NCBI RefSeq assembly: GCF_027497215.1
Contig: NZ_CP114904.1
Span: 806,001-870,000, forward strand
Direction of reading: 5' to 3'
DNA: 64,000 nt
Origin: Micromonospora sp. WMMD812
Lineage (GTDB): Bacteria > Actinomycetota > Actinomycetes > Mycobacteriales > Micromonosporaceae
Made by a program: the position numbers and the translations under genes. Below, one piece after another: positions 1 to 64,000 of the stretch (its first letter is position 1; every line of letters begins with the position of its first letter). The notes beneath the pieces are model-generated. The model did no database searches. It was not told where the DNA came from and worked only from the letters and a program-made list of their open reading frames with translations.

Positions 1-1292
1 CGGTCACCATCCCGCTGCGCCAGGACGCGAAGTTCGCGGACGGTACGCAGCTCGACGCCGCCGCGGTGAAGACCACGATCGAGCGGCATCTCACTAACGC
101 CCGGTCGGCGCGCAAGAGCGAGCTCGGCCCCATCGAGGCCGTCGAGACGCCGGACGCGCACACCGTGGTCATCCGCCTGAAGCAGCCCTTCGCACCGCTG
201 GTCGGCGCCCTCGCCGACCGCGCCGGCATGATCCTGAGCCCGAAGGCGGTCCAGAGCCTGGGCGACAACTTCGCCAGCGCCCCGGTCTGCGTCGGCCCGT
301 TCAAGTTCGCCAAGCGGGTGCCCCAGAACTCCATCGACGTCGTGAAGGATCCCAACTTCTACGACGCGAGCAAGGTCCACCTGGACGGGATCTCGTGGCG
401 GATCCTCACCGACGCGAGCATCCGCGCCGCCAACCTGCGCTCCGGCGACGCCCAGGTGGCCGACAGCGTCTCGACCCAGGACGTCGCGTCGCTGCAGCAG
501 GACTCCGCGCTCACCGTGCTCCAGTCGCAGTCCCTCGGTTACCAGGGCCTCACCTTCAACATCGGCAACGTCGACGGCGTCGGCACCACCCCCAAGCCGA
601 TCAACCGTCCCATCGCCCAGAACGCCAAGGTCCGCCAGGCGTTCGAGCACGCGATCGACCGCAAGGCCCTCGTCCAGGCGGTCTTCAACGGGATCCCCGC
701 GGTCGCCTGCTCACCGATCTCACCCGCGAGCCCGTTCTCGTCGCCCGAGGCGCAGAACTGTCCGGCACACGATCCCGCCAAGGCCAAGCAGCTGCTCGGC
801 GAGGCCGGCGTGCAGACTCCGTACCCGGTGACCATGCTCGCGTCGAACACGCCGGACACGTTGCGTCTCGCCCAGGCACTCCAGGCCATGGTGAAGGACG
901 GCGGGTTCGACCTCAAGATCAACCCGGTGGAGTACTCGTCGCTCCTCGACGAGCAGGACCGGGGGAACTTCGAACTGCTGCAACTCGGCTGGAGCGGGCG
1001 CATCGACCCGGACGCCAACATCACCAACTTCGTCGGCACGGGTGGCAGCCAGAACGTCTCCGGCTACAGCAACCCTCAGCTCGACGCCGCGCTGACCCAG
1101 GCCCGCCAGTCCAACGACCTCGAGGAGCGTAAGAAGCTCTACGGGCAGGCGGTGACGATCCTCCAGCAGGACGACGCGCTGATCTACCTCTACCGGCAGC
1201 GGAACCTGACCGCCTTCTCCAAGCAGATCCAGGGCCTGCAGGTCTTCCCGGACGGCGTGATCCGCGCGGCCTTCGCCGGGTTCAGCAAGTAG
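1..1292 (+). CDS. Peptide ABC transporter substrate-binding protein (family 5), 5' truncated
   Basis: Extracytoplasmic solute receptor of the SBP_bac_5 (DppA/OppA) family, which delivers peptides to the permease encoded next. The reading frame is open to the window edge (from base 3) and already shows the family segment FADGTQLDA near its left end, so the signal peptide and first lobe lie outside. The GTG at 66 is internal, not the start. About 430 residues are visible, ending ...FAGFSK. It lies 6 bp before the DppB gene in a same-strand operon. Substrate specificity cannot be read, but the gamma-glutamyltransferase at the operon's end suggests gamma-glutamyl peptides or glutathione (inference). 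Confidence 0.92.
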   Translation, partial: VTIPLRQDAKFADGTQLDAAAVKTTIERHLTNARSARKSELGPIEAVETPDAHTVVIRLKQPFAPLVGALADRAGMILSPKAVQSLGDNFASAPVCVGPFKFAKRVPQNSIDVVKDPNFYDASKVHLDGISWRILTDASIRAANLRSGDAQVADSVSTQDVASLQQDSALTVLQSQSLGYQGLTFNIGNVDGVGTTPKPINRPIAQNAKVRQAFEHAIDRKALVQAVFNGIPAVACSPISPASPFSSPEAQNCPAHDPAKAKQLLGEAGVQTPYPVTMLASNTPDTLRLAQALQAMVKDGGFDLKINPVEYSSLLDEQDRGNFELLQLGWSGRIDPDANITNFVGTGGSQNVSGYSNPQLDAALTQARQSNDLEERKKLYGQAVTILQQDDALIYLYRQRNLTAFSKQIQGLQVFPDGVIRAAFAGFSK

Positions 1293-1298
1293 GTCGTC

Positions 1299-2255
1299 GT
1301 GCTCCGATATCTCCTCACGCGCGCCTGGCAGTCAGCGCTGACCCTGGTGCTGTCGACGGTCGTGGTGTTCCTCGGCGTGCGGGCGCTGCCCGGGGACCCG
1401 GCACTCGCCCTCGCGGGCGAGGACCGGTCCCCGGAGGCGCTGGCGGCCATCCGGCACCACTACGGGCTGGACCAACCGCTGCCCCTGCAGTTCGCCCAGT
1501 ACGTGGAACGCATGGCGCAGGGCGACTTCGGTGAGTCGATCCGCACCGGGATCCCGGTCTCCTCGATGCTCACCACCGCCCTGCCCGTGACGGCCGAGCT
1601 CGCCGTCCTGGCGATCCTCATCGCCGCGCTGCTGGGTGTCGGCGCCGGGGTGCTCGCGGCGGTCCGCCGCGGGCACCCCGCGGAGTGGCTGGCCAACGGG
1701 CTGGCCCTGGTCGGACTGTCGGTGCCGCACTTCTGGCTCGGGCTGCTCGCGATCCTCTACCTCTCCGTGGCGACGGGGCTCTTCCCGGCCTCCGGGTTCG
1801 TGCCGTTCCTCGACGACCCGGTGGACAACCTGCACCACGTCGTCCTGCCCGCCGTCATCCTCGGCACGGGGCTCGCCGCCATCATCATGCGGCAGACCCG
1901 CTCCGCGATGCTGGACTCGCTCTCGTCCGACTACGTGCGTACGGCGAAGGCGAAGGGCCTGCGGCCGCGCGCCGTCATCACCCGGCACGCGCTGCGCAAC
2001 AGCCTCATCGTGGTGGTGACGATCGTCGGCCTCCAACTCGGAGGCCTGATCTCGGGGGCGGTCGTCACCGAGCAGATCTTCGGGCTCCCGGGCTTCGGCA
2101 AGATGACGATCGACGCGGTGTTCCAGCGGGACTACCCGGTGATCCAGGCCGTCGTCCTGCTGACCGCGACCGCGTACATCGTGATCAACTTTCTCGTCGA
2201 CCTGCTCTACTCGGTGATCGACCCACGAATCCGCGTGACGGGGGATCCGGCATGA
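1299..2255 (+). CDS. dppB: Peptide ABC transporter permease, DppB type
   Basis: Inner-membrane permease subunit of 318 residues, the usual length for DppB/OppB. It begins with the typical single helix after MLRYLLTRAWQ and a periplasmic loop (residues about 30-95), followed by five more helices. The EAA-type cytoplasmic loop that contacts the ATPases is visible at about 208-235 (DYVRTAKAKGLRPRAVITRH). The start is GTG, 6 bp after the receptor gene. Its stop overlaps the next ATG (ATGA), indicating translational coupling with DppC. Confidence 0.93.
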   Translation: MLRYLLTRAWQSALTLVLSTVVVFLGVRALPGDPALALAGEDRSPEALAAIRHHYGLDQPLPLQFAQYVERMAQGDFGESIRTGIPVSSMLTTALPVTAELAVLAILIAALLGVGAGVLAAVRRGHPAEWLANGLALVGLSVPHFWLGLLAILYLSVATGLFPASGFVPFLDDPVDNLHHVVLPAVILGTGLAAIIMRQTRSAMLDSLSSDYVRTAKAKGLRPRAVITRHALRNSLIVVVTIVGLQLGGLISGAVVTEQIFGLPGFGKMTIDAVFQRDYPVIQAVVLLTATAYIVINFLVDLLYSVIDPRIRVTGDPA

Positions 2256-3136
2256 CCGTCCTCACCGTGCCCATGGCGGAGGCTGCCCCCGCCGGCCTCA
2301 CCCGGCGTACCCGGGTCCTGCGGCGGCTGCGGCGCAACCCGCTCGCCGTCGGGAGCTTCGTCGTGCTCGCGCTCGCGGCCGTCGTCGCCCTGCTCTCACC
2401 CTGGCTCGCCCCGTACGCCGTCGAACAGACCGACTTCGCCCACACGTTCTCGCCACCGGGCACTCCCGGACACGTCCTGGGCACCGACGACCTGGGTCGC
2501 GACGTCCTGTCCCGGATCATGCTGGGCGCCCGCGCGTCCCTGCAGGTCGGGCTGCTGGCCGTGGCCACCTCCCTGGTCATCGGCGTGCCGCTCGGGCTCG
2601 CGGCGGGCTACTTCCGGGCCTGGGACGCGGTGATCTCACGGTTCACCGACCTGCTGCTCGCGTTCCCGTTCCTGATCATGGCGGTCGGGCTGGCGGCGAT
2701 CCGGGGTGCTAGCCTCGGCAACGCTGCCGTCGCCATCGGGATCGCCCAGATCCCGGGCGTGATCCGCGTGGTGCGCTCGGACACCCTCCGGCTCAAGTCA
2801 CTCGACTTTGTCGCCGCGGCCATCGTGGACGGCGCGAGCGACCTCTGGGTGCTCGCCCGGCACATCCTGCCCAACGCGACCTCGGTGATCCTGGTCCAGG
2901 CCACGGTCGCGATCCCGGCCGCGATCCTGGGCGAGGCGGTGCTCTCGTTCCTCGGTCTCGGCATCCAGCCCCCGGCCCCCAGCCTGGGCACGATGCTGGC
3001 CACCGCCCAGCAGTTCGCCGCCCGCGCCCCGTGGGCGGCGGTCCTCCCCGGAGTGGTGATCATGGGATTGGCCCTGGCGTTCAACGTCTTCGGCGACGCC
3101 CTGCGGGACGCCCTCGACCCGAAGGGAGACCGGTGA
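2252..3136 (+). CDS. dppC: Peptide ABC transporter permease, DppC type
   Basis: Second permease subunit, 294 residues from the ATG at 2252; the frame is open further upstream but only as a shadow of dppB. It has the DppC hallmark [13 protein letters not shown] at about 76-88, an arginine-rich cytoplasmic N-terminus, six predicted helices, and the EAA loop around 190-215 ending in ARHILPNA. It overlaps dppB by 4 bp and its TGA overlaps the next ATG, so the five importer genes form one transcription unit. Confidence 0.93.
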
Positions 3137-4200
3137 TGACCACCGTCGAGGCGGCGGGCGGCGCCGTCGCCGCGGTCGCCACCCCCGTGCTGGAGATCCG
3201 CGACCTCTCGGTGTCGTTCCGGACCGAGGGCGGGACGGTCTCGGCGGTCGACCGGGTGAGCCTCGACCTCGCGCCCGGCGAGATCGTCGGGATGGTGGGC
3301 GAGTCGGGCTGCGGAAAGAGCGTCACCGCGATGAGCATCGCCGGCCTGCTCCCGGACAGCGCCCGCATCACCGGCTCGGTACGCCTGCGGGGGACCGAGC
3401 TGGTCGGCACCCGCGAGTCGGCGCTGCGTCGGGTACGCGGCAAGGAGATCGCGTACATCTTCCAGGAACCGATGACCTCCCTGAACCCGGTGCTCACCGT
3501 CGGGCGCCAGATCGCGGAGGTGCTCCAGGTCCATGAACGGATGTCCCGGCGGGCCGCCCGGGCCCGTGCCGTCGAACTGCTGTCGCTCGTGGGAATCCCG
3601 TCCGCCACGACCCGCGTCGACAACTACCCGCACCAGCTCTCCGGCGGCATGCGCCAGCGGGTCATGATCGCGATGGCGGTGGCCTGCGGCCCGAAGGTGC
3701 TGGTGGCCGACGAACCGACCACCGCCCTGGACGTGACGGTGCAGGCCGGGATCCTCCAGGTGCTCCGGGACCTGCGCGACCGACTGGGCACCACCATCCT
3801 CATCATCACGCACGACCTCGGAGTCATCGCCGACGTGGCGGACCGCGTCGTCGTCATGTACGCCGGGCGGGTCGTGGAGCAGGCGCCGGTCACCGACCTG
3901 TTCGCCCATCCGCGCCACCGGTACACGGCCGGGCTCCTGTCGGCGTCGCCGACGCCGGGCGTCCACGCCGGCACCCGGCGGTTGCAGGAGATCCCCGGTC
4001 TCGTGCCCGTCCTGTCCACCCAGCCCGACGCGTGCACGTTCGCGGCCCGCTGCCCGGCGGCCGACGCGCGGTGTCTGGACTCCGCTCCGCCGCTCGAAGC
4101 GGCCGGGAGGGGCGCGGCGCCGACGCCGTCGGACCACCTCGCGGCCTGTTGGCACCCCTGCCCGGCGCCCCGGACGCCAGCCGAGGAGGCGACGCGATGA
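3136..4200 (+). CDS. dppD: Peptide ABC transporter ATP-binding protein, DppD type
   Basis: Cytoplasmic ATPase of 354 residues. Walker A is GESGCGKS at residues 55-62, the ABC signature is LSGGMRQR, Walker B is VLVADEPT and the switch region is ITHDLG. The C-terminal oligopeptide/dipeptide extension has a cysteine cluster ([14 protein letters not shown]) that in this subfamily can bind an iron-sulfur cluster. ATG at 3136 overlaps the dppC stop. GTG at 3133 is an in-frame alternative. It pairs with the following DppF-type ATPase. Confidence 0.93.
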
Positions 4201-5201
4201 CAACGACGCAACCCCACGCCCTCGAACTCGAGGACCTCGTGATGCACTTCGGGCCGGTACGCGCCGTGGACGGCGTGTCCCTGCGCATCCCGAAGGGCCG
4301 GGTCACCGCGTTGGTGGGGGAGAGCGGCTCCGGGAAGTCGACGGTGGGACGCTGCGTGGTGCGGCTCGTGCGGCCCACCGCCGGCGTGGTGCGCATCGCC
4401 GGAGCGGACGTCACGCACCTGTCCCGGCGGCAGCTGCGCCCGCACCGCAGCGACGTGTCCATCGTCTTCCAGGACCCCGCCGCCTCGCTCGACCCGCGCA
4501 TGCTGGTCGGCGAGGTCGTCGCCGAGCCGCTGCGGCTGTCCGGCCGGCGGATCCCGCGACGCGACCGGGAGGCCCGGGTCGCCACGGAACTCGAACGAGT
4601 GGGCCTGCGCGCCGAGGTGGCCCGCCGGTATCCCCACGAACTCTCCGGAGGGCAACGCCAGCGGGTCAGCATCGCCCGGGCGCTGATCTCCGAGCCGATG
4701 CTGCTCATCGCGGACGAGCCCACCAGCGCGCTCGACGTGTCCGTGCAGGCGTCGGTGCTCAACCTCCTCGCCGACCTGCAACGGGACATCGGGTTCGCCT
4801 GCCTCTTCATCACCCACGACCTGTCCGCCGTCGAGTACCTGGCCGACGACATCGCCGTCATGTACCTCGGCCAACTCGTCGAGAAGGGCCCCCGCGAGCA
4901 GATCTTCGCGCGCCCCGCCCACCCCTACACCCAGGCGCTGCTGGCGGCCGCGCCGGTGGCCGACCCGGTCCGCCAACGGGAGCGCCAGCCGGTGCTGCTC
5001 GGCGACGACCTGCCCTCCGCGCTGGACCCGCCGTCCGGCTGCCGCTTCCGCACCCGGTGCCCGCTCGCGTTCGACCGCTGCGCGACGGAGGTCCCCGCGC
5101 AGGTGGCGATCGGCGGCGGCATGGCCGCGTGCCACCTGGTCCAGCCGGACGGCACCCGGCCCGACGTCCGGGCCGCCGACACGAGTGAGGTGTTGTCATG
5201 A
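4197..5201 (+). CDS. dppF: Peptide ABC transporter ATP-binding protein, DppF type
   Basis: Second ATPase, 334 residues from ATG at 4197, which overlaps the dppD stop as ATGA. It carries Walker [10 protein letters not shown], signature LSGGQRQR, Walker B LLIADEPT and H-switch ITHDLS, plus the oligopeptide-family C-terminus with [14 protein letters not shown]. Together with DppD it would power import. Its own stop overlaps the ATG of the gamma-glutamyltransferase-like gene, tying that enzyme to the importer. Confidence 0.93.
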
Positions 5202-6988
5202 CGTTCACCACCAGACCGACGCTGCAGGGAACCTTCGGCATGGTGTCCTCGACCCACTGGCTCGCGAGCCAGTCGGCCATGGGCATCCTCGAACGCGGCG
5301 GGAACGCCTTCGACGCCGCGGTCACCGCCGGGTTCGTCCTGCACGTCGTCGAGCCACACCTCAACGGGCCGGGCGGTGAGGTGCCCGCCCTCGTGTCGAC
5401 CGCGCAGGACCCGGCGCCGAAGGTGCTCTGCGGGCAGGGGCCGGCGCCGGCCGGCGCCACCATCGCGCACTTCCGGTCCCTCGGGATGGACCTCGTCCCC
5501 GGGTCCGGCCCCCTCGCCGCGGCCGTGCCCGGCGCCGTGGACGCGTGGCTCCTGCTGCTGCGTGACCACGGCACGCTCCGGCTGGAGGACGTGCTGGAAA
5601 CGGCGATCGGGTACGCCGCCGCCGGCCACCCGCTCGTCGGCCGGGTCGGCGACACGGTGGCCGCCGTGCGGACGCTGTTCGAGGAGCACTGGCACACCTC
5701 CGCGGCGCTCTGGTTACGCGGCGGCCGGGCGCCGGCGGCGGGCGAGCTGTTCGCCAACCCGGCGTACGCGCGGACGCTGGAGAAGCTCGTCGAGGCCGGA
5801 CGCACCGCCGGCGCCGATCGTGACGCGCAGATCGACGCCGCACGCCGCGCCTGGAGTGAGGGATTCGTCGCCGAGGCGATCGACCGGTTCAGCCGGCAAC
5901 CGTTCCAGGACTCCAGCGGGCGCGCCCACGCCGGCCTCGTCACCGGGGCGGACCTGGCCGCCTACTCCGCGACCTGGGAGGAGCCGGTCACCCTCGACTG
6001 GCGGGGCTACTCGGTGGCGAAGACCGGTTTCTGGGGACAGGGCCCGGTGCTGCTGGAGGCCCTCGCCGTCCTCGACGCGCTCGGCGACCCGCACGCGCAC
6101 GATCCGGCGACCGCGGCCGGCATCCACGCCCAGGCCGAAGCGCTCAAGCTCGCCTTCGCCGACCGGGAGGCCTGGTACGGCGACAGCGCCGACGTGCCCG
6201 CCAAGGCGCTCCTCTCCCGGGAGTACGCGCGGGAGCGGGCGGCCCTGATCGGCCTCCGGGCGTCCACCGAGCTGCGACCGGGCCGGCCGGACGGGGCGGA
6301 ACCGCGCCTTCCGGAGCACGTACGGCGCGCCGGGGGGCGGCTGGCCGACCTGGTGGATGCCACGACGGGGGAGCCGACGGTGAAGTCGGACGGCGTGACC
6401 CGCGGCGACACCTGCCACGTCGACGTGGTCGACCGCTGGGGAAACATGATCTCCGCGACCCCGAGCGGTGGGTGGCTGCAGAGCTCCCCCACCATCCCGG
6501 AACTCGGCTTTCCCCTCGGCAGCCGACTCCAGATGTTCTGGCTGGAGGAGGGGCTCGCCTCGTCGCTCGCCCCGGGACGCCGGCCGCGTACCACGTTGAG
6601 CCCGACGATGGTGCACCGCGACGGGAAGCCCGTGCTGGCGTGCGGCACGCCCGGCGGCGACCAGCAGGACCAGTGGCAGCTGCCGTTCCTGCTGCGGCAT
6701 CTCGTCGGCGGCCAGGCTCTGCAGGAGGCGGTCGACGCGCCGGCCTGGCATTCGGTCAGCCTGCCGGCGTCGTTCTACCCCCGCGACAGCGAGCCCGGTG
6801 TCCTGGTGGTGGAGGACCGGCTGCATGAGGACGTCCTGGCGGCACTGCGCGCGTACGGGCACGAGGTGCGGTTGTCCGACGGGTGGAGCCTCGGCCGCCT
6901 CTGTGCCGTGACCCGCGACCCGGAGACGGGCGTGCTCGCGGCCGGGGCGAACCCACGGGGCATGCAGGGCTACGCCTGCGGCCGCTGA
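5198..6988 (+). CDS. ggt: Gamma-glutamyltransferase family protein
   Basis: N-terminal-nucleophile hydrolase of the gamma-glutamyltransferase fold, 596 residues. The family normally self-cleaves before a threonine and transfers or hydrolyses gamma-glutamyl groups. The probable cleavage/nucleophile site is GDTCHVDVVDRWGN, with Thr at about 405. The canonical TTH is TCH here. SATPSGGW and a glycine-rich CGTPGGDQQD follow. No signal peptide is seen, so it may be cytoplasmic, unlike secreted GGTs. It is translationally coupled to the peptide importer, implying hydrolysis of imported gamma-glutamyl compounds (inference). Acylase- or cephalosporin-acylase-like activity is possible. Confidence 0.88.
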   Translation: MTFTTRPTLQGTFGMVSSTHWLASQSAMGILERGGNAFDAAVTAGFVLHVVEPHLNGPGGEVPALVSTAQDPAPKVLCGQGPAPAGATIAHFRSLGMDLVPGSGPLAAAVPGAVDAWLLLLRDHGTLRLEDVLETAIGYAAAGHPLVGRVGDTVAAVRTLFEEHWHTSAALWLRGGRAPAAGELFANPAYARTLEKLVEAGRTAGADRDAQIDAARRAWSEGFVAEAIDRFSRQPFQDSSGRAHAGLVTGADLAAYSATWEEPVTLDWRGYSVAKTGFWGQGPVLLEALAVLDALGDPHAHDPATAAGIHAQAEALKLAFADREAWYGDSADVPAKALLSREYARERAALIGLRASTELRPGRPDGAEPRLPEHVRRAGGRLADLVDATTGEPTVKSDGVTRGDTCHVDVVDRWGNMISATPSGGWLQSSPTIPELGFPLGSRLQMFWLEEGLASSLAPGRRPRTTLSPTMVHRDGKPVLACGTPGGDQQDQWQLPFLLRHLVGGQALQEAVDAPAWHSVSLPASFYPRDSEPGVLVVEDRLHEDVLAALRAYGHEVRLSDGWSLGRLCAVTRDPETGVLAAGANPRGMQGYACGR

Positions 6989-6990
6989 CG

Positions 6991-7671
6991 TCAGCGGGCC
7001 CCGTACCCGCCCTCCGCGTTCTCGTAGGCCGCCGCGGACGCCGCGTCGAGGTGGGCGAGTGCCGCCCGCTCGGCGCGGTCACCGTCACCCGACTCGATGG
7101 CGTCGACCAGCTGGATGTGCTCGGCCCACGAGTGCGGCGCCCGTTCCGCGGCACCCAACCGGAAGATCCACTGCACATGGAGGTACAGCGCCTTGGCTAT
7201 CGACGAGAGCCAGGGGTTTCCGCTGATCTGGAGGATCCGCAGGTGCAGGGCGCTGTTCAGCTCGGCCACGCGCCGCAGGTCCTGCCGCTCCGTCGCCTCG
7301 CGGCCCTGCTCCAGCAGGGCCCGCAGGGCGGCCACGTCCGCCGCCGTCGCCCGCTCGGCAGCCAGCCGGGCGGCCAGCGCCTCCAGGCGCTCGCGTACGG
7401 CGAACATGTCCGCGATGGTCCCGCTGCTGGGCGAGGCGACGACCGCGCCGCGCCGGGGCAGGATCACGACGAAGCCCTCCGCCTCGGCGACCCGCAGCGC
7501 CTCCCGCACGGGGTTCCGCGAGACGCCGAAGTCCTCGGCCAACCGGTCCTCGGTCAGCCGCTCCCCGGGAAGGTAGTCGCCGTCGATGATGGCGGTCCGT
7601 AGGGCGCCGAGGACCTGGTCGCGTAGCGGCAGGTGTTGAGCGCCGAGCTTGTCCCGCAGGTCTTCAGCCAA
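6991..7671 (-). CDS. GntR family transcriptional regulator, FadR/FCD type
   Basis: Regulator with an N-terminal winged helix (LAEDFGVSRNPVREALR recognition region) and a C-terminal all-helical FCD ligand-binding domain. The start chosen is TTG at 7671, which has the ribosome site GGAGAGG at 7679-7685; this gives 226 residues, normal for the family. The frame stays open 90 bp further up to 7761, but that would run through the palindromic GTATAC at 7708-7713. Two bases separate its end from ggt, so the genes converge. It may control the importer-ggt operon or the divergent DUF1275 gene. Confidence 0.85.
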   Translation of the reverse strand: MAEDLRDKLGAQHLPLRDQVLGALRTAIIDGDYLPGERLTEDRLAEDFGVSRNPVREALRVAEAEGFVVILPRRGAVVASPSSGTIADMFAVRERLEALAARLAAERATAADVAALRALLEQGREATERQDLRRVAELNSALHLRILQISGNPWLSSIAKALYLHVQWIFRLGAAERAPHSWAEHIQLVDAIESGDGDRAERAALAHLDAASAAAYENAEGGYGAR

Positions 7672-7705
7672 CCGATCGCCTCTCCGTGAACCCCGTTCCG
7701 GCAAA

Positions 7706-7715
7706 GTGTATACGA
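7706..7715. promoter_or_regulatory. Candidate GntR operator (GTATAC core)
   Basis: The 71-bp gap between the divergent GntR and DUF1275 genes holds GTATAC at 7708-7713, a perfect 6-bp palindrome typical of FadR/FCD-type operators. It lies about 35 bp upstream of both starts and could allow autoregulation. Assignment is by position and motif only. Confidence 0.4.
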
Positions 7716-7742
7716 AGAACAATCTGTGAAGGATGGCCGACA

Positions 7743-8522
7743 GTGTCGAGAACAGTGCCACACGTCATCCACCCTCGCGCCGGCGCGGACGGAGACCACG
7801 ACCATCACCGTCCGCGGCGGCGGCACGCCCTCGTCGTCGTCCTCACCTTCCTGACCGGCAGCGCCGACGCCATTGGCTTCCTCGCCCTCGGCGGAGCCTT
7901 CTCCAGCGTCATGACGGGCAACATGGTCCTGCTCGGCCTCTCGGCCGGTCGTGGCGACGCCGAACTCGCCGTGACCTCCGGCTGCGCCATCGCCAGCTTC
8001 ATCGTCGGCGTGCTCGCGGGCGCCCGCCTCGCCGGCCGGGCGGAGCCGGACGATCCCGTCTGGCCCCGCCGGGTCACCCGGGCGCTCGTCCTGGAGCTGT
8101 TGGTCTTCCTGGTGTTCCTCGTGGTCTGGGAGGCCACCCTGCGCGACCGCGCCGAGCAGGTCGACCTCGCGCTCCTGATGCTGTCGGCGGCGGCCCTGGG
8201 CATCCAGAGCAGCGCCGTCCAGCGGTTCGGCGTCCCGGGGCTCTCCTCCACGTACCTGACCGGCACCCTCACCAGCCTGATCGCCGGTGTGGCGGTCCGG
8301 AGCCCGTGGCGCAGCCTGCGGCCCAACGCCCACGTCCTGGTGTCGCTGGTGACCGGTGCCGCGGTCGGCGCCCTGGTCGCCAGGCACCTGCCCGCGTTGG
8401 CGCCGGTGCTGCTGATCGTGCCGCTCGTCCTGGTCATCGCCGCGGCCTCCCGACTGGCGGGGAAGCGGTCCACCGACGCGCCGACCGGCCGGCGGGCGGC
8501 GCGCCGTGCGGACCGGGTGTGA
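7743..8522 (+). CDS. DUF1275 (YoaK-like) family membrane protein
   Basis: Integral membrane protein of about 259 residues with six predicted helices. The DUF1275 hallmark FLTGSADAIGFLALGGAFSS and the TGNMVLLG segment are present near residues 35-70. The function of the family is unknown. GTG at 7743 is preferred (MSRTVPHVIHP...) with GAAGGA upstream; an in-frame start at 7686 would add 19 residues unlike a membrane-protein leader and overlap the GntR promoter. It is divergent from the GntR gene. Confidence 0.8.
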   Translation: MSRTVPHVIHPRAGADGDHDHHRPRRRHALVVVLTFLTGSADAIGFLALGGAFSSVMTGNMVLLGLSAGRGDAELAVTSGCAIASFIVGVLAGARLAGRAEPDDPVWPRRVTRALVLELLVFLVFLVVWEATLRDRAEQVDLALLMLSAAALGIQSSAVQRFGVPGLSSTYLTGTLTSLIAGVAVRSPWRSLRPNAHVLVSLVTGAAVGALVARHLPALAPVLLIVPLVLVIAAASRLAGKRSTDAPTGRRAARRADRV

Positions 8523-8588
8523 TCGGGTGCAACGCGACGGCGGCGGCGACGTTGGCGGCGTTGGCGGGTGACCGAACCTCCGGCGGAC

Positions 8589-8594
8589 TACCCT
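8589..8594 (+). promoter_or_regulatory. -10 box (TACCCT) of a leaderless promoter
   Basis: TACCCT ends 7 bp before the GTG at 8602 and there is no ribosome site between, the arrangement typical of leaderless actinobacterial transcripts. Confidence 0.5.
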
Positions 8595-8601
8595 GGCTCG
8601 C

Positions 8602-9675
8602 GTGGATCAAGAAGATCGGATCGCTCTGTTCCTCGACTACGAGAACCTGGCGCTGGGGTTCCGCGATCACCACGGCGGCCACGCCTTCGACTTCCGTCCC
8701 ATCGCCGACGCCCTCGCCGAGCGCGGACGGGTGGTGGCGCGTCGGGCGTACGCCGACTGGTCGTACTTCGACGAGGACCGTCGGATGCTCACCCGTAACC
8801 ACGTCGAGCTCATCGAGATTCCGCAGCGGATGGGCGCCTCCCGCAAGAACGCGGCCGACATCAAGATGGCGGTCGACGCGGTCGAGTTGGCCTTCGAGCG
8901 GGACTACATCTCGACGTTCGTGATCTGCACCGGCGACAGCGACTTCACCCCGCTGGTCCACAAGCTTCGGGAACTCAACAAGCGCGTCATCGGCGTCGGG
9001 GTGGAGAAGTCGACCTCGGCGTTGCTCCCGCCGGCCTGCGACGAGTTCCTCTACTACGACCGCCTCGAGGGCGTCGAGATCCCGCCGGCGCGTGCCCCCC
9101 GTGGCCGCCCCACCCGACAACCCACCGTCGAACCGCGACAGGTGGAGCAGGAACCCGAGCCGCAACCCGCCGAGGAACCCGGACGCGACGTCGACCGGCT
9201 CGCCGCGCTCGTGGCCCAGACGGTCGCCGGCCTGCAGGGCAGCTCCGGGGGCGAGGTGACCGCATCGAGGCTGAAGCGGACCCTGCTCCGGAAGGACCCG
9301 ACGTTCAGCGAGTCCGACTACGGCTTCCGTACCTTCGGGGAACTGCTGCGACACCTCGCCACGAACAACGTGGTCGAGCTGGCCGAGGGCCCGGCGAAGG
9401 GCGACCCCGAGGTCTCCCTGCCCGAGCACGGCGACCGGGAGATCGCGTTCGGGCTGCTCCGATCGGTGGTCGTCGAGCTCGCCGGTGGCGACGGCGCGGT
9501 GGCGCTCTCCGGGTTGAAGGACCAGCTCCGGCGGGCGCGGCCCGACTTCGGCGAGCAGAAGCTCGGCTACCGCAGCTTCCTGCAGTTCTGCAAGGCCGCC
9601 ACCACCGCCGGCGCCGTCCACCTGCGATGGAGCCCCGAGGCCGACGACTACCTCCTCACCCCGGAGGCGCCGTGA
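8602..9675 (+). CDS. NYN-domain RNase-like protein with two C-terminal LOTUS/OST-HTH repeats
   Basis: 357 residues. The N-terminal NYN (PIN-like) domain, residues about 5-155, has the acidic metal-binding set in LFLDYENL, ADIKMAVDA and CTGDSDF, indicating a metal-dependent RNase fold. A proline/glutamine-rich linker (about 160-195) precedes two OST-HTH/LOTUS-like helical repeats, TASRLKRTLLRKDP...YGFRTF and ALSGLKDQLRRARP...LGYRSF, thought to bind RNA or partner proteins. The GTG start is leaderless. It stands alone and its RNA target is unknown. Confidence 0.85.
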   Translation: MDQEDRIALFLDYENLALGFRDHHGGHAFDFRPIADALAERGRVVARRAYADWSYFDEDRRMLTRNHVELIEIPQRMGASRKNAADIKMAVDAVELAFERDYISTFVICTGDSDFTPLVHKLRELNKRVIGVGVEKSTSALLPPACDEFLYYDRLEGVEIPPARAPRGRPTRQPTVEPRQVEQEPEPQPAEEPGRDVDRLAALVAQTVAGLQGSSGGEVTASRLKRTLLRKDPTFSESDYGFRTFGELLRHLATNNVVELAEGPAKGDPEVSLPEHGDREIAFGLLRSVVVELAGGDGAVALSGLKDQLRRARPDFGEQKLGYRSFLQFCKAATTAGAVHLRWSPEADDYLLTPEAP

Positions 9676-9835
9676 GCGGACGGGCGAGCCACCCCGCGCG
9701 ACCGCGAGCCCGGACGGCCGGCCGGTTGGGCCGTTGACCATCGGGCCTGGGGACGGACGCGGATGCGCCGCCGTGCCGCCGCACCCTCGGGCCGGATACG
9801 GTGGCAGGCGTGACAGCGGCGACGCGGGTGGCGGG

Positions 9836-10594
9836 ATGCTCTCGCTGACCTGGTACGGGCACAGCACGGTGTGGATCGAGGATTCGGGCACCCGGTTGCT
9901 GACCGACCCGCTGCTGCGCAGCCGCCTCGCCCACCTGCGCCGCCGCCGTGGGCCCGTTCCGCGCCTGCCCGCCGCCCCGGACGCGGTGCTCGTCTCCCAC
10001 CTGCACGCCGACCACCTGGACTTCGCGTCCCTGCGACGGCTGCCCGCGCACACCCCTCTGGTGGTGCCGGCGGGCGCGGGGCGCCTGGTCCGCCGCGCGC
10101 TGCGCGCCGGCGACGACCGGTGCGTCGAGGTGGCCGCCGGCGACCGGATCACGGTCGGGCGACTCACGATCACCGCCGTGCCCGCGGCCCACCACGGCGG
10201 CCGTGGCCCCTGGTCCCGGCACCAGGCGCCCGCGGTGGGCTACCTGGTCCACGGTCAGGCGACCACCTGGTTCGCCGGCGACACCGGCCTCTTCGACGAG
10301 ATGGCCAAGCTGGGGCCGCTCGACCTGGCACTGGTCCCGGTCGGCGGGTGGGGGCCCACCCTCGGCCCCGGTCACCTCGACCCGGCCGACGCGGCCGAGG
10401 CGGTCCGCCGCGCCGCGGCGGCGTGGGCGGTGCCAGTCCACTTCGGCACCTTCTGGCCGATCGGCTGCGACCGGATCCGGCCCGACCGTTTCCTCCGGCC
10501 GGGGGACGACTTCGCCCGCCACGCCAGAGCGGTCGCGCCCGGCACGCGGGTACGCGTGCTGCGACCGGGCGAGTCCTTCGCGATGCGACCGTGA
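9836..10594 (+). CDS. Metallo-beta-lactamase-fold hydrolase (UlaG/NAPE-PLD-like)
   Basis: 252 residues from ATG at 9836. It has the metal-binding motif SHLHADHLD (about residues 57-65), further histidines in PAAHHGGRGPW, aspartate in WFAGDTGLFD and a C-terminal VPVHFGTF, the pattern of UlaG-like or NAPE-PLD-like metallohydrolases. The substrate cannot be read. The ATG begins at the conserved MLSLTWYGHS strand; the upstream open extension lacks family features. Its stop overlaps the GTG of the DedA gene, so the two are co-transcribed. Confidence 0.85.
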   Translation: MLSLTWYGHSTVWIEDSGTRLLTDPLLRSRLAHLRRRRGPVPRLPAAPDAVLVSHLHADHLDFASLRRLPAHTPLVVPAGAGRLVRRALRAGDDRCVEVAAGDRITVGRLTITAVPAAHHGGRGPWSRHQAPAVGYLVHGQATTWFAGDTGLFDEMAKLGPLDLALVPVGGWGPTLGPGHLDPADAAEAVRRAAAAWAVPVHFGTFWPIGCDRIRPDRFLRPGDDFARHARAVAPGTRVRVLRPGESFAMRP

Positions 10595-11172
10595 CGGCGA
10601 CCCTCGGCGCGCTGGGCTGGCTGATCGTCGTCGTGCTGTTCGGCGCTCTGGTGCCGGTGGTGCCGACCGGGGCGGCGGTCAGCGGAGCCGCCGCCCTCGC
10701 CGCCCACCAGGATCCGGCGACCGTGGTCCTCGTCGTGCTCGCCGGCGCGGTGGGGGCGTACGTCGGCGACCTCGCGGTCTACCTCGTCCTCCACTGGGGC
10801 GGTGAGCGCATCGCCCGACGGCTGCGCTGGCTGCGTGACCCGCAACGCTTCGAGCGGGTGACGGCGCGGGTCCGCGAGGGTCGGGTCTCGATGCTGCTGG
10901 TGTCCCGGCTGATCCCGGGCGGCCGGCTGCCGGTGTTGCTCGCCGCGGCGGTGTCCGGGCTGGCCCGGCAGCGCTTCGCCGTGCTCAACGCGCCCGCCAG
11001 CCTCGCCTGGTCGGCGCTCTATGCCGCGATCGGCGTCCTCGGCCGCGCCATCTTCCCCCAGCCCTGGCAGAGCGTCGTCGCCGCGATCCTGCTCGTCGTG
11101 CTGATCAGCCAGGGCCTGAGCTGGGTGAGCCGGCGCCGGACGGCGCCCGTTCACCCTCCGGCCGCACGGTGA
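10591..11172 (+). CDS. DedA/SNARE-associated family membrane protein
   Basis: 193 residues, with five or so hydrophobic segments. The DedA core is visible: a VPVVPTGAAVSGAAALAA re-entrant region near residue 25 and the SRLIPGGRLPVLLAAAVSG segment near residue 105, which corresponds to the conserved F/YxR-xP-G-R motif. DedA proteins are implicated in lipid carrier or phospholipid flipping and proton-motive-force homeostasis. GTG at 10591 overlaps the upstream stop. The 3' end overlaps the converging phosphodiesterase gene by 68 bp. Confidence 0.83.
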   Translation: MTATLGALGWLIVVVLFGALVPVVPTGAAVSGAAALAAHQDPATVVLVVLAGAVGAYVGDLAVYLVLHWGGERIARRLRWLRDPQRFERVTARVREGRVSMLLVSRLIPGGRLPVLLAAAVSGLARQRFAVLNAPASLAWSALYAAIGVLGRAIFPQPWQSVVAAILLVVLISQGLSWVSRRRTAPVHPPAAR

Positions 11173-13531
11173 CCGGATCCGGCCCGCCCGGCTGGGCACG
11201 CCGCGGGTCGGGAAGCGCGTTCCGGTCGTGGCCGTCCGGGGTGCGGGCCACGCCGCCGGGCGGTACGTCGCCGGCGGGGTCGTCGGGCCGGCGCAGGCCG
11301 AGCCGGCGCAGCCACGTGAGCAACTGACGGTGCACCGCGTCCGGGCCGACCAGGTCCGCGTCCTGCGGCCAGTGCGCGGGATGGATGAGCAGGGCGTCCG
11401 TCTGCCAGCCGCCCAGCCCACCGTGGCAGCCGACCAACTCCTCGAAGGCCGCCACCTCGTCCAGGCTGGGGTCCACGGTGCTGATCACCACCAGGTCGCC
11501 CACGTGGTCCATCCCCTGGTGGCGCAGCAGGTCCTGACGCGCGTGCGGCCCGTACGGGGCCAGCGGGTCGTCCCCGTCGACCCGCCCGTCGCGGAGAACG
11601 TGGCGCCCGCGTGGGCCGAGCGCCACCGGCCCGGCGGCCGAGTCGACGACCACCAGCCCGACACCCGGATGTGCGGTCAGTCCGTCGATCAACCCCGGCA
11701 CGACGGCGTCGATCCGTTCCCGGGTGAGCTTCCCCGGATGGCGGGGCAGGTAGATCATCGCGAGGTTTCCGGAGGCCACGACCACGGTCTCCGGGTCGGC
11801 ACGGGTCGCCGCGTCCTCCTCGCGCTCGGCCGGCCCGAGGGTGACCTCGCCCCCCTCCGAGCGTCCCCGTACGGCCGCGCGGGTGGCGGCCCCGGCCATC
11901 CCACCCCGGCCCGCCACCTCGGTGAGCAGCGTGTTGACTCGGCTCCACTGCTCGACGCGCCCGTCCGCCGCGGCACCCGCCGCGCCCCTTGCGGCGACGC
12001 TCTCCATGCCCCGGGCGGTGACGGCGCTGTTCCGGCCGTTCGGCGCCGGTGGCTGCGCCGGCGGCGTGGCGAGGCGGCTGACCACCTGCGCCAGCGTCTC
12101 GCCGTACCGCTGGCGGAATGTGGCGCCCTGGCTCTGCCCGTGGTCGCTCAGCACGACCAGGTGGTAGCGCCGCGCGGCCTCGCCGGCCAGCCGTTGCAGG
12201 ACGCCGAGTGTGTGGTCGAGCGCCTCGAGAGCCGCCATCGCCTCCGGGCGCGCCGGCCCGGCGTGGTGGGCGACCTCGTCGTAGTCGACGAAGTCGCAGA
12301 AGATGACCGGCGCGCCGCGGGCCATCTGCTCGGCGATGAGCGACACGTTGAGGTCGTTGAGCAGGCTGGCCAGCGGACGCAGCGCCAGGTACGAGCCGCC
12401 CCGGTCCCCGCGGGGCTGCACCCCACGCATCCGCTGCCGCCGTCCCTCGTGCAACTCGCGGAGCACCTGCCCCGCGCCCAGCACGACCGTGCGGGCGAAC
12501 CCGTACGGGCTGGTCATGAAGGCCGCGTAGCCGGGGGTGAAGCGGCCGGGGAGCCCGGCGCGGCTCACCGTGAGCAGGCTGGTGGGGGCGTCACCGGAGA
12601 ACGCCGTGCTGATGCTGACCCCGCCGTCGCGCAGCAGCCCCTGCCCGGTGGACAGGCGCCGTTCGATCTCGGCGGCGTCCCGGGGCCGGCTGGTCACCAC
12701 CAGCCGGCCGGTCGCGCGCGAGCCGTCAGCGGTCGCGCTCGCCTTCTCGTACCAGCGATAGGCCGGCACCCGGCCGAACTCGCCGTGCAGCAGACCGGCC
12801 TGGGCGGCGGGGGTGGTCGCCGGCAGGCCGGTGTGCCAGCGGGTCATCCGGTGGCTGCGGGAGCGCAGCCACCCGCCGATGGTCGGGAGGTTCCCGGCCC
12901 GCACGGCCCACTGCAGCAGCGGAGCGGCCACCCCGTCGAGCTGGATGACGAGTAGCCCGTCGGAGGGCGGCACGTCGGGCGGCGCGGCCGCGGCCTCGCG
13001 CCGGCGCCAGGCCGGGCGATCGCGCCGGTCCGGCGACCGCCGCACCCGGCTCATCAGCCGCAGCATCTCGCTCACGAACGTGTCGTCGGTGCCGGCGTCG
13101 GCCAGCCAGTTGACGATCGCGGCGAGCGCCACGGCGAGCCACGCGGCGACGAACGCGACGCCGAACCCGGCGACGTGTGCCTCGGGGTCGAGGCGCAACG
13201 CCACGTACAGGACGACGGCCTGCACACCCACGCCGATGGCGAGGGCGCCGAGCCCGCCGAGCGCCGTGGCCAGGGCCAGCAGCAGCGGGCGCAGCACCGC
13301 GCCGACGCCGGTGACCAGGGCGACCAGCCACAGCATCGCGACCAGGCCGCTGGCGGTGACCCCGGGCAGCAGCCACAGCGTCGTGGCGAGCACCACGAAC
13401 GAGGTCGCCATGCTGCGCAGCAGCGCGCGGATCCGCGCGACGGTGGGCCGGTAGTCGCGCAGCATCCGCACGCCGACGCGGACGGGCTCGGGCAGCGCGC
13501 GCCGCGCGTCGGCCTCCGGCTGCGGATCCAT
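11105..13531 (-). CDS. Membrane-anchored type I phosphodiesterase/alkaline-phosphatase superfamily protein
   Basis: 808 residues. Four hydrophobic helices (residues about 38-140, holin-like) are followed by a catalytic domain of the phosphodiesterase/nucleotide pyrophosphatase superfamily. Metal ligands are suggested by VIQLDGVAAP, DFVDYDEVAHHAG and LSDHGQSQG; the LPATTPAAQAG region may hold the nucleophilic threonine. The start ATG at 13531 gives MDPQPEADARR. The last 60 residues are a proline/arginine-rich tail overlapping dedA on the other strand. It may act on lipid or cell-surface phosphodiesters (inference). Confidence 0.78.
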   Translation of the reverse strand: MDPQPEADARRALPEPVRVGVRMLRDYRPTVARIRALLRSMATSFVVLATTLWLLPGVTASGLVAMLWLVALVTGVGAVLRPLLLALATALGGLGALAIGVGVQAVVLYVALRLDPEAHVAGFGVAFVAAWLAVALAAIVNWLADAGTDDTFVSEMLRLMSRVRRSPDRRDRPAWRRREAAAAPPDVPPSDGLLVIQLDGVAAPLLQWAVRAGNLPTIGGWLRSRSHRMTRWHTGLPATTPAAQAGLLHGEFGRVPAYRWYEKASATADGSRATGRLVVTSRPRDAAEIERRLSTGQGLLRDGGVSISTAFSGDAPTSLLTVSRAGLPGRFTPGYAAFMTSPYGFARTVVLGAGQVLRELHEGRRQRMRGVQPRGDRGGSYLALRPLASLLNDLNVSLIAEQMARGAPVIFCDFVDYDEVAHHAGPARPEAMAALEALDHTLGVLQRLAGEAARRYHLVVLSDHGQSQGATFRQRYGETLAQVVSRLATPPAQPPAPNGRNSAVTARGMESVAARGAAGAAADGRVEQWSRVNTLLTEVAGRGGMAGAATRAAVRGRSEGGEVTLGPAEREEDAATRADPETVVVASGNLAMIYLPRHPGKLTRERIDAVVPGLIDGLTAHPGVGLVVVDSAAGPVALGPRGRHVLRDGRVDGDDPLAPYGPHARQDLLRHQGMDHVGDLVVISTVDPSLDEVAAFEELVGCHGGLGGWQTDALLIHPAHWPQDADLVGPDAVHRQLLTWLRRLGLRRPDDPAGDVPPGGVARTPDGHDRNALPDPRRAQPGGPDPVTVRPEGERAPSGAGSPSSGPG

Positions 13532-13662
13532 CACGCCACAATGCCACAGCGCCACCAACAAGATCTTTTGTCGTTGGCGTGGGTCACAGTGCGGGTGGAC
13601 GCGCCTCGGCGCCCCGTACGGTCGGCGCGACGGGCCGCCGAGCGACCCGCGCCGGGCACCCG

Positions 13663-14337
13663 TCAGCGCGCGGGCGCCGTGTCCGCGACCGGGGGTTTGC
13701 GGGCGGCGAGGCGTTCGATGACGCCCCGGGCGAACCGGTCGTGTCCCTCGACGGCCCAGCCCCACCCGCGGACCTGGTCCGCGGGGCGGCGGAGGAAGTG
13801 CTCACCGCCGAGCGGGACGGAGACCACCTCGGCGAGCCGTTGCCCGAGACGCAGCGGCCAGGCCGTCGCCGGCACGTGGTCGGCCAGCAGGAGCAGGCCG
13901 CCGGGACGCAGCACCCGACTCATCTCGCCGAGCGCCCGGCGCTCGTCGGGTATGGCGCACAGCGAGAACGTGCAGACCACCGTGTCGAAGGAGGCGTCGG
14001 GAAAGTCGAGGGCCTGCGCGTCGCCCAGCCGGAGGTCCACGTCGCGGCCCAGCTCGGCGGCCCGGTGCCGGGCGAGCGCCAGCATGCGCGGGCTCCACTC
14101 CACCGCGGTCAACCGCGCCTGCGACGGGTAGTACGGCAGGTTGAGGCCGGTGCCGACCGCCACCTCGAGCACATCCCCGACCGCCTTTGCGGCGATCCAG
14201 GGCCGGGTGTCGCGGAACAGGCGCCGGTCGGCGAAGCTCATCTGCCGGTCGTACGTGGGCGCTTGTCTGTCCCAGTAGCGGCGCAGCCGCCCCTGCCGAT
14301 CCGATGCCGCCACCGGAGACTCCCTCCCGTCGGTCAC
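13663..14337 (-). CDS. Class I SAM-dependent methyltransferase
   Basis: 224 residues with the Rossmann methyltransferase motifs: motif I VLEVAVGTGLNLPYY, the acidic residue in AVEWSPRML, motif II LGDAQALDFPDASFDTVVC and motif III RVLRPGGLLLLADH. It resembles the UbiE/COQ5 or phospholipid N-methyltransferase group. The substrate is not evident and no biosynthetic neighbours help. ATG start at 14337; it is followed 131 bp later, on the same strand, by the phosphodiesterase gene. Confidence 0.85.
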   Translation of the reverse strand: MTDGRESPVAASDRQGRLRRYWDRQAPTYDRQMSFADRRLFRDTRPWIAAKAVGDVLEVAVGTGLNLPYYPSQARLTAVEWSPRMLALARHRAAELGRDVDLRLGDAQALDFPDASFDTVVCTFSLCAIPDERRALGEMSRVLRPGGLLLLADHVPATAWPLRLGQRLAEVVSVPLGGEHFLRRPADQVRGWGWAVEGHDRFARGVIERLAARKPPVADTAPAR

Positions 14338-14591
14338 CTCCCCAAGTCTCCCGCCCGGCGCAACCCCGGCCGCGTCTCCCGTGGGGAGCTTGTGGTCATC
14401 GCGTTACACCCCGCCGACCGGTCCTCTATTGTCAGACTTGTTCGTGTTCTTGCGCTTCACGGCAATGGTCCGCACCGCCGGACCGGCCAGATCGAGGGCG
14501 ACCCCGCAGCCAGGGCCGGCTGCCACCGACGCGGTGAGCGACCGTCGTCGCGGACGCCGGCCCATGCGCCGACATACGGGGGTTGCCGCTC

Positions 14592-15878
14592 ATGGCCCAG
14601 ACCGCACCTGATCCGGGAACGTCCACGCCGACGCGGGGCCGGTGGAATCTGGTCGTCGCCGCGGTGCTGGTCCAGCTCGCGCTCGGCGCCGTGTACGCGT
14701 GGAGCGTGTTCAACAAGCCGCTCCAGCAGCAGTTCGGCTGGAGCAAGACCGAGGCGGTGCTGCCGTTCGAGGTAGCGATCGGCACGATCTTCATCGGCAG
14801 CCTGATCGGCGGCCGGATCCAGGACCGGCGCGGTCCGCGACCGGTGGCCCTGGGCGGCGGCGTGCTCTACGCCGTCGGCAACATGCTGGCGTCGCTCACC
14901 TCCGCGGAGGACCAGCTCTGGCTGCTGGTGCTCACCTACGGCGTGCTGGGCGGCATCGGCCTGGGAGCCGCGTACATCACGCCGATCGCGATGCTCGCGA
15001 AGTGGTTCCCGGACCGCCGGGGCCTGATCACCGGCATCGCCGTCGCCGGCTTCGGATTCGGCGCCGTGATCGTCGCGCCGGTGGCGAAGTCGCTGCTCAA
15101 CGGCACCGCCGACAAGACCAGCGTGTTCCTTCCGCTGGGCATCGCCTACCTGGTCGCGATCCTGCTCGGGGCGTCCCTCTTCCGGAATCCGCCGGCCGGG
15201 TACCAGGTGCCCGGGTTCACCCCGGCGGTCGGGGGCCGCGCCGTCGCCGGCACCCGCGTCTACACCCTGGGCGAGGCGCTGCGCACCCCGCAGTGGTACC
15301 TGCTCACCGCGATCCTCACCCTCAACGTGGCCTGCGGCATCGCGCTGATCTCCCAGGCCTCCGACGCCGCCGAGGCGATCACGGGGGCGAGCGCCGCGAC
15401 CGCGGCGACGCTGGTCGGCGTCTTCGGCCTGTTCAACGGCGCCGGCCGGGTGGCGTGGGCCTGGCTGTCCGACCGTACGGGCCGGATGCCGGCGTTCATC
15501 GGGATGCTGCTGCTGCAGGCGATCTGCTTCTTCATCCTGCCGCACGCGGCGGCGATCGGGCTGTTCGCCGTCCTCGCCGCGCTGGTCTACCTGGCGTACG
15601 GCGGGGGGTTCGGCACCATGCCGGCGACCGCCGCCGACTACTTCGGCACACCCAACGCCGGCGCCGTGTACGGTGCGATGATCGTCGCCTGGAGCATCGG
15701 GGGAGTGGTCGGGCCGCTGGTCACCGCGGTGCTCTACGAGGCAAGTGGCAACAGCTACACGTTGCCGTTCACGGTCATCGCGATCGTCGCCCTCGTCGGC
15801 CTGATCCTGCCGCCGATCACCCGGCTGCCCACCCGACCGGGCCGGCCGCGACCGCACAACGAGGTCACCGGCCCCTGA
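14592..15878 (+). CDS. OFA family MFS antiporter (oxalate/formate type)
   Basis: 428 residues and 12 predicted helices. The family signature appears at the N-terminus (QLALGAVYAWSVFNKPL), with RDRRG/PDRRGLITG loops after helices 2 and 4. OFA proteins exchange small carboxylates such as oxalate and formate; the actual substrate here is unknown. ATG at 14592 is preferred over the TTG 9 bp upstream. The 254-bp upstream gap contains a TTGTCA-like -35 candidate but no clear -10. An inverted repeat after the stop serves as terminator. Confidence 0.85.
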   Translation: MAQTAPDPGTSTPTRGRWNLVVAAVLVQLALGAVYAWSVFNKPLQQQFGWSKTEAVLPFEVAIGTIFIGSLIGGRIQDRRGPRPVALGGGVLYAVGNMLASLTSAEDQLWLLVLTYGVLGGIGLGAAYITPIAMLAKWFPDRRGLITGIAVAGFGFGAVIVAPVAKSLLNGTADKTSVFLPLGIAYLVAILLGASLFRNPPAGYQVPGFTPAVGGRAVAGTRVYTLGEALRTPQWYLLTAILTLNVACGIALISQASDAAEAITGASAATAATLVGVFGLFNGAGRVAWAWLSDRTGRMPAFIGMLLLQAICFFILPHAAAIGLFAVLAALVYLAYGGGFGTMPATAADYFGTPNAGAVYGAMIVAWSIGGVVGPLVTAVLYEASGNSYTLPFTVIAIVALVGLILPPITRLPTRPGRPRPHNEVTGP

Positions 15879-15885
15879 GCCGGGT

Positions 15886-15920
15886 CGGGTCGTCCCGCCG
15901 CGCCGCTCGCGGACGACCCG
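15886..15920 (+). terminator. Stem-loop after the OFA antiporter gene
   Basis: CGGGTCGTCC at 15886-15895 pairs perfectly with GGACGACCCG at 15911-15920 across a 15-base loop, 8 bp after the stop codon. There is no U tract, as is common in actinomycetes. Confidence 0.5.
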
Positions 15921-15993
15921 GACCGGCGCCGGCAGGCCGGACCGCCACACGATGCCCGGACGGCGCTCTTACCGACCTCGAACATTGATGCTC

Positions 15994-15999
15994 TAGCGT
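15994..15999 (+). promoter_or_regulatory. -10 box (TAGCGT) before the DUF1800 gene
   Basis: TAGCGT ends 8 bp before the ATG at 16008 with no ribosome site between, consistent with a leaderless transcript for the DUF1800-DUF1501 pair. Confidence 0.4.
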
Positions 16000-16007
16000 C
16001 GGATCAC

Positions 16008-17309
16008 ATGACTGAGCGCGAAGCGGTGGCGCACCTGCTGCGTCGGGCGACGTTCGGGCCGACCGCCGACGAGGTGGACACGGCCGAACGCGAGGGCGTC
16101 GGCCGTACGCTCGACCGGCTGCTGACGCCGACCGATCCGGACGCGGGTGCGGCGGCGACCCCGCCCCCGGCGCTCGGACCGGACCCCGCGGCGCAGCTCG
16201 ACAAGGGGGCGACCCGCGAACAACGCCAACAGGCCAACCAGAAGCGCCGGGAGCAGGTGACCCGACTGACCGACTGGTGGCTGGGGCGGATGGCGGCGGC
16301 CGACCACCAGCTGTCCGAGAAGCTGCTCTTCTTCTGGCACGGGCACTGGGCGACCAGCGTGCAGAAGGTCCGCTCCGCTCCGCTGATGCTGCGCCAACTG
16401 GAGACGTTGCGACGGCTGGGCCGCGGCCCGCTGACACCGCTCGTCGACGCGATGGTCCGGGACCCGGCCCTGATCCTCTGGCTGGACGGGCAGAAGAACA
16501 CCCGCCGAGCGCCCAACGAGAACCTGGCCCGGGAGCTGATGGAGCTGTTCACCCTGGGCGTCGGCGGCGGCTACACCGAGGCGGACGTCAAGGAGGGCGC
16601 CCGGGCGCTCACCGGCTGGGCGGTGGACCGCCGCACCGGGACGGCCCGGTTCGAACCGCGCCGCCACGACGCCGGCCCGAAGACGATCCTCGGCCAGCGG
16701 GAGGCCTTCGACGCCGGGTCGTACGCGCGGTTGCTCGCCACCCGGCCCGAGGCGGCGCGGTTCGTCGCCGGCCGGCTCTGGTTCCGCTTCGCCGGCCCGC
16801 ACGTGCCGGCCCCCAACGATCTCGCCGGCGCGGACACGATCGCCACGCTGCGCCGGATCCTCACCGCGCCGGACTTCGCGCAGACCCGCGACACCCTGGT
16901 CAAGCAGCCGGTGGAGTGGCTGGTCGGCGCGGCGCGGCAGCTCGGCGTCCGCCCGTCGGCGCTGCCCGAGCAGAACCGCCGCCGGCTGCTGGCGGGGTTG
17001 AACGCGCTCGACCAGGTGCCGCTGCGCCCGCCGAGCGTCGGCGGATGGCCGGCGGGAAACGCCTGGCTCACCACCTCGTCGCTGCAGGCCCGGCTCCGGG
17101 CGGCCGACGTCCTGGCCGCCGCCGCGACGCCGGCCGTGCTGGCCCGGCTGAACGCCGCGCCACCCGAGGGCAGACCCGACGCGCTGGCCCGGCTGCTCGT
17201 GGTCGACCGGTGGAGTGACCGCACCCGGGCCGCGCTGACGCCGTTGGCCGGCGAACCACGCCGACTGATCGTGGCCGGCCTGGTCAGTCCCGAGTACTCG
17301 GTCAGCTGA
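16008..17309 (+). CDS. DUF1800 family protein
   Basis: 433 residues. The family is recognised by the N-terminal HLLRRATFGPTADEV segment, the central FFWHGHWATS and NENLARELMELFTLG with YTEADVKEGARALTGW, and the C-terminal PPSVGGWPAGNAWL. DUF1800 proteins are nearly always paired with a DUF1501 partner, as here 13 bp downstream; their biochemical role is not established, though export and cell-surface or capsule-related roles are suspected. No signal peptide is seen on this one. Confidence 0.87.
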   Translation: MTEREAVAHLLRRATFGPTADEVDTAEREGVGRTLDRLLTPTDPDAGAAATPPPALGPDPAAQLDKGATREQRQQANQKRREQVTRLTDWWLGRMAAADHQLSEKLLFFWHGHWATSVQKVRSAPLMLRQLETLRRLGRGPLTPLVDAMVRDPALILWLDGQKNTRRAPNENLARELMELFTLGVGGGYTEADVKEGARALTGWAVDRRTGTARFEPRRHDAGPKTILGQREAFDAGSYARLLATRPEAARFVAGRLWFRFAGPHVPAPNDLAGADTIATLRRILTAPDFAQTRDTLVKQPVEWLVGAARQLGVRPSALPEQNRRRLLAGLNALDQVPLRPPSVGGWPAGNAWLTTSSLQARLRAADVLAAAATPAVLARLNAAPPEGRPDALARLLVVDRWSDRTRAALTPLAGEPRRLIVAGLVSPEYSVS

Positions 17310-17322
17310 GGAGGAGAGCGCA

Positions 17323-18564
17323 GTGGACGTCCTGACCCGACGACGGTTCCTCGTCGCGAGCGGCGTGGTCGGCGCGACCGCCCTGGCCGCCGGAGCCGCC
17401 GCATACCGGCTGGAGGACCTGCTCGCCACCGCCGGTGACCGGGACCCCGAGGCCCGGACCCTGGTGCTGGTGACGCTCTACGGCGGCAACGACGGACTGA
17501 ACACCGTCATCCCGTACGCCGACCCGGCCTACCACGCCGCACGCCCGGAGCTGGCGTACCGGGCCGAGGAGGTCAAGCGCCTCGACGACGAGGTCGGCCT
17601 CAACCCGGCCCTGGCCGGACTGCACCGCCTGCACGACGCGGGGCGGCTCGCGGTGGTCCGGGGCGTCGGCTACCCGAAGCCGGACCGCAGCCACTTCCGG
17701 TCGATGGACATCTGGCACACCGCCCAGCCGGACCGCCCGGGCACCACCGGCTGGCTGGGCCGGTGGCTCGACGGCGCCGGCGGGGATCCGCGGCTGGCGG
17801 TCTCGTTCGAGCCGGCGTTGCCGCCCCTGCTGGCCGGCGAGCGCAGCGCCGGAGCGTCGGTGCAGGTGACCGGGCGGAAGGCCGCCAAGGGACTGTCCGA
17901 CGAGACCCTCGCCGCGTTCGCCGCGGCCGCGCCCGACGAGTCGCCGGCCCGGGCCCGCGCGGCCACCTGCTTCGCGGACCTGCGGTCGGTCGACGCGATG
18001 ATCCGCGAGGTACGCGATGCCGACGGCGCCGAGGAACAGGAGCAGGACGGCGGGGCGGAACCGGCGACCGCGACCGGTGGTGCGCGTACCCCGCTCGACG
18101 CCCAGCTGGACCTGGTCGCCCAGTGCGTCGAGGCCGGGGTGTCGACCCGGGTCTTCTCGGTGTCCCTCGGTGGGTTCGACACCCACGCCGACGAGCGGCA
18201 GCTCCAGGAGGTGCTGCTCGGGCAGGTGGACCGCGCCCTGAGCGGGTTCGCCGACCGGATGGCACGGACCGAGGCCGGCCGGAAGGTCGTGGTGGCCGTC
18301 TACTCGGAGTTCGGCCGCCGGGTCCGTGCCAACGCCTCGGACGGCACCGACCACGGCACCGCGTCCAACGTCCTGCTGCTCGGAGCGGGGGTACGCGGCG
18401 GGGTGCGCGGTGCCGCGCCCAGCCTCACCGACCTCGACGACGGCGACCTGAAGTTCACCACCGACTTCCGGGACGTCTACGCCACGCTGCTGGAGCGGGT
18501 GCTGGACACCGACCCGGGGACGATTCTCGCCGACTGGCGCGGTCGCCTCACCGGCGTCCTCTGA
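17323..18564 (+). CDS. DUF1501 family exported protein (Tat signal)
   Basis: 413 residues. The N-terminus has a twin-arginine leader (LTRRRFLVASGVVGATALAAGAAA), so it is probably exported folded. The alkaline-phosphatase/sulfatase-like DUF1501 core shows YGGNDGLNTVIPYAD, DRSHFRSMDIWHTA, SLGGFDTHADE and YSEFGRRVRANASDGTDHGT, where the acidic and histidine residues could bind metal. GTG at 17323 follows a strong AGGAGGAG site. It forms an operon with DUF1800 and ends at a strong hairpin. Confidence 0.88.
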   Translation: MDVLTRRRFLVASGVVGATALAAGAAAYRLEDLLATAGDRDPEARTLVLVTLYGGNDGLNTVIPYADPAYHAARPELAYRAEEVKRLDDEVGLNPALAGLHRLHDAGRLAVVRGVGYPKPDRSHFRSMDIWHTAQPDRPGTTGWLGRWLDGAGGDPRLAVSFEPALPPLLAGERSAGASVQVTGRKAAKGLSDETLAAFAAAAPDESPARARAATCFADLRSVDAMIREVRDADGAEEQEQDGGAEPATATGGARTPLDAQLDLVAQCVEAGVSTRVFSVSLGGFDTHADERQLQEVLLGQVDRALSGFADRMARTEAGRKVVVAVYSEFGRRVRANASDGTDHGTASNVLLLGAGVRGGVRGAAPSLTDLDDGDLKFTTDFRDVYATLLERVLDTDPGTILADWRGRLTGVL

Positions 18565-19163
18565 CGTCCCACGGCTCCACGGATCGCGGCAGCGCGGCGG
18601 GCGAGGGCAACCGCCCTCGGCCGCCGCGCCGGATTCCTTCCGTGCCGCCTCGGCTCACTCCGGCCGGGCGAACCCACCCGGGGCGCGATGAGCTCCAGGT
18701 TGGTGCCGTCGGGGTCGTTGAAGTAGGCGACCTCGGTGCCGAGGGCCTCCACCGGGTACACCTCGCCGGCGGCGAACGTGTACGGCTCGCCGAGGAACGC
18801 GAAGCCGGCCTCGCGCATGCGCGCGTGGACGGCGTGCACGTCGGCGACGGTGAAGCAGAGGTGCATCGTGCCGGGCCGGTTGGCGGCCCCCACCGCCGGC
18901 TCGCCGGCCGGGTCCAGGAACTGGATCAGGTCGATGCCGAGGTTGTCGAGGTTGAACGTCGCGTACCGGAGCTTGGTCGTCGGCAGCCCCTGGGACTGCG
19001 CGAAGCCGGGCCCCTGCATGGTCTCGTCGCGGACCACCGGGTCGGCACCGAGGAGTGCCTGGTAGAAGGCCACCGAACGGTCGAGGTCGCGCACCGAGAT
19101 CCCCACGTGGGCGGCCGTCCGGAGGCCGATGGACACCGTCGAAGGCTGTGGTGTGCTGGTCAT
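18477..19163 (-). CDS. VOC (glyoxalase/dioxygenase-like) family protein, probable 3' frameshift
   Basis: The first about 168 residues form a complete two-repeat VOC domain: TAAHVGISVRDLDRSVAFYQ, metal-ligand-like His in GTMHLCFTVADV, and the terminal YFNDPDGTNLELIAP. VOC proteins are metal-dependent isomerases, dioxygenases or resistance proteins; the substrate is unknown. After LIAPR the frame runs 60 more residues of arginine-rich sequence, unlike the family, and overlaps DUF1501 by 88 bp. Shifting one base in the C/G run near 18675 gives ...GGFARPE and a stop at 18655-18657, just before the hairpin. The start ATG at 19163 follows AAGGAGA. Confidence 0.75.
   Translation of the reverse strand: MTSTPQPSTVSIGLRTAAHVGISVRDLDRSVAFYQALLGADPVVRDETMQGPGFAQSQGLPTTKLRYATFNLDNLGIDLIQFLDPAGEPAVGAANRPGTMHLCFTVADVHAVHARMREAGFAFLGEPYTFAAGEVYPVEALGTEVAYFNDPDGTNLELIAPRVGSPGRSEPRRHGRNPARRPRAVALARRAAAIRGAVGRQRTPVRRPRQSARIVPGSVSSTRSSSVA
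18592..18629. terminator. Strong hairpin after the DUF1501 gene
   Basis: Two 17-base arms, 18592-18608 and 18613-18629, pair with one mismatch around the loop AACC. It lies 27 bp after the DUF1501 stop and inside the extended reading frame of the opposite VOC gene, 25 bp beyond the stop that gene would use after a one-base frame shift. Confidence 0.7.
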
Positions 19164-19377
19164 CGCGAGTTCTCCTTACCGCATGTCGACACTGTTCGAG
19201 GTCGCTGCTCGTGCAGTCCTACCCCGTGCGCGTCCGGCTAGCCGCGTGGCGGGAAAGTGTGGCCGGCGAGGTACTGGCGCTCCGCCGTGGGCGGACGACG
19301 CGTCGCGGCAGAGGTGAGACTCGGACGACACGCCGACGCGACATCTGGGTCGCTACGAGGAGCGGCGCTCCATATCT

Positions 19378-19525
19378 GGTGTCCGACGCAGCTGGTTCGG
19401 CCGTTCCTCAGGGGGCGGCCGAGGCAAAGGGGAACCCGGTGGAAATCCGGGACTGCCCGCAGCGGTGAGTGGGAACGACCGCCGTCATCAGCATTGGGCC
19501 GCAGGCGTGCGGGCTGTCCGACCCG
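19378..19525 (+). ncRNA. Cobalamin (adenosylcobalamin) riboswitch, apparently orphaned
   Basis: The conserved B12 aptamer core reads in order: GGTGTCC (19378), AAAGGGGAACCCGGTGG, AAATCCGGGACTGCCCGC and the B12-box-like AGCGGTGAG at 19461-19469, followed by GGGAACGACCGCCGTCA. This matches the class that in Streptomyces controls nrdABS (class Ia ribonucleotide reductase). The 3' P1 side is poorly preserved: instead of a complement to the 5' TGTCCGAC (19380-19387) there is a direct copy of it at 19515-19522. No intact gene follows within 150 bp. Confidence 0.75.
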
Positions 19526-19617
19526 CCCGCCGAGGCGGTCGACTGCTACCGGCTGATGTCGAGCCGGCGCACCAGGTCGGGGTGACCGGGACGGCCGCCT
19601 TCGACGACGACTTCTGA
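19507..19617 (+). pseudogene. Short open tail downstream of the riboswitch (possible gene relic)
   Basis: A 36-codon open frame from GTG at 19507 to TGA at 19615 ends GVTGTAAFDDDF, an acidic tail of the kind found at the C-terminus of class I ribonucleotide reductase small subunits. It starts inside the riboswitch's 3' side and is followed 7 bp later by a strong terminator. The simplest reading is that a deletion removed most of a riboswitch-controlled operon and left its last codons. Identity as nrdB is a guess. It could instead be a leader peptide or no gene at all. Confidence 0.3.
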
Positions 19618-19624
19618 GCCGGCG

Positions 19625-19655
19625 CGCCCGGGGCGGTGTCACACCGCCCCGGGCG
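19625..19655. terminator. Perfect 14-bp hairpin
   Basis: CGCCCGGGGCGGTG (19625-19638) and its exact complement (19642-19655) surround the loop TCA. It sits between the riboswitch/relic on the plus strand and the end of the acyltransferase gene on the minus strand, so it can terminate both. Confidence 0.7.
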
Positions 19656-19679
19656 ACCGACGGTCGGCAGGCGTGCCGG

Positions 19680-20237
19680 TCAGGCGGTCGGGCGGTCCGC
19701 CTCGAAGCGGGCACGCGTCAGGAAGGCGAGCTGGGCCCGCTTGTCCGGCATGTCGATCTCGGGCCCGAACGTGAAGCCCTCCGTCTCGAGCCGGCGCAGC
19801 GCGAGGTGGTTGCGCACGTCCGGCTCGACGACGATCCGTCGCGCGGCCGGGTCGAGGAACAGGAAGCGGGCGAGCGCGGGGCCGACGGCGGTGGTGAGGC
19901 CGCGTGCGTACCGCTGTCCGGGATGGAGCAACAGGTGCATCCCGATGTCGCCCGGCTGGACCGGGTAGCGCTCACCGACCGGGTCGGCCTCGGGCTGGTA
20001 CGTCTGGAACAACCCGACCGGTTCCCCGTCGAGCAGGATCAGGTAGGCGTGGTGCGTCGGCAGACCGTCGATGAACGTGTAGATCTCGCGTACGTCGTCG
20101 AGGGTGTGCGATCCCATGCCCCAGAACGAGTTCCGCGGCTGGGTGACCCAGCCGTGCAGCAGCGGGGCGTGCCGGTCGGGCTCCACCGGCGCGAGCGACA
20201 GTTCGCCGAGGTCGGGAATCTTCTCCTGGTAGCGCAT
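19680..20237 (-). CDS. AlcB-like GNAT acyltransferase of siderophore biosynthesis
   Basis: 185 residues of the siderophore acyltransferase branch of GNAT (AlcB/IucB/MbtK-like). The family motifs are WVTQPRNSFWGM, the AYLILLDGEPVGLFQTY strand, DIGMHLLLHPG and the acetyl-CoA region RYARGLTTAVGPAL, ending with VVEPDVRNHLALRRLE. Such enzymes acylate amine or hydroxylamine groups in siderophores. No N-hydroxylase is present here, so acylation of an amine or hydroxyl is more likely (inference). It is divergent from the first SIP gene across an iron box and has an ATG start. Confidence 0.82.
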   Translation of the reverse strand: MRYQEKIPDLGELSLAPVEPDRHAPLLHGWVTQPRNSFWGMGSHTLDDVREIYTFIDGLPTHHAYLILLDGEPVGLFQTYQPEADPVGERYPVQPGDIGMHLLLHPGQRYARGLTTAVGPALARFLFLDPAARRIVVEPDVRNHLALRRLETEGFTFGPEIDMPDKRAQLAFLTRARFEADRPTA

Positions 20238-20344
20238 ATGGCCTGGTCCTCTGCTTTTCGGTGCGGCGCCGATCGCGATCGGTCGTCGGGCGCTCGACGG
20301 GCACGTGGACCGCGCGGCAGCCGTCGATTCCCTCGTGATCGAAT

Positions 20345-20363
20345 TTAGGTTAACCTAACCTAA
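20345..20363. promoter_or_regulatory. Iron box (IdeR/DmdR1-type), divergent promoter
   Basis: TTAGGTTAACCTAACCTAA matches the 19-bp DtxR/IdeR consensus TTAGGTTAGGCTAACCTAA in 17 of 19 positions. It lies 27 bp before the SIP-MFS-MFS operon and 107 bp before the divergent acyltransferase. It should repress both under iron sufficiency. Confidence 0.85.
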
Positions 20364-20390
20364 GGAAGGCAGACCTTACCTGGAGGATGC

Positions 20391-21101
20391 GTGAAGCGGA
20401 ACTGGGAAGCCCTCGTCCTCAAGGCCATGGGTGGCCGGGACTTTCGGCTGACCGTGCTGGCCGTCGAGTCGGTCGACGGGCACTACCAACGCCTGCTCGT
20501 CGAGGACGGCGGGCTGCTCGAGGCGTGTGGCGTGCACCCCACGATGTGGATCCGACTGTGGTTCGACGACGGCGGCCGCCCGCACCAGCGCGCGTACACC
20601 CTCGTCGATCCGGACCCGGCGACCGGCCGGTTCAGTCTGGAGTTCGCCCTGCACGACGGCTGCGCCGCCCGCTGGGCCAGCGCAGCGCGGGTGGGGGACA
20701 CCATCGACGCCACCGTGCAGGGCAGCGGGTTCCAGCTGCCCGACCCCGCGCCGGAGCACCTCTACCTGGTCGGTGACGCGGCGTCCCTGCCCGCGGTGAA
20801 CAGCCTCCTCGACGCCGGCGCCGACATCCCGGCGACGGTGTGGCTCGAGTACGCCCACGAGGGCGAGAAGGCGCTCGCCCCGCGGGCACGCGCGCACCAC
20901 GACGTCACCTGGGTGCCGCGTCGCGACGACGGGCGGCACCTGGTCGAGACGGTCTGCGCGGCGCTGTCCGCCAGCGGCGACGCCCACTACTGGGTGGCCT
21001 GCGAGGCGGCCAGCACCCGTGCCATCACCCGGCACGTCCGGCGCACCCTGGGCGTCGGCCGGCAGCAGCTGACCTCGCTCGGCTACTGGAGCGCCAGGTG
21101 A
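20391..21101 (+). CDS. Siderophore-interacting protein (SIP, FAD-dependent ferric-siderophore reductase)
   Basis: 236 residues of the ViuB/SIP family. It begins directly at the FAD-binding barrel, with the flavin motif RAYTLVDPD (canonical RxYTxR, here with D after the proline-free turn), and has the NAD(P)H-binding core YLVGDAASLPAVNSLL and a C-terminal YWSAR. It would reduce ferric siderophore in the cytosol to release iron. GTG at 20391 follows GGAGG. It overlaps the next gene by 4 bp and is directly preceded by the iron box. Confidence 0.88.
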   Translation: MKRNWEALVLKAMGGRDFRLTVLAVESVDGHYQRLLVEDGGLLEACGVHPTMWIRLWFDDGGRPHQRAYTLVDPDPATGRFSLEFALHDGCAARWASAARVGDTIDATVQGSGFQLPDPAPEHLYLVGDAASLPAVNSLLDAGADIPATVWLEYAHEGEKALAPRARAHHDVTWVPRRDDGRHLVETVCAALSASGDAHYWVACEAASTRAITRHVRRTLGVGRQQLTSLGYWSAR

Positions 21102-22363
21102 GCGGTCGGCTCGGCACCCTCACCGCGCTGTACGTCACCCAGTACCTCGGCATCGGTTTCATCACCGTCGGGTTGACCGCCATCCTGCGCGACGGCGGCA
21201 CCTCGCTGGACACCCTCGCGCTGTTGCAGGTCGTCGGCCTGATCTGGCCGATCAAGTTCCTGTGGGCGCCGATCCTCGACCGGTACGGCTCCCGCCACCG
21301 CGGCCACTACCGGTCCTGGCTGCTGGTGCTCCAGGGGGGCATGGTCCTGGCGCTGCTGGCCCTGCTGCCGTTCTCGCGCCCCGCGGCCGAACTCGGCCCC
21401 GTCATCGCGGTCTGCGCCGCGTACGTGCTCCTCTCGGCGACCCAGGACATCGCCGTCGACGCGGTGGCCGTCCGGATGCTCGCCGAGACCGCCCGCGGGA
21501 CGGGCAACGGCATCCAGGTGGCCGCGAGCTACCTCGGCAACCTGCTCGGCGGCGGCGCGTGCGTGCTGGTCTACGACCGGTACGGGTGGCTGCCGGCGGT
21601 CGGCCTGCTGGCCGCGTTGACGGCGGTCGGCCTGCTGGTGGTGTGGCGGTTCCGGGAACCGGCGCGCGCCGACCGGGTGGCCCGGGTCGGCGCGGCCTAC
21701 CGGGCGCTGCTCTCGGTGTTCGGTCAGCCCGGCTGCCGGTGGTGGACCTTCGGCGTGGTGCCGCTGGTCTACGTCGGGGCGGGGATGGCATACGCCCTGG
21801 TCACCCCCGCGCTGGTCGACGCCGGCTGGTCGCTGGGCCGGATCGGCGTGGTGACCGGGGTGGTGACGAGCGCGCCGGCGATCCTGGCCGGCCTGGCCGC
21901 CGGGCTCGGGATCGGGCGGTTCGGGCGCAGCGGCATGCTGGTGACCGGCGGTGCGGCCCTGGCGCTGTCGACCGTGGGGCTGCTGCCGCTGATGTACGGC
22001 CGCGCGCCGCTGGGTGGCACGATCGTCGCGCTGTGCTGCTTCCTGGCGGCGTACACCGTCGCGAACGTGGTGCTCTACACCGTCAACATGGACTACTCCC
22101 GACCGGCCGTCGGCGGCACCGACTTCACGGTCCTGTCGTCGTTCGGGCTGATCTGCTCCTTCGTGGCGGCCTCGATCGGCCTGGCCGCCGCGGACCGGCT
22201 CGGCTACCCGGTGGTCGCCGTGTCGTCCATCGTGCTGGTCGCCGCCGGGGTCGCCCTCGGCGTCGCGCACCGGCGGCGGTTCCCCCGCCCGACGCGCCCG
22301 GGCGGGGCGCCGGTGGACGACCTCGCGCGGCCCGCCGTCGGCGGGCTGGCGAACGCGTCGTGA
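21098..22363 (+). CDS. MFS transporter, AmpG/RhtX-FptX-like
   Basis: 421 residues, 12 predicted helices. The N-terminus (LGTLTALYVTQYLGIGFITVGL), the loop PIKFLWAPILDRYGSRHRGHYRSW and SATQDIAVDAVAVR are hallmarks of the AmpG-like branch to which the single-protein siderophore transporters RhtX and FptX belong. GTG at 21098 overlaps the SIP stop, so it is in the iron-box-controlled operon. In a Gram-positive it may import ferric siderophore or a siderophore fragment; direction is not readable. Confidence 0.82.
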   Translation: MSGRLGTLTALYVTQYLGIGFITVGLTAILRDGGTSLDTLALLQVVGLIWPIKFLWAPILDRYGSRHRGHYRSWLLVLQGGMVLALLALLPFSRPAAELGPVIAVCAAYVLLSATQDIAVDAVAVRMLAETARGTGNGIQVAASYLGNLLGGGACVLVYDRYGWLPAVGLLAALTAVGLLVVWRFREPARADRVARVGAAYRALLSVFGQPGCRWWTFGVVPLVYVGAGMAYALVTPALVDAGWSLGRIGVVTGVVTSAPAILAGLAAGLGIGRFGRSGMLVTGGAALALSTVGLLPLMYGRAPLGGTIVALCCFLAAYTVANVVLYTVNMDYSRPAVGGTDFTVLSSFGLICSFVAASIGLAAADRLGYPVVAVSSIVLVAAGVALGVAHRRRFPRPTRPGGAPVDDLARPAVGGLANAS

Positions 22364-23934
22364 GCTCGGCGTCCACGGTCGACCCCGCCCCGGGTGCGAC
22401 CGACGGGACCGCACCCGTCCCGGGCCCGCCGCCCACCCGGTGGCTCATCCTGGCGGTGCTCTGCCTCGCGCAACTCGTCGTGGTGCTGGACAACACCGTC
22501 CTGACCGTCGCGGTACCGGTGCTCACCACCGAACTGGGCGCCAGCACCGCCGACGTGCAGTGGATCATCAACGCGTACGCGCTGGTGCTGTCCGGGTTGC
22601 TGCTCACCGCGGGCAGCGCCGCCGACCGGTACGGGCGTCGCCGCATGCTGCTCGCCGGGCTCGTCCTGTTCGGACTCGGCTCGCTGGTCGCCGGGCTCGC
22701 GCGCACCACCGAGCAGCTGATCGCCGCCCGCGCCGGCATGGGCGTCGGCGGCGCCCTGCTGGCCACGGCCACCCTCGCCGTCGCGATGCAGGTCTTCGAT
22801 CCCACCGAGCGGTCCCGGGCGATCGGCATCTGGGCGGCCACCAGCGCGCTGGGTTTCGCCGCCGGGCCGCCGATCGGCGGCGCCGTCCTCGCCCATCTGC
22901 CCTGGGGCGCCATCTTCCTGATGAACGTCCCGATCGTGGTGATCTGCCTGCTCGCCGGCCGGGCGCTCATACCGGAGTCCCGCGAACCGGCCCGCGGGCA
23001 CCTCGACCTGGTAGGGGTGGCGCTGTCCGTCGCCGGCCTGACCACCGTCGTCTGGTCGATCATCTCCGGGCCGGAGCGGGGCTGGGCGTCGGTCGAGGTC
23101 CTCGGCGCGGCCGCCGCCGGTGCGGGCCTGCTCGGGTTCTTCGTCCTCTGGGAGCGGCGCACGCCGGAGCCCATGCTCGACATGCACTTCTTCCGGGACC
23201 GCCGCTTCGTCGGCGCGGTCTGCGGAGTCGTCCTGATCACCTTCGGCGCCACCGGCGCGCTGTTCCTGCTCACCCAGCACCTGCAGTTCGTGCGCGGTTA
23301 CCCCGCCTGGGAGGCGGGCCTGCGGATGGCGCCGTTCGCGCTGTCCATCGTGCTGCTCAACGTCAGCGGTGTCGCCGCGGCCCTGATCCGCCGCCTCGGG
23401 CTGGCGGCCGCCATCGCGCTCGGCATGACGCTGCTCGCCGTCGGACTCGCCGTGGTCACGCACGACCCGACGGACGGCTACGGGGTGCTGCTGGGCGGTC
23501 TGCTCGTGATGGGCACCGGCTGCGCGTTGGCCAACCCGGCGATCGTCGAGGCGGTGATGAGCGCCATCCCGGCGCGGAAGGCCGGTGCCGGCGCCGGGAT
23601 CGACGGCACGATGACCGAGGTCGGCAGCAGTCTCGGCATCGCCGTGCTGGGCGCCGTGCTGCACGCCCGGTTCACGGCCCTGCTCCCGGCCGCCCTGGCC
23701 GGTGCCGGATCGTTCCCCGCGGCCCTCGCCGCCGCGGGGACGGAGGCGGACCGGGAGGCCGTCGCCGGGGCGTTCGCCGCGGCGCTGAAGACCGGCCAGA
23801 CCGTGGGCGCCGGCGCCGTCCTGGTGGGTGGCCTGGTCGCCGCCGGGCTGTTGTACCGGGCGGAGCGGAGGCGGCCCGGTCGGGTGGGCGTCGACGAGCC
23901 GACCCCGGCCGTCGACTCACCGGATATCGGCTGA
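22360..23934 (+). CDS. MFS exporter, DHA2 (EmrB/QacA) family
   Basis: 524 residues, 14 predicted helices. Motif C-like and family features appear: VVLDNTVLTVAVPVL in helix 1, VQWIINAYAL, and DRYGRRRMLLAG in the loop between helices 2 and 3. DHA2 exporters in siderophore loci usually secrete the finished siderophore, the likely role here. GTG at 22360 overlaps the preceding stop by 4 bp, making it the third gene of the SIP-MFS-MFS operon. Confidence 0.87.
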   Translation: MSSASTVDPAPGATDGTAPVPGPPPTRWLILAVLCLAQLVVVLDNTVLTVAVPVLTTELGASTADVQWIINAYALVLSGLLLTAGSAADRYGRRRMLLAGLVLFGLGSLVAGLARTTEQLIAARAGMGVGGALLATATLAVAMQVFDPTERSRAIGIWAATSALGFAAGPPIGGAVLAHLPWGAIFLMNVPIVVICLLAGRALIPESREPARGHLDLVGVALSVAGLTTVVWSIISGPERGWASVEVLGAAAAGAGLLGFFVLWERRTPEPMLDMHFFRDRRFVGAVCGVVLITFGATGALFLLTQHLQFVRGYPAWEAGLRMAPFALSIVLLNVSGVAAALIRRLGLAAAIALGMTLLAVGLAVVTHDPTDGYGVLLGGLLVMGTGCALANPAIVEAVMSAIPARKAGAGAGIDGTMTEVGSSLGIAVLGAVLHARFTALLPAALAGAGSFPAALAAAGTEADREAVAGAFAAALKTGQTVGAGAVLVGGLVAAGLLYRAERRRPGRVGVDEPTPAVDSPDIG

Positions 23935-23958
23935 CCAGCCGTGGCGGGAGGTGCCGCC

Positions 23959-23996
23959 TTGACAAATGACCATCAGCTTAGGTTAGCCTAACCTCA
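23959..23996 (+). promoter_or_regulatory. Promoter with iron box before the ferric-siderophore ABC operon
   Basis: The -35 hexamer TTGACA at 23959-23964 is followed by the iron box TTAGGTTAGCCTAACCTCA at 23978-23996, 16 of 19 to consensus, which covers the -10 region and touches the ATG at 23996. Iron-loaded IdeR/DmdR bound here would block RNA polymerase. Confidence 0.85.
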
Positions 23997-24829
23997 TGTC
24001 AGAGGGACGGAAGCTGGCCGGGGGCGAGCAGAGCCTGTGGGGGATCGACCTGCGTCTGGGCTATCACGGGGTGCCGGTCGTGCACGGCGCGGCGATCGCC
24101 CTCCGCGCCGGCGCCGTGACGGCCCTCGTCGGCCCGAACGGCAGCGGCAAGTCCACCCTGCTGCGGGCCTTGGCCCGGCTGCACCCGATCGCCGGTGGCG
24201 CGGTGCAGCTCGCCGGCGACACCGCCGCGGCCGACCTGCCGGCCCGGGAGTTCGCCCGCCGAGTAACCCTGCTCGCCCAGAGCCGGCCGGTGCCCAGCGG
24301 GGTCACCGTTCGCGACGTGGTCGGCTACGGCCGCCACCCGTACCGGCGGCGGTGGCGGGCCGACGATCCGGAGGGCCCCGCCGCGGTCAGCCGCGCCATG
24401 GACGTCACCGGCGTCGCCGCGATGGCCGACCGGCCGGTCGACGAGTTGTCCGGCGGCGAGCTGCAGCGGGTCTGGTTGGCCACCTGTCTCGCCCAGGACA
24501 CGCCGGTGCTGTTGCTCGACGAACCCACCACCTTCCTCGACCTGCGCTACCAGGTGGAGATCCTCGACCTGGTGCGCGAGCTGGCCGACGACCACGAGGT
24601 CGCGGTCGGCGTGGTGCTGCACGACCTCAACCAGGCCGCCGCGGTGGCCGACGAGGTGGTCCTGCTGCACGGCGGCCGGGTCCGCGCCACCGGCGCCCCG
24701 CGCGAGGTCTTCACCGAGCAGGCGCTGACCGAGACGTACGGCATCCGCATCGAGGTGACCGCCGACCCGCTCACCGGGTTGGTGACCACCCGACCCGTGG
24801 GCCGGCACCTCACCCGCATCCCGGTCTGA
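23996..24829 (+). CDS. Iron-siderophore ABC transporter ATP-binding protein (FecE/FepC-like)
   Basis: 277 residues. Walker A GPNGSGKST (about residues 43-51), signature LSGGELQR, Walker B VLLLDEPTTFLD and H-loop VLHDLNQAAAVAD are complete, in the FecE/FepC arrangement. It energises uptake of ferric siderophore through the fused permease two genes on. The ATG at 23996 overlaps the iron box, so the transcript has little or no leader. Confidence 0.92.
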   Translation: MSEGRKLAGGEQSLWGIDLRLGYHGVPVVHGAAIALRAGAVTALVGPNGSGKSTLLRALARLHPIAGGAVQLAGDTAAADLPAREFARRVTLLAQSRPVPSGVTVRDVVGYGRHPYRRRWRADDPEGPAAVSRAMDVTGVAAMADRPVDELSGGELQRVWLATCLAQDTPVLLLDEPTTFLDLRYQVEILDLVRELADDHEVAVGVVLHDLNQAAAVADEVVLLHGGRVRATGAPREVFTEQALTETYGIRIEVTADPLTGLVTTRPVGRHLTRIPV

Positions 24830-24861
24830 GCCGGGCAACTCATCTCACGAGAAAGACACCA

Positions 24862-25845
24862 ATGTCCCGTACCCGCTTCACCGCCATCGTCGCCGCCACG
24901 GCTGCCGCACTGCTGCTCAGCGCCTGCGGCACCACCGAGAACACCGCCGCCCCGGAGGCCTCCGCCTCGTTGGCCGGGCCGGTCACCGTCACCGACAGCC
25001 GCGGCAAGGCGATCAGCCTCAAGTCCCCGGCGACCAAGGTGGTCGGTCTGGAGTGGGGTGAGGTCGAGATGCTGGTCAGCCTCGGCGTCATGCCCGTCGG
25101 CGTCGCCGACCCCAAGGGCTACGGCACCTGGGTCACCGCCGCCAAGCTCGACCCGGGCGTCAAGGACGTCGGCACCCGTGGCGAGCCGAGCGTCGACTCT
25201 GTCGTCGCGCTCCAGCCCGACCTCGTGGTGATGGAGGACGACGGCACCGCCACCCTGGTCAACCAGCTCGAGAAGTACGTCCCCGTGCTGGTCACCAAGG
25301 GCAGCGACGCGAAGGACAACCTCGGTCGGATGCGCAACGACCTCAACATGATCGCCAAGGCGACCGGCAAGACCGCCGAGGCCGAGAAGCTGCTCGCGGA
25401 CTTCGACGTCGCCCTCGCCGACGGCAAGAAGAAGATCGCCGACGCGGGCGCCGCCGGCCGCCCGTTCGCCATCGCCGACGGCTGGAAGGAGGGCAGCACC
25501 GTCAGCATCCGGATGTTCGGCCAGGGCGCCCTCGTCTCCCAGCTCGGCATCCAGCTCGGCCTGACCAACGCGTGGACCGGCAAGACGGACGAGGCGTGGG
25601 GGCTGGGCCAGACGGACGTCGAGGGGCTGACCGTCCTCAAGGACCCGAACCTGCACTTCTTCTACAACGCCTCGGACGACACCGACGTGTTCGCCGACGG
25701 CCTCGCCGGCAACGCCATCTGGAAGTCGCTGCCCTTCGTCCAGCAGGGCCACCTGCACCGGATGCCCAACGGCATCTGGACCTTCGGCGGCCCGCTCTCC
25801 GGCAAGCAGTACATCGACCAGCTCGTGAAGACCTACACGGTGTGA
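24862..25845 (+). CDS. Iron-siderophore substrate-binding lipoprotein (FecB-like)
   Basis: 327 residues. Signal peptide and lipobox LLLSACG place Cys at about 23, so it is lipid-anchored on the outer face of the membrane. The two-lobe class III binding-protein fold is seen with VVGLEWGEVEMLVSLGV, SVDSVVALQPDLVVM and a long linking helix (KTAEAEKLLADFDVAL). ATG at 24862 gives MSRTRFTAIVAATAAA; the longer open frame upstream is a shadow of the ATPase gene. It is coupled to the permease by a GTGA overlap. Confidence 0.92.
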   Translation: MSRTRFTAIVAATAAALLLSACGTTENTAAPEASASLAGPVTVTDSRGKAISLKSPATKVVGLEWGEVEMLVSLGVMPVGVADPKGYGTWVTAAKLDPGVKDVGTRGEPSVDSVVALQPDLVVMEDDGTATLVNQLEKYVPVLVTKGSDAKDNLGRMRNDLNMIAKATGKTAEAEKLLADFDVALADGKKKIADAGAAGRPFAIADGWKEGSTVSIRMFGQGALVSQLGIQLGLTNAWTGKTDEAWGLGQTDVEGLTVLKDPNLHFFYNASDDTDVFADGLAGNAIWKSLPFVQQGHLHRMPNGIWTFGGPLSGKQYIDQLVKTYTV

Positions 25846-27950
25846 CCGCGCTGACCGCACCCCCGCGCCCGGAGCCGGCTCTCGAGCCGGCTCCGGCCGG
25901 GCGCCTCGCCACCCCGCGCCTCGTCGGGGTCTTCGTCGCCGCGACCCTGCTCCTGCTCGTCGTCGCGGCGGTGCACCTCACCCAGGGCACCTCCTCGATC
26001 GGCGCCCTCGACCTGCTGCGCCTGGCCACCGGCGGCGACGACGAGGCCGCCCGGGTCCTGATCGCCTCCCGGCTGCCCCGACTGCTCGCCGGCCTCGCCA
26101 TCGGCGTCGCGCTCGGCTTCGCCGGCGCCGCCTTCCAGTCGATCGCCCGCAATCCGCTCGCATCGCCGGACACCATCGCCGTCAACGCGGGCGCCCACCT
26201 GGCCATCGTCGCCGTCGCCGCGTTCGGCGTCTCCCTGCCCGCCCTACCGGCCGGCGGCCTCGCGTTCGGCGGCGGCATCGCCGCGGCGGGGCTGGTGCTG
26301 GCGATGTCCGCCGGGGGGCAGGCCGGCACCACCCGGCTCATCCTCGCCGGCTCGGCGATCGCACTCGCGCTCGGCTCGGTCACCACCCTGCTCCTGCTGC
26401 TCTTCGAGCAGGCCACCATCGGCCTCTTCGCCTGGGGCAACGGCTCGCTCGTCCAGAGCGACATGGTCGCGGTCCGCGAGCTCGCCCCGGTGATCGGCCT
26501 CGCCGTGCTGGCGCTGATGCTGCTCGGGCACCGGCTCGACATCCTCGCCCTCGGCGACGACACGGCCACCGTGCTCGGCCTCGACGTACGGCAGACCCGG
26601 CTCATCGTGACGTTGCTGGCCGTGCTGCTCTCCGCCGCTGCGGTCACCCTGACCGGTCCGGTCGCCTTCGTCGGCCTCTGTGCGCCGGTGATCGTCCGGC
26701 TGCTCGGCCGCGTGGTGCCCGGCGTGCACCGGCACCGGATCCTGCTGCCGCTCTCCGGCATCGCCGGGGTGCTCATCGTGCTCGGCTCCGACATCCTGCT
26801 GCGTGCCGTGATGGGCGGGCAGGCCGGCGTGGACGTCCCCACCGGCGTGGTCACCACCCTCTTCGGCGCGGTCGTCCTGGTCTGGCTGGCCCGCCGGCAC
26901 CGCGACGCCGGCCCGACCCGCCGACCGCCGGGCGGGCACGCCGCCGTCCGCTCACGGACCTTCGTCGGGGTGGTCGTCGCCGTGACCGCCACCGCCACCG
27001 TCGCCGCGATCGTCGTCGGGATGCTCGCCGGGGACACCTGGGTGCTGCTCGGCGACATCGTCAACTGGCTCAACGGGACCACCGGGCCGGCGTACACCTT
27101 CGTGCTGGACCAGCGGTGGCCCCGGGTCGCCGCGGCGGTGCTGGCCGGCGCCGCGATCGCCGTCGCCGGCACCACCGTGCAGGCGGTCTGCCGCAACCCG
27201 CTCGCCGAGCCGGGCGTCCTCGGCATCACCGCCGGCGCCGGGCTGGGCGCGGTCGCGCTGCTCACCTTCGTTCCGCTGGCCGGGGTGTGGGCCATCTCCG
27301 GCGTCGCCGGGCTCGGCGCCATGGTCGCCTTCGCCCTGGTCTACGCGGTGGCGTGGCGCGGGGGTCTCAGCTCCGACCGGCTCGTCCTGATCGGTTTCGG
27401 GGTCTGGCAGGGCGGCCTGGCCGTGATCACCTTCCTGATCGTCTCGTACGACCCGTGGAACACCGGCAAGGCGCTGACCTGGCTCTCCGGCTCTACCTAC
27501 GGCCGCACGTCGCTGCAGGTCCTGCCGGTCGCGATCGCGCTGCTGCTCTTCACCCCGGCGGTGGTCGCCGCCCGGCGCGAGCTCGACCTGATGGCCCTCG
27601 ACGACGACACGCCCCGGGTGCTCGGCGTCCGGCTGGAGCGCACCCGGCTGGTCGCCCTCGGCGCGGCGGCGCTGCTCACCGCCACCGCCGTCTCCGCCGT
27701 CGGCGTGATCGGCTTCGTCGGCCTGGTCGCGCCGCACATGGCCCGGGCGCTCGTCGGTGCCCGGCACGCCCGAGTGCTCCCGGTCGCGGCGCTGCTCGGC
27801 GCCGCGCTGGTCAGCGTCGCGGACACCCTGGGCCGCACCGTCATCGCTCCCGCGCAGATCCCCGCCGGCCTGGTCACCGCCATGATCGGCACCCCGTACT
27901 TCGTCTGGCTGCTGTGGCGCTCCCGCGCCGTGGCGGCCACCGCCCGCTGA
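25842..27950 (+). CDS. Fused FecCD-type siderophore permease (FhuB-like tandem)
   Basis: 702 residues made of two complete FecCD permease units joined head to tail, about 30-360 and 370-700, each of 10 predicted helices. Each half has the diagnostic segments: [18 protein letters not shown] and [18 protein letters not shown], and the ATPase-contact glycines in [15 protein letters not shown] and [15 protein letters not shown]. The fused form is like FhuB and makes the transporter a monomeric permease. GTG at 25842 overlaps the lipoprotein stop. Confidence 0.92.
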
Positions 27951-27978
27951 CCGAACCGGCCTGACCGAGAGAGGCACC

Positions 27979-28878
27979 ATGACCGAGACCCTGCCCGTCG
28001 CGCCCTGGCGTCTGTTCACCGTCGAGGTCCGGGCGGTACGCCGGCTCAGCCCGTCGTTCGTACGGGTCACCTTCACCGGGGCCGACCTCGACCGGTTCGC
28101 CGACAACGGCTACGACCAGCGGATCAAACTCGCGCTGCCGCTCCCCGGCGAGCACACCGTGCGGATGCCCGACGGCCCCGACTGGTACACGGCCTGGCGG
28201 GCCCTGCCGGACGAGCGCCGCTACCCGATCCGCACCTACACCGTCCGCGCCGTACGCCCGCACCTGGCCGAGGTCGACATCGACCTGGTCCTGCACGGCG
28301 ACAGCGGCCCGGCGACCCGGTGGGCGCGGCGGGCCCGCGCCGGCGACGAGATCGTGCTCGTCGGCCCGGACGCCGGCTACCGGGGCGACCACGGCGGTGT
28401 CGAGTTCCGGCCGCCGGCGACCGCGCAGCTGTTGCTGGTCGGCGACGAGACCGCGGTGCCGGCGATCGCCGCCATCCTGGAACGCCTGCCCCGGGACGCG
28501 CGCGGCCGGGTGCTGCTCGAGGTGCCCGGGGCCGACGACGTGCTGCCGCTGGTGGCGCCGCCCGGCGTCACCGTGACCTGGCTGGCCCGGGACGCGGGGG
28601 AGCACGGGAGCCGGCTCGTCGAGGCGGTCGCGGCGGCGGCGGGGGAGCTGCTGGTCGCCCCGGCTCCGCCCGTCGCCCAGCCGGTCCCCGACGTGGACGT
28701 GGACGACCTCTGGGAGGTGCCCGAGGAGGTGCCGGCGACGCCGTTGTACGCGTGGCTGGCCGGGGAGGCGGGGGTCATCCGTACCCTGCGCCGGCACCTG
28801 GTGGGGGAGCGGGGCCTCGACCGGCGGGCGGTGGCGTTCATGGGCTACTGGCGGATCGGCCGCGCCGACCCCTCCTGA
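27979..28878 (+). CDS. Second siderophore-interacting protein (SIP, FAD-dependent reductase)
   Basis: 299 residues, a full-length ViuB/SIP homolog. FAD-binding motif RTYTVR near residue 83, followed by [22 protein letters not shown], pyridine-nucleotide core [18 protein letters not shown] and the C-terminal family ending [24 protein letters not shown]. Ribosome site GAGAGG, ATG at 27979, 28 bp after the permease in the same operon. It is distinct from the shorter SIP at 20.4 kb, so this locus encodes two ferric-siderophore reductases. Confidence 0.9.
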
Positions 28879-28925
28879 CGGTGTCGCTTCCGGACGGCGA
28901 GCCGCCGCGTCCGTGGCGATGGCGG

Positions 28926-28944
28926 TAAGGGTAGGCTCGCCTAA
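28926..28944. promoter_or_regulatory. Weaker iron box before the siderophore biosynthesis operon
   Basis: TAAGGGTAGGCTCGCCTAA matches the IdeR/DmdR consensus at 15 of 19 positions and is 29 bp before the ATG of the ATP-grasp gene. It puts the biosynthesis operon under the same iron control as the uptake genes, perhaps with weaker repression. Confidence 0.65.
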
Positions 28945-28973
28945 TTGGACGGTCGGGCCGGTGCGGAGGTGGG

Positions 28974-30149
28974 ATGCGGCTGTACATCACCGCGCTCAAC
29001 CCCACCGACGCCGTCCTGGACGGTCTCGTGCCGGCGGCGGCCACGCTGGGTCTGCCGGTCACCGTGCTGACCGACCGGCCCGCTGAGTGGCCGGCGGACG
29101 TGCCGACCACCGCCTGCGCGGTCCGCGACCCGGACGCCGTACTCGCGGCCGTCGCCCCGGGACGGCCCGCGGCGCTGCTGTCCAACAGCGACCATCTCCA
29201 GGCGGCCACCGCGCTCGCCGCGCGGCGGCTCGGCCTGCCCGCCAAGGACCCCGACGCGGCGCGCCGCTGCAAGGACAAGGCGGCCACCCGTCGCGCCGTG
29301 GCGGCGGCCGGGCTCGACCTGGTCCGCACCGCCACCGTCGAGCCCGGTGCCGACCCGGTCGTGCCCGCCGCGACGTTCCCGGCGGTGGTCAAGCCCCGCG
29401 ACGGGGTGGCGAGCGAGGACGCGTATCTGGTCGCCGACGACGAGGAGTTGGCCGCGCGGGTCGCCGAGATCCGCCGGCGGCGGCCGGACGTGGCGCTGGT
29501 GGTCGAGGAGTACCTCGCCGGCGACCTGCGGACGCACGAGACGCTGGGCGACGGCTCCGCCCTGGCCGTCCTGGGTGGCTGGCGCACCGGCCTCGGCCCG
29601 CCACCGACCTTCACCGAGGTCAGCCTCGACTGGTCGCCGCCCACGGCCCCCGAGACCGCGCAGGTGCGGGCCCACCTCGACGCCCTGGCCGTCGGGTTCG
29701 GCGCCTGCCACACCGAGTACGTCGTCCAGGACGGCCGGGTCCGCCTGATCGAGGTCAACTACCGCCTCATCGGGGACCGGATGGACCTGATCCTCGCCGA
29801 GCTGCTCGGTGTGCCGCTGTTCGAGTACCTGATCCGGCTGCACCTGGGCGAGCCGCTGGCCGCCCTCGACCTGCCCGCTCCCGACACCGTCGACCGGCAC
29901 GCCCGGGTCGAGTACGTCTGCGCGGACCGGTCCGGTCGCCTCACCGCCGCCCCCGGCCCGGTGGACACCGCCCGCGACGACGTCCGCCTCGGCTGCCGAC
30001 CGCTGCGCGAGCCCGGCCGCACCGCCGACCTGACCGGCACCAACCGTGACTACCTGGCCGTGCTGCACGCCATCGGGCCGGACGACCGGACCGTCCGCCG
30101 GGCCCTGAACACCTTCCGCGCCGACCTGCGCTGGGAGATCGCCGGATGA
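28974..30149 (+). CDS. ATP-grasp ligase of siderophore biosynthesis (PvsA-like)
   Basis: 391 residues. The ATP-grasp fold shows KDKAATRRAVAAAGL, the nucleotide-binding VVKPRDGVASEDAYLV, hinge VVEEYLAGDLRTHE and Mg-binding LIEVNYRLIGDRMDL. ATP-grasp enzymes join a carboxylate to an amine; in vibrioferrin synthesis PvsA attaches an amino acid in this way. First gene of a four-gene overlapping operon (GGAGGT ribosome site, ATG at 28974). The match to PvsA rests on operon composition and fold, not on alignment. Confidence 0.83.
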   Translation: MRLYITALNPTDAVLDGLVPAAATLGLPVTVLTDRPAEWPADVPTTACAVRDPDAVLAAVAPGRPAALLSNSDHLQAATALAARRLGLPAKDPDAARRCKDKAATRRAVAAAGLDLVRTATVEPGADPVVPAATFPAVVKPRDGVASEDAYLVADDEELAARVAEIRRRRPDVALVVEEYLAGDLRTHETLGDGSALAVLGGWRTGLGPPPTFTEVSLDWSPPTAPETAQVRAHLDALAVGFGACHTEYVVQDGRVRLIEVNYRLIGDRMDLILAELLGVPLFEYLIRLHLGEPLAALDLPAPDTVDRHARVEYVCADRSGRLTAAPGPVDTARDDVRLGCRPLREPGRTADLTGTNRDYLAVLHAIGPDDRTVRRALNTFRADLRWEIAG

Positions 30150-31771
30150 CCGACGACAGCGAACGGCAGGTGTTCACCCGGGTCCTCGACGCCCTGCTCC
30201 GCGAGGACCACCTCGGCCTGACCAGCCGCGGCCGGGCCGACGGCCCCGACTGGTGGCAGGCGCCGCACCCCGCCGGCCTACTGCGGATACCGGTACGCCC
30301 CGACGGCTTCCAGCACAGTGTCCGGACCGCCGCGCCCGTGCTGCACGTCGTCCCGCCGGACGGCCGGGCCCACCGGGTCGACACCCTCGACGCGCTGCTG
30401 GCCCTGCTGGCCCCGCACGACGATCCCGACGCCGAAGCCGGCTGGCACACCTTCACCGCCGAGTGCCATGACGACCTGCGGGCCCGCCGGCTCGCCGACG
30501 GCGCCCGCGCGCGGGTCCACGCCGCCGTGGCCGCCCGCCGTAGGAACGCGCCCAACGGGATGGCCGGCGCCGTCCTGGACGACGTCCTGGCCGCGCACGC
30601 CGGGCACCCGGTCTACCCCACCGACCGCTGCCGGCACGGCCTCGCCGACGACGACCTGCGACGGTACGCCCCGGAGCACGCGCCGAGCTTCCCGCTGCGG
30701 TGGCACCCGACCCCGGTCGAGACGGTCCAGCTCACCGGCGAACTGCCGCCCTGGTGGCCGCGCGCCGAGCGGCCGGGCCAGTTCCTCATGCCGACGCATC
30801 CGCTCACCGCGGCCCGCCGCGGACTGCCGGTCGTGGACGCCCCACCGATCACCGTGCGACCCACCCTGTCCATGCGGACCGTGGCGCTGGACGGCGACCC
30901 GTACACCCATCTGAAGCTGCCGCTGCCGACGGCCGCCCTCGGCGCCCGCAACCGCAGGACCCTCGCGGCCGGGACGCTCGCCGACGGCGCCGCCGTCGCC
31001 GGGCTCCTGCACCGTATCGCCGCCGCGGAACCCGCCTTCGCCGGCCGGATCCACCACGCCGACGAGGGCACCTACGCCGAGACCGGGGACGAGTGGCTGG
31101 CGTTCCTGCTCCGCCGGTTCCCGCACCACCTGGCCGGCGTCCAGGTGGTGCCGGTCGCCGCGCTCGCCGCCGCCGACCCCGTCGCGGGCACCGTCGCCGA
31201 GCGGATCAGCCCCGGCGCCGTCGGGCCACTCCTGGAGGCCTACCTGGACCTGCTGGTCGACTGGCACGTCTGCCTCTGGCTGCGGCACGGCGTGGCGCTG
31301 GAGGCTCACCCGCAGAACATCCACCTGCTGCGGCGCCCGGACGGGTCGGTCGGCCTGCTCTACAAGGACAACGACGGTGCCCGGCTGGACCGGCGCCACC
31401 GCGGCTCCGGCGGGCTCTCGTTGTCCGACGAGCGCATGTGGACGCACGACCCCGGGGAACTGGCCGACGTCTTCGTCACGATCACCGTGCACCTCGCCGC
31501 GGCGGCACCGCTGCTCGCGCTCGCCGCCCGCGGCGTGCCCGTCCCGTCACCGGCCACCGCCCTCGCGCCGCGGCTGGCCGCCGCCCGGGACCGGTGGGGC
31601 GCCGGGCCGGCGGCGCGCATCTTCACCGCCCGGGTGCTCGACGCCCCGCGCCTACCGGTCAAGGCCATGCTCACCGCCGGAACCCTGCTGCCGAAGCAAC
31701 GACTCGGCGCCACCGACGTCAACAAGTACTACCGTCGCACCGGACCCAACTACCTGCGGGGAGCACCATGA
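30146..31771 (+). CDS. NIS synthetase 1 (IucA/IucC family)
   Basis: 541 residues. NRPS-independent siderophore synthetases adenylate citrate or 2-oxoglutarate-type carboxylates and condense them with amines or alcohols. Family motifs: FLMPTHPLTA (a variant of HPWQ), RPTLSMRTVAL, EAHPQNIHLL, YKDNDGARLD and the FhuF-like C-terminal domain ending KAMLTAGTLLPKQRLG. The HPLT variant differs from the HPWQ of its partner, suggesting another substrate class. ATG at 30146 overlaps the ATP-grasp stop. Confidence 0.88.
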   Translation: MTDDSERQVFTRVLDALLREDHLGLTSRGRADGPDWWQAPHPAGLLRIPVRPDGFQHSVRTAAPVLHVVPPDGRAHRVDTLDALLALLAPHDDPDAEAGWHTFTAECHDDLRARRLADGARARVHAAVAARRRNAPNGMAGAVLDDVLAAHAGHPVYPTDRCRHGLADDDLRRYAPEHAPSFPLRWHPTPVETVQLTGELPPWWPRAERPGQFLMPTHPLTAARRGLPVVDAPPITVRPTLSMRTVALDGDPYTHLKLPLPTAALGARNRRTLAAGTLADGAAVAGLLHRIAAAEPAFAGRIHHADEGTYAETGDEWLAFLLRRFPHHLAGVQVVPVAALAAADPVAGTVAERISPGAVGPLLEAYLDLLVDWHVCLWLRHGVALEAHPQNIHLLRRPDGSVGLLYKDNDGARLDRRHRGSGGLSLSDERMWTHDPGELADVFVTITVHLAAAAPLLALAARGVPVPSPATALAPRLAAARDRWGAGPAARIFTARVLDAPRLPVKAMLTAGTLLPKQRLGATDVNKYYRRTGPNYLRGAP

Positions 31772-33363
31772 CGAGAACCGGGTTGTGTCCCCGACCCGGC
31801 CTCGACGCCGACCACCTCGCCGACCTCGCCGCCGCCCACGCCGTCTTCGGCTGCTACCTGCGCGAGGTCGCCGCACCGGACGGCGACGCGGACCTGGTCG
31901 ACGGCGAGGCACGGGTGTGGTCACGGCACCTCGGCACGCAGTTGCGCTGCGCCGTCGACCGGCCCTCGCCGGCCGGCGCACACCGCTACGCCGGTCCGGT
32001 GCAGAGGAACACCGGCGCCGGCTGGGAGGACCTCGACGCCGTGGCGCTGGCGCGGCTCCTCGCGGCGGAGCTCACCGCGCGGACCGGGGTCGGCAACGAC
32101 GAGTTCGTCGGGCAGGTCCGCGCGAGCCGCGACGCGGTGGCCCGCCTGCTGGCCGAGCGGCCGCCACAGGACCCGACGCCGACCGGCGACCCGGCCATCG
32201 ACGCGTACGTCGATTCCGAGCAGTCCCTGCTCTTCGGCCACCCGCACCACCCGGCGCCCAAGTGGCGCACCGGCGATCCGAGCAGCTGGGGCGCCTACGC
32301 CCCCGAGCTGCGCACCACCTTCCAACTGCACTGGCTCGCGGTCCCCGACGACCTGGTGGCCGAGGCGGGGCCGTTCGACGAGCTGATCGCCCCGCTCGAC
32401 CCGCCGCCCGTCCCGGCCGGGCACCACGCCCTGCCCGTGCACCCCTGGCAGCTGGCCCTGGTCCCGCCGACCGACCGCCGCCTGCGGCACCTGGGCCCGG
32501 CCGGCGTGCCGGTGCGGCCGACGGCGAGCGTCCGCACCCTGTACGCCCCCGAGGCGGATCTCTTCGTCAAGACCAGCCTGCACGTACGGATCACGAACTG
32601 CCTGCGCAAGAACGCCCGCTACGAACTGACCGGCGCGCCGGCGCTGACCCGGCTGCTGACCGGCGTGCCGCTGCCGGCACAGGTACGGCTGCTGGCGGAG
32701 CCCGCGTACCGGACCGTCACGACGCCTGGCGCGGACGAGGCGTACGGGACGATCCTGCGCACCGGCCTGCGCCCGCACCTGCGACCGGGGGACACCCCGC
32801 TGTTGGCGGCGGCGCTGGCCGCCGCGCCGCTCGCGGTGCCCGACCCGGTCGGCTGGTGGCGCGCGTACGCCCGGCTGCTCGTGCCGGCGGTGCTGCGCTG
32901 GTGGCTCGGCCACGGCGTCGTGCACGAGCCGCATTTGCAGAACGTGATCGTGGTCCTCGACGGCCACCGCCGGCCGGTCCGCCTCCTGCTCCGCGACCTG
33001 GAGGGCGTGAAGCTCGACACCGACCGCCTCCCCAACTGGCCCGACGGCGTGCCGCGACAGGCCGGCTACCGCCCGGCGGACGCGCGGCACCGCATCCTCT
33101 ACTGCCTGTTCGTCAACCACCTCGCCGGCATCAGCGGGGCACTCGCCGACGCCAGCCCCGGCATCGAGCCCCACCTGTGGCGGGTGCTGCGGGACGTCGT
33201 CGCCACGGTCGCCGCGGACCTCGGCGAACCACCCGAACTCCGCGACCTGCTCGCCGGCGCCCCGCTGGTCGCGAAGGCGAACCTGCTGGTGCGGTGGCAC
33301 CGCGACGCGGACCGGCGGGCGCCGTACGTGCCGGTGCCGAACCCGTTCGGCGGGTCCCGGTGA
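31768..33363 (+). CDS. NIS synthetase 2 (IucA/IucC family)
   Basis: 531 residues from ATG at 31768 (ATGA overlap). Canonical NIS motifs are intact: LPVHPWQLAL, RPTASVRTLYAP, FVKTSLHVRITNCLRKN, VHEPHLQNVIVVL, LLRDLEGVKLD, then the FhuF-like C-terminus ending LVAKANLLVRWHRDAD. With synthetase 1 it fits the PvsB/PvsD pair, which build the two ester/amide bonds of vibrioferrin on citrate. The exact substrate of each is not decidable from sequence reading. Confidence 0.9.
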   Translation: MTRTGLCPRPGLDADHLADLAAAHAVFGCYLREVAAPDGDADLVDGEARVWSRHLGTQLRCAVDRPSPAGAHRYAGPVQRNTGAGWEDLDAVALARLLAAELTARTGVGNDEFVGQVRASRDAVARLLAERPPQDPTPTGDPAIDAYVDSEQSLLFGHPHHPAPKWRTGDPSSWGAYAPELRTTFQLHWLAVPDDLVAEAGPFDELIAPLDPPPVPAGHHALPVHPWQLALVPPTDRRLRHLGPAGVPVRPTASVRTLYAPEADLFVKTSLHVRITNCLRKNARYELTGAPALTRLLTGVPLPAQVRLLAEPAYRTVTTPGADEAYGTILRTGLRPHLRPGDTPLLAAALAAAPLAVPDPVGWWRAYARLLVPAVLRWWLGHGVVHEPHLQNVIVVLDGHRRPVRLLLRDLEGVKLDTDRLPNWPDGVPRQAGYRPADARHRILYCLFVNHLAGISGALADASPGIEPHLWRVLRDVVATVAADLGEPPELRDLLAGAPLVAKANLLVRWHRDADRRAPYVPVPNPFGGSR

Positions 33364-34496
33364 CCCGGCCGGTCTACGTCCACGACCTCGACGCGCTCGC
33401 GGCGCACGTCCGGTCCGTCCGGAGCGCCCTGCCCGAGCGCGTCGAGCTGCTCTACGCGGTCAAGGCGAACCCCGACCCCGGCGTGCTGCGGAGCCTCGCT
33501 CCCGCCGTCGACGGCTTCGAGGCGGCGAGCCGCGGCGAGCTGCGGCGGCTCGCCGAGGTGCTGCCCGACCGGCCGCCCGCCGCGTACGCCGGGCCGGGCA
33601 AGACCGACGAGGACCTGGCCGCCGCGCTCGCCGCCGGGGCGGGCCGCGTCCACGTGGAGTCCCCGGCCGAGCTGCGGCGGCTCGGCGCGCTGGCGCGGGC
33701 GGCCGGCACCACCGCCGGTGTGCTGCTGAGGGTGAACCTGCCGGTCGCGGCCCCCGGGGCGAGCCTCGTCATGGGCGGCGGGCCGAGCCCGTTCGGGATG
33801 GATCCCGCCGACGTGCGCGAGTGCGCGCGCCGGCCACCGGCCGGCGTCGACATCCGGGGCGTGCACGCCCACCTGGCCAGCGGCCTGGACGCCCCGCTCG
33901 CCGGCCAGGTCGCCACCGCCGTGGTCGAGTGGGCGGTCGCCGAGGTGGGCGCGGCGGAGGTCGACGTCGGCGGCGGCATGGCCGTGGACTACACCGACCC
34001 GACCGCCCGCTTCGACTGGGCCGGCTACGGCCGGGACCTGACCCGGATCCTCGACCGCCATCCGGGCCTGCGCCTGCGGATCGAGCCGGGTCGTGCGCTG
34101 ACCGCCTACTGCGGCACCTATCTGACCGAGGTGATCGACGTCAAACGCTCGTACGGCGAGTGGTTCGTGGTGGTGGCCGGTGGCACCCACCACCTGCGTA
34201 CGCCGGCGGCGAAGGGCCACTCGCAGCCGTTCACCGTGCACCGGCGTCCGGCCGACGGGCAGCCGCGCACAGACGGCGGACGGGTCACCGTGGTCGGGCA
34301 GCTCTGCACACCCAAGGACGTGCTGGCCCGGTCGGTCGACAGCGGGCCGGTGGGGGTGGGCGACGTCCTGATCTTCGCCATGGCCGGCGCGTACGCCTGG
34401 AACATCAGCCACCGGGACTTCCTGCTGCACGAGCCGCCGGAATTCCGGACCGGCGATCCGCGCGACGTGGCCGCCGGCTGGGCCACCCGACCGTAG
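33360..34496 (+). CDS. Fold-type III PLP-dependent decarboxylase (PvsE/LysA-like)
   Basis: 378 residues of the ornithine/diaminopimelate decarboxylase group. PLP lysine in LLYAVKANP (about residue 39), phosphate-binding VDVGGGMAVDY, RIEPGRAL and the active-site cysteine region VVGQLCTPKDVLA. In vibrioferrin and staphyloferrin B pathways such an enzyme removes CO2 from a citryl-amino-acid intermediate to give an ethanolamine or diamine unit. GTG at 33360 overlaps the synthetase stop. It is the last gene of the biosynthesis operon and converges with dps. Confidence 0.88.
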   Translation: MTRPVYVHDLDALAAHVRSVRSALPERVELLYAVKANPDPGVLRSLAPAVDGFEAASRGELRRLAEVLPDRPPAAYAGPGKTDEDLAAALAAGAGRVHVESPAELRRLGALARAAGTTAGVLLRVNLPVAAPGASLVMGGGPSPFGMDPADVRECARRPPAGVDIRGVHAHLASGLDAPLAGQVATAVVEWAVAEVGAAEVDVGGGMAVDYTDPTARFDWAGYGRDLTRILDRHPGLRLRIEPGRALTAYCGTYLTEVIDVKRSYGEWFVVVAGGTHHLRTPAAKGHSQPFTVHRRPADGQPRTDGGRVTVVGQLCTPKDVLARSVDSGPVGVGDVLIFAMAGAYAWNISHRDFLLHEPPEFRTGDPRDVAAGWATRP

Positions 34497-34517
34497 CGGC
34501 GCCGGGGCCTCCGCGCG

Positions 34518-35093
34518 TCAGGCGCGGACGACCGGGGTGTCGACGAGGTGCTCGGCGATGAACCAGGCCTGCAGTTCGTTGGTGCGGATCACGTTGGACA
34601 CCAGCAGGTCGTTGCTGCCGTCGTCGCCGCCCTCCTGCACCCGGGCGGCGGCGTCGTGCGCGTCGATGAGGATCGTTTCGTGGGCCTCGAGCAGACGGGA
34701 GAGCATCCCGGGCACCTCCTCGGCCCCGTCCGGCGGGCGGGGCACCCGGGTCAGCTCGGCGACGTGCCGTGGATCGCCGACCGCCACGCCGCCGAGCGTC
34801 TGCACCCGTTCGGCGATCAGGTCGACCAGCTCCAGTTGCTCGCCGGCGTGCTTGTCGAGCAGGAGATGCAGCTGGTAGAAGGTCGGGCCCCGCATGAGCC
34901 AGTGGTACTTCTTGTACAGGTCGTGCAGGATGCGGGTGTCGGCGAGGACTAGGTTCAGCCGTTCGCACGAGTAGAGCCGCGCCTCGTACGCGAGGCCGAC
35001 CGGCAGCTGCCGGACGCTGCCGAACGCCTGGATCTCCCGGCCGTGCTGATGCAGCAGGGGCTGGCTGTCCGCACTCGTCGGCTGTCCGGTCAC
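34518..35093 (-). CDS. dps: Dps-family ferritin-like protein
   Basis: 191 residues with the Dps four-helix core. The inter-subunit ferroxidase residues are visible in ILHDLYKKYHWLMRGPTFYQLHLLLDKH and LELVDLIAERVQTLGG is the family signature. It stores iron, scavenges peroxide and may bind DNA through its basic tails. GTG at 35093 is chosen because GGGAGG lies just upstream. Its place beside the siderophore locus suggests a role in iron storage. The gene end lies 21 bp from the converging decarboxylase gene. Confidence 0.88.
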   Translation of the reverse strand: MTGQPTSADSQPLLHQHGREIQAFGSVRQLPVGLAYEARLYSCERLNLVLADTRILHDLYKKYHWLMRGPTFYQLHLLLDKHAGEQLELVDLIAERVQTLGGVAVGDPRHVAELTRVPRPPDGAEEVPGMLSRLLEAHETILIDAHDAAARVQEGGDDGSNDLLVSNVIRTNELQAWFIAEHLVDTPVVRA

Positions 35094-35257
35094 GTCGCCT
35101 CCCTCGATGACTGCCGACCGTCCGCCGAGGTGGCGAACCGGCAGTGGTGAGCCCGGCACGAGCCTAGGCGTCCGGAGGTCGCCACCCGGACCGAATCGAC
35201 AGTTTTGTCGGTGGGCTGGCCTACGGTGTCCCCACACTCGGACGCAGGGGGAGACGC

Positions 35258-35818
35258 ATGACCACACTCGAGAACCGGCCGAACACCGCCCTGCTCGTCA
35301 TCGACGTGCAGACCGGCGTGGTCGAGGGGGCGCACGAGCGCGACACGGTCGTCGCGAATATCGGCAGTCTCGTCGAGAAGGCCCGCCAGGAGCAGGTCCC
35401 GGTGGTGTGGGTCCAGCACTCCGACGAGAACCTCGTCCGGGGGAGCGGTCAGTGGCGGATCGCCCCGGAGCTCACCCCTGACCGGGCCGAGCCCCTGGTC
35501 GAGAAGCACTACGGCGACTCCTTCGAGGACACCACCCTGGAGACGGTGCTCGCGGGCCTCGAGATCGGGCGGCTCGTCGTCGTCGGCGCGCAGACCGACG
35601 CGTGCGTCCGCTCGACGCTGCACGGCGCATTCGCCCGGGGCTACGACGCCACCCTCGTCAGCGACGCCCACACCACGGAGGACCTGTCGGCCTGGGGGGC
35701 GCCGCCGCCGGCCCAGGTCATCGCGCACACCAACCTCTACTGGTCCCACCAGACGGCGCCGGGGCGCACGGCCGGCACCGTCGAGACCAAGGCGGTCGAG
35801 TTCGGCGCCGCCTCCTGA
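35258..35818 (+). CDS. Isochorismatase-family cysteine hydrolase
   Basis: 186 residues. The cysteine-hydrolase triad is complete: Asp in LLVIDVQTGVV, Lys in PLVEKHYGDSFEDT and Cys in GAQTDACVRSTLHGAF, the pattern of nicotinamidase/isochorismatase-like amidohydrolases. Cis-peptide-type GAQTD supports it. ATG at 35258 has GGGGGAG before it. No menaquinone or catechol genes surround it, so amidase activity on an unknown substrate is more likely than isochorismate cleavage. It ends at a hairpin. Confidence 0.87.
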   Translation: MTTLENRPNTALLVIDVQTGVVEGAHERDTVVANIGSLVEKARQEQVPVVWVQHSDENLVRGSGQWRIAPELTPDRAEPLVEKHYGDSFEDTTLETVLAGLEIGRLVVVGAQTDACVRSTLHGAFARGYDATLVSDAHTTEDLSAWGAPPPAQVIAHTNLYWSHQTAPGRTAGTVETKAVEFGAAS

Positions 35819-35823
35819 CACCG

Positions 35824-35863
35824 CGCGACGGCGGCCCGACACCTCGTCGGCGCCGCCGTCGCG
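35824..35863 (+). terminator. Hairpin after the isochorismatase-like gene
   Basis: CGCGACGGCGG (35824-35834) pairs with CCGCCGTCGCG (35853-35863) and the inner CCGAC/GTCGG extends the stem. It begins 6 bp after the stop. Confidence 0.6.
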
Positions 35864-35931
35864 TCAGTCGCGCGGCGCGGTGACCCGCTCGCGGAGCTGC
35901 TCGGCCTCCGGGTGGGGGCCGCCGTCGCGGC

Positions 35932-38462
35932 TCAGCCGTCGGTGCCCAGCGCCACCATCGGGCTGACCCGGGACGCCCGCCGGGCCGGCAGGACGCCGGC
36001 CAGCGCCGTGAGCACGATCAACGCCACGAAGAGCCCGACCAGCGGCAGCACCGGCAGGACCAGCGGCGCGTTGATCCCGAGCGCCCGGACCGTCAGCCAG
36101 GCGTACGGCACCCCGAGCAGCAGCCCGATCGTCGCGCCGATCAGCCCGTAGAGGCCGGACTCGGCCGTCAGCATGGTGCGCAGGGCGGCGCGGGACAGGC
36201 CGACCGCGCGCAGCAGACCCGACTCGGTCACCCGTTCCACCACCGACAGCGCCGTGGTGCTGCCGACCCCGACCACCGCGATGATCACGGTGAGGCTGAC
36301 CAGGCCGACCGCGATCCAGAGGATCGTGTCCAGCACCGCGCCGTCCCGGTCCCGGTCGTCGGCGAGGACGGCCAGCCCGACCCCCTCCGCGCCGTCGATC
36401 GCCTGCCGCAGGGCCTGCACCGCCGCGGTCCGGCCGTCCTCGCCCGGCCGGGCCGCGTCGGCCAGCAGTCCGGAGTACGCCGCCGGCACGCCGAGCCGGT
36501 CGAGATCGGCGCGGTCGGTGAGGACGCCCGCGTGCAGCGGGCCGTGATCGGGCAGGATCGCGGCGACCCGCACCTCGGTGGTCCGTCCGGCCACGGCGAG
36601 CGCGACCGTGTCCCCGACGCGCAGGCCGGTCTGCCGGGCGACCCAGTCGCCGAGCACCACGTGGCCCGGCCCGAGGTCGGCGAGCCGACCCTGCGCCACG
36701 TCGATGCGGTCCGTGGTCGGCAAGGCCCGCAGGTCAAGGTCGGTCGCGGGATACCCGGACTCGGCGCCACCCAGCCGGTCGCCGCCGCGGGTCAGGGTGA
36801 GCCCGTCGACCCGCCGGTACGGCACCACGCGGGCCAGCGTGTCGTCCGCCGCGTCGGCCCGCGCCACCACACCGGCCGGCAGGGTGGCGCCCGCGCCGGC
36901 GGTCACCTCGATGTCCGCCGGAGCCAGGAGCGCCAGCTCGCGGTCCATCAGCACGCGCAGGGACGCGCCGCCGACGGCCACACCGGCGATCAGGGTCACG
37001 CCGAGCGCGACCACCACGGACACCGCCGCAGCCCGGCGCGGCGTGCCGCCGACACCGCCGACGGCCAGCCGCCCGACCGGCCCGAGCTGGCGCAGCGGCC
37101 AACCCACCACGGCGAGTACCGGGCGGACCAGCAGCGGCCCGAGCGCCACGAGCGCGAAGAACGCCACGGCGCCGGACGCGACGAGCAGGAGCAGCACTGG
37201 CATCGGCGAGTAGTCCTCCTGCTCCGGCGTCGGCAGCCGGGTGACCGCGACGGCGCCGGCCAGCACCGCGCCGGCGGCGAGCAGCAGCCCGGCCACCAGC
37301 CGCACGGCCCCGATGCCGCGCCGACCGGCGGTGGTGCTGGCCGCCCGCAGCGCCTCGAGCGGGGCGACCCGGGCGGCGGACAACGCCGGCGCGAGCACCG
37401 CCAGCACGGTGAGCAGGACGGCGCCGAGGACCACCGCGACCGCCGCCCCGACGGGCAGCCCCGGGGAGGAGACGGCCCGGCCGGTGGCCCGCATGATCGG
37501 CGGCACGGCGTGCCCGACGGCCAGGGCGGCGGCCACGCCGGCCACGCCCGCGACGAAGCCGGTCAGGGCGCCCTCGGCGGTCAGCGCCCGGACCAGCGCG
37601 CCCCGGTTCGCGCCGACCGCGCGCAGGAGCGCGAGTTGCCGCATCCGCTGGGCGAAGACGATGCGGAACGTCGAGGTCACGACCAGCGCCGCGGCGGCGA
37701 CCGCGATCGCGACGAACATGCCGACCAGGGCGAAGACCGCCCCGACCTGCTCGGCCGCCGCCTCGGCCTCCTGCTGGCGCACCTCGACGCCGGTGCTGAT
37801 CCGCACGTCAGCGGGCAGCGCCGCGGCCACCCGCTGGCGGACCGCCTCCGCCGCCTCGCCGGTCGTGACGCGCAGGTCGATCCGGGTCAGCTCGTCGGTC
37901 GCGGCCAGCGCGGTCACCACGCTGTCCGGGGCGTACCCGTCGGAGCCGGCGTCGTCGGCGGTCTCGACCACGCCGGTGACGGTGAGCCGGACGGGGGCGG
38001 GCGGTGCGTCGCCCGCGGTGACCACCGATCCGAGGGCGAGTCCCAGTCGCTCGGCGGTGCGTGGGGTGATCGCCAGCTCTCCGGGGGCGTCCGGGTAACT
38101 GCCGTCGATCAGACGGGCCGTGGCCAGCGGGCCGCCGCCCGGGTCGGCCCGCAGGTTGACGTACGAGTCGTTGACGCTCAGGCCGACCTCCAGCCGGCCG
38201 ACCGCCTCGGCGACCCCGGGCACGGCGCGGACCCGGGCCAGCGTCGCCCCGGTGGGCCGCGGCGAGTCCGGCCCGCCGACCACGAGGTCGGTGGCGGCGG
38301 GGGTGCCGCTGAGGTTGTCCCGCGCGGTCCGCTCGGTGATCTGCTGCGCCAGCACGGTGCCGAACACGACGAAGGAGGCGACCAGGATCGCCAGACCGGT
38401 CAGCAGCAGCCGGCCGGGCCGGCGCGCCGCCGCTCTCACCTGGGTACGCAGCACGGGCGCCC

Positions 38463-38466
<4 letters not shown>
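35932..38466 (-). CDS. ABC transporter permease, FtsX/MacB-like
   Basis: 844 residues with the actinobacterial double-FtsX layout: one N-terminal helix (about 18-38), a large extracellular domain, three helices near 265-400, two more, a second extracellular domain, and three C-terminal helices ending in LPARRASRVSPMVALGTDG. Start GTG at 38466 overlaps the stop of the ATPase gene; the frame is open upstream to 39312 but that part is the shadow of the ATPase. Such permeases do not import; they shape envelope responses, lipoprotein release or antimicrobial-peptide resistance. Confidence 0.87.
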
Positions 38467-39227
<761 letters not shown>

Positions 39228-39361
39228 CGAACCTCCAGCGAATGCTTCTCTGACCTCGGGAAGCCTCGCCGGGGACGGGCGGCCGTCGCATCGGCCCGGG
39301 GAGAGGGATCACCGCCGCCGGGTCTGTCTTTCGGCCGATCTGCCGCTGCCATCCGGCTCGC

Positions 39362-39367
39362 TACCCT
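39362..39367 (+). promoter_or_regulatory. -10 box (TACCCT) of a leaderless promoter before the kinase gene
   Basis: TACCCT ends 8 bp before the ATG at 39376 with no ribosome site in between, the same arrangement as at 8589-8594. Confidence 0.5.
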
Positions 39368-39375
39368 GGGTCACG

Positions 39376-40575
39376 ATGAACGCGCCGGGACTTCGACGTT
39401 GGTGGGTCCGCCTGGGCCAGCTCGCCGGCCTGGCGGCGCTGGGCCTGCTGGGCCTCTTCGACCTGCGGTTCGGCCTGTTGGCGGACGCGGGCACGGCCGG
39501 TGCCCTGCTCCTCCTGGTGCGAGTGGGGCTGGCGGTGGCCACCGCGGCGCTCTGGCTTCCGCTGCACCGGCAGGGCACCCGCCGGCTGCCGGCGGCGGCG
39601 TTGCTGCTCGCCGCCGCCTCACTCGCCGTGACCGCGGGCATCGTGCTCGTCGCGGGCGGCGGGAACGTGCTCAGCGGCAGCTGGGGGCTCGCCGAGTCGG
39701 CCGGGCTGTTGGCCGTGGTCTTCGTGGTGGCCCGCCGCGGCGCGCGTGGCACCGCGCCGTGGGCGGCGGTCGCCGCCGGCCTCGCCGTCGCCGCGCTGCC
39801 GTTGCGCACCGGCACGGACAGTGTGTACGTGATCTTCGGTCTGCTCCAGGCCCTCGCCGCGGCGGGCGCCGCCGGTGGCGGGCTGTACCTGCGGAGCACG
39901 GCCGCCGGGCGGGCGCGTGCCGTGGCGCTGGTACGGGCCGAGCAGCGTGCGGAGTTCGCCCGTGACCTGCACGACTTCATCGCCCACCACGTGACCGGCA
40001 TCGTGGTGCAGGCGCAGGGCGCCCGGTTCGTCGCGGAGCAGGACCCGCAGCGGGTGATCGCCGCCCTGGAACAGATCGAGCGGGCCGGCGCCGAGACGAT
40101 GGCGTCGATGCGGCGGATGGTCGGGATCCTGCGCAATCCGGACGCCCCGCCGGACGCGCCGCTGGCCCCGCTGGCCGGCGTCACCGATCTCGCGCCGCTG
40201 CTGCGCGGCTTCAACGACACCACTCGCGCCCCGGCCCGGCTGCACGTCGACGGGACGCTGGACGGACTGCCGGTGGAGGTCTCCACCTCGGCGTACCGGG
40301 TGGTGATGGAGGCGCTCACCAACACCCGCCAGCACGCGCCCGACGCCCGGTCCGTGGACGTGTTCGTCCGCCGTACCCCGGACTGGCTGCTGGTGCGGGT
40401 CGCCGACGACGGCGCCACCCCGCGTACGCCGCCGGCCCGCGGGCACGGCTTCGGGCTGATCGGCCTCAGCGAGCGGGTCCGCGCCCTTGGCGGCACCGTC
40501 GCCGCCGGGCCCGGGGCCGCCGGCGGCTGGGTGCTGGACGCGTCGCTGCCGTTGAACCGGGCGGTGACCCGGTGA
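39376..40575 (+). CDS. Sensor histidine kinase, HisKA_3 (NarL-type) class
   Basis: 399 residues. Six or so hydrophobic helices in the first 180 residues form a membrane sensor with little extracellular sequence. The phosphoacceptor is in EFARDLHDFIAHHVTGIV (His about 202), typical of HisKA_3. The ATPase domain follows with VMEALTNTRQHAP and GHGFGLIGLSERVRALGG. ATG at 39376 is leaderless. It overlaps its response regulator by 4 bp. Probable target is the divergent ABC exporter (inference). Confidence 0.9.
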   Translation: MNAPGLRRWWVRLGQLAGLAALGLLGLFDLRFGLLADAGTAGALLLLVRVGLAVATAALWLPLHRQGTRRLPAAALLLAAASLAVTAGIVLVAGGGNVLSGSWGLAESAGLLAVVFVVARRGARGTAPWAAVAAGLAVAALPLRTGTDSVYVIFGLLQALAAAGAAGGGLYLRSTAAGRARAVALVRAEQRAEFARDLHDFIAHHVTGIVVQAQGARFVAEQDPQRVIAALEQIERAGAETMASMRRMVGILRNPDAPPDAPLAPLAGVTDLAPLLRGFNDTTRAPARLHVDGTLDGLPVEVSTSAYRVVMEALTNTRQHAPDARSVDVFVRRTPDWLLVRVADDGATPRTPPARGHGFGLIGLSERVRALGGTVAAGPGAAGGWVLDASLPLNRAVTR

Positions 40576-41210
40576 TCCGCGTGCTCGTCGCCGACGACCA
40601 GGCGATGGTGCGGACCGGCTTCGGGATGATCATCGGGGCGCAGCCGGACATGGAGGTGGTCGGCGAGGCCGCCGACGGTGTGGCGGCCGTGGAAGTGGCC
40701 CGACGCCTGCGGCCGGACGTGGTGCTGCTCGACATCCGGATGCCCCGCCTCGACGGGCTCGAGGCGCTGCGGCTGCTCGCCGGGCCGGGCGTCGCCGAGC
40801 CGGTCAGGGTGGTCGTGGTCACCACGTTCGACCTCGACGAGTACGTGCACTCCGCGCTCCGCAACGGCGCCTGCGGCTTCCTGCTCAAGGACTCCGGCCC
40901 GGCGCTGCTGGTCGAGGCGGTCCGCGCCGCCGTCTCCGGCGACGCGCTGATCAGCCCGTCCATCACCGTGCGGCTGCTGGAGCACCTGAGCCCGCCCGCC
41001 CCCGCCCGCGACGACGCCGGCCTGTCCCCGCGGGAACTCGACGTCGTCAAGCTGGCCGCCCGGGGCCTGACCAACGCCGAGATCGCCGCCCAGCTGTTCA
41101 TCGCGGTCGGCACCGTCAAGACCCACCTGGCGAGTGTGCAGATGAAGCTGGGGGCGCGGAACCGGGTCGAGATCGCGGCCTGGGCCTGGGAACGGCGCCT
41201 GGTCGGCTAG
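40572..41210 (+). CDS. Response regulator, NarL/LuxR family
   Basis: 212 residues. The receiver domain has acidic VLVADDQ, the phosphoacceptor Asp in VVLLDIRMPRLDG (about 54), Thr in VVVTTFD and Lys in LLKDSGP. The C-terminal LuxR helix-turn-helix is LSPRELDVVKLAARGLTNAEIA...GTVKTHLASVQMKL. GTG at 40572 overlaps the kinase stop. Cognate of the adjacent kinase. Confidence 0.93.
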   Translation: MIRVLVADDQAMVRTGFGMIIGAQPDMEVVGEAADGVAAVEVARRLRPDVVLLDIRMPRLDGLEALRLLAGPGVAEPVRVVVVTTFDLDEYVHSALRNGACGFLLKDSGPALLVEAVRAAVSGDALISPSITVRLLEHLSPPAPARDDAGLSPRELDVVKLAARGLTNAEIAAQLFIAVGTVKTHLASVQMKLGARNRVEIAAWAWERRLVG

Positions 41211-41254
41211 ACCCCGTCCGCCCCCGAGTCGATCAACCTGACCACCGCCCTGAT

Positions 41255-41323
41255 CGACACCAGGTCCCCGATACGGCGGTGTCCGACTGCCGCGGATGCC
41301 GCCGTATCGGGGACCTGGTGTCG
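41255..41323. repeat. 25-bp perfect inverted repeat (terminator or REP-like element)
   Basis: The arms at 41255-41279 and 41299-41323 are exact reverse complements over 25 bp, beginning CGACACCAGGTCCCCGATAC, with a 19-base loop. It sits between the convergent response regulator and LCP genes and is longer and cleaner than the other terminators here. It could act as a bidirectional terminator or be a copy of a dispersed palindromic repeat. Confidence 0.85.
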
Positions 41324-41349
41324 GGCCGGTGCCGATCGTCGAACCGGGA

Positions 41350-42357
41350 TCAGTGCAGCGCGGTGGCGGATCGGCTCGGGGACGGCGTCGCCGTCGCGCT
41401 CAGGTGCTGCTGGACGGTGTCGTCGGCGACCGCCTGGTAGAGCGCCTTCGCCTTCGCGGTGTCGGGCAGCACCACGCTCTGACCGCTCTTCATGCCGGTG
41501 CCCGCGCTCGGGCTGCCGAGGAAGGTGAGGTCGTCGCTGCGCAGGTCCCGCAGCTCCAGCGCGACGTTGACCAGGTCGAAGTCCTCGTCGACGGTCACCG
41601 ACTTCGTGACGGCCTGGAGGAACGCGTTGAGCTTGACCGGATTGGACAGCGTGCCGACGCTCGCGGCCCGGTCGAGCAGCGCCTGCAGGAACTCCCGCTG
41701 GTGGCGTTCCCGGCTGAAGTCGCCGTCGGCGAACTGGTAGCGCTGGCGGACGTAGTCCAGCGCCGCCGCGCCGTCCAGGTGCCGGGTGCCCTTCTGGAAG
41801 GTCCGGTGCGGCGCGTGGATGGAGGTGATAGTCTTCTCGATCTTGAGGTCCACTCCGCCCAGGGCGTTGACGACCTGGGCGAAGCCGGCGAAGTCCACCA
41901 ACGCGACGTGGTCGACGTGCACGCCGGTGAAGGTCTCCACGGTCTGCACGGTCAGCGGGGTGCCGCCCCACGCGTACGCGGAATTGATCTTCGCCATGGC
42001 GTTGCCGTGCCGGCCGTCGGCCGAGCGCGGGACGAAGACCCAGGTGTCCCGGGGGATCGAGATGACCTCCGCCTTCTGGTGGTCGGCGTCCAGGTGCAGC
42101 AGCATGATCGTGTCGGTGCGGGAGTCCGCGGTCTTGTCGGGATCGCGGGAGTCGCTGCCGAGCAGCAGCACGTTCATGGCGCCGGTGACCGACGGTGTCG
42201 GGCGGGCGCTCTCGGCGATACCCGCGAACGCGTCGGTGCGGGCCAGGTTGCCGTCCAGCGAGCGTCCGTACACCCCCGCGGCCACCAGGCCGCCGCCGCC
42301 CAGGACGAGCAGCGCCGCCAGCACGCCGATCAGAAAGCGTCGTGATCGTCGTCGCAC
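41350..42357 (-). CDS. LCP (LytR-CpsA-Psr) family cell-wall glycopolymer ligase
   Basis: About 335 residues. A short arginine-rich cytoplasmic head and one helix (residues about 8-28) anchor an extracytoplasmic LCP domain: NVLLLGSDSRD, SRTDTIMLLHLDAD, VISIPRDTWVFVP, INSAYAWGG and the basic DYVRQRYQFADGDFSRERHQR. LCP enzymes attach teichoic-acid-like or arabinogalactan-type polymers to peptidoglycan. GTG at 42357, preceded by AGTGAGGGG, is preferred; the frame is open to 42552, but a promoter-like TTGCTC...TACACT lies inside that extension. Confidence 0.87.
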   Translation of the reverse strand: MRRRSRRFLIGVLAALLVLGGGGLVAAGVYGRSLDGNLARTDAFAGIAESARPTPSVTGAMNVLLLGSDSRDPDKTADSRTDTIMLLHLDADHQKAEVISIPRDTWVFVPRSADGRHGNAMAKINSAYAWGGTPLTVQTVETFTGVHVDHVALVDFAGFAQVVNALGGVDLKIEKTITSIHAPHRTFQKGTRHLDGAAALDYVRQRYQFADGDFSRERHQREFLQALLDRAASVGTLSNPVKLNAFLQAVTKSVTVDEDFDLVNVALELRDLRSDDLTFLGSPSAGTGMKSGQSVVLPDTAKAKALYQAVADDTVQQHLSATATPSPSRSATALH

Positions 42358-42568
42358 CCGCTCCAGCCCCTCACTCCTCGGTCGAACACCAGTCGGTCGA
42401 CGAATGTCACGCAGTGTAATAACCGAAGCTGGGAGCAACCTTGGAATGATCATGGCGGGAGGGGAGTCGGGCAGACGCCGCGGTGGGTCGGGAACCGGAC
42501 GTCCTGCCGATCGGACGGCGGCGTCAGAGCATAGGGAAACACCCGATTCCACGCCGCCCGTCCCGCCC

Positions 42569-42574
42569 TAGCCT
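42569..42574 (+). promoter_or_regulatory. -10 box (TAGCCT) of a leaderless promoter
   Basis: TAGCCT ends 6 bp before the ATG at 42581 and no ribosome site intervenes. Confidence 0.4.
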
Positions 42575-42580
42575 CAGATC

Positions 42581-42847
42581 ATGACCGGACGCCTGTTCGC
42601 GCTGGAGCAGTACGACTGCTCACCCGAGGCGGACACGTCCCTGCCGGCGTTCGGCACCCTCGACTGCCGGCTGGTCGCCGCCGTCCGGATCTCCGCCGAC
42701 GACGTCGTGATCGCGCTGGTCGAAGGCGCCGACGCGGACCGGGTGGCCGCCGCCGCCGAAGCCGCGGACTGGCGGGTCGACCGGCTGCTCGCCGCCCGGT
42801 GGATCTACCCACCGCACACCGACCCGACGAACCCGGACCTCCCGTGA
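42581..42847 (+). CDS. Small hypothetical protein (88 aa)
   Basis: No family recognised. The protein is soluble and acidic, beginning MTGRLFALEQYDCSPEADTS, with an alternating strand-helix pattern (LVAAVRISADDVVIALVEGADADRVAAAAEAA) that suggests a small alpha/beta fold, and ends in WIYPPHTDPTNPDLP. Codon use is typical of the genome (third-position G/C), which supports a real gene. Its stop overlaps a GTG in frame with the next lipoprotein gene, so the two are probably co-transcribed. Confidence 0.65.
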   Translation: MTGRLFALEQYDCSPEADTSLPAFGTLDCRLVAAVRISADDVVIALVEGADADRVAAAAEAADWRVDRLLAARWIYPPHTDPTNPDLP

Positions 42848-42864
42848 CCCGGAAAGGCATGACT

Positions 42865-43392
42865 GTGCGCCGTCTGATCGCACCCGTGGTGTGCTCGCTC
42901 CTGCTCTTCCCGCTCGCCGCCTGCGGCGCCGACGACGCCGGTGACACCCCGCCCGCGGGCGGCTCGGGTGTCGAGGCGGACGGCGGCGGGGACCTGCCCG
43001 CCGCCGGCGCGGACGCCCCCGCGCCCCCGTGCCCGTTCACCGCGGACAAGGTGGCCGAGATCGTCGGCCAGCCCATGGTCGACCAGGGCAACTGCTCGTT
43101 CGGCGACGGCAAGGGCGTCGCCCTGTTCACCGTCACCAGGGCCTCCCAGGCCGCCGGCGCGACCACCTACGACTACCAGCGGCAGCAGGCCACGGCGACC
43201 TACCGCGAGGTGAAGGACGTCGACAAGGGGGAGAAGGCATACCTCGCGGTCAAGGACATCGAGGGGGAGGCCGTCGTGGTCAGTCGGGCCGGCAGCTACA
43301 CCGTGATCCTGAGCAGCTTCGAGCGGCTGGGCGCCACCCCGGACGGGTACGAGCGGACGCTCCGCACAGTGCTCGACGCCCTTCCGCTGTGA
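42865..43392 (+). CDS. Secreted lipoprotein, DUF3558-like
   Basis: About 175 residues. Signal peptide MRRLIAPVVCSLLLFPLAAC with lipobox LAAC, then a low-complexity acidic linker and a compact domain beginning CPFTADKVAEIVGQPM and containing NCSFGDGKG, similar in layout to DUF3558-type lipoproteins. GTG at 42865 is chosen for the GGAAAGG site 7 bp upstream; ATG at 42859 and the stop-overlapping GTG at 42844 are in-frame alternatives. The function is unknown; it is followed by a homologous lipoprotein. Confidence 0.75.
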   Translation: MRRLIAPVVCSLLLFPLAACGADDAGDTPPAGGSGVEADGGGDLPAAGADAPAPPCPFTADKVAEIVGQPMVDQGNCSFGDGKGVALFTVTRASQAAGATTYDYQRQQATATYREVKDVDKGEKAYLAVKDIEGEAVVVSRAGSYTVILSSFERLGATPDGYERTLRTVLDALPL

Positions 43393-43402
43393 TGCCGGAC
43401 CG

Positions 43403-43438
43403 CCGACGAACTGATGCCCGCCGACGAACTGATGCCCG
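43403..43438 (+). repeat. Two tandem copies of an 18-bp repeat
   Basis: CCGACGAACTGATGCCCG occurs at 43403-43420 and again at 43421-43438, followed by a partial third copy (GCCGACGAG). It lies in the 92-bp gap between the two lipoprotein genes. It may be a slippage product. No function is evident. Confidence 0.8.
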
Positions 43439-43484
43439 GCCGACGAGTGGTGCTGCCGAGCCGACGACAGGAAGTGGAGCCACG

Positions 43485-44051
43485 ATGAGACGCCTCGCAA
43501 CCCGCCGGAGCCGCCGTGCCCTCGCCGCCCTCGCCGCCGTGCTGGCGGTCGCCACGCTGGGCGGCTGCGGATCGAGCGACGACGGCGACAGCCCGGCGGC
43601 CGGGGATGGCCAGACCGTCGCGGACGCGCCGACGCCGGGCGGTGACCCGCTGCCGGAGGCCACGTCGGCGGAGCCGTCGGCCGCGCCCGCGGTCGACCCG
43701 TGCGCGCTGGTGCCCAAGCCGGAGGCCGAGAAGGTGGCCGGCACTCCGCTCGAGGACGCGGTGGCGTCCCCGGAGAGCTGCAGCTACACCGGCCCGGTCA
43801 CCGGGCCGACCGCTCAGCTCGAGGTGTACGTCGGGGACGGTGCGAAGAAGATCCTCGACATCGACCGCGAACTCAAGCACGAGTTCACGCCGATCCCGGG
43901 CGCGGGCGACGAGGCGTACGCCGAGGAGGGCGCGGTCTTCGTCAACAAGGGCGGCGTGTGGGTCGCCATCCGACTGGTCCGCACCGACGACCCGGTCAAG
44001 TACCGCAAGCCGCTGGCGGACCTCGCCGTCGCGGTCGCCGGCCGGCTCTGA
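43485..44051 (+). CDS. Secreted lipoprotein, paralog of the preceding one
   Basis: 188 residues. Arginine-rich signal peptide and lipobox ATLGGCGSS, a Pro/Ala/Asp linker to about residue 75, then a domain starting DPCALVPKPEAEKVAGTPL with SCSYTGP, the same layout (CxLV...EkvaG...CsY) as the preceding lipoprotein and DUF3558-like proteins. Start ATG 43485 has GGAAGTGGAG upstream. It probably arose by duplication. Six bases separate its end from the converging DUF2231 gene. Confidence 0.75.
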   Translation: MRRLATRRSRRALAALAAVLAVATLGGCGSSDDGDSPAAGDGQTVADAPTPGGDPLPEATSAEPSAAPAVDPCALVPKPEAEKVAGTPLEDAVASPESCSYTGPVTGPTAQLEVYVGDGAKKILDIDRELKHEFTPIPGAGDEAYAEEGAVFVNKGGVWVAIRLVRTDDPVKYRKPLADLAVAVAGRL

Positions 44052-44057
44052 GCCGCG

Positions 44058-44555
44058 TCAGAGGCCTTCCCAGACCGCCTTCGCGCCCGAGTCGCCGGTG
44101 CGGACCACGTAGTAGACGGCGACGCCGGCCGCCACGACCGACAACACCCGCACCGACAGGGTGAGCGCCGCGGGGCGGGCCGCTGCGTCGGCGTCCGCCC
44201 CGGCGGGGCGGGGAGCGACGAGGTACACCAGCGCCAGCGCCACGACCGCCAGCCCGATCGTGGCGTAGAGCGTCAGGTTGCCCAGCTGCTGATGAGCCTC
44301 CAGCTTCGGGCCGTACTCCGGGCTGACCCGGTTCGCGGACCGCAGCCGGTCGAAGAACGCGTCCCCGGAGAGCTTCGCGAGCAGGGCGGCGACCGGCGCG
44401 CCGAGGGCGAGCAGGCCCAGCACCCACCGGGTGTGCGGCCGGATCGGCGGGACGAGGGCGTAGCCGACCGTCAGCGCAGCCAGCAGCGGCACGAACACGA
44501 CGGCGGCGTGCAGCACGAGCGGATGGGCCGGCAGGCCCATGAACTCCTCGAACAA
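44058..44555 (-). CDS. DUF2231 family membrane protein
   Basis: 165 residues with four predicted helices. The family signature is the N-terminal MGLPAHPLVLHAAVVFVPLLAAL, in which the HPLxxH histidines could bind heme or metal; RSANRVSPEYGPKLEAHQQLGN precedes the third helix. Its function is not established. ATG at 44555. No clear promoter; a hairpin 120 bp upstream ends the patatin operon. Confidence 0.82.
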   Translation of the reverse strand: MFEEFMGLPAHPLVLHAAVVFVPLLAALTVGYALVPPIRPHTRWVLGLLALGAPVAALLAKLSGDAFFDRLRSANRVSPEYGPKLEAHQQLGNLTLYATIGLAVVALALVYLVAPRPAGADADAAARPAALTLSVRVLSVVAAGVAVYYVVRTGDSGAKAVWEGL

Positions 44556-44674
44556 CGGCGTCTCCTCGGTCGGGGCGGCGGGCGCGGATCATCGAGGTCC
44601 GGGCATGGACGCTATCGGTACGGACCGCTCGTGTCAGCCCCCCGATGTCCGCTGTGGACACTCTTCGCCGCGCT

Positions 44675-44703
44675 GGCGACCCGGCGCGTGACGCCGGGTC
44701 GCC
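44675..44703 (-). terminator. Perfect 12-bp hairpin after the patatin gene
   Basis: GGCGACCCGGCG (44675-44686) and its exact complement (44692-44703) enclose a 5-base loop, 6 bp beyond the patatin stop in the direction of transcription. Confidence 0.65.
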
Positions 44704-44709
44704 GCCGCC

Positions 44710-45555
44710 TCAACTCCAGACCGCGGCAACCGCGGCGGCGGTGGCCGCGCCGACCGCGCGCCCGGCCCGGGCGGACGGTGCCCGGGTCGCGGGCGACAGC
44801 GGGTTGTCGCCGAACGCCTCGACGGACGCCTGGTCGGCACTGATCACGTGGACCCGGGCCGGGGCCAGGGTGGCGATCTCCGCGTCGAGGTCGCCCCACG
44901 GCTGCGGAGCGTCGGCCAGAGTGGGATTGACGACGAGCACGCGCTCCGCTCCGGCGGCGAGGTCGGCGTTGGTCGTGGACCGCACGCCTCCGTCGATGTA
45001 GTGGTGGCCGTCGATGGCGACGGGCGGCCAGACGCCCGGTACCGCGCAGCTGGCCGCGACCGCGTCGACCAGGGAGACGCCGGACGCGCGGGTGAAGACG
45101 GCGACCTCGCCGCTCTCGGCGTCCACCGCGGGCAGCAGCATCCGCCGGTCCGGCCAGTGCTTGACCGGCAGCCGCGCGTCGATCACGGCGAGCCGGACCC
45201 GCGGGTCCACCGTCTCGGTGGACCGGGCCAGGGCGCCCACGCGACGGCGGGCGTCCTCCGCGCCGGACGCGCCGGCGACCGCGGCGCCGAACGCCGCGAA
45301 CAGCGACTCCTGGTCGACGTCGACCTGGATCTCCGCGCTGTCCGGGCGGAGTTGGACGGCGTACAGCTCGTCGAGGTCGACACCGCTGGTGATCTGCGCG
45401 GCCACGGTCGAGCCGGCCGAGGTGCCGACGACGAGGTCGGCGGCGAGGATCCGGGCGGCGAGCGACGGGTCGACGTCGGCGATGCCGCGGAGCACGCCGA
45501 GTTCCCAGGCGATTCCGGCCACCCCGCCGCCGGCCAGCACGAGCGCGTTGATCAT
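44710..45555 (-). CDS. Patatin-like phospholipase
   Basis: 281 residues. The patatin Ser-Asp dyad and oxyanion hole are all present: LVLAGGGVAGIAWELGVL (oxyanion glycines), nucleophile elbow VVGTSAGS (Ser about 46) and IDGGVRS (Asp). It should hydrolyse acyl-lipid esters. It lacks a signal peptide and is probably cytoplasmic. ATG at 45555 overlaps the stop of the DUF4873 gene; last gene of the TetR-DUF4873-patatin operon. Confidence 0.88.
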   Translation of the reverse strand: MINALVLAGGGVAGIAWELGVLRGIADVDPSLAARILAADLVVGTSAGSTVAAQITSGVDLDELYAVQLRPDSAEIQVDVDQESLFAAFGAAVAGASGAEDARRRVGALARSTETVDPRVRLAVIDARLPVKHWPDRRMLLPAVDAESGEVAVFTRASGVSLVDAVAASCAVPGVWPPVAIDGHHYIDGGVRSTTNADLAAGAERVLVVNPTLADAPQPWGDLDAEIATLAPARVHVISADQASVEAFGDNPLSPATRAPSARAGRAVGAATAAAVAAVWS

Positions 45556-45842
45556 GGTTCGAAGCTACCAGGCCGTGGGCCCATCGCAGGCCACGGCGGG
45601 TCACCCACGCCGGTGATCCGTACGCCGCCCCACGGGTCGACCTCACCCAGCCGCGCCGGCCTGACCTGGTCGGCGATCCGCAGCTCCACCTCCCGCCGCC
45701 CCGACCGCAGCAGCCGTGTCAGCCGGGGGTCGGGCTCGATCCGCCCGCCCCAGTGGTAGCGGCCGTCGACCGGCTCCCACCGGCCGCTCAGGTGCACCCG
45801 CACCGCGGTTCCCGCCACGCCCGCCGGGCCGTGGTAGCTCAC
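45552..45842 (-). CDS. DUF4873 domain protein
   Basis: 96 residues, a stand-alone DUF4873 domain: SYHGPAGVAGTAVRVHLSGRW, EPVDGRYHWGGRIEPDPRL and the closing WGGVRITGVGDPPW. In other actinobacteria this domain is often fused to or beside flavin monooxygenases. GTG at 45842 overlaps the TetR stop; the frame is open upstream to 46028, but that part is a shadow of the TetR gene. Likely a partner in lipid or aromatic oxidation with the divergent diiron enzyme (inference). Confidence 0.77.
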   Translation of the reverse strand: MSYHGPAGVAGTAVRVHLSGRWEPVDGRYHWGGRIEPDPRLTRLLRSGRREVELRIADQVRPARLGEVDPWGGVRITGVGDPPWPAMGPRPGSFEP

Positions 45843-46567
45843 GGCGTGATCCGCTCGTGTGCGCGGGTGAGCTCGCGCGGCAGGTCGGCGCTGCGCCGCA
45901 CGCCCTCGATGCCGCTCCACAGCAGCGTGGTCAGGTAGTCGGTGAGCGCCGCCCGGCTGATCGGCTGCCCGTGGGTGGTCCACCAGTCGCCGACCGCCTG
46001 CACGAACCCCACCAGGCCGTACGCCCACGGCTCCGCCGGCCCGGCGTCGAGCCCCAGCGCGCGGAGCCGGTCGCCGATCACCCGGGCGAGGCCGGCGGCC
46101 ACCTGCTGGCTGGTGCCGGCGACCACCTGGTGGACGCCCGGATCGCTGGACCGGTGGATCAGGAACCGGTAGAGCGCGGACTCCGACTCGACCACCGCGA
46201 GGTAGGCGTCGATGGTCGCCCGGACCAGGTCCCGTTCCTCGCGGACCTGCTCCACCGCGGGCGCGACGGCGGCGATCACCCGCGCCGCCACCACTTCGCT
46301 CACCGCGAGCCAGAGCTGCGACTTGTCGGCGAAGTAGCGGTAGAGGACCGGCTTGCTGACGCCCGCCGCGGCGGCGACCTGGTCCATGTCGACCTCCGGC
46401 CCGTGCCGCAGCAACGCCTGCACGGCGGCCGCGACGAGGTCCTGCCGCCGCCGCTCACGATGGCCGGCCCAGCGGTCCCGTCGGCCGGTGCCGGTCGCCT
46501 TCCGTGGCCCGTCGGCGGCCGGGCCGGAGGGGTCGGCTCCATTGACATCCTTGAGCGGCGATTGCAT
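45839..46567 (-). CDS. TetR family transcriptional regulator
   Basis: 242 residues. N-terminal helix-turn-helix LVAAAVQALLRHGPEVDMDQVAAAAGVSKPVLYRYFADKSQL, then a helical ligand-binding domain ending VGDWWTTHGQPISRAALTDYLTTLLW. ATG at 46567 is preferred; a start at 46633 would read through the operator. It is divergent from the diiron oxygenase and probably represses both promoters through the palindrome at 46578-46588. Confidence 0.88.
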   Translation of the reverse strand: MQSPLKDVNGADPSGPAADGPRKATGTGRRDRWAGHRERRRQDLVAAAVQALLRHGPEVDMDQVAAAAGVSKPVLYRYFADKSQLWLAVSEVVAARVIAAVAPAVEQVREERDLVRATIDAYLAVVESESALYRFLIHRSSDPGVHQVVAGTSQQVAAGLARVIGDRLRALGLDAGPAEPWAYGLVGFVQAVGDWWTTHGQPISRAALTDYLTTLLWSGIEGVRRSADLPRELTRAHERITP

Positions 46568-46577
46568 GCTACTAGTC

Positions 46578-46599
46578 GTAACAGTTACCCGGCGTAACG
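46578..46599. promoter_or_regulatory. Candidate TetR operator between divergent genes
   Basis: GTAACAGTTAC (46578-46588) is a perfect palindrome with a one-base centre, and GTAACG recurs at 46594-46599. The whole gap between the TetR and diiron genes is 49 bp, so one bound repressor would cover both promoters. Confidence 0.55.
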
Positions 46600-46616
46600 T
46601 CAATGTGGAGGCGTTC

Positions 46617-47513
46617 ATGGCCGTGACACCCACCGGAGGCGAGGGCGAGGTGCTCGCCGAGCGGCTGCTCGCCGCGTCGCTGCGGACCAGTTACGACCCC
46701 GCCGTGGACCTCGACTGGGACGCCCCGCACCTGCCGGGCGCGTACTGGCTCCCGCCCCACCGCAGCAGCCTCTACGGCACGCCACTGTGGGAGCACCTCG
46801 GCGAGGAGCGGCGCATCGAGCTCACGAAGCACGAGGTGGCCAGCGCGGCCAGCGCCGGGGTCTGGTTCGAGACGATCCTCATGCAGATGCTGATCCGGCA
46901 CTACTACGACGACGATCCGACCAGCCGGCGTGCCCAGTACGCCCTGACCGAGGTCGCCGACGAGTGCCGGCACTCCATCATGTTCGGCCGGCTCATCGAG
47001 GCGCTGGGCTGCCCGGTCTACCGGGCCAGCCCGGCAGACCACCTGCTCGGGCGCTTCCTCAAGGCCACCGCGACCGGCCCGCGGATGTTCGCCGCGATCC
47101 TCATCGCCGAGGAGGTCCTCGACGCGTTCCAACGCGAGATCATGGCCGACGAGTCGCTCCAGCCGCTGATCCGGATGGTGTCCCGGATCCACGTGGTCGA
47201 GGAGGCGCGGCACGTCCGGTTCGCCCGCGAGGAGTTGGCCCGTCAGGTCGAGGCCGCCGGGCCGCTGGCCATGGCGTACGCCCGGCTGTTGATCGGCCGC
47301 TCCGCCGGCGCGATCGCCAACCGTCTCGTCCACCCCGACGCGTACGCGGCGGTCGGCATCCCGCCCGCGGTGGGTCGGGCCGCCGCTCGCGCCAACCCGC
47401 ACTGGCGCGCGACCCTCCGCTGGTCGGCGAAGCGGGTGTACGACGACCTGGCGAGCCTGGGCCTGGTCGGCGGGCCGGGCCGTCTGCTGTGGACCCGCGC
47501 CGGCCTGATCTGA
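46617..47513 (+). CDS. AurF-like diiron oxygenase
   Basis: 298 residues, ferritin-like helical fold. The carboxylate/histidine ligands of AurF-type enzymes are visible: ELTKHEVASAASAGVWFE, EVADECRHSIMFGR, AILIAEEVLDAFQREI and HVVEEARHVRFAREE. Family members oxidise aryl amines or hydroxylate unactivated C-H bonds. The ATG at 46617 follows GGAGG. No PKS or NRPS genes are nearby; the TetR-DUF4873-patatin operon across the operator suggests lipid or fatty-acid oxidation (inference). Confidence 0.85.
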   Translation: MAVTPTGGEGEVLAERLLAASLRTSYDPAVDLDWDAPHLPGAYWLPPHRSSLYGTPLWEHLGEERRIELTKHEVASAASAGVWFETILMQMLIRHYYDDDPTSRRAQYALTEVADECRHSIMFGRLIEALGCPVYRASPADHLLGRFLKATATGPRMFAAILIAEEVLDAFQREIMADESLQPLIRMVSRIHVVEEARHVRFAREELARQVEAAGPLAMAYARLLIGRSAGAIANRLVHPDAYAAVGIPPAVGRAAARANPHWRATLRWSAKRVYDDLASLGLVGGPGRLLWTRAGLI

Positions 47514-47646
47514 CCTGGTCGATCTTACCGCCGGCGGGCTCCGGAAAGCGTCTTCCCAGCAGCGGTGACGACGTACTAACCACCTGGCGACCGCGAGCCG
47601 GTCACGAGTGGCCGGCACAGGGACGCGTTCTGCTCGCGTCGGGCGG

Positions 47647-48207
47647 TCACCCGCCGGGTGCCGGGTGTCGATGGCCGGTCATCCGGAGCCCGACGCCGCG
47701 CACCGCCTCGATGGTCACGCCGGCGCCAAGGTTGTTGAGCTTGTGTCGCAGGCGCTTCACCAGGGACTGCACGTCCGCTCTGCGCTGGCGCCCCTCGTCG
47801 TGCCAGACCGCCCGGTGCAGTTCGGCGTAGCTCCACACGCGCAGCGGCTCGGTGGACAGGCAGATCAGCAGGTCGTGCTCCAGGCGCGTCAGGTCGACCT
47901 CCTGATCCCGACAGCGCACGGTCAACCTGGCCGAGTCGATCGCCAGTGCGGGGTGGCTCGCCTCGGCCGTGGCCGCCGGCTGCGGCGCCGGGGTCGCTCG
48001 GGGCGCTCGCTCCGGGGCGGCGATCAGGCGGCGCAGGTCGTCGAGGCCGGACACGAGCAGCAGTGGGCCGATGCCGTCAAGATGCTCGGCAAGCCGGATC
48101 CGCTCGGCGGCCGACGGCGTCACCGCGATGACCAGCGGAAACTGTTCCTCGGCCGGGTCGAACCCGACCGGATCGGCGCTCGCGTCGTCCTCGGCCACCG
48201 CATCCAC
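47647..48207 (-). CDS. Winged-helix regulator with half receiver-like N-terminus (copy A)
   Basis: 186 residues. C-terminal OmpR/PhoB-type winged helix (about 90-180): DLTRLEHDLLICLSTEPLRVWSYAELHRAVW, DVQSLVKRLRHKL and TIEAVRGVGLRM. The N-terminus (LVIAVTPSAAERIRLAEHL...LLLVSGLDDLRRLI) reads like only the first beta-alpha-beta-alpha of a receiver and has no phosphoacceptor Asp, so it is unlikely to be phosphorylated. Paralogous with the gene at 53.1-53.6 kb; the two bracket the large subtilase. GTG start at 48207 lacks a good ribosome site. Confidence 0.8.
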   Translation of the reverse strand: MDAVAEDDASADPVGFDPAEEQFPLVIAVTPSAAERIRLAEHLDGIGPLLLVSGLDDLRRLIAAPERAPRATPAPQPAATAEASHPALAIDSARLTVRCRDQEVDLTRLEHDLLICLSTEPLRVWSYAELHRAVWHDEGRQRRADVQSLVKRLRHKLNNLGAGVTIEAVRGVGLRMTGHRHPAPGG

Positions 48208-48250
48208 CCCGAGACGGTGGGCTTGTCTGCCCAGCTTTCGTCATGAACCT

Positions 48251-48298
48251 GACAACGTTCGACAAGCTCGTCGTCAGACGCATAACCGTTAGCGACAA
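48251..48298. promoter_or_regulatory. GACAA direct repeats between regulator A and the subtilase
   Basis: GACAAC (48251), GACAAG (48261) and GACAAC (48293) recur in the 288-bp divergent gap; the first two are one helical turn apart, like the direct-repeat sites bound by PhoB/OmpR-type winged helices. Possible binding site of the flanking regulators. Confidence 0.3.
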
Positions 48299-48495
48299 CT
48301 TGCTTACCGCACGTTCTTGATCGTCCTTTCATCGCGATCATAGTGTCCACTCGGGCAACCGGCGTGACCCGCGCGGTGCATGGAGGGGCGTTGGAGGGGT
48401 TCGTTCCGTACCGGTTCATCCACACGGGAGTGGCCCCCTGCACCTTCACCATGGCCCATTTCAACCCTGGGTCGTTCTGAAGGAGGCAACACCGA

Positions 48496-51400
48496 ATGTT
48501 CAGACGTCCACACTGGAGGCGCGTCGCCAGATCACTGGTGAGCGCCGGTGCGGCGACGGTCCTCGTCGCCACCGCGCTGGCCGCGACCGGCTCCGGCGCA
48601 CAGGCCGCGGGCGGCTTCGGCGCGGGAGCGCCGTCGCCGGCGGACAAGATCCGACCGGAACTCACGAAGCAGCTCCAGGGCAAGAGCGAGGGTGACTTCT
48701 GGATCCGCTTCACGGACCGGGCGGACCTGGGCAAGGCCCGCGCGATCAAGGACTGGACCGAGCGGGGCACCGCGGTCGCCGCCGCCCTGAAGAAGACCGC
48801 CGCCGAGAGCCAGGCCAAGATCCGGGCCGAGCTCGACGGCTCGGGGGTGAAGTACCAGACCTTCTGGGCGAGCAACGCCATCAAGGTCAGCGGCGGTTCG
48901 CTGTCGATGGCGCAGAACTTCGCCGCGCACGCCGAGGTCGAGGGCCTCTACGCGCCGGTCGCCTACGAGATCCCCAAGACCACCGAGGGTGCCGACGAGA
49001 AGACGGTGAACGCCCTCGAGTGGGGCATCGCGAACATCAACGCCGACGACGTCTGGTCCCAGTACGGGGTCCAGGGCGAGGGCATCACCATCGCGAACAT
49101 CGACACCGGCGTCCAGTTCGACCACCCGGCGCTGGTGAACTCGTACCGCGGCAACAACGGTGACGGCACCTTCGACCACAACTACAACTGGTTCAACGCC
49201 GCCGGCACCTGCGCGACGCCCTGCGACGGCGACGGCCACGGCACCCACACCATGGGCACGATGGTCGGCTCCGACGGGGCGAACCAGATCGGCGTCGCGC
49301 CCGGGGTCAAGTGGATCGCCGCGAACGGCTGCTGCCCCAGCGACGCCGCGCTGATCTCCTCGGGCCAGTGGATGCTCGAGCCGACCGACGCCAACGGCCA
49401 GAACCCGGACGCGAGCAAGCGGCCGAACATCATCAACAACTCGTGGGGCAGCCGGCTGCCCTCCAACGACCCGTTCATGGAGGACGTGACGCTGGCCTGG
49501 AAGGACTCGGGCATCTTCGGCGTCTTCTCGAACGGGAACAGCGGCCCGGGGTGCCAGACGAGCGGCTCTCCGGGCAGCCTGGAGAGCAACTACTCGGCGG
49601 GCGCCTACGACGTCAACAACAACATCGCGAGCTTCTCCGGCCGTGGCCCGGGGCAGAACGGCGGGATCAAGCCGAACATCTCGGCCCCCGGCGTGAACGT
49701 CCGGTCGAGCGTTCCGGGCAACGGCTACGCCAGCATCAGCGGCACCTCGATGGCCGCACCGCACCTCGCCGGCACCATCGCCCTGCTGTGGTCGGCGGCG
49801 CCCGCGCTCGTGGGTGAGGTCGACGCGACCCGCGGACTGCTGGACAACGCGGCCATCGACACCTCCGACGACCAGTGCGGCGGCACCCCGGACGACAACA
49901 ACGTCTGGGGTGAGGGCCGCCTCGACGCTCTCGCGCTGCTCAACGCCGCCCCGATCGGCGACACCGGCACCCTGGCCGGCACCGTCACCGACGCGGCCAG
50001 CGGTTCCCCGATCGCGGGTGCCGCCATCGCCATCACCGGCCCGGCGGACCGCCAGCTCACCACCGGCACGGACGGGACCTACTCCGCGCTGCTTCCGGCC
50101 GGTGACTACCAGGTCGCCGCGTCGGCGTTCGGCTACCAGAGCAAGACGTCGCCGGCGACGGTGACCAAGAGCGCGACCACGACGCTCAACATCGCGCTGA
50201 GCGCGGTGCCGAGCGTCACCGTCAGCGGCGCGGTCACCGACGGCTCCGGGCACGGTTGGCCGCTCTACGCGAAGGTCGTCGTCGAGGGCCCGTCCGGTGT
50301 GTCGGACTACACGACGCCGGCCAACGGCCGGTACAGCCTCAGCCTCCCGGCCGGGGCGACCTACCGCCTGCGGGTGGAGCCGCAGTACCCGGGCTACCAG
50401 ACGGTGACGAAGGAGGTCGTCGTCGCCTCGCGCAACGTCACCGCCAACGTCGCCGTGCCGGTCAAGACCGACGCCTGCACCACGGCGCCGGGCTACACCT
50501 ACGGTTCCGACGGCGAGTACGAGACCTTCGACGGGACCACCGCGCCGGCCGGCTGGTCGGTCGTGGACCACGCGGGCACCGGCCAGGTGTGGAAGTTCAC
50601 CGACGACGGCAACCGCGGCAACCTGACCGGCGGCACCGGCAACTTCGCGATGATCGACAGCGACGCCTACGGGTCCGGTGGTCAGCAGGACTCCTCGCTC
50701 GTCAGCCCGGTCGTCGACCTGACCGACGTCGCGGCCCCGGTCATCCGGTTCAACCAGGACTTCAACTGGCTGGCCAGCGACCGCGGCGACGTCGACCTCA
50801 GCCTCGACGGCGGCGCCACCTGGACGAACGTGCTGCAGCAGGCGGCCGACGCCCGCGGCCCCCGGGTGACCGAGATCCCGATTCCGCAGGCCGCCGGCAA
50901 GGCGCAGGTCCAGGTGCGGTTCCACTACTACGACGCCTCGTTCGAATGGTGGTGGGAGGTCGACAACGTCCTGATCGGCAGCCAGGTGACCTGCGTGCCG
51001 CTCGACGGCGGCCTGGTGCTCGGGCACGTCCGTGACAGCAACGACAACGGCTACGTCAACGGCGCCACCGTCACCAGCGCCGACAAGCCGACGGAGAAGG
51101 CCACCACGGTGGCGACCCCGGACGACCCCGGGCTCGCCGACGGCTTCTACTGGCTGTACTCCTCGCTCACCGGGACGCACAAGTTCACCGCGACGGCCGG
51201 CAACTACGTCAGCCAGAGCAAGAACGTGAACGTCGAGGCGGACTGGGCGACGGCCGCGAACTTCCAGCTCAAGGCCGGCAGGCTGGCGGTCCAGCCGGCG
51301 GCGGTGAGCGGGACGGTCCAGATGCCGTCGGGCAAGGTCAACAAGACCTTCACGGTGACCAACACCGGTCAGGCGCCGGTCGAGGTCGAGTTCGGTGAGC

Positions 51401-52905
51401 GCGACGGCGGGTTCGAGCTTCTCCGCGCTGACGGGTCCAAGCTGACCCAGCAGCAGGTGCTCGGCTCCACCGGCGCGCCGGAGCAGCGGCTCAGCGTGCC
51501 GACGTCGTTCGGCGCGAAGGCGTCGGACAAGTCGCCGGCGGCCATGCCTCCCGCGCCGGGGCCGCAGGCCGCGCCGTGGACGGACATCGCCGACTACCCG
51601 GCGAACGTGATGGACAACCGGGTGGTGAACCTGGACGGCAAGGTCTACTCGATCGCCGGCGGCAACGGGTCGGCGTCCACGACGAAGAACTTCGTCTACG
51701 ACCCGGTGGCGCAGGCCTGGACGGCGATCGCCGACCTTCCCGGCGCGCGCAACGCCATGACGGTCGGCGTCGTGGGTGGGAAGATCATTGCCAGCGGCGG
51801 CTGGGCGGACGCCGGCCCCGACGGCACCACCTGGTCCTACGACCCGGCGGCCAACACGTGGACCGAGGTGGCCGACAACCCGGCGCCGCGTTCCGCGGCC
51901 GGGCAGGCGGTCGTCGACGGCAAGCTGTACGCCATCGGCGGCTGCACGACCTCGGCCTGCACCCCGATGTCGAACGATGTGGTCCGGTACGACCCCGCCA
52001 GCGACACGTGGGAGGCCCTGGCCGACTACCCCAAGTCGGTCGCCTTCCCGTCCTGCGGCGGGATCGACGGCGTGATCTACTGCACCGGCGGTAACGACGG
52101 TACCGCCTCGCAGAAGGCCAGCTACGCCTTCGACCCCGGCGCCAACACCTGGACGGCCATCGCCGACGCGCCCGCCGACAACTGGGCCAGCTCGTTCGCG
52201 GTCGCGAACGGCAAGCTCCTGGTCGTCGGTGGTTCGCAGGGCGGTGCCATCACCAACGTCGGCTTCGCCTACGACCCGGCGACGTCGTCGTGGTCCACCC
52301 TGCCGAACGCCAACACGGCGCGCTACCGCGGTGGTGCGGCGTGCGGCTTCTACAAGGTGGGCGGCTCGTCGGGCAGCTTCAGCGCCATGCCGGACAGCGA
52401 GGTGCTCCCCGGCTTCGAGGAGTGCGCCGAGGCGGCCGCCGACGTCAGCTGGATGACGATCGACAAGACCTCGGCCACCCTGGCGCCGGGTGAGAAGGTC
52501 ACGGTCACCGTCGGGATGACGGCGAACGTCGACCAGCCGGGCACCTACACCGGTGGGGTCTCGATCAAGGAGAACACCCCGTACACCGTGGACCCGGTGG
52601 CCGTGACGATGAACGTGACGCCCCCGAAGACCTGGGGCAAGCTCATGGGTACGGTCACCGGCACGAGCTGCCAGGGCGTCGGGGCGCCGCTGCCCGGTGC
52701 CGTCGTCCAGCTCGACTCGTGGGCGATGTCCTGGACGTTCGCCACGGACGCCCAGGGCAAGTACGCCTACTGGATGGACCGTCGGAACAACCCGATGACC
52801 ATGATCGTCGCGAAGGACGGCTGGAAGCCCCAGACGCGCCAGACGAAGATCAACGCCAGCACGCCCACGGTGGAGGACTTCGCGTTGTCCCCGATCCGCT
52901 GTTGA
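48496..52905 (+). CDS. Secreted S8 (subtilisin) peptidase with carboxypeptidase-regulatory-like and Kelch domains
   Basis: 1469 residues. Signal peptide 1-38 (RRPHWRRVARS... to AQA), propeptide-like region about 45-160, then the S8 catalytic domain about 185-475 with Asp203 (NIDTGVQFDHP), His248 (DGHGTHTMG) and Ser418 (SISGTSMAAPH) intact. Next come two carboxypeptidase-regulatory-like beta domains (about 495-660), a jelly-roll/MAM-like segment with FNQDFNWLASDRGDVDLSLDGG, another regulatory-like repeat, four to five Kelch-like repeats about 1030-1300 (MTVGVVGGKIIASGGW, AIGGCTTSAC), and a final regulatory-like domain. AAGGAGG precedes ATG at 48496. Ends at a strong hairpin. Confidence 0.92.
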   Translation: MFRRPHWRRVARSLVSAGAATVLVATALAATGSGAQAAGGFGAGAPSPADKIRPELTKQLQGKSEGDFWIRFTDRADLGKARAIKDWTERGTAVAAALKKTAAESQAKIRAELDGSGVKYQTFWASNAIKVSGGSLSMAQNFAAHAEVEGLYAPVAYEIPKTTEGADEKTVNALEWGIANINADDVWSQYGVQGEGITIANIDTGVQFDHPALVNSYRGNNGDGTFDHNYNWFNAAGTCATPCDGDGHGTHTMGTMVGSDGANQIGVAPGVKWIAANGCCPSDAALISSGQWMLEPTDANGQNPDASKRPNIINNSWGSRLPSNDPFMEDVTLAWKDSGIFGVFSNGNSGPGCQTSGSPGSLESNYSAGAYDVNNNIASFSGRGPGQNGGIKPNISAPGVNVRSSVPGNGYASISGTSMAAPHLAGTIALLWSAAPALVGEVDATRGLLDNAAIDTSDDQCGGTPDDNNVWGEGRLDALALLNAAPIGDTGTLAGTVTDAASGSPIAGAAIAITGPADRQLTTGTDGTYSALLPAGDYQVAASAFGYQSKTSPATVTKSATTTLNIALSAVPSVTVSGAVTDGSGHGWPLYAKVVVEGPSGVSDYTTPANGRYSLSLPAGATYRLRVEPQYPGYQTVTKEVVVASRNVTANVAVPVKTDACTTAPGYTYGSDGEYETFDGTTAPAGWSVVDHAGTGQVWKFTDDGNRGNLTGGTGNFAMIDSDAYGSGGQQDSSLVSPVVDLTDVAAPVIRFNQDFNWLASDRGDVDLSLDGGATWTNVLQQAADARGPRVTEIPIPQAAGKAQVQVRFHYYDASFEWWWEVDNVLIGSQVTCVPLDGGLVLGHVRDSNDNGYVNGATVTSADKPTEKATTVATPDDPGLADGFYWLYSSLTGTHKFTATAGNYVSQSKNVNVEADWATAANFQLKAGRLAVQPAAVSGTVQMPSGKVNKTFTVTNTGQAPVEVEFGERDGGFELLRADGSKLTQQQVLGSTGAPEQRLSVPTSFGAKASDKSPAAMPPAPGPQAAPWTDIADYPANVMDNRVVNLDGKVYSIAGGNGSASTTKNFVYDPVAQAWTAIADLPGARNAMTVGVVGGKIIASGGWADAGPDGTTWSYDPAANTWTEVADNPAPRSAAGQAVVDGKLYAIGGCTTSACTPMSNDVVRYDPASDTWEALADYPKSVAFPSCGGIDGVIYCTGGNDGTASQKASYAFDPGANTWTAIADAPADNWASSFAVANGKLLVVGGSQGGAITNVGFAYDPATSSWSTLPNANTARYRGGAACGFYKVGGSSGSFSAMPDSEVLPGFEECAEAAADVSWMTIDKTSATLAPGEKVTVTVGMTANVDQPGTYTGGVSIKENTPYTVDPVAVTMNVTPPKTWGKLMGTVTGTSCQGVGAPLPGAVVQLDSWAMSWTFATDAQGKYAYWMDRRNNPMTMIVAKDGWKPQTRQTKINASTPTVEDFALSPIRC

Positions 52906-52925
52906 CAACTGACCCCAACTGAACA

Positions 52926-52963
52926 GGTCCGGCCCGCTCGGTTCACACCGGGCGGGCCGGACC
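52926..52963 (+). terminator. Hairpin after the subtilase gene
   Basis: Arms 52926-52942 and 52947-52963 pair over 17 bp with one mismatch around loop TCAC, 20 bp after the stop. Confidence 0.7.
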
Positions 52964-53089
52964 CCGTCGGAGGACCGTGGCGTTGACTGCCGGGCGGTCC
53001 GGGCTCGTGGTCGCCGCGACGTCGACCGTCCCGCGCAGGGTCCGGGTCGGGGCGGTCGCCGGCCGGCTGAGGGCGGGGAGGTGTGGCGG

Positions 53090-53647
53090 TCAGACCGGGG
53101 CGAGGCGGAAGCCGACCCCGCGGACCGCGTGGATCGTCGCCGAGGCGCCGAGTTCCGCGAGCTTGCGCCGCACCCGGCGGACCACCGAGTGCATGTCCGA
53201 GCCGCGGCCCAGGTGTTCGTTGCCCCAGACCGTCTGGTGCAGCCGCTCGTAGGTCCAGACCCGCCCGGGCGCGCCGACCAGGCACAGCAGCAGATCGTGC
53301 TCCAGCCGGGTCAGCTCGATCTCCTGATCGCGCCAGCGCAACACCCGCTGGTCGGAATCGACGCTCAGACCGGGTGGTGGTGGCGGCGCGTCCGCCTCGT
53401 CCGTGACGTCGAGGACGTCGGCGGCCACCGGTGACGGCGCCGACGGGGGTGCCTCCTCGGGGAGGTCGGTCGTCGGCTCGGGGAGGGCGCCCGTCGCCTC
53501 CGCGACGCCGAGGAACTCCCGCGCCTGGTCGACGCTCGAAACGATTAGGAACGCCTCGGTCCCGCCGAGCAACTGCGCCAGCTGTCTCCGTTCGGCCGGC
53601 GACGAAGCGATGCCGATGACCAAGGACGCGACCGGGATCCCCCTCAT
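53090..53647 (-). CDS. Winged-helix regulator with half receiver-like N-terminus (copy B)
   Basis: 185 residues from ATG at 53647, which follows GGAAGAGG; the frame is open to 53716 but the shorter form matches copy A in length. N-terminus VASLVIGIASSPAERRQLAQLL...FLIVSSVDQAREFL parallels copy A and again lacks a receiver aspartate. A proline-rich linker (about 70-100) leads to the winged helix: ELTRLEHDLLLCLVGAPGRVWTYERLHQTVW, MHSVVRRVRRKLAELG and TIHAVRGVGFRLAPV. It converges on the subtilase gene from the other side. Confidence 0.8.
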   Translation of the reverse strand: MRGIPVASLVIGIASSPAERRQLAQLLGGTEAFLIVSSVDQAREFLGVAEATGALPEPTTDLPEEAPPSAPSPVAADVLDVTDEADAPPPPPGLSVDSDQRVLRWRDQEIELTRLEHDLLLCLVGAPGRVWTYERLHQTVWGNEHLGRGSDMHSVVRRVRRKLAELGASATIHAVRGVGFRLAPV

Positions 53648-54227
53648 CCCCCCACCTCTTCCGGTTCCCCACCCGTTCCGCGAGGTTTCGCCATGACGCC
53701 GATCAATCGGCGGCACGACCCTAATGACGTTTTATATCGGTACGGTTAAGAATATTTGCACCCAGGCATCGATAAATTGGATTTGTCGTGTGTGGTTGGC
53801 TGGCTGTATTGGGACGTTTTCGTGTTGTGTTGACCGGATTTGCCGGACGGGATCCGGTGGTCCGAACCGGATCGGATTGTCGGTCGGCTCGGTGCCCTCG
53901 CTGGTCAGCCGCTCCGCTTCGCCCGCGCCCAGCGGGCGGTCGTCCGATTGTCTCGGCGGGGCGCTGTCGGTCGAGATGGTCGTGACGGATTTCTTCCGGC
54001 GGATTGCCGCCGGGCCTGATCGGGCCGGTTGAAATAGTAGTGCACGTCGATGTAAGGGACAATGATCCGACCGGTGGCGACATTGCGACAGCTGTCAGGA
54101 AACGGCCGTCTCCCATTTGGATCCGGGGCCTGCGCGCCGAAGGAGTCGCCCTGTGGCGCGGCTGCCGGGCGCTCCGGCAGGCGGGGCGACGGCGGGCGCC
54201 CGGGGTGTGGGTCGGGCACCCCGCCGA
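53648..54227. other. 580-bp gap with an AT-rich segment, no gene recognised
   Basis: The segment 53720-53860 is much richer in A and T than the rest of the window (for example GACGTTTTATATCGG and TTAAGAATATTTGC) and carries probable promoter sequence for regulator B. The remainder to 54227 returns to high GC and contains no coding-like frame on either strand that could be assigned. Confidence 0.6.
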
Positions 54228-55604
54228 TCAGCGGGCCCGCCGGTTGGCGCGCAGGGCGCCCAGGATCACGCCGGGGGTGGCCAGCGAGTTCGGGTGCGTA
54301 CGCATGGAAACGACCTGGTTGAACCGCCGTGCGGTCGCCACGTCCGTGACGGTGGCGCGGACGATCTGGTTGCCCACCCAGCTGGAGATCCGGTACCCGC
54401 GCGGGTAGGGCCCGTCGACGTGTGGCAGGGCCAGGTCGGCGGAGGTCGACATCGACCAGGCGGCGTCGACCACGACCTTCTGCAGAGCGAGGAACTCGCG
54501 GGCCGGTGCGCCCAGGTCCGGCCCGGACCGCAGGTACGTCGACAGGCAGGCCGCGTGCAGGGCCGCCGCCGTGATCCCCTGTCCGTAGACCGGGTTGAAC
54601 GACGCGACCGCGTCGCCGACGCTGACGAGCCCGGCGGGAAACCGCTTCAGCGCGTGGAAGTCCCGCCGCCGGCTGTCGGCGTGGCGGTAGGTCTGGACGT
54701 CGCCGAGCATCTCGTTCCCGGCGAGGGCGCCGAACTCCGGCGGGAACTGCTCCCGCAGCCGGCGCACGAAGTCCTCGGCGGTACGTCCCGGGCGGTTGTC
54801 GCCGTAACCGGCCATCATGGCCATCCACCGACCGTCCTCGATGGCGAAGAACGCGGCGCCGGCCACGTCCGACGACCTGTCCGGGCTGTGCAGCGCCAGG
54901 ACGAGGGTGGGATCCGGGTTCGCCTCCTGCCGCCGGAAGAGCGCCGTCGAGTAGTTGAGGTCGACCGTCATCCGCCGCGTGACGGGCCGGTCCCAGCCGG
55001 CCTGCTCCAGCCACTCGGACAGCCGGCTCGAACGCCCCATCGCGTCCACCACGAGATCGCCGCTCTCGGCGCCGGACATGCCACCGACGTCGCAACGGAC
55101 CCCGGTGACCCGCTCACCCTCGAACACGAGGCCGGTAGCCCGGGCGGCGACCGTCTTGACGTTGGGCAGGCGGAGCACCCGCTGGCGGATCAACCCCTCC
55201 AGGAACGGCCGGCTGCCCGCGAGGCTGTCGGCGTCGTCGGGCACCACGACCTTCACCCGGCCGTCGAGGTAGTTCCGCCGGCTCGCGGGCGGCGCCGCGA
55301 TCGCCCCCTGGGCCAGGGCCTGTTCGCGGAATCCCGGGAACAGCCGCTCCAACTGGAGGAAGCCGCCGGGCAGCAGGGCGTGCAGCTGCGTCCCCTGTGG
55401 CACGCCGGGTCGCGCGCCGCTCGTGTGCAGGTCGTCCCGGTCGACGACGACGACGCTCTCCGCGTGGTCGGACAGCACGCGGGCGGCCAGCAGGCCGGCG
55501 ACGCTGCCGCCGACCACGACGGCCTTGCCCAGGACCGGGGACGGCTGGTCGGGCGGCCGCACCGCGTTCAGCGCGGCGAATACGCGGGCCGGCGAGGGGG
55601 ACAT
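54228..55604 (-). CDS. FAD-dependent oxidoreductase (aromatic-ring hydroxylase/halogenase-like)
   Basis: 458 residues. N-terminal dinucleotide-binding VVVGGSVAGLLAARVL and acidic end VVVDRDD, then a GD motif region SVGDAVASFNPVYGQGIT typical of group A flavin monooxygenases and geranylgeranyl-reductase-like proteins. The lysine of flavin halogenases (GWxWxIP) was not seen, so hydroxylase or epoxidase activity is likelier. ATG at 55604 after GGAGAA; the open frame continues to 55835 without family features. It stands alone; its substrate is unknown. Confidence 0.8.
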   Translation of the reverse strand: MSPSPARVFAALNAVRPPDQPSPVLGKAVVVGGSVAGLLAARVLSDHAESVVVVDRDDLHTSGARPGVPQGTQLHALLPGGFLQLERLFPGFREQALAQGAIAAPPASRRNYLDGRVKVVVPDDADSLAGSRPFLEGLIRQRVLRLPNVKTVAARATGLVFEGERVTGVRCDVGGMSGAESGDLVVDAMGRSSRLSEWLEQAGWDRPVTRRMTVDLNYSTALFRRQEANPDPTLVLALHSPDRSSDVAGAAFFAIEDGRWMAMMAGYGDNRPGRTAEDFVRRLREQFPPEFGALAGNEMLGDVQTYRHADSRRRDFHALKRFPAGLVSVGDAVASFNPVYGQGITAAALHAACLSTYLRSGPDLGAPAREFLALQKVVVDAAWSMSTSADLALPHVDGPYPRGYRISSWVGNQIVRATVTDVATARRFNQVVSMRTHPNSLATPGVILGALRANRRAR

Positions 55605-55719
55605 CGCGTTCTCCAAGGGTACGAGGTGTGCCGCCGGGCCCGCCTGCCCGGTGAGCGGGCGGACCGGTCGGCAGGACGCCCGACGATCGTTGCACAGGGG
55701 CCGGTCGCCGCCCGGTCGG

Positions 55720-55860
55720 GCACACGACACGTTCGACGCGCACGGCCAGCTGCGGCACCCGGAGCACGCCGAGGTCGCCGCGGCCGGGATGGTGCGCCAG
55801 CTGACCTGGTGGGCCGGCGCGCTGCGCCGCGCCAAGCGCGAGCACCCCTACGAGAACTGA
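55720..55860 (+). pseudogene. C-terminal remnant of an NADPH-dependent FMN reductase-like gene
   Basis: A 46-codon stretch reads FDAHGQLRHPEHAEVAAAGMVRQL, then TWWAGALRRAKR and a stop at 55858. The pattern resembles the C-terminus of actinobacterial NADPH-dependent FMN reductases (VRQLTWWAGALR; compare MLDELxWWAxALK). No start codon, ribosome site or flavodoxin-like core precedes it, so the 5' part has been lost. Identification rests on motif resemblance only. Confidence 0.45.
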
Positions 55861-56016
55861 CCGCGCCACCCCGGTCGGCGACCTTCGTGACCGCGGCACC
55901 GAACATCCGGGCGGGTGTCCCATGCCTCGCGGATTTCCGGCGACGCCACTAGAGTCGACGGCAGCAATTCCCGTGGATCGATTCGACGGCACCCTCCCCA
56001 CGGTGAGGAGCGCGTC

Positions 56017-57600
56017 ATGGACCTGCCCGACGGCGTCGAGATCGCCGGCCCCCGGCACGACCGCTACCAGGAGATTCTCACACCGGAGGCGCTCGGCTTC
56101 CTCGCCGAGCTGCACCGCGCCTTCGACGCCCGCCGGCGCGACCTGCTCACCCGGCGCGCCGAGCGTGAGGCCGCACTGGCGGCGGGGGAGCTGCCGGGCT
56201 TCCTGCCGGAGACCCGGCACATCCGCGACGGCGACTGGCGGGTCGCCCCACCCGCGCCGGGGCTCGTCGACCGTCGGGTCGAGATCACCGGGCCGACCGA
56301 CGCGAAGATGACGATCAACGCGCTCAACTCGGGCGCCAAGGTCTGGCTCGCCGACCACGAGGACGCCAACACCCCGCTGTGGGAGAACGTCATCGGCGGG
56401 CAGCTCAACCTGCGTGACGCGATCGACCGGAAGCTCTCCCTCACCTCTCCCGAGGGGCGGCACTACGCCCTGCACGACGGCGAGCTGGCCACGATCGTCG
56501 TCCGGCCCCGCGGCTGGCACCTGAGCGAGAAGCACATCCTGGTCGACGGCGACCGCACCTCGGGCAGCCTGGTCGACTTCGGCCTGTACTTCTTCCACTG
56601 CGCCCACCGGCAGCTCGACCGCGGCGCCGGCCCGTACTTCTACCTGCCGAAGATGGAGAGCCACCTGGAGGCCCGGCTCTGGAACGACGTCTTCCTGCTC
56701 GCCCAGGACCGGCTCGGCCTGCCGCGCGGCACGATCCGCGCCACCGTGCTCATCGAGACCTACCCGGCCGCGTTCGAGATGGAGGAGATCCTCTACGAGC
56801 TGCGTGAGCACTCGGCCGGGCTCAACGCCGGCCGGTGGGACTTCATGTTCAGTGTCATCAAGAAGTTCCGCACCCGCGGTCGCGACTTCCTGCTGCCCGA
56901 CCGCAACGCGGTGACCATGACCGCGCCGTTCATGCGCGCGTACACCGAGCTGTTGGTGCGGACCTGCCACCGGCGCGGCGCGCACGCGATCGGCGGCATG
57001 GCCGCCTTCATCCCGAGCCGGCGCGACCCGCAGGTGAACGAGACGGCGCTCGCGAAGGTCCGCGACGACAAGACCCGGGAGGCGGGCGACGGGTTCGACG
57101 GCTCCTGGGTCGCGCATCCCGACCTGGTGCCGATCTGCCGGGAGGTCTTCGACGCGGTGCTCGGCGACCGGCCACACCAACTCGACCGCGCCCGCGACGA
57201 CGTCCGCGTCACCGCCGCGGACCTGCTCGACGTGCGGAGCACGCCCGGCCGGCGGACGGAGGCGGGGCTGCGCAACGACATCAGCGTCGGAATCCAGTAC
57301 CTGGCGAGCTGGCTGCGCGGCACCGGGGCGGTGGCCGTCTTCAACCTCATGGAGGACGCCGCCACCGCCGAGATCTCCCGATCCCAGGTGTGGCAGTGGC
57401 TGCACAACGACGTCACCCTCGACGACACCGGCGAGCGGGTCACCCGCGACCTCGTCGAGCGCCTCGCCGACGAGGAGCTGGCCACGCTTCCCGGCGACCC
57501 GGCCGACTACGCGCCGGCGCGGGCGCTGTTCATGGAGGTCGCCGTGGCCGACGACTTCGTGGACTTCCTGACCCTGCCGGCGTACGAGCGGATGCCCTGA
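56017..57600 (+). CDS. aceB: Malate synthase A
   Basis: 527 residues, the normal length for the A form. It condenses glyoxylate with acetyl-CoA to malate. Conserved segments: [94 protein letters not shown] and [11 protein letters not shown] at 56017 with GAGGAG upstream; an in-frame extension to 55915 has no homology. It leads the glcDEF operon (26 bp gap), so here it disposes of glyoxylate made from glycolate; no isocitrate lyase gene is in the window. Confidence 0.95.
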
Positions 57601-57626
57601 CCCGAAGCCGCGACGGGAGGTCGGCG

Positions 57627-59093
57627 ATGACCACGACGGACATCAGCACCCTCGCCGCGACGCTGCGGGCGGCGCTCGGCGACGGGCAGGTCATCAGCGA
57701 CCGGCAGCGGCTGCGCACCTACGAGTGCGACGGGCTGGCCCAGTACAAGGTGATCCCCGCCCTGGTCGCCCTGCCCCGCACCGCCGCCGAGTGCGCCGCG
57801 ACGGTCCGGGCCTGCGTCGACGCGGGCGTGCCGTTCGTGGCCCGCGGCTCCGGCACCGGGCTGTCCGGCGGGGCGCTGCCGCACGCCGACGGGGTGCTCG
57901 TCGTCACCACGCAGCTGCGCGCGATCCGGGAGGTCGCCCCTCTTGACGAGCGGGCCGTGGTCGAGCCGGGTGTGATCAACCTGCACGTCACGCGGGCCGC
58001 GGCGCCGTACGGCTACTACTACGCGCCGGACCCGTCCAGCCAGCAGATCTGCTCGATCGGCGGCAACGTGGCCGAGAACTCCGGCGGGGCACACTGCCTG
58101 AAGTACGGCTTCACCACCAACCACGTGACCGGACTGGAGGTGGTCACCCCGGACGGCGACCTGGTCCGCCTCGGCGGCCGGGCACCGGACGCGCCGGGCT
58201 ACGACCTGCTCGGCGCGTTCGTCGGCTCGGAGGGGACGCTCGGCATCGCCACCGAGGTCACCGTCCGGCTCACCCGCTCGCCCGAGTCCGTGCGTACGCT
58301 GCTCGCCGGCTTCGCCGGCACCGACCAGGCCGGCGCGGCGACCTCGGCGGTCATCGCCGCCGGGGTGGTCCCGGCCGCGATCGAGATGATGGACGCGCTC
58401 GCCATCGAGGCCGCCGAGGCGGCCGTCCACTGCGGCTACCCCGCCGGCGCGGGCGCCGTGCTCATCGTCGAGCTCGACGGTCCCGCGGCGGAGGTCGACG
58501 CCCAGTTCGCCGAGGTGGAGCGGCTCTGCCGCGACAACGGCGCCGTCGAGATCCGGATCGCCGCCGACGACGCCGAGCGCGCGCTGATCTGGAAGGGACG
58601 CAAGTCCGCGTTCGCCGCGGTCGGCCGGATCAGCCCGGACTACATCGTCCAGGACGGGGTCATCCCCCGCACCGCGCTGCCCGAGGTGCTGCGGCGCATC
58701 GCGGAGATCTCCCGGCAGCGCGGCGTCCGCGTGGCGAACGTCTTCCACGCCGGGGACGGCAACCTGCACCCGCTCGTCCTCTTCGACGACGGCGTCGACG
58801 GCCAGGCCGAACAGGCCGAGGAGGTGTCCGGCGCGATCCTCGACCTCTGCATCGCGCACGGGGGTTCCATCACCGGCGAGCACGGCGTCGGCATGGACAA
58901 GGTTACGTACATGCCCCGCATGTTCAGCGACGACGACCTCGACACCATGCAGCTCCTCCGGTGCGCCTTCGACCCCCGCGGGCTGGCCAACCCGGGCAAG
59001 GTGTTCCCCACGCCCCGGCTGTGCGGTGAGGTGCCCGGCCGACGCAGGGGCGCGCACCCGGTGCAGGAGGCGGGCCTGGCGGAGGTGTTCTGA
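57627..59093 (+). CDS. glcD: Glycolate oxidase subunit GlcD (FAD-linked)
   Basis: 488 residues of the FAD-binding type 4 / vanillyl-alcohol-oxidase-like group. PFVARGSGTGLSGGALP is the FAD pyrophosphate loop, CSIGGNVAENSGGAHCLKYG the second, and NVFHAGDGNLHPLVLFD plus GEHGVGMDK the catalytic C-terminal motifs. It oxidises glycolate (or another 2-hydroxy acid such as D-lactate) to the 2-oxo acid together with GlcE and GlcF. ATG at 57627 follows GGGAGG. Confidence 0.92.
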   Translation: MTTTDISTLAATLRAALGDGQVISDRQRLRTYECDGLAQYKVIPALVALPRTAAECAATVRACVDAGVPFVARGSGTGLSGGALPHADGVLVVTTQLRAIREVAPLDERAVVEPGVINLHVTRAAAPYGYYYAPDPSSQQICSIGGNVAENSGGAHCLKYGFTTNHVTGLEVVTPDGDLVRLGGRAPDAPGYDLLGAFVGSEGTLGIATEVTVRLTRSPESVRTLLAGFAGTDQAGAATSAVIAAGVVPAAIEMMDALAIEAAEAAVHCGYPAGAGAVLIVELDGPAAEVDAQFAEVERLCRDNGAVEIRIAADDAERALIWKGRKSAFAAVGRISPDYIVQDGVIPRTALPEVLRRIAEISRQRGVRVANVFHAGDGNLHPLVLFDDGVDGQAEQAEEVSGAILDLCIAHGGSITGEHGVGMDKVTYMPRMFSDDDLDTMQLLRCAFDPRGLANPGKVFPTPRLCGEVPGRRRGAHPVQEAGLAEVF

Positions 59094-60353
59094 ATGGCCG
59101 ACGACCTCGACGCCCTCCGCGCGGCGCTCGACACCCCCGCCGCCGTCCGCCCGGCCGGGCCGGGTGACGCGGTGGACGGCGTCACGCCCCGCGTCGTCGC
59201 CAGCCCCGGCTCGACCGAGGAGGCGGCGGCGCTGCTGCGCGTGGCCGCCGCGCGAAACCTCGCGGTGGTCGTCGCCGGGGCCGGCGGCAAACAGGACTGG
59301 GGCAACCCGCCACGCCGGCTCGACCTGCGGCTCGACACCCGTCGGCTCAGCGGTGTGGTGGAGCACGCCGCGGGCGACCTCATCGTCGTCGTGCGGGCCG
59401 GCACACCACTGGACGAGGTGCAGGCGAAGGTGGCCCCCGCCGGGCAGCACCTCGCGCTCGACGCCCCGCTGCCACCCGGCGCGGCCGGGGCGACCGTGGG
59501 CGGCGTCGTCGCGACGAACACCAGCGGGCCCCGCCGCATGCGCTACGGCACGGTGCGCGACCTGTTGATCGGCGTCACCATGGTGCGGCCCGACGGGGTG
59601 GTGGCCCGCGCCGGGGGCAAGGTCGTGAAGAACGTCGCGGGCTACGACCTCGGCAAGCTCCTCACCGGGGCGTACGGCACCCTCGGGCTGATCACCGAGT
59701 GCGCGTTCCGGCTGCACCCGCTCCCCGCGACGCGCGCCTACGTCCGTCGCCCGGCCGCCGACGCGGCGGAGGCGGGGCGGCTCGCCGCCGCCGTGCTCGG
59801 GGCCCAGGTGATGCCGAGCGCGCTGGAGGTCGACGCGCCGGTTGACGGCGGCGTGGAGGTCGCCGTGCTGCTGGAGGGCACGGCGACGGGCGTGGGGGAG
59901 CGGGTCGCCGAGACGCGCCGGCTGCTCGGCGGCGCCACCGCCGACGACGACCCGCCGCCGTGGTGGCCGGCCTATCCGTGGCGCGTCGGCGACGTGGGGC
60001 TGAAGCTCACCGCGGCGCTCTCCGGCGTGCCCCGACTGCTGGCGGCGAGCGCCGAGGCGCGGCGGCGGCACGACGTTCCGCTGACGGTTCGCGGCTCCGC
60101 GGGCACCGGGGTGCTCTACGGCGGCCTGCCCGCCGACGCGCCCCCGGAGGCCGTGGCGCGGACCGTCGCCGAGCTGCGCGCCGCGGCGACGGCCGTCGGC
60201 GGGCATGCCGTCGTGCTGACCGCGCCCGCCGCCGTGCGGGAGCTGGTCGACGTGTGGGGACCGGTCAACGGGCTGGAGCTGATGCACCGGGTCAAGCACC
60301 AGTTCGACCCGGACGCCCGCTTCGCGCCCGGCCGCTTCGTGGGAGGGATCTGA
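59094..60353 (+). CDS. glcE: Glycolate oxidase subunit GlcE (FAD-binding)
   Basis: 419 residues; FAD-binding type 4 domain shorter than GlcD and without its long catalytic cap. Motifs: VVVAGAGGKQDWGNPP, GATVGGVVATNTSGPRRMRYG, GGKVVKNVAGYDLGKLLTGAYGTLGLI. It starts at the base after the glcD stop and is followed 2 bp later by glcF, so the subunits are co-translated. The C-terminal about 25 residues end HQFDPDARFAPGRFVGGI, typical of GlcE. Confidence 0.92.
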   Translation: MADDLDALRAALDTPAAVRPAGPGDAVDGVTPRVVASPGSTEEAAALLRVAAARNLAVVVAGAGGKQDWGNPPRRLDLRLDTRRLSGVVEHAAGDLIVVVRAGTPLDEVQAKVAPAGQHLALDAPLPPGAAGATVGGVVATNTSGPRRMRYGTVRDLLIGVTMVRPDGVVARAGGKVVKNVAGYDLGKLLTGAYGTLGLITECAFRLHPLPATRAYVRRPAADAAEAGRLAAAVLGAQVMPSALEVDAPVDGGVEVAVLLEGTATGVGERVAETRRLLGGATADDDPPPWWPAYPWRVGDVGLKLTAALSGVPRLLAASAEARRRHDVPLTVRGSAGTGVLYGGLPADAPPEAVARTVAELRAAATAVGGHAVVLTAPAAVRELVDVWGPVNGLELMHRVKHQFDPDARFAPGRFVGGI

Positions 60354-60355
60354 CG

Positions 60356-61666
60356 ATGACCAGCCACGTCCCGGCCTTCGACGAGCACCACCCGCCCCGA
60401 CGGGACCTGGTCAACGACTGCGTGCACTGCGGGTTCTGCCTGCCCACCTGCCCCACGTACGTGCTGTGGGGCGAGGAGATGGACTCCCCGCGCGGGCGGA
60501 TCTACCTGATGCAGGAGGGGCTCGACGGCGAACCGCTGACCGACTCCATTGTCCAGCACTTCGACCGCTGCCTGGGTTGCATGGCCTGCGTGACCGCGTG
60601 CCCGTCCGGGGTTCGCTACGACCTGCTCATCGAGGACACCCGCCAGCAGGTGGAGCGCCGGCATCCCCGGTCCCGTCGGGAGCGGGCGCTGCGGAGCGCC
60701 GTGTTCGGCCTCTTCCCGTACCCGCGACGGCTGCGGCTGCTGCGCGCCCCGCTGCGGGCGTACCAGGCGACCGGCCTACGACGGCTGCTCCGTCGCACCG
60801 GGCTGCTGCCGCGCCTGGCGCCGACCCTCGCCGCGCTGGAGTCGCTGGCGCCCCGGATCGGGCGGGTCGCCCGCACCCCGCAGCGGCTCCCCGCCCAGGG
60901 CCCGAGAAGGGCCACCGTCGGCATGCTCACCGGATGCGTGCAGCGCGCCTTCTTCCCCGAGGTCAACGCGGCCACCGCCCGGGTGCTCGCCGCCGAGGGC
61001 TGCGAGGTGGTCATCCTCCCCGACCGGCAGGGCTGCTGCGGCGCGCTGAGCGTCCACAACGGCCGGGAGGCCGAGGCGCGGCGCTTCGCGCGGGCGCTGA
61101 TCGACGTCTTCGACGCCGCCGGCCTCGACTGGTTCGTGGTCAACGCGGCGGGCTGCGGTTCGTCCCTCAAGGAGTACGGCGAGCTGCTCCGCGACGACCC
61201 GGCGTACGCCGAGCGGGCCGCCGCCTTCGCCGGAAAGGTGCGCGACCTCGCCGAGGTGCTCGTCGAGCTGGGGCCGGTGGCCCCGCGACACCCGCTGCCG
61301 GTGACCGTCGCCTACCACGACGCCTGTCACCTGGCGCACGCCCAGGGCGTCCGGGCGCAGCCGCGCGAGTTGCTGCGCGGCGTCCCCGGGCTGGACCTGC
61401 GGGAGATCGCCGACCCCGAGATCTGCTGCGGGTCGGCCGGTGTCTGGAACGTGCTGAACCCGGAGCCTGCCGCGCAGTTGGGGGAGCGCAAGGCCCGCGA
61501 CGTGCTCGCCACCGGCGCCGACCTGCTGGTCACCGCGAACCCCGGATGTCTCATGCAGATCGCCTCTGCGGTCCAACGACTCGGCGGCACCGTGGCCCTC
61601 GCGCACACCGTCCAGGTGCTCGACGCCTCGATCCGGGCCCGCCCGATCACCGACCTCATCACGTGA
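60356..61666 (+). CDS. glcF: Glycolate oxidase iron-sulfur subunit GlcF
   Basis: 436 residues. Two [4Fe-4S] ferredoxin motifs, CVHCGFCLPTCPTY and CLGCMACVTACPSG, then two CCG domains with DRQGCCGALSVHNG, AAGCGSSLKEYG and PEICCGSAGVWN. It passes electrons from GlcD/GlcE to the membrane quinone pool. Start ATG at 60356. The terminator hairpin begins inside the last codons. Confidence 0.93.
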   Translation: MTSHVPAFDEHHPPRRDLVNDCVHCGFCLPTCPTYVLWGEEMDSPRGRIYLMQEGLDGEPLTDSIVQHFDRCLGCMACVTACPSGVRYDLLIEDTRQQVERRHPRSRRERALRSAVFGLFPYPRRLRLLRAPLRAYQATGLRRLLRRTGLLPRLAPTLAALESLAPRIGRVARTPQRLPAQGPRRATVGMLTGCVQRAFFPEVNAATARVLAAEGCEVVILPDRQGCCGALSVHNGREAEARRFARALIDVFDAAGLDWFVVNAAGCGSSLKEYGELLRDDPAYAERAAAFAGKVRDLAEVLVELGPVAPRHPLPVTVAYHDACHLAHAQGVRAQPRELLRGVPGLDLREIADPEICCGSAGVWNVLNPEPAAQLGERKARDVLATGADLLVTANPGCLMQIASAVQRLGGTVALAHTVQVLDASIRARPITDLIT

Positions 61667-61708
61667 CGAGGGCCCCTCCCGCCGGTTTCCGGAAGGAGCC
61701 CTCGTCAC
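61663..61708. terminator. Hairpin between glcF and the Nramp-like gene
   Basis: GTGACGAGGGC (61663-61673) pairs exactly with GCCCTCGTCAC (61698-61708), with an inner CCGG/CCGG stem. It lies between convergent genes and can end both transcripts. Confidence 0.65.
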
Positions 61709-61715
61709 GCCGGAA

Positions 61716-63224
61716 TCAGAAGGTGACCAACGGGTCACCGATGAAATCGGCGATGAAGTTGAGGAAGAAGAACCCGAAGAAGATCACATTGATGATCAGC
61801 AGTGTGGAATGCCACCACCGTGGACGTGCGGCGCGCGGCAGCCGCCGGTTCAGGTAGATGAGCATGAACGGGAAGATCAGTGCGCCGAGATTGGACATGT
61901 TCGCCGACCACTGCACCAGACTCACCGGCAGCGCGAGGTGCAGGACGACCGCGATGATCACGAGCAGCAGGAGCATGAACGGGTAGTAGAAGCGGCGCGG
62001 GTCGCCTTCGAGCAGCCGCCGCAGCCGGGGACTGGTGGCGTGCGCGGCGTCGGTGACCACCCGCACCATGCCCTCGAAGATGCCGAGCTGCGTGCTGAAC
62101 AGGATCAGGACGCCGATCAGCAGCATGCCGTAGAACATCACCCTGCCGTACTCGGGTTCGAGCGCGGTGGCGACGAACGTGGGCACGTTGGCCTGGGTCG
62201 GCGTCTCGCCGGACAGCTCCACCGCCTGGGCCATCAGGATGGTGGGGAGCAGCATGCCCAGCATCGCGCCGACGAAGAAGACCCCCCACATGTCGGTGAG
62301 CAGCAGCCGGTACCACCGCTTCCAGCGGGCGGCGTTGGCCGGGTCGTCGGGGAAGGTGACGCCGCTGGCCAGCAGCTCGCGCCGGTCGCCGCGCAGCCCC
62401 GAGATGTACCCGGTGCGGTAGCCCATGCCGTAGCCTTTGTCCCGGTAGTGGCCCATCACGTACCAGTTCAGGCCGGACGCCAGCGCGGTGAAGCCGGCGA
62501 GCCCGCCGAGCTGGGTCGCGGTGATGCCCTCCGGCGGCGCGGCGGGCGTGAAGAAGCCGCGGATGCCCTCCCACCACAGGCTCCCCGGCACCACGAGCAG
62601 GGTGATGAACAGCAGGGCGACGAGGATGGTGCCGACCATGACCCAGTTGGCCAGCTCCAACGTCCGGCTGATGCGCCGGGCCGCCGCGGTCATGAGGAAG
62701 ACCAGCACCAGCAGGCCGATCGCCCAGAGCCGCGGCTCCTCGGCTCCGGACGGCGCCACCTCGCCGTGGACCAGGGCGTAGAGCCCCTGCCCGGCGGACG
62801 CGGCCCAGCCCCCGGCGATGAACGCGAAGATGACGAGGAACACGCCCACCGGCACCCACAGCAGGTAGCCGGGGGGCACCCGCCCCCACCCGACCACCGG
62901 CGCCTCACCGGTGGCCATCACGTACCGCGAGGACTCGACGTTGTAGAACGTCTGGAGGATGGCCGAGATGAGGATCACCCAGCCGACTCCGACGAAGCCG
63001 AACTGCCCCACCGCCTGCGGGCCGAGCAGCCACTCGCCGCTGCCGATGGAGATGCCGAGGGCGATCAGGCTCGGACCCAGCGCGTACTTGAACAGCTGGG
63101 GGAGACCGAGCTTGCGTACGCCGAACACCTCTTCGGGCTCGGGCAGGTCCGCGACGGCGAGCGGAGGACGGCTCTTTCCCAACGGATAACTACGGACGTC
63201 CGGGGCCTCAGTTACTTCGGTCAT
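61716..63224 (-). CDS. Nramp-fold transporter lacking the DPGN metal-binding motif
   Basis: 502 residues with about 11-12 predicted helices in the Nramp/LeuT-like pattern. At the place of the metal-ligand DPGN of helix 1 it has GISIGSGEW (58-66), and no MPH motif is seen in the helix 6 region, so divalent-metal transport is unlikely. The substrate is unknown; the gene faces the glycolate/malate synthase operon, which makes carboxylate uptake conceivable. ATG at 63224 with a perfect AGGAGG at proper spacing; the frame continues 13 codons upstream. Confidence 0.75.
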   Translation of the reverse strand: MTEVTEAPDVRSYPLGKSRPPLAVADLPEPEEVFGVRKLGLPQLFKYALGPSLIALGISIGSGEWLLGPQAVGQFGFVGVGWVILISAILQTFYNVESSRYVMATGEAPVVGWGRVPPGYLLWVPVGVFLVIFAFIAGGWAASAGQGLYALVHGEVAPSGAEEPRLWAIGLLVLVFLMTAAARRISRTLELANWVMVGTILVALLFITLLVVPGSLWWEGIRGFFTPAAPPEGITATQLGGLAGFTALASGLNWYVMGHYRDKGYGMGYRTGYISGLRGDRRELLASGVTFPDDPANAARWKRWYRLLLTDMWGVFFVGAMLGMLLPTILMAQAVELSGETPTQANVPTFVATALEPEYGRVMFYGMLLIGVLILFSTQLGIFEGMVRVVTDAAHATSPRLRRLLEGDPRRFYYPFMLLLLVIIAVVLHLALPVSLVQWSANMSNLGALIFPFMLIYLNRRLPRAARPRWWHSTLLIINVIFFGFFFLNFIADFIGDPLVTF

Positions 63225-63349
63225 GAAGAACCTCCTTATGGGAAGGGCCCCCCTGACCAACAATCGTCATACGTCATTTACGCGGATGCAATATCCATCG
63301 ATGGGCGCTCGGTCGGGACGACGAGCCGGCGGCGGACTTCCGCGCCGCG

Positions 63350-64000
63350 CTAGCGGTCCACCGTGCCCGCGGGCGCCATCACGCGCAGCGCGTTCGCGGC
63401 CAGGCCGACCCGGATCGGCGTGCGTCCGCGCAGCTCGCCGTCGACCTCCACCCGGGCGGGCTGGTCGGTCTCCAGCCACAGCTCGCCGACGGCGAGGAAC
63501 GGCTCCTCGCGCAGGGTCCGGCGGTGGCCGCTCGTCGCGTTGCGGAGGGTGTCGCGGAGCAGGCCGCGTCGAGTGCCGCTGCCCACCGGGTACGCGACCA
63601 GGAGCCGGTCGTCGGCGTCCGCGTCGGCGGTGATCGGCCGTCCGGCGTGGAAGCCGCCGTTGGCCACGTACAGCTGGTGCGTGACGAAGGTGCGCTCCGT
63701 CCCGCCGGTGCGGATCGTGGCCCGTAGCGGACGTTGCCGGGCCAGCATGGTCAGCGCGGTGAGCGGGTACGCGACCCGACCGGCGAGGCGCTTCAGCCGG
63801 GGCGGCGTCCGGAGCATGATGTCGGCGGAGAGGCCGATGCCGACGTGGTTGGTGAACGGGACGTCGCCCGCGAGTCCGAGGTCGACGTCGACCACCTTGC
63901 CGTCGCTGAGGACGGCGACGGCCTGGTCCAGGTGCAGCGGAACGCCGACCGTCCGCGCGAAGTTGTTGGTGGTGCCCAACGGCAGCAGGCCGAGTGCGAT
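63350..64000 (-). CDS. Diacylglycerol kinase-family lipid kinase, 5' truncated
   Basis: About 217 residues visible of a DAGK_cat/YegS-type kinase; the start lies beyond the right edge. Present are the ATP-binding LGLLPLGTTNNFART, VDVDLGLAG, FTNHVGIGLSADIM and a C-terminal beta-sandwich with ARVEVDGELRGRTPIRV. It phosphorylates diacylglycerol or a related lipid at the inner membrane face. Homologs in actinomycetes act in phospholipid recycling or mannoside synthesis. The segment from 63225 to 63349 upstream of the Nramp-like gene holds no further gene. Confidence 0.87.
   Translation of the reverse strand: MALGLLPLGTTNNFARTVGVPLHLDQAVAVLSDGKVVDVDLGLAGDVPFTNHVGIGLSADIMLRTPPRLKRLAGRVAYPLTALTMLARQRPLRATIRTGGTERTFVTHQLYVANGGFHAGRPITADADADDRLLVAYPVGSGTRRGLLRDTLRNATSGHRRTLREEPFLAVGELWLETDQPARVEVDGELRGRTPIRVGLAANALRVMAPAGTVDR

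Follow-up and report, generated by a model that had tools for sequence, protein, structure and literature searches.

Vibrioferrin-type siderophore biosynthesis is best known from marine Gram-negative bacteria. Passages of PMC5812596 list the biosynthesis genes of Vibrio parahaemolyticus as pvsABDE, and we therefore count PvsC as a transport protein and not as a defining enzyme. According to passages of PMC5577590, a vibrioferrin operon of metagenomic origin has also been cloned, with expression in E. coli. In passages of PMC5577590 and PMC6836290, the functions of the individual Pvs enzymes are described as untested (in a 2017 review) and the reviews differ in how they assign the steps, with PvsA proposed as the enzyme that forms the citrate ester. 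We did not find a described actinobacterial vibrioferrin in the titles and abstract openings of listed papers or in passages of PMC12093950 and PMC11219617, a scope that leaves the subscription literature largely outside.

In a window of Micromonospora DNA (the whole stretch that was analysed, 64,000 nucleotides), the genes at 28974-34496 are very probably an actinobacterial version of pvsABDE that produces vibrioferrin, or a compound close to it, when iron is scarce; the operon is set in a des-type flank and has a neighbouring acyltransferase that would probably lie outside the pathway. Judged from its genes, the locus is a composite siderophore locus, in which pvs enzymes stand with transport genes like those that flank another siderophore's genes.

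The four-enzyme operon and its relatives

The enzyme genes are as follows:

28974..30149, + strand: pvsA-type ATP-grasp ligase (homology to PvsA-position genes)
30146..31771, + strand: pvsB-type NIS synthetase, predicted to form the 2-ketoglutarate amide (PvsB clade, shared motifs)
31768..33363, + strand: pvsD-type NIS synthetase, predicted to form the ester of citrate and L-serine (PvsD/AcsD clade, match to the AcsD structure)
33360..34496, + strand: pvsE-type fold-III PLP decarboxylase (Pfam match, identity to PvsE-position genes, PDB 6knh)

Neighbouring genes overlap by 4 nt at all three junctions, and the four are one-to-one counterparts of PvsA, PvsB, PvsD and PvsE in the same order. Both synthetases match IucA_IucC and FhuF (Pfam, 77.8 bits for 30146-31771 and 146.7 bits for 31768-33363, cut-off 25); the genome encodes three PF04183 proteins, these two and one at the des genes. 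Because 30146-31771 and 31768-33363 overlap, there is no gene between pvsB and pvsD, and the PvsC MFS exporter is absent from that position; other MFS genes lie upstream. The best matches of the four enzymes fall one-to-one in operons of V. fortis, C. necator H16, Pantoea soli and Rhodococcus WAY2, which are classed as vibrioferrin-type solely by gene order and annotation. A reading made earlier from the sequence only had placed the named genes at these coordinates, which Pfam and the ORF positions confirm, and had described a PvsA/B/D/E set in its usual order with PvsC alone missing from the operon, a description that agrees with the best matches, the tree and the alignment columns.

When we located further loci through the PvsD-type gene, the A-B-D order was constant in all 38 genome_contigs loci and pvsE followed in 36 of them; in the other two (L040 and L041) the contig ends before pvsE, and L032 and L039 contain pvsE in part only. 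The pvs genes were present in 40 of the 101 Micromonospora genomes sampled. Vibrioferrin-type biosynthesis would accordingly reach into this large genus of soil bacteria, and into other genera of actinomycetes as well.

The operon resembles pvsABCDE of V. parahaemolyticus in its four enzyme classes and their order, in the PvsB and PvsD clades, in an AcsD-type serine site and in iron regulation, which for the window is a prediction based on the conserved iron box. It differs from the vibrioferrin operon in that PvsC is not in it, the host is Gram-positive, des-type transport genes lie alongside, and PvsB and PvsD are shorter (541 and 531 aa, as compared to 570-605 and 585-621 aa in three proteobacterial rows). 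The operon on plasmid pRWAY01 of Rhodococcus sp. WAY2 is likewise an actinobacterial pvsA-B-D-E set, with 46-55% identity per enzyme; however, B is separated from D there by an MFS gene, and the linked binding protein is of another class. The siderophore locus of Sodalis pSG1, which we take to be an achromobactin locus, shares AcsD- and AcsE-type enzymes with the window but has three NIS enzymes, a diaminobutyrate transaminase and no ATP-grasp match.

Enzyme assignments and predicted pathway

The ATP-grasp protein can be assigned firmly to PvsA by homology, despite a weak Pfam match (20.7-21 bits). It is 54.5% identical to the protein of Rhodococcus WAY2, 41.5% to that of C. necator H16, 37% to that of Pantoea soli and 33% to that of V. 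fortis; it shares SNSDHLQ with these four, and [IV]E[IV]NYR is found in every aligned row. Among proteins of solved structure, L-amino acid ligases match it best (E 3e-8). The first synthetase shares KDND and a C-terminal D[VI]NK-PN[FY]L with PvsB-position genes, and these motifs are not found in Sodalis NIS3. In a tree built from 40 selected NIS proteins (uneven letter make-up was flagged in 15 rows, and RhbC forms one long branch), this synthetase joins PvsB with support of 99/100, with Sodalis NIS3 as the sister of the grouping and not a member. The second synthetase joins PvsD/AcsD with support of 96/93, in a group where PvsD is not separated from AcsD. A grouping of the synthetases with DesD, the placement that the sequence-only reading had set against its own proposal, came out negative, since both fall with the Pvs clades and outside the DesD group.

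The PvsD-type protein matches the AcsD structure (E 2e-59). AcsD residues E442, R501, K563, R305 and H444 correspond to E387, R442, K503, R280 and H389, and the residues that select L-serine and those of catalysis are invariant and present. The PvsE-type protein is 41-54% identical to PvsE-position genes and 42% identical to the AcsE-position gene, and matches PDB 6knh (E 3.5e-73); its K35 and C316 are invariant across PvsE rows.

That the PvsD- and PvsE-type proteins are about equally close to Sodalis AcsD/AcsE and to proteobacterial PvsD/PvsE is what one would see if the locus encoded an achromobactin- or staphyloferrin B-type pathway. We consider this very improbable: the locus has two NIS enzymes and not three, an ATP-grasp enzyme is present, a diaminobutyrate transaminase is not among the locus genes identified with Pfam, and the first synthetase falls with PvsB while Sodalis NIS3 is only its sister. 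For staphyloferrin B, the SbnC model scores 32.8 bits (cut-off 700) and the SbnF model 27.3 bits (cut-off 900).

Within the preferred reading of a pvsABDE operon, a different citrate siderophore, a vibrioferrin analogue in which the amino acid used by PvsA or the acid used by PvsB is not that of vibrioferrin, is a sub-case that we regard as a serious possibility, though somewhat short of even. Identity to the three proteobacterial proteins is 33-42% for PvsA and 30-35% for PvsB, and of the columns that are invariant across the three proteobacterial rows 88 of 127 (PvsA) and 106 of 178 (PvsB) are retained. In contrast, the enzyme set, its order and the signature motifs are as in vibrioferrin-type operons.

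With every step taken from homology, PvsD would adenylate citrate and then esterify it with L-serine, for which AcsD is the precedent, and PvsE would convert citryl-serine to citryl-ethanolamine by decarboxylation. PvsA, as an amino-acid ligase, would couple the free amine with an amino acid, L-alanine or a different one. The amine gained in this way would be acylated by PvsB with 2-ketoglutarate, and the resulting amide would cyclise. We expect the product to be a siderophore of citrate, ethanolamine, an amino acid and 2-ketoglutarate, that is, vibrioferrin or a near analogue, and its predicted mass is open to test. With alanine as the amino acid, and with 3 H2O lost on joining one unit of each of the four building blocks, the formula would be C16H22N2O12, with a calculated m/z of 435.1246 for [M+H]+ and 488.0360 for the protonated Fe(III) complex. 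These assignments argue for PvsD, and not PvsA, as the probable maker of the citrate ester, which differs from the reviews and could be tested with purified enzymes.

Iron boxes and flanking transport genes

Upstream of the operon, the window contains the following features:

19680..20237, - strand: GNAT acyltransferase, DesC/RhbD/AlcB-like, accessory (PF13523 Acetyltransf_8, E 1e-50)
20345..20363, no strand given: strong iron box, divergent GNAT/SIP1 promoter (1 mismatch)
20391..21101, + strand: siderophore-interacting flavoprotein SIP1, predicted ferric reductase (PF04954, PF08021)
21098..22363, + strand: MFS1, RhtX/FptX-like siderophore transporter (MFS model match; TIGR02718, 139 bits, cut-off 356)
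22360..23934, + strand: MFS2, DHA2-type MFS exporter, candidate exporter common to des loci (MFS model match)
23978..23996, no strand given: strong iron box, ABC importer operon (1 mismatch)
23996..24829, + strand: siderophore ABC importer ATPase (PF00005 ABC_tran, 92 bits)
24862..25845, + strand: FhuD-like siderophore-binding protein (PF01497 Peripla_BP_2; PRK10576 FhuD, 137.6 bits, cut-off 252)
25842..27950, + strand: fused double FecCD permease (PF01032, two stretches, 496 bits)
27979..28878, + strand: siderophore-interacting flavoprotein SIP2 (PF08021, PF04954)
28926..28944, + strand: degenerate iron box, pvsA promoter (4 mismatches; conserved position about -50)

Three iron boxes had been read from the sequence. 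The two strong boxes stand, each fitting the typed consensus TTAGGTTAGGCTAACCTAA with 1 mismatch, where 100 shuffles gave 0 matches; places with up to 3 mismatches number seven in the 7.13-Mb genome. The third box, with its 4 mismatches, is degenerate yet conserved in position, and appears to be real but weak: a box of this quality (up to 4 mismatches) stands between -44 and -53 relative to pvsA in 19 of 41 loci, as compared to 0-3 of 40 draws for random stretches from these loci. It is also hard to believe that the operon is decayed or silent, as its frames are open and overlapping, its catalytic residues are invariant and its promoter iron box is conserved. The letters of box 20345-20363 recur at C1:357796, within the stretch that contains the genome's own des genes; this identical box and diverged GNAT, ABC and SIP paralogues are all that the des stretch has in common with the pvs locus.

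In NCBIfam, the binding protein at 24862-25845 is nearest to FhuD, with a score under the model's cut-off. Its identity to the binding proteins linked to pvs in loci L057 (Rhodococcus WAY2) and L031 is 24-25%, whereas those two are 59% alike. MFS1 is 29% identical to a gene from the S. meliloti pSymA siderophore locus. Among 35 chosen neighbours in eleven other loci (Pfam, crude gene calls), we found no transporter constantly beside the pvs core. The pvs-linked class of binding protein was considered as a cognate importer in trans and set aside: this genome has a relative at C1:2422740 (43%), but relatives are widespread, and since they occur in 72 of the 101 genomes at E<=1e-20, C1:2422740 stays a mere candidate.

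Association of the flanking genes with desferrioxamine loci

To relate the flanking genes to pvs and to des, we used the 101 Micromonospora genomes, whose counts come from related genomes and are not independent (cut-offs E<=1e-60 for pvsA, 1e-80 for GNAT, 1e-100 for DesD, 1e-70 for the binding protein and 1e-180 for MFS2). DesD was present in all 56 genomes with the acyltransferase, all 46 with MFS2 and all 48 with the binding protein. In the three genomes with pvs but without desD, orthologues of all three flanking genes are absent at these cut-offs. One of these genomes (G015) still has an SIP1 in the stretch upstream of pvsA (L051), together with fragments of GNAT and of MFS2 that are scored as absent under the cut-offs, and because these genes remain there the flank may have outlasted des. 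At E<=1e-80 and among the matches listed, where weaker ones are paralogues, the GNAT orthologue is missing from 15 of the 40 pvs genomes and found in 31 genomes without pvs.

The gene order of relatives points the same way. In L064, desABCD lies between MFS1 and MFS2, and L065 and L066 have the same layout (their desAB stretches were not scanned). In L064 and L065 the acyltransferase, SIP1, MFS1 and MFS2 stand around the des genes with pvs absent; L066 has these four flank genes too, together with the permease-SIP2 block. The pvs locus contains the flank genes of a des locus without desABCD; the genome's own DesD lies elsewhere, at C1:363338-365206. The desferrioxamine loci differ from the pvs locus in their hydroxamate enzymes desA, desB and desC and in an NIS synthetase from another clade.

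The sequence-only reading had called the import, export and reductase genes dedicated to the operon and had suggested that the AlcB-like acyltransferase might alter the product. Neither suggestion was supported, as the acyltransferase, MFS2 and the binding protein track desD. One dedicated locus, with specific import and export and a vibrioferrin-like product modified by the acyltransferase, is therefore unlikely, and the binding protein is also of another class than the pvs-linked ones of L057 and L031. Linkage and co-occurrence do speak for it in part: in 23 of the 40 pvs genomes no more than 15 kb separates GNAT from pvsA, 19 of them without des nearby (distances were taken from start positions, and split assemblies may mask linkage), and the window-type binding protein occurs, genome-wide, in 29 of 40 pvs genomes vs 19 of 61 others (p=1e-4). 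Because of this association, the importer of the binding protein at 24862-25845 may act in uptake of the pvs product.

Taken together, these data suggest a pvsABDE operon embedded in a desferrioxamine-type flank (GNAT, SIP1-MFS1-MFS2 and the ABC-SIP2 block) that is either left from a former des locus or shared with one. Since the flank genes track desD and surround desABCD in relatives, the acyltransferase probably takes no part in the pvs pathway. Since the operon sits in this flank and desABCD is elsewhere in the genome, export (perhaps by MFS2) and uptake would probably be shared or encoded in trans. For the reading of gene clusters, this means that transport genes adjoining biosynthesis genes may serve another siderophore.

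More tentatively, Micromonospora might swap whole biosynthetic cassettes within one iron-regulated transport locus, with pvs entering behind desABCD-MFS2 and staying in some lineages after desABCD left. If so, a weak, light-labile carboxylate siderophore would now be exported, imported or reduced by hydroxamate-type machinery.

The order des-MFS2-pvs is found in L015 and L033 and, by coordinates, also in G013, G017, G080 and G105, and L071 has GNAT-SIP1-MFS1-MFS2 without des or pvs; all of these are possible intermediates of cassette exchange.

The four core enzymes

We rechecked the genes of the window (positions 806001-870000 within a 7.13-Mb single-contig genome, placed in Micromonospora by its closest protein and locus matches) and found that the gene list given by the sequence-only reading was correct. 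The biosynthetic core consists of four genes, with a 4 nt overlap at each junction:

28974-30149, ATP-grasp gene (A)
30146-31771, first NIS synthetase gene (B)
31768-33363, second NIS synthetase gene (D)
33360-34496, decarboxylase gene (E)

For comparison, we used four reference operons from plasmid records (Vibrio fortis, Cupriavidus necator H16, Pantoea soli and the actinobacterium Rhodococcus sp. WAY2), which were taken as vibrioferrin makers from gene order and annotation, not from chemistry. Their order is ATP-grasp, NIS, MFS, NIS, type III PLP enzyme, and the ATP-grasp gene of Pantoea soli carries the annotation PvsA. All four window enzymes pair best with the reference enzyme at the same position (identities of 33-55% for A, 30-46% for B, 29-49% for D and 41-54% for E), and cross-matches between B and D are much weaker than these pairings. 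We placed the synthetases in a maximum-likelihood tree built from a chosen set of 40 NIS proteins. There, the first synthetase lies inside the PvsB clade (support 99/100), whose sister is Sodalis NIS3 with its Thalassospira partner, and the second lies inside the PvsD/AcsD clade (support 96/93), whose sister is RhbC on a long branch. The genome's own desferrioxamine synthetase, DesD, forms a separate clade with RhbF and Sodalis NIS2. Since the synthetases fall in the PvsB and PvsD/AcsD clades, apart from DesD, the refuting outcome named by the sequence-only reading, a grouping with DesD, did not occur. PvsD and AcsD are not separated in this tree, which fits a common reaction.

Catalytic residues and a proposed pathway

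According to a study of AcsD (PMC3323832), this enzyme esterifies citrate with L-serine. E442 acts as base and reads the amino group, and a role in reading the serine carboxylate is proposed for R501 and K563; mutants of R305 and H444 had been reported earlier. By counting along the AcsD-window alignment, we located R305, E442, H444, R501 and K563 at window R280, E387, H389, R442 and K503, all of which are invariant across 10 PvsD rows and kept in 2 AcsD rows. Among solved structures, L-amino acid ligases are nearest to the ATP-grasp enzyme. The decarboxylase keeps the cysteine motif GQLCTPKD and K35, the PLP lysine by its motif; its nearest structure is 6knh (SbnH).

From the AcsD-type residues, the decarboxylase features and the likeness to L-amino acid ligases, we infer an order of steps in which PvsD would form citryl-serine, PvsE would form citryl-ethanolamine, PvsA would add alanine and PvsB would add 2-ketoglutarate. 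The assignment in two reviews differs: free serine is decarboxylated and the ester is made by PvsA (PMC5577590, PMC6836290). As the Pvs enzyme functions are described in one of them as still untested (PMC5577590), the order PvsD-PvsE-PvsA-PvsB is a proposal.

Flanking genes and iron boxes

We located pvsA, desD, the AlcB-like acyltransferase, MFS2 and the binding protein (FhuD-like in the window) in 101 Micromonospora genomes and compared their occurrence. The acyltransferase has an orthologue in 56 genomes, MFS2 in 46 and the binding protein in 48, and desD is present in every one of these; the 14 genomes lacking desD are without all three at the cut-offs used, and 3 of the 14 have pvsA. With kinship ignored, neither the acyltransferase (p=0.31) nor MFS2 (p=0.84) is associated with pvs across the 101 genomes; the binding protein is (29/40 vs 19/61, p=0.0001, kinship likewise ignored), although just 2/48 genomes have it within 15 kb of pvsA and 10/48 within 15 kb of desD. 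At the same distance, the acyltransferase is near pvsA only in 19/56, desD only in 21/56, both in 4/56 and neither in 12/56.

Gene order was also compared. In one relative (L064), where pvs is absent, the acyltransferase is divergent from SIP1-MFS1, followed by desA, desB (Pfam), desC, desD and MFS2. L065 has this layout, with desAB outside the scan, and in L066 the permease-SIP2 block adjoins the same gene set. L015 and L033 show desC-desD-MFS2-pvsABDE. The window locus itself lacks desABCD, which lies at C1:352-365 kb, accompanied there by a separate set of binding protein, ABC and SIP genes. The flank of the operon is thus des-type. In G015, one of the 3 genomes with pvsA but without desD, the region ahead of pvsA retains SIP1 and pieces of the acyltransferase and MFS2 genes, which looks like a des-type flank in decay.

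The locus has two strong iron boxes. Genome-wide, matches within 3 mismatches occur at seven places, and one of these, inside the des stretch, is identical in its letters to the box at 20345. The pvsA box has 4 mismatches, and a box with at most 4 mismatches is found at -44 to -53 of pvsA in 19/41 loci. Among loci without one, L007 and L020 have pvsA close behind MFS1, which is consistent with read-through. Elsewhere in this genome, in the stretches C1:81856-86573 and C1:2422740-2426972, further boxes stand within a few kb of iron-siderophore binding protein genes; the binding protein of the second stretch shares 43% identity with a pvs-linked binding protein and is a candidate importer in trans.

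A cobalamin riboswitch (19376-19544(+), Rfam RF00174, 45.2 bits) has no long plus-strand gene immediately downstream, only short frames before and opposite the acyltransferase gene; it is possibly an orphan remnant of a lost B12-regulated gene. A ferritin-like gene (34518-35267(-), PF00210), convergent with the siderophore operon, has no match in the 38 related contig loci.

Distribution and neighbours of pvs

pvsA is present in 40/101 Micromonospora genomes (E<=1e-60). The A-B-D-E order is kept, as far as each contig extends, in 38 contig loci from Micromonospora, Verrucosispora, Plantactinospora, Labedaea and Actinomadura. Both synthetase types also occur in plasmid records of Rhodococcus (2), Embleya (2), Streptomyces and Nonomuraea, and the two plasmid regions opened (Rhodococcus WAY2 and Streptomyces chartreusis) have all four enzymes. 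NCBI names for the ATP-grasp homologues are generic or wrong (siderophore biosynthesis protein, ATP-grasp domain-containing protein, carboxylate-amine ligase, biotin carboxylase-like, argininosuccinate lyase). A literature search of partial coverage found no report of actinobacterial vibrioferrin; a genus survey classes NI-siderophore genes as mainly accessory, and vibrioferrin is not mentioned in its main text (PMC12915310). The composite setting of the pvs operon is unusual; the kind of operon is already known.

Rhodococcus WAY2 and Micromonospora HM5-17 have pvs-linked binding proteins that share 59% identity with one another and 24-25% with the binding protein of the window. Nor is this class confined to pvs: relatives of 44-45% identity lie within about 2 kb of the des-type acyltransferase in five genomes (G009, G022, G049, G054, G113). 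Partial scans of other loci found no fixed transporter partner of pvs; the closest transporter-like gene covered in L069 is EamA-type and lies downstream, past another gene. In such scans, the pvs core is preceded by an NRPS and a chorismate-binding enzyme in L013 (105-6903) and has a chorismate-binding enzyme beside it in L016 (5634-6980) and a lysine/ornithine monooxygenase beside it in L024 (3836-5185), as if pvs were settling near other siderophore loci.
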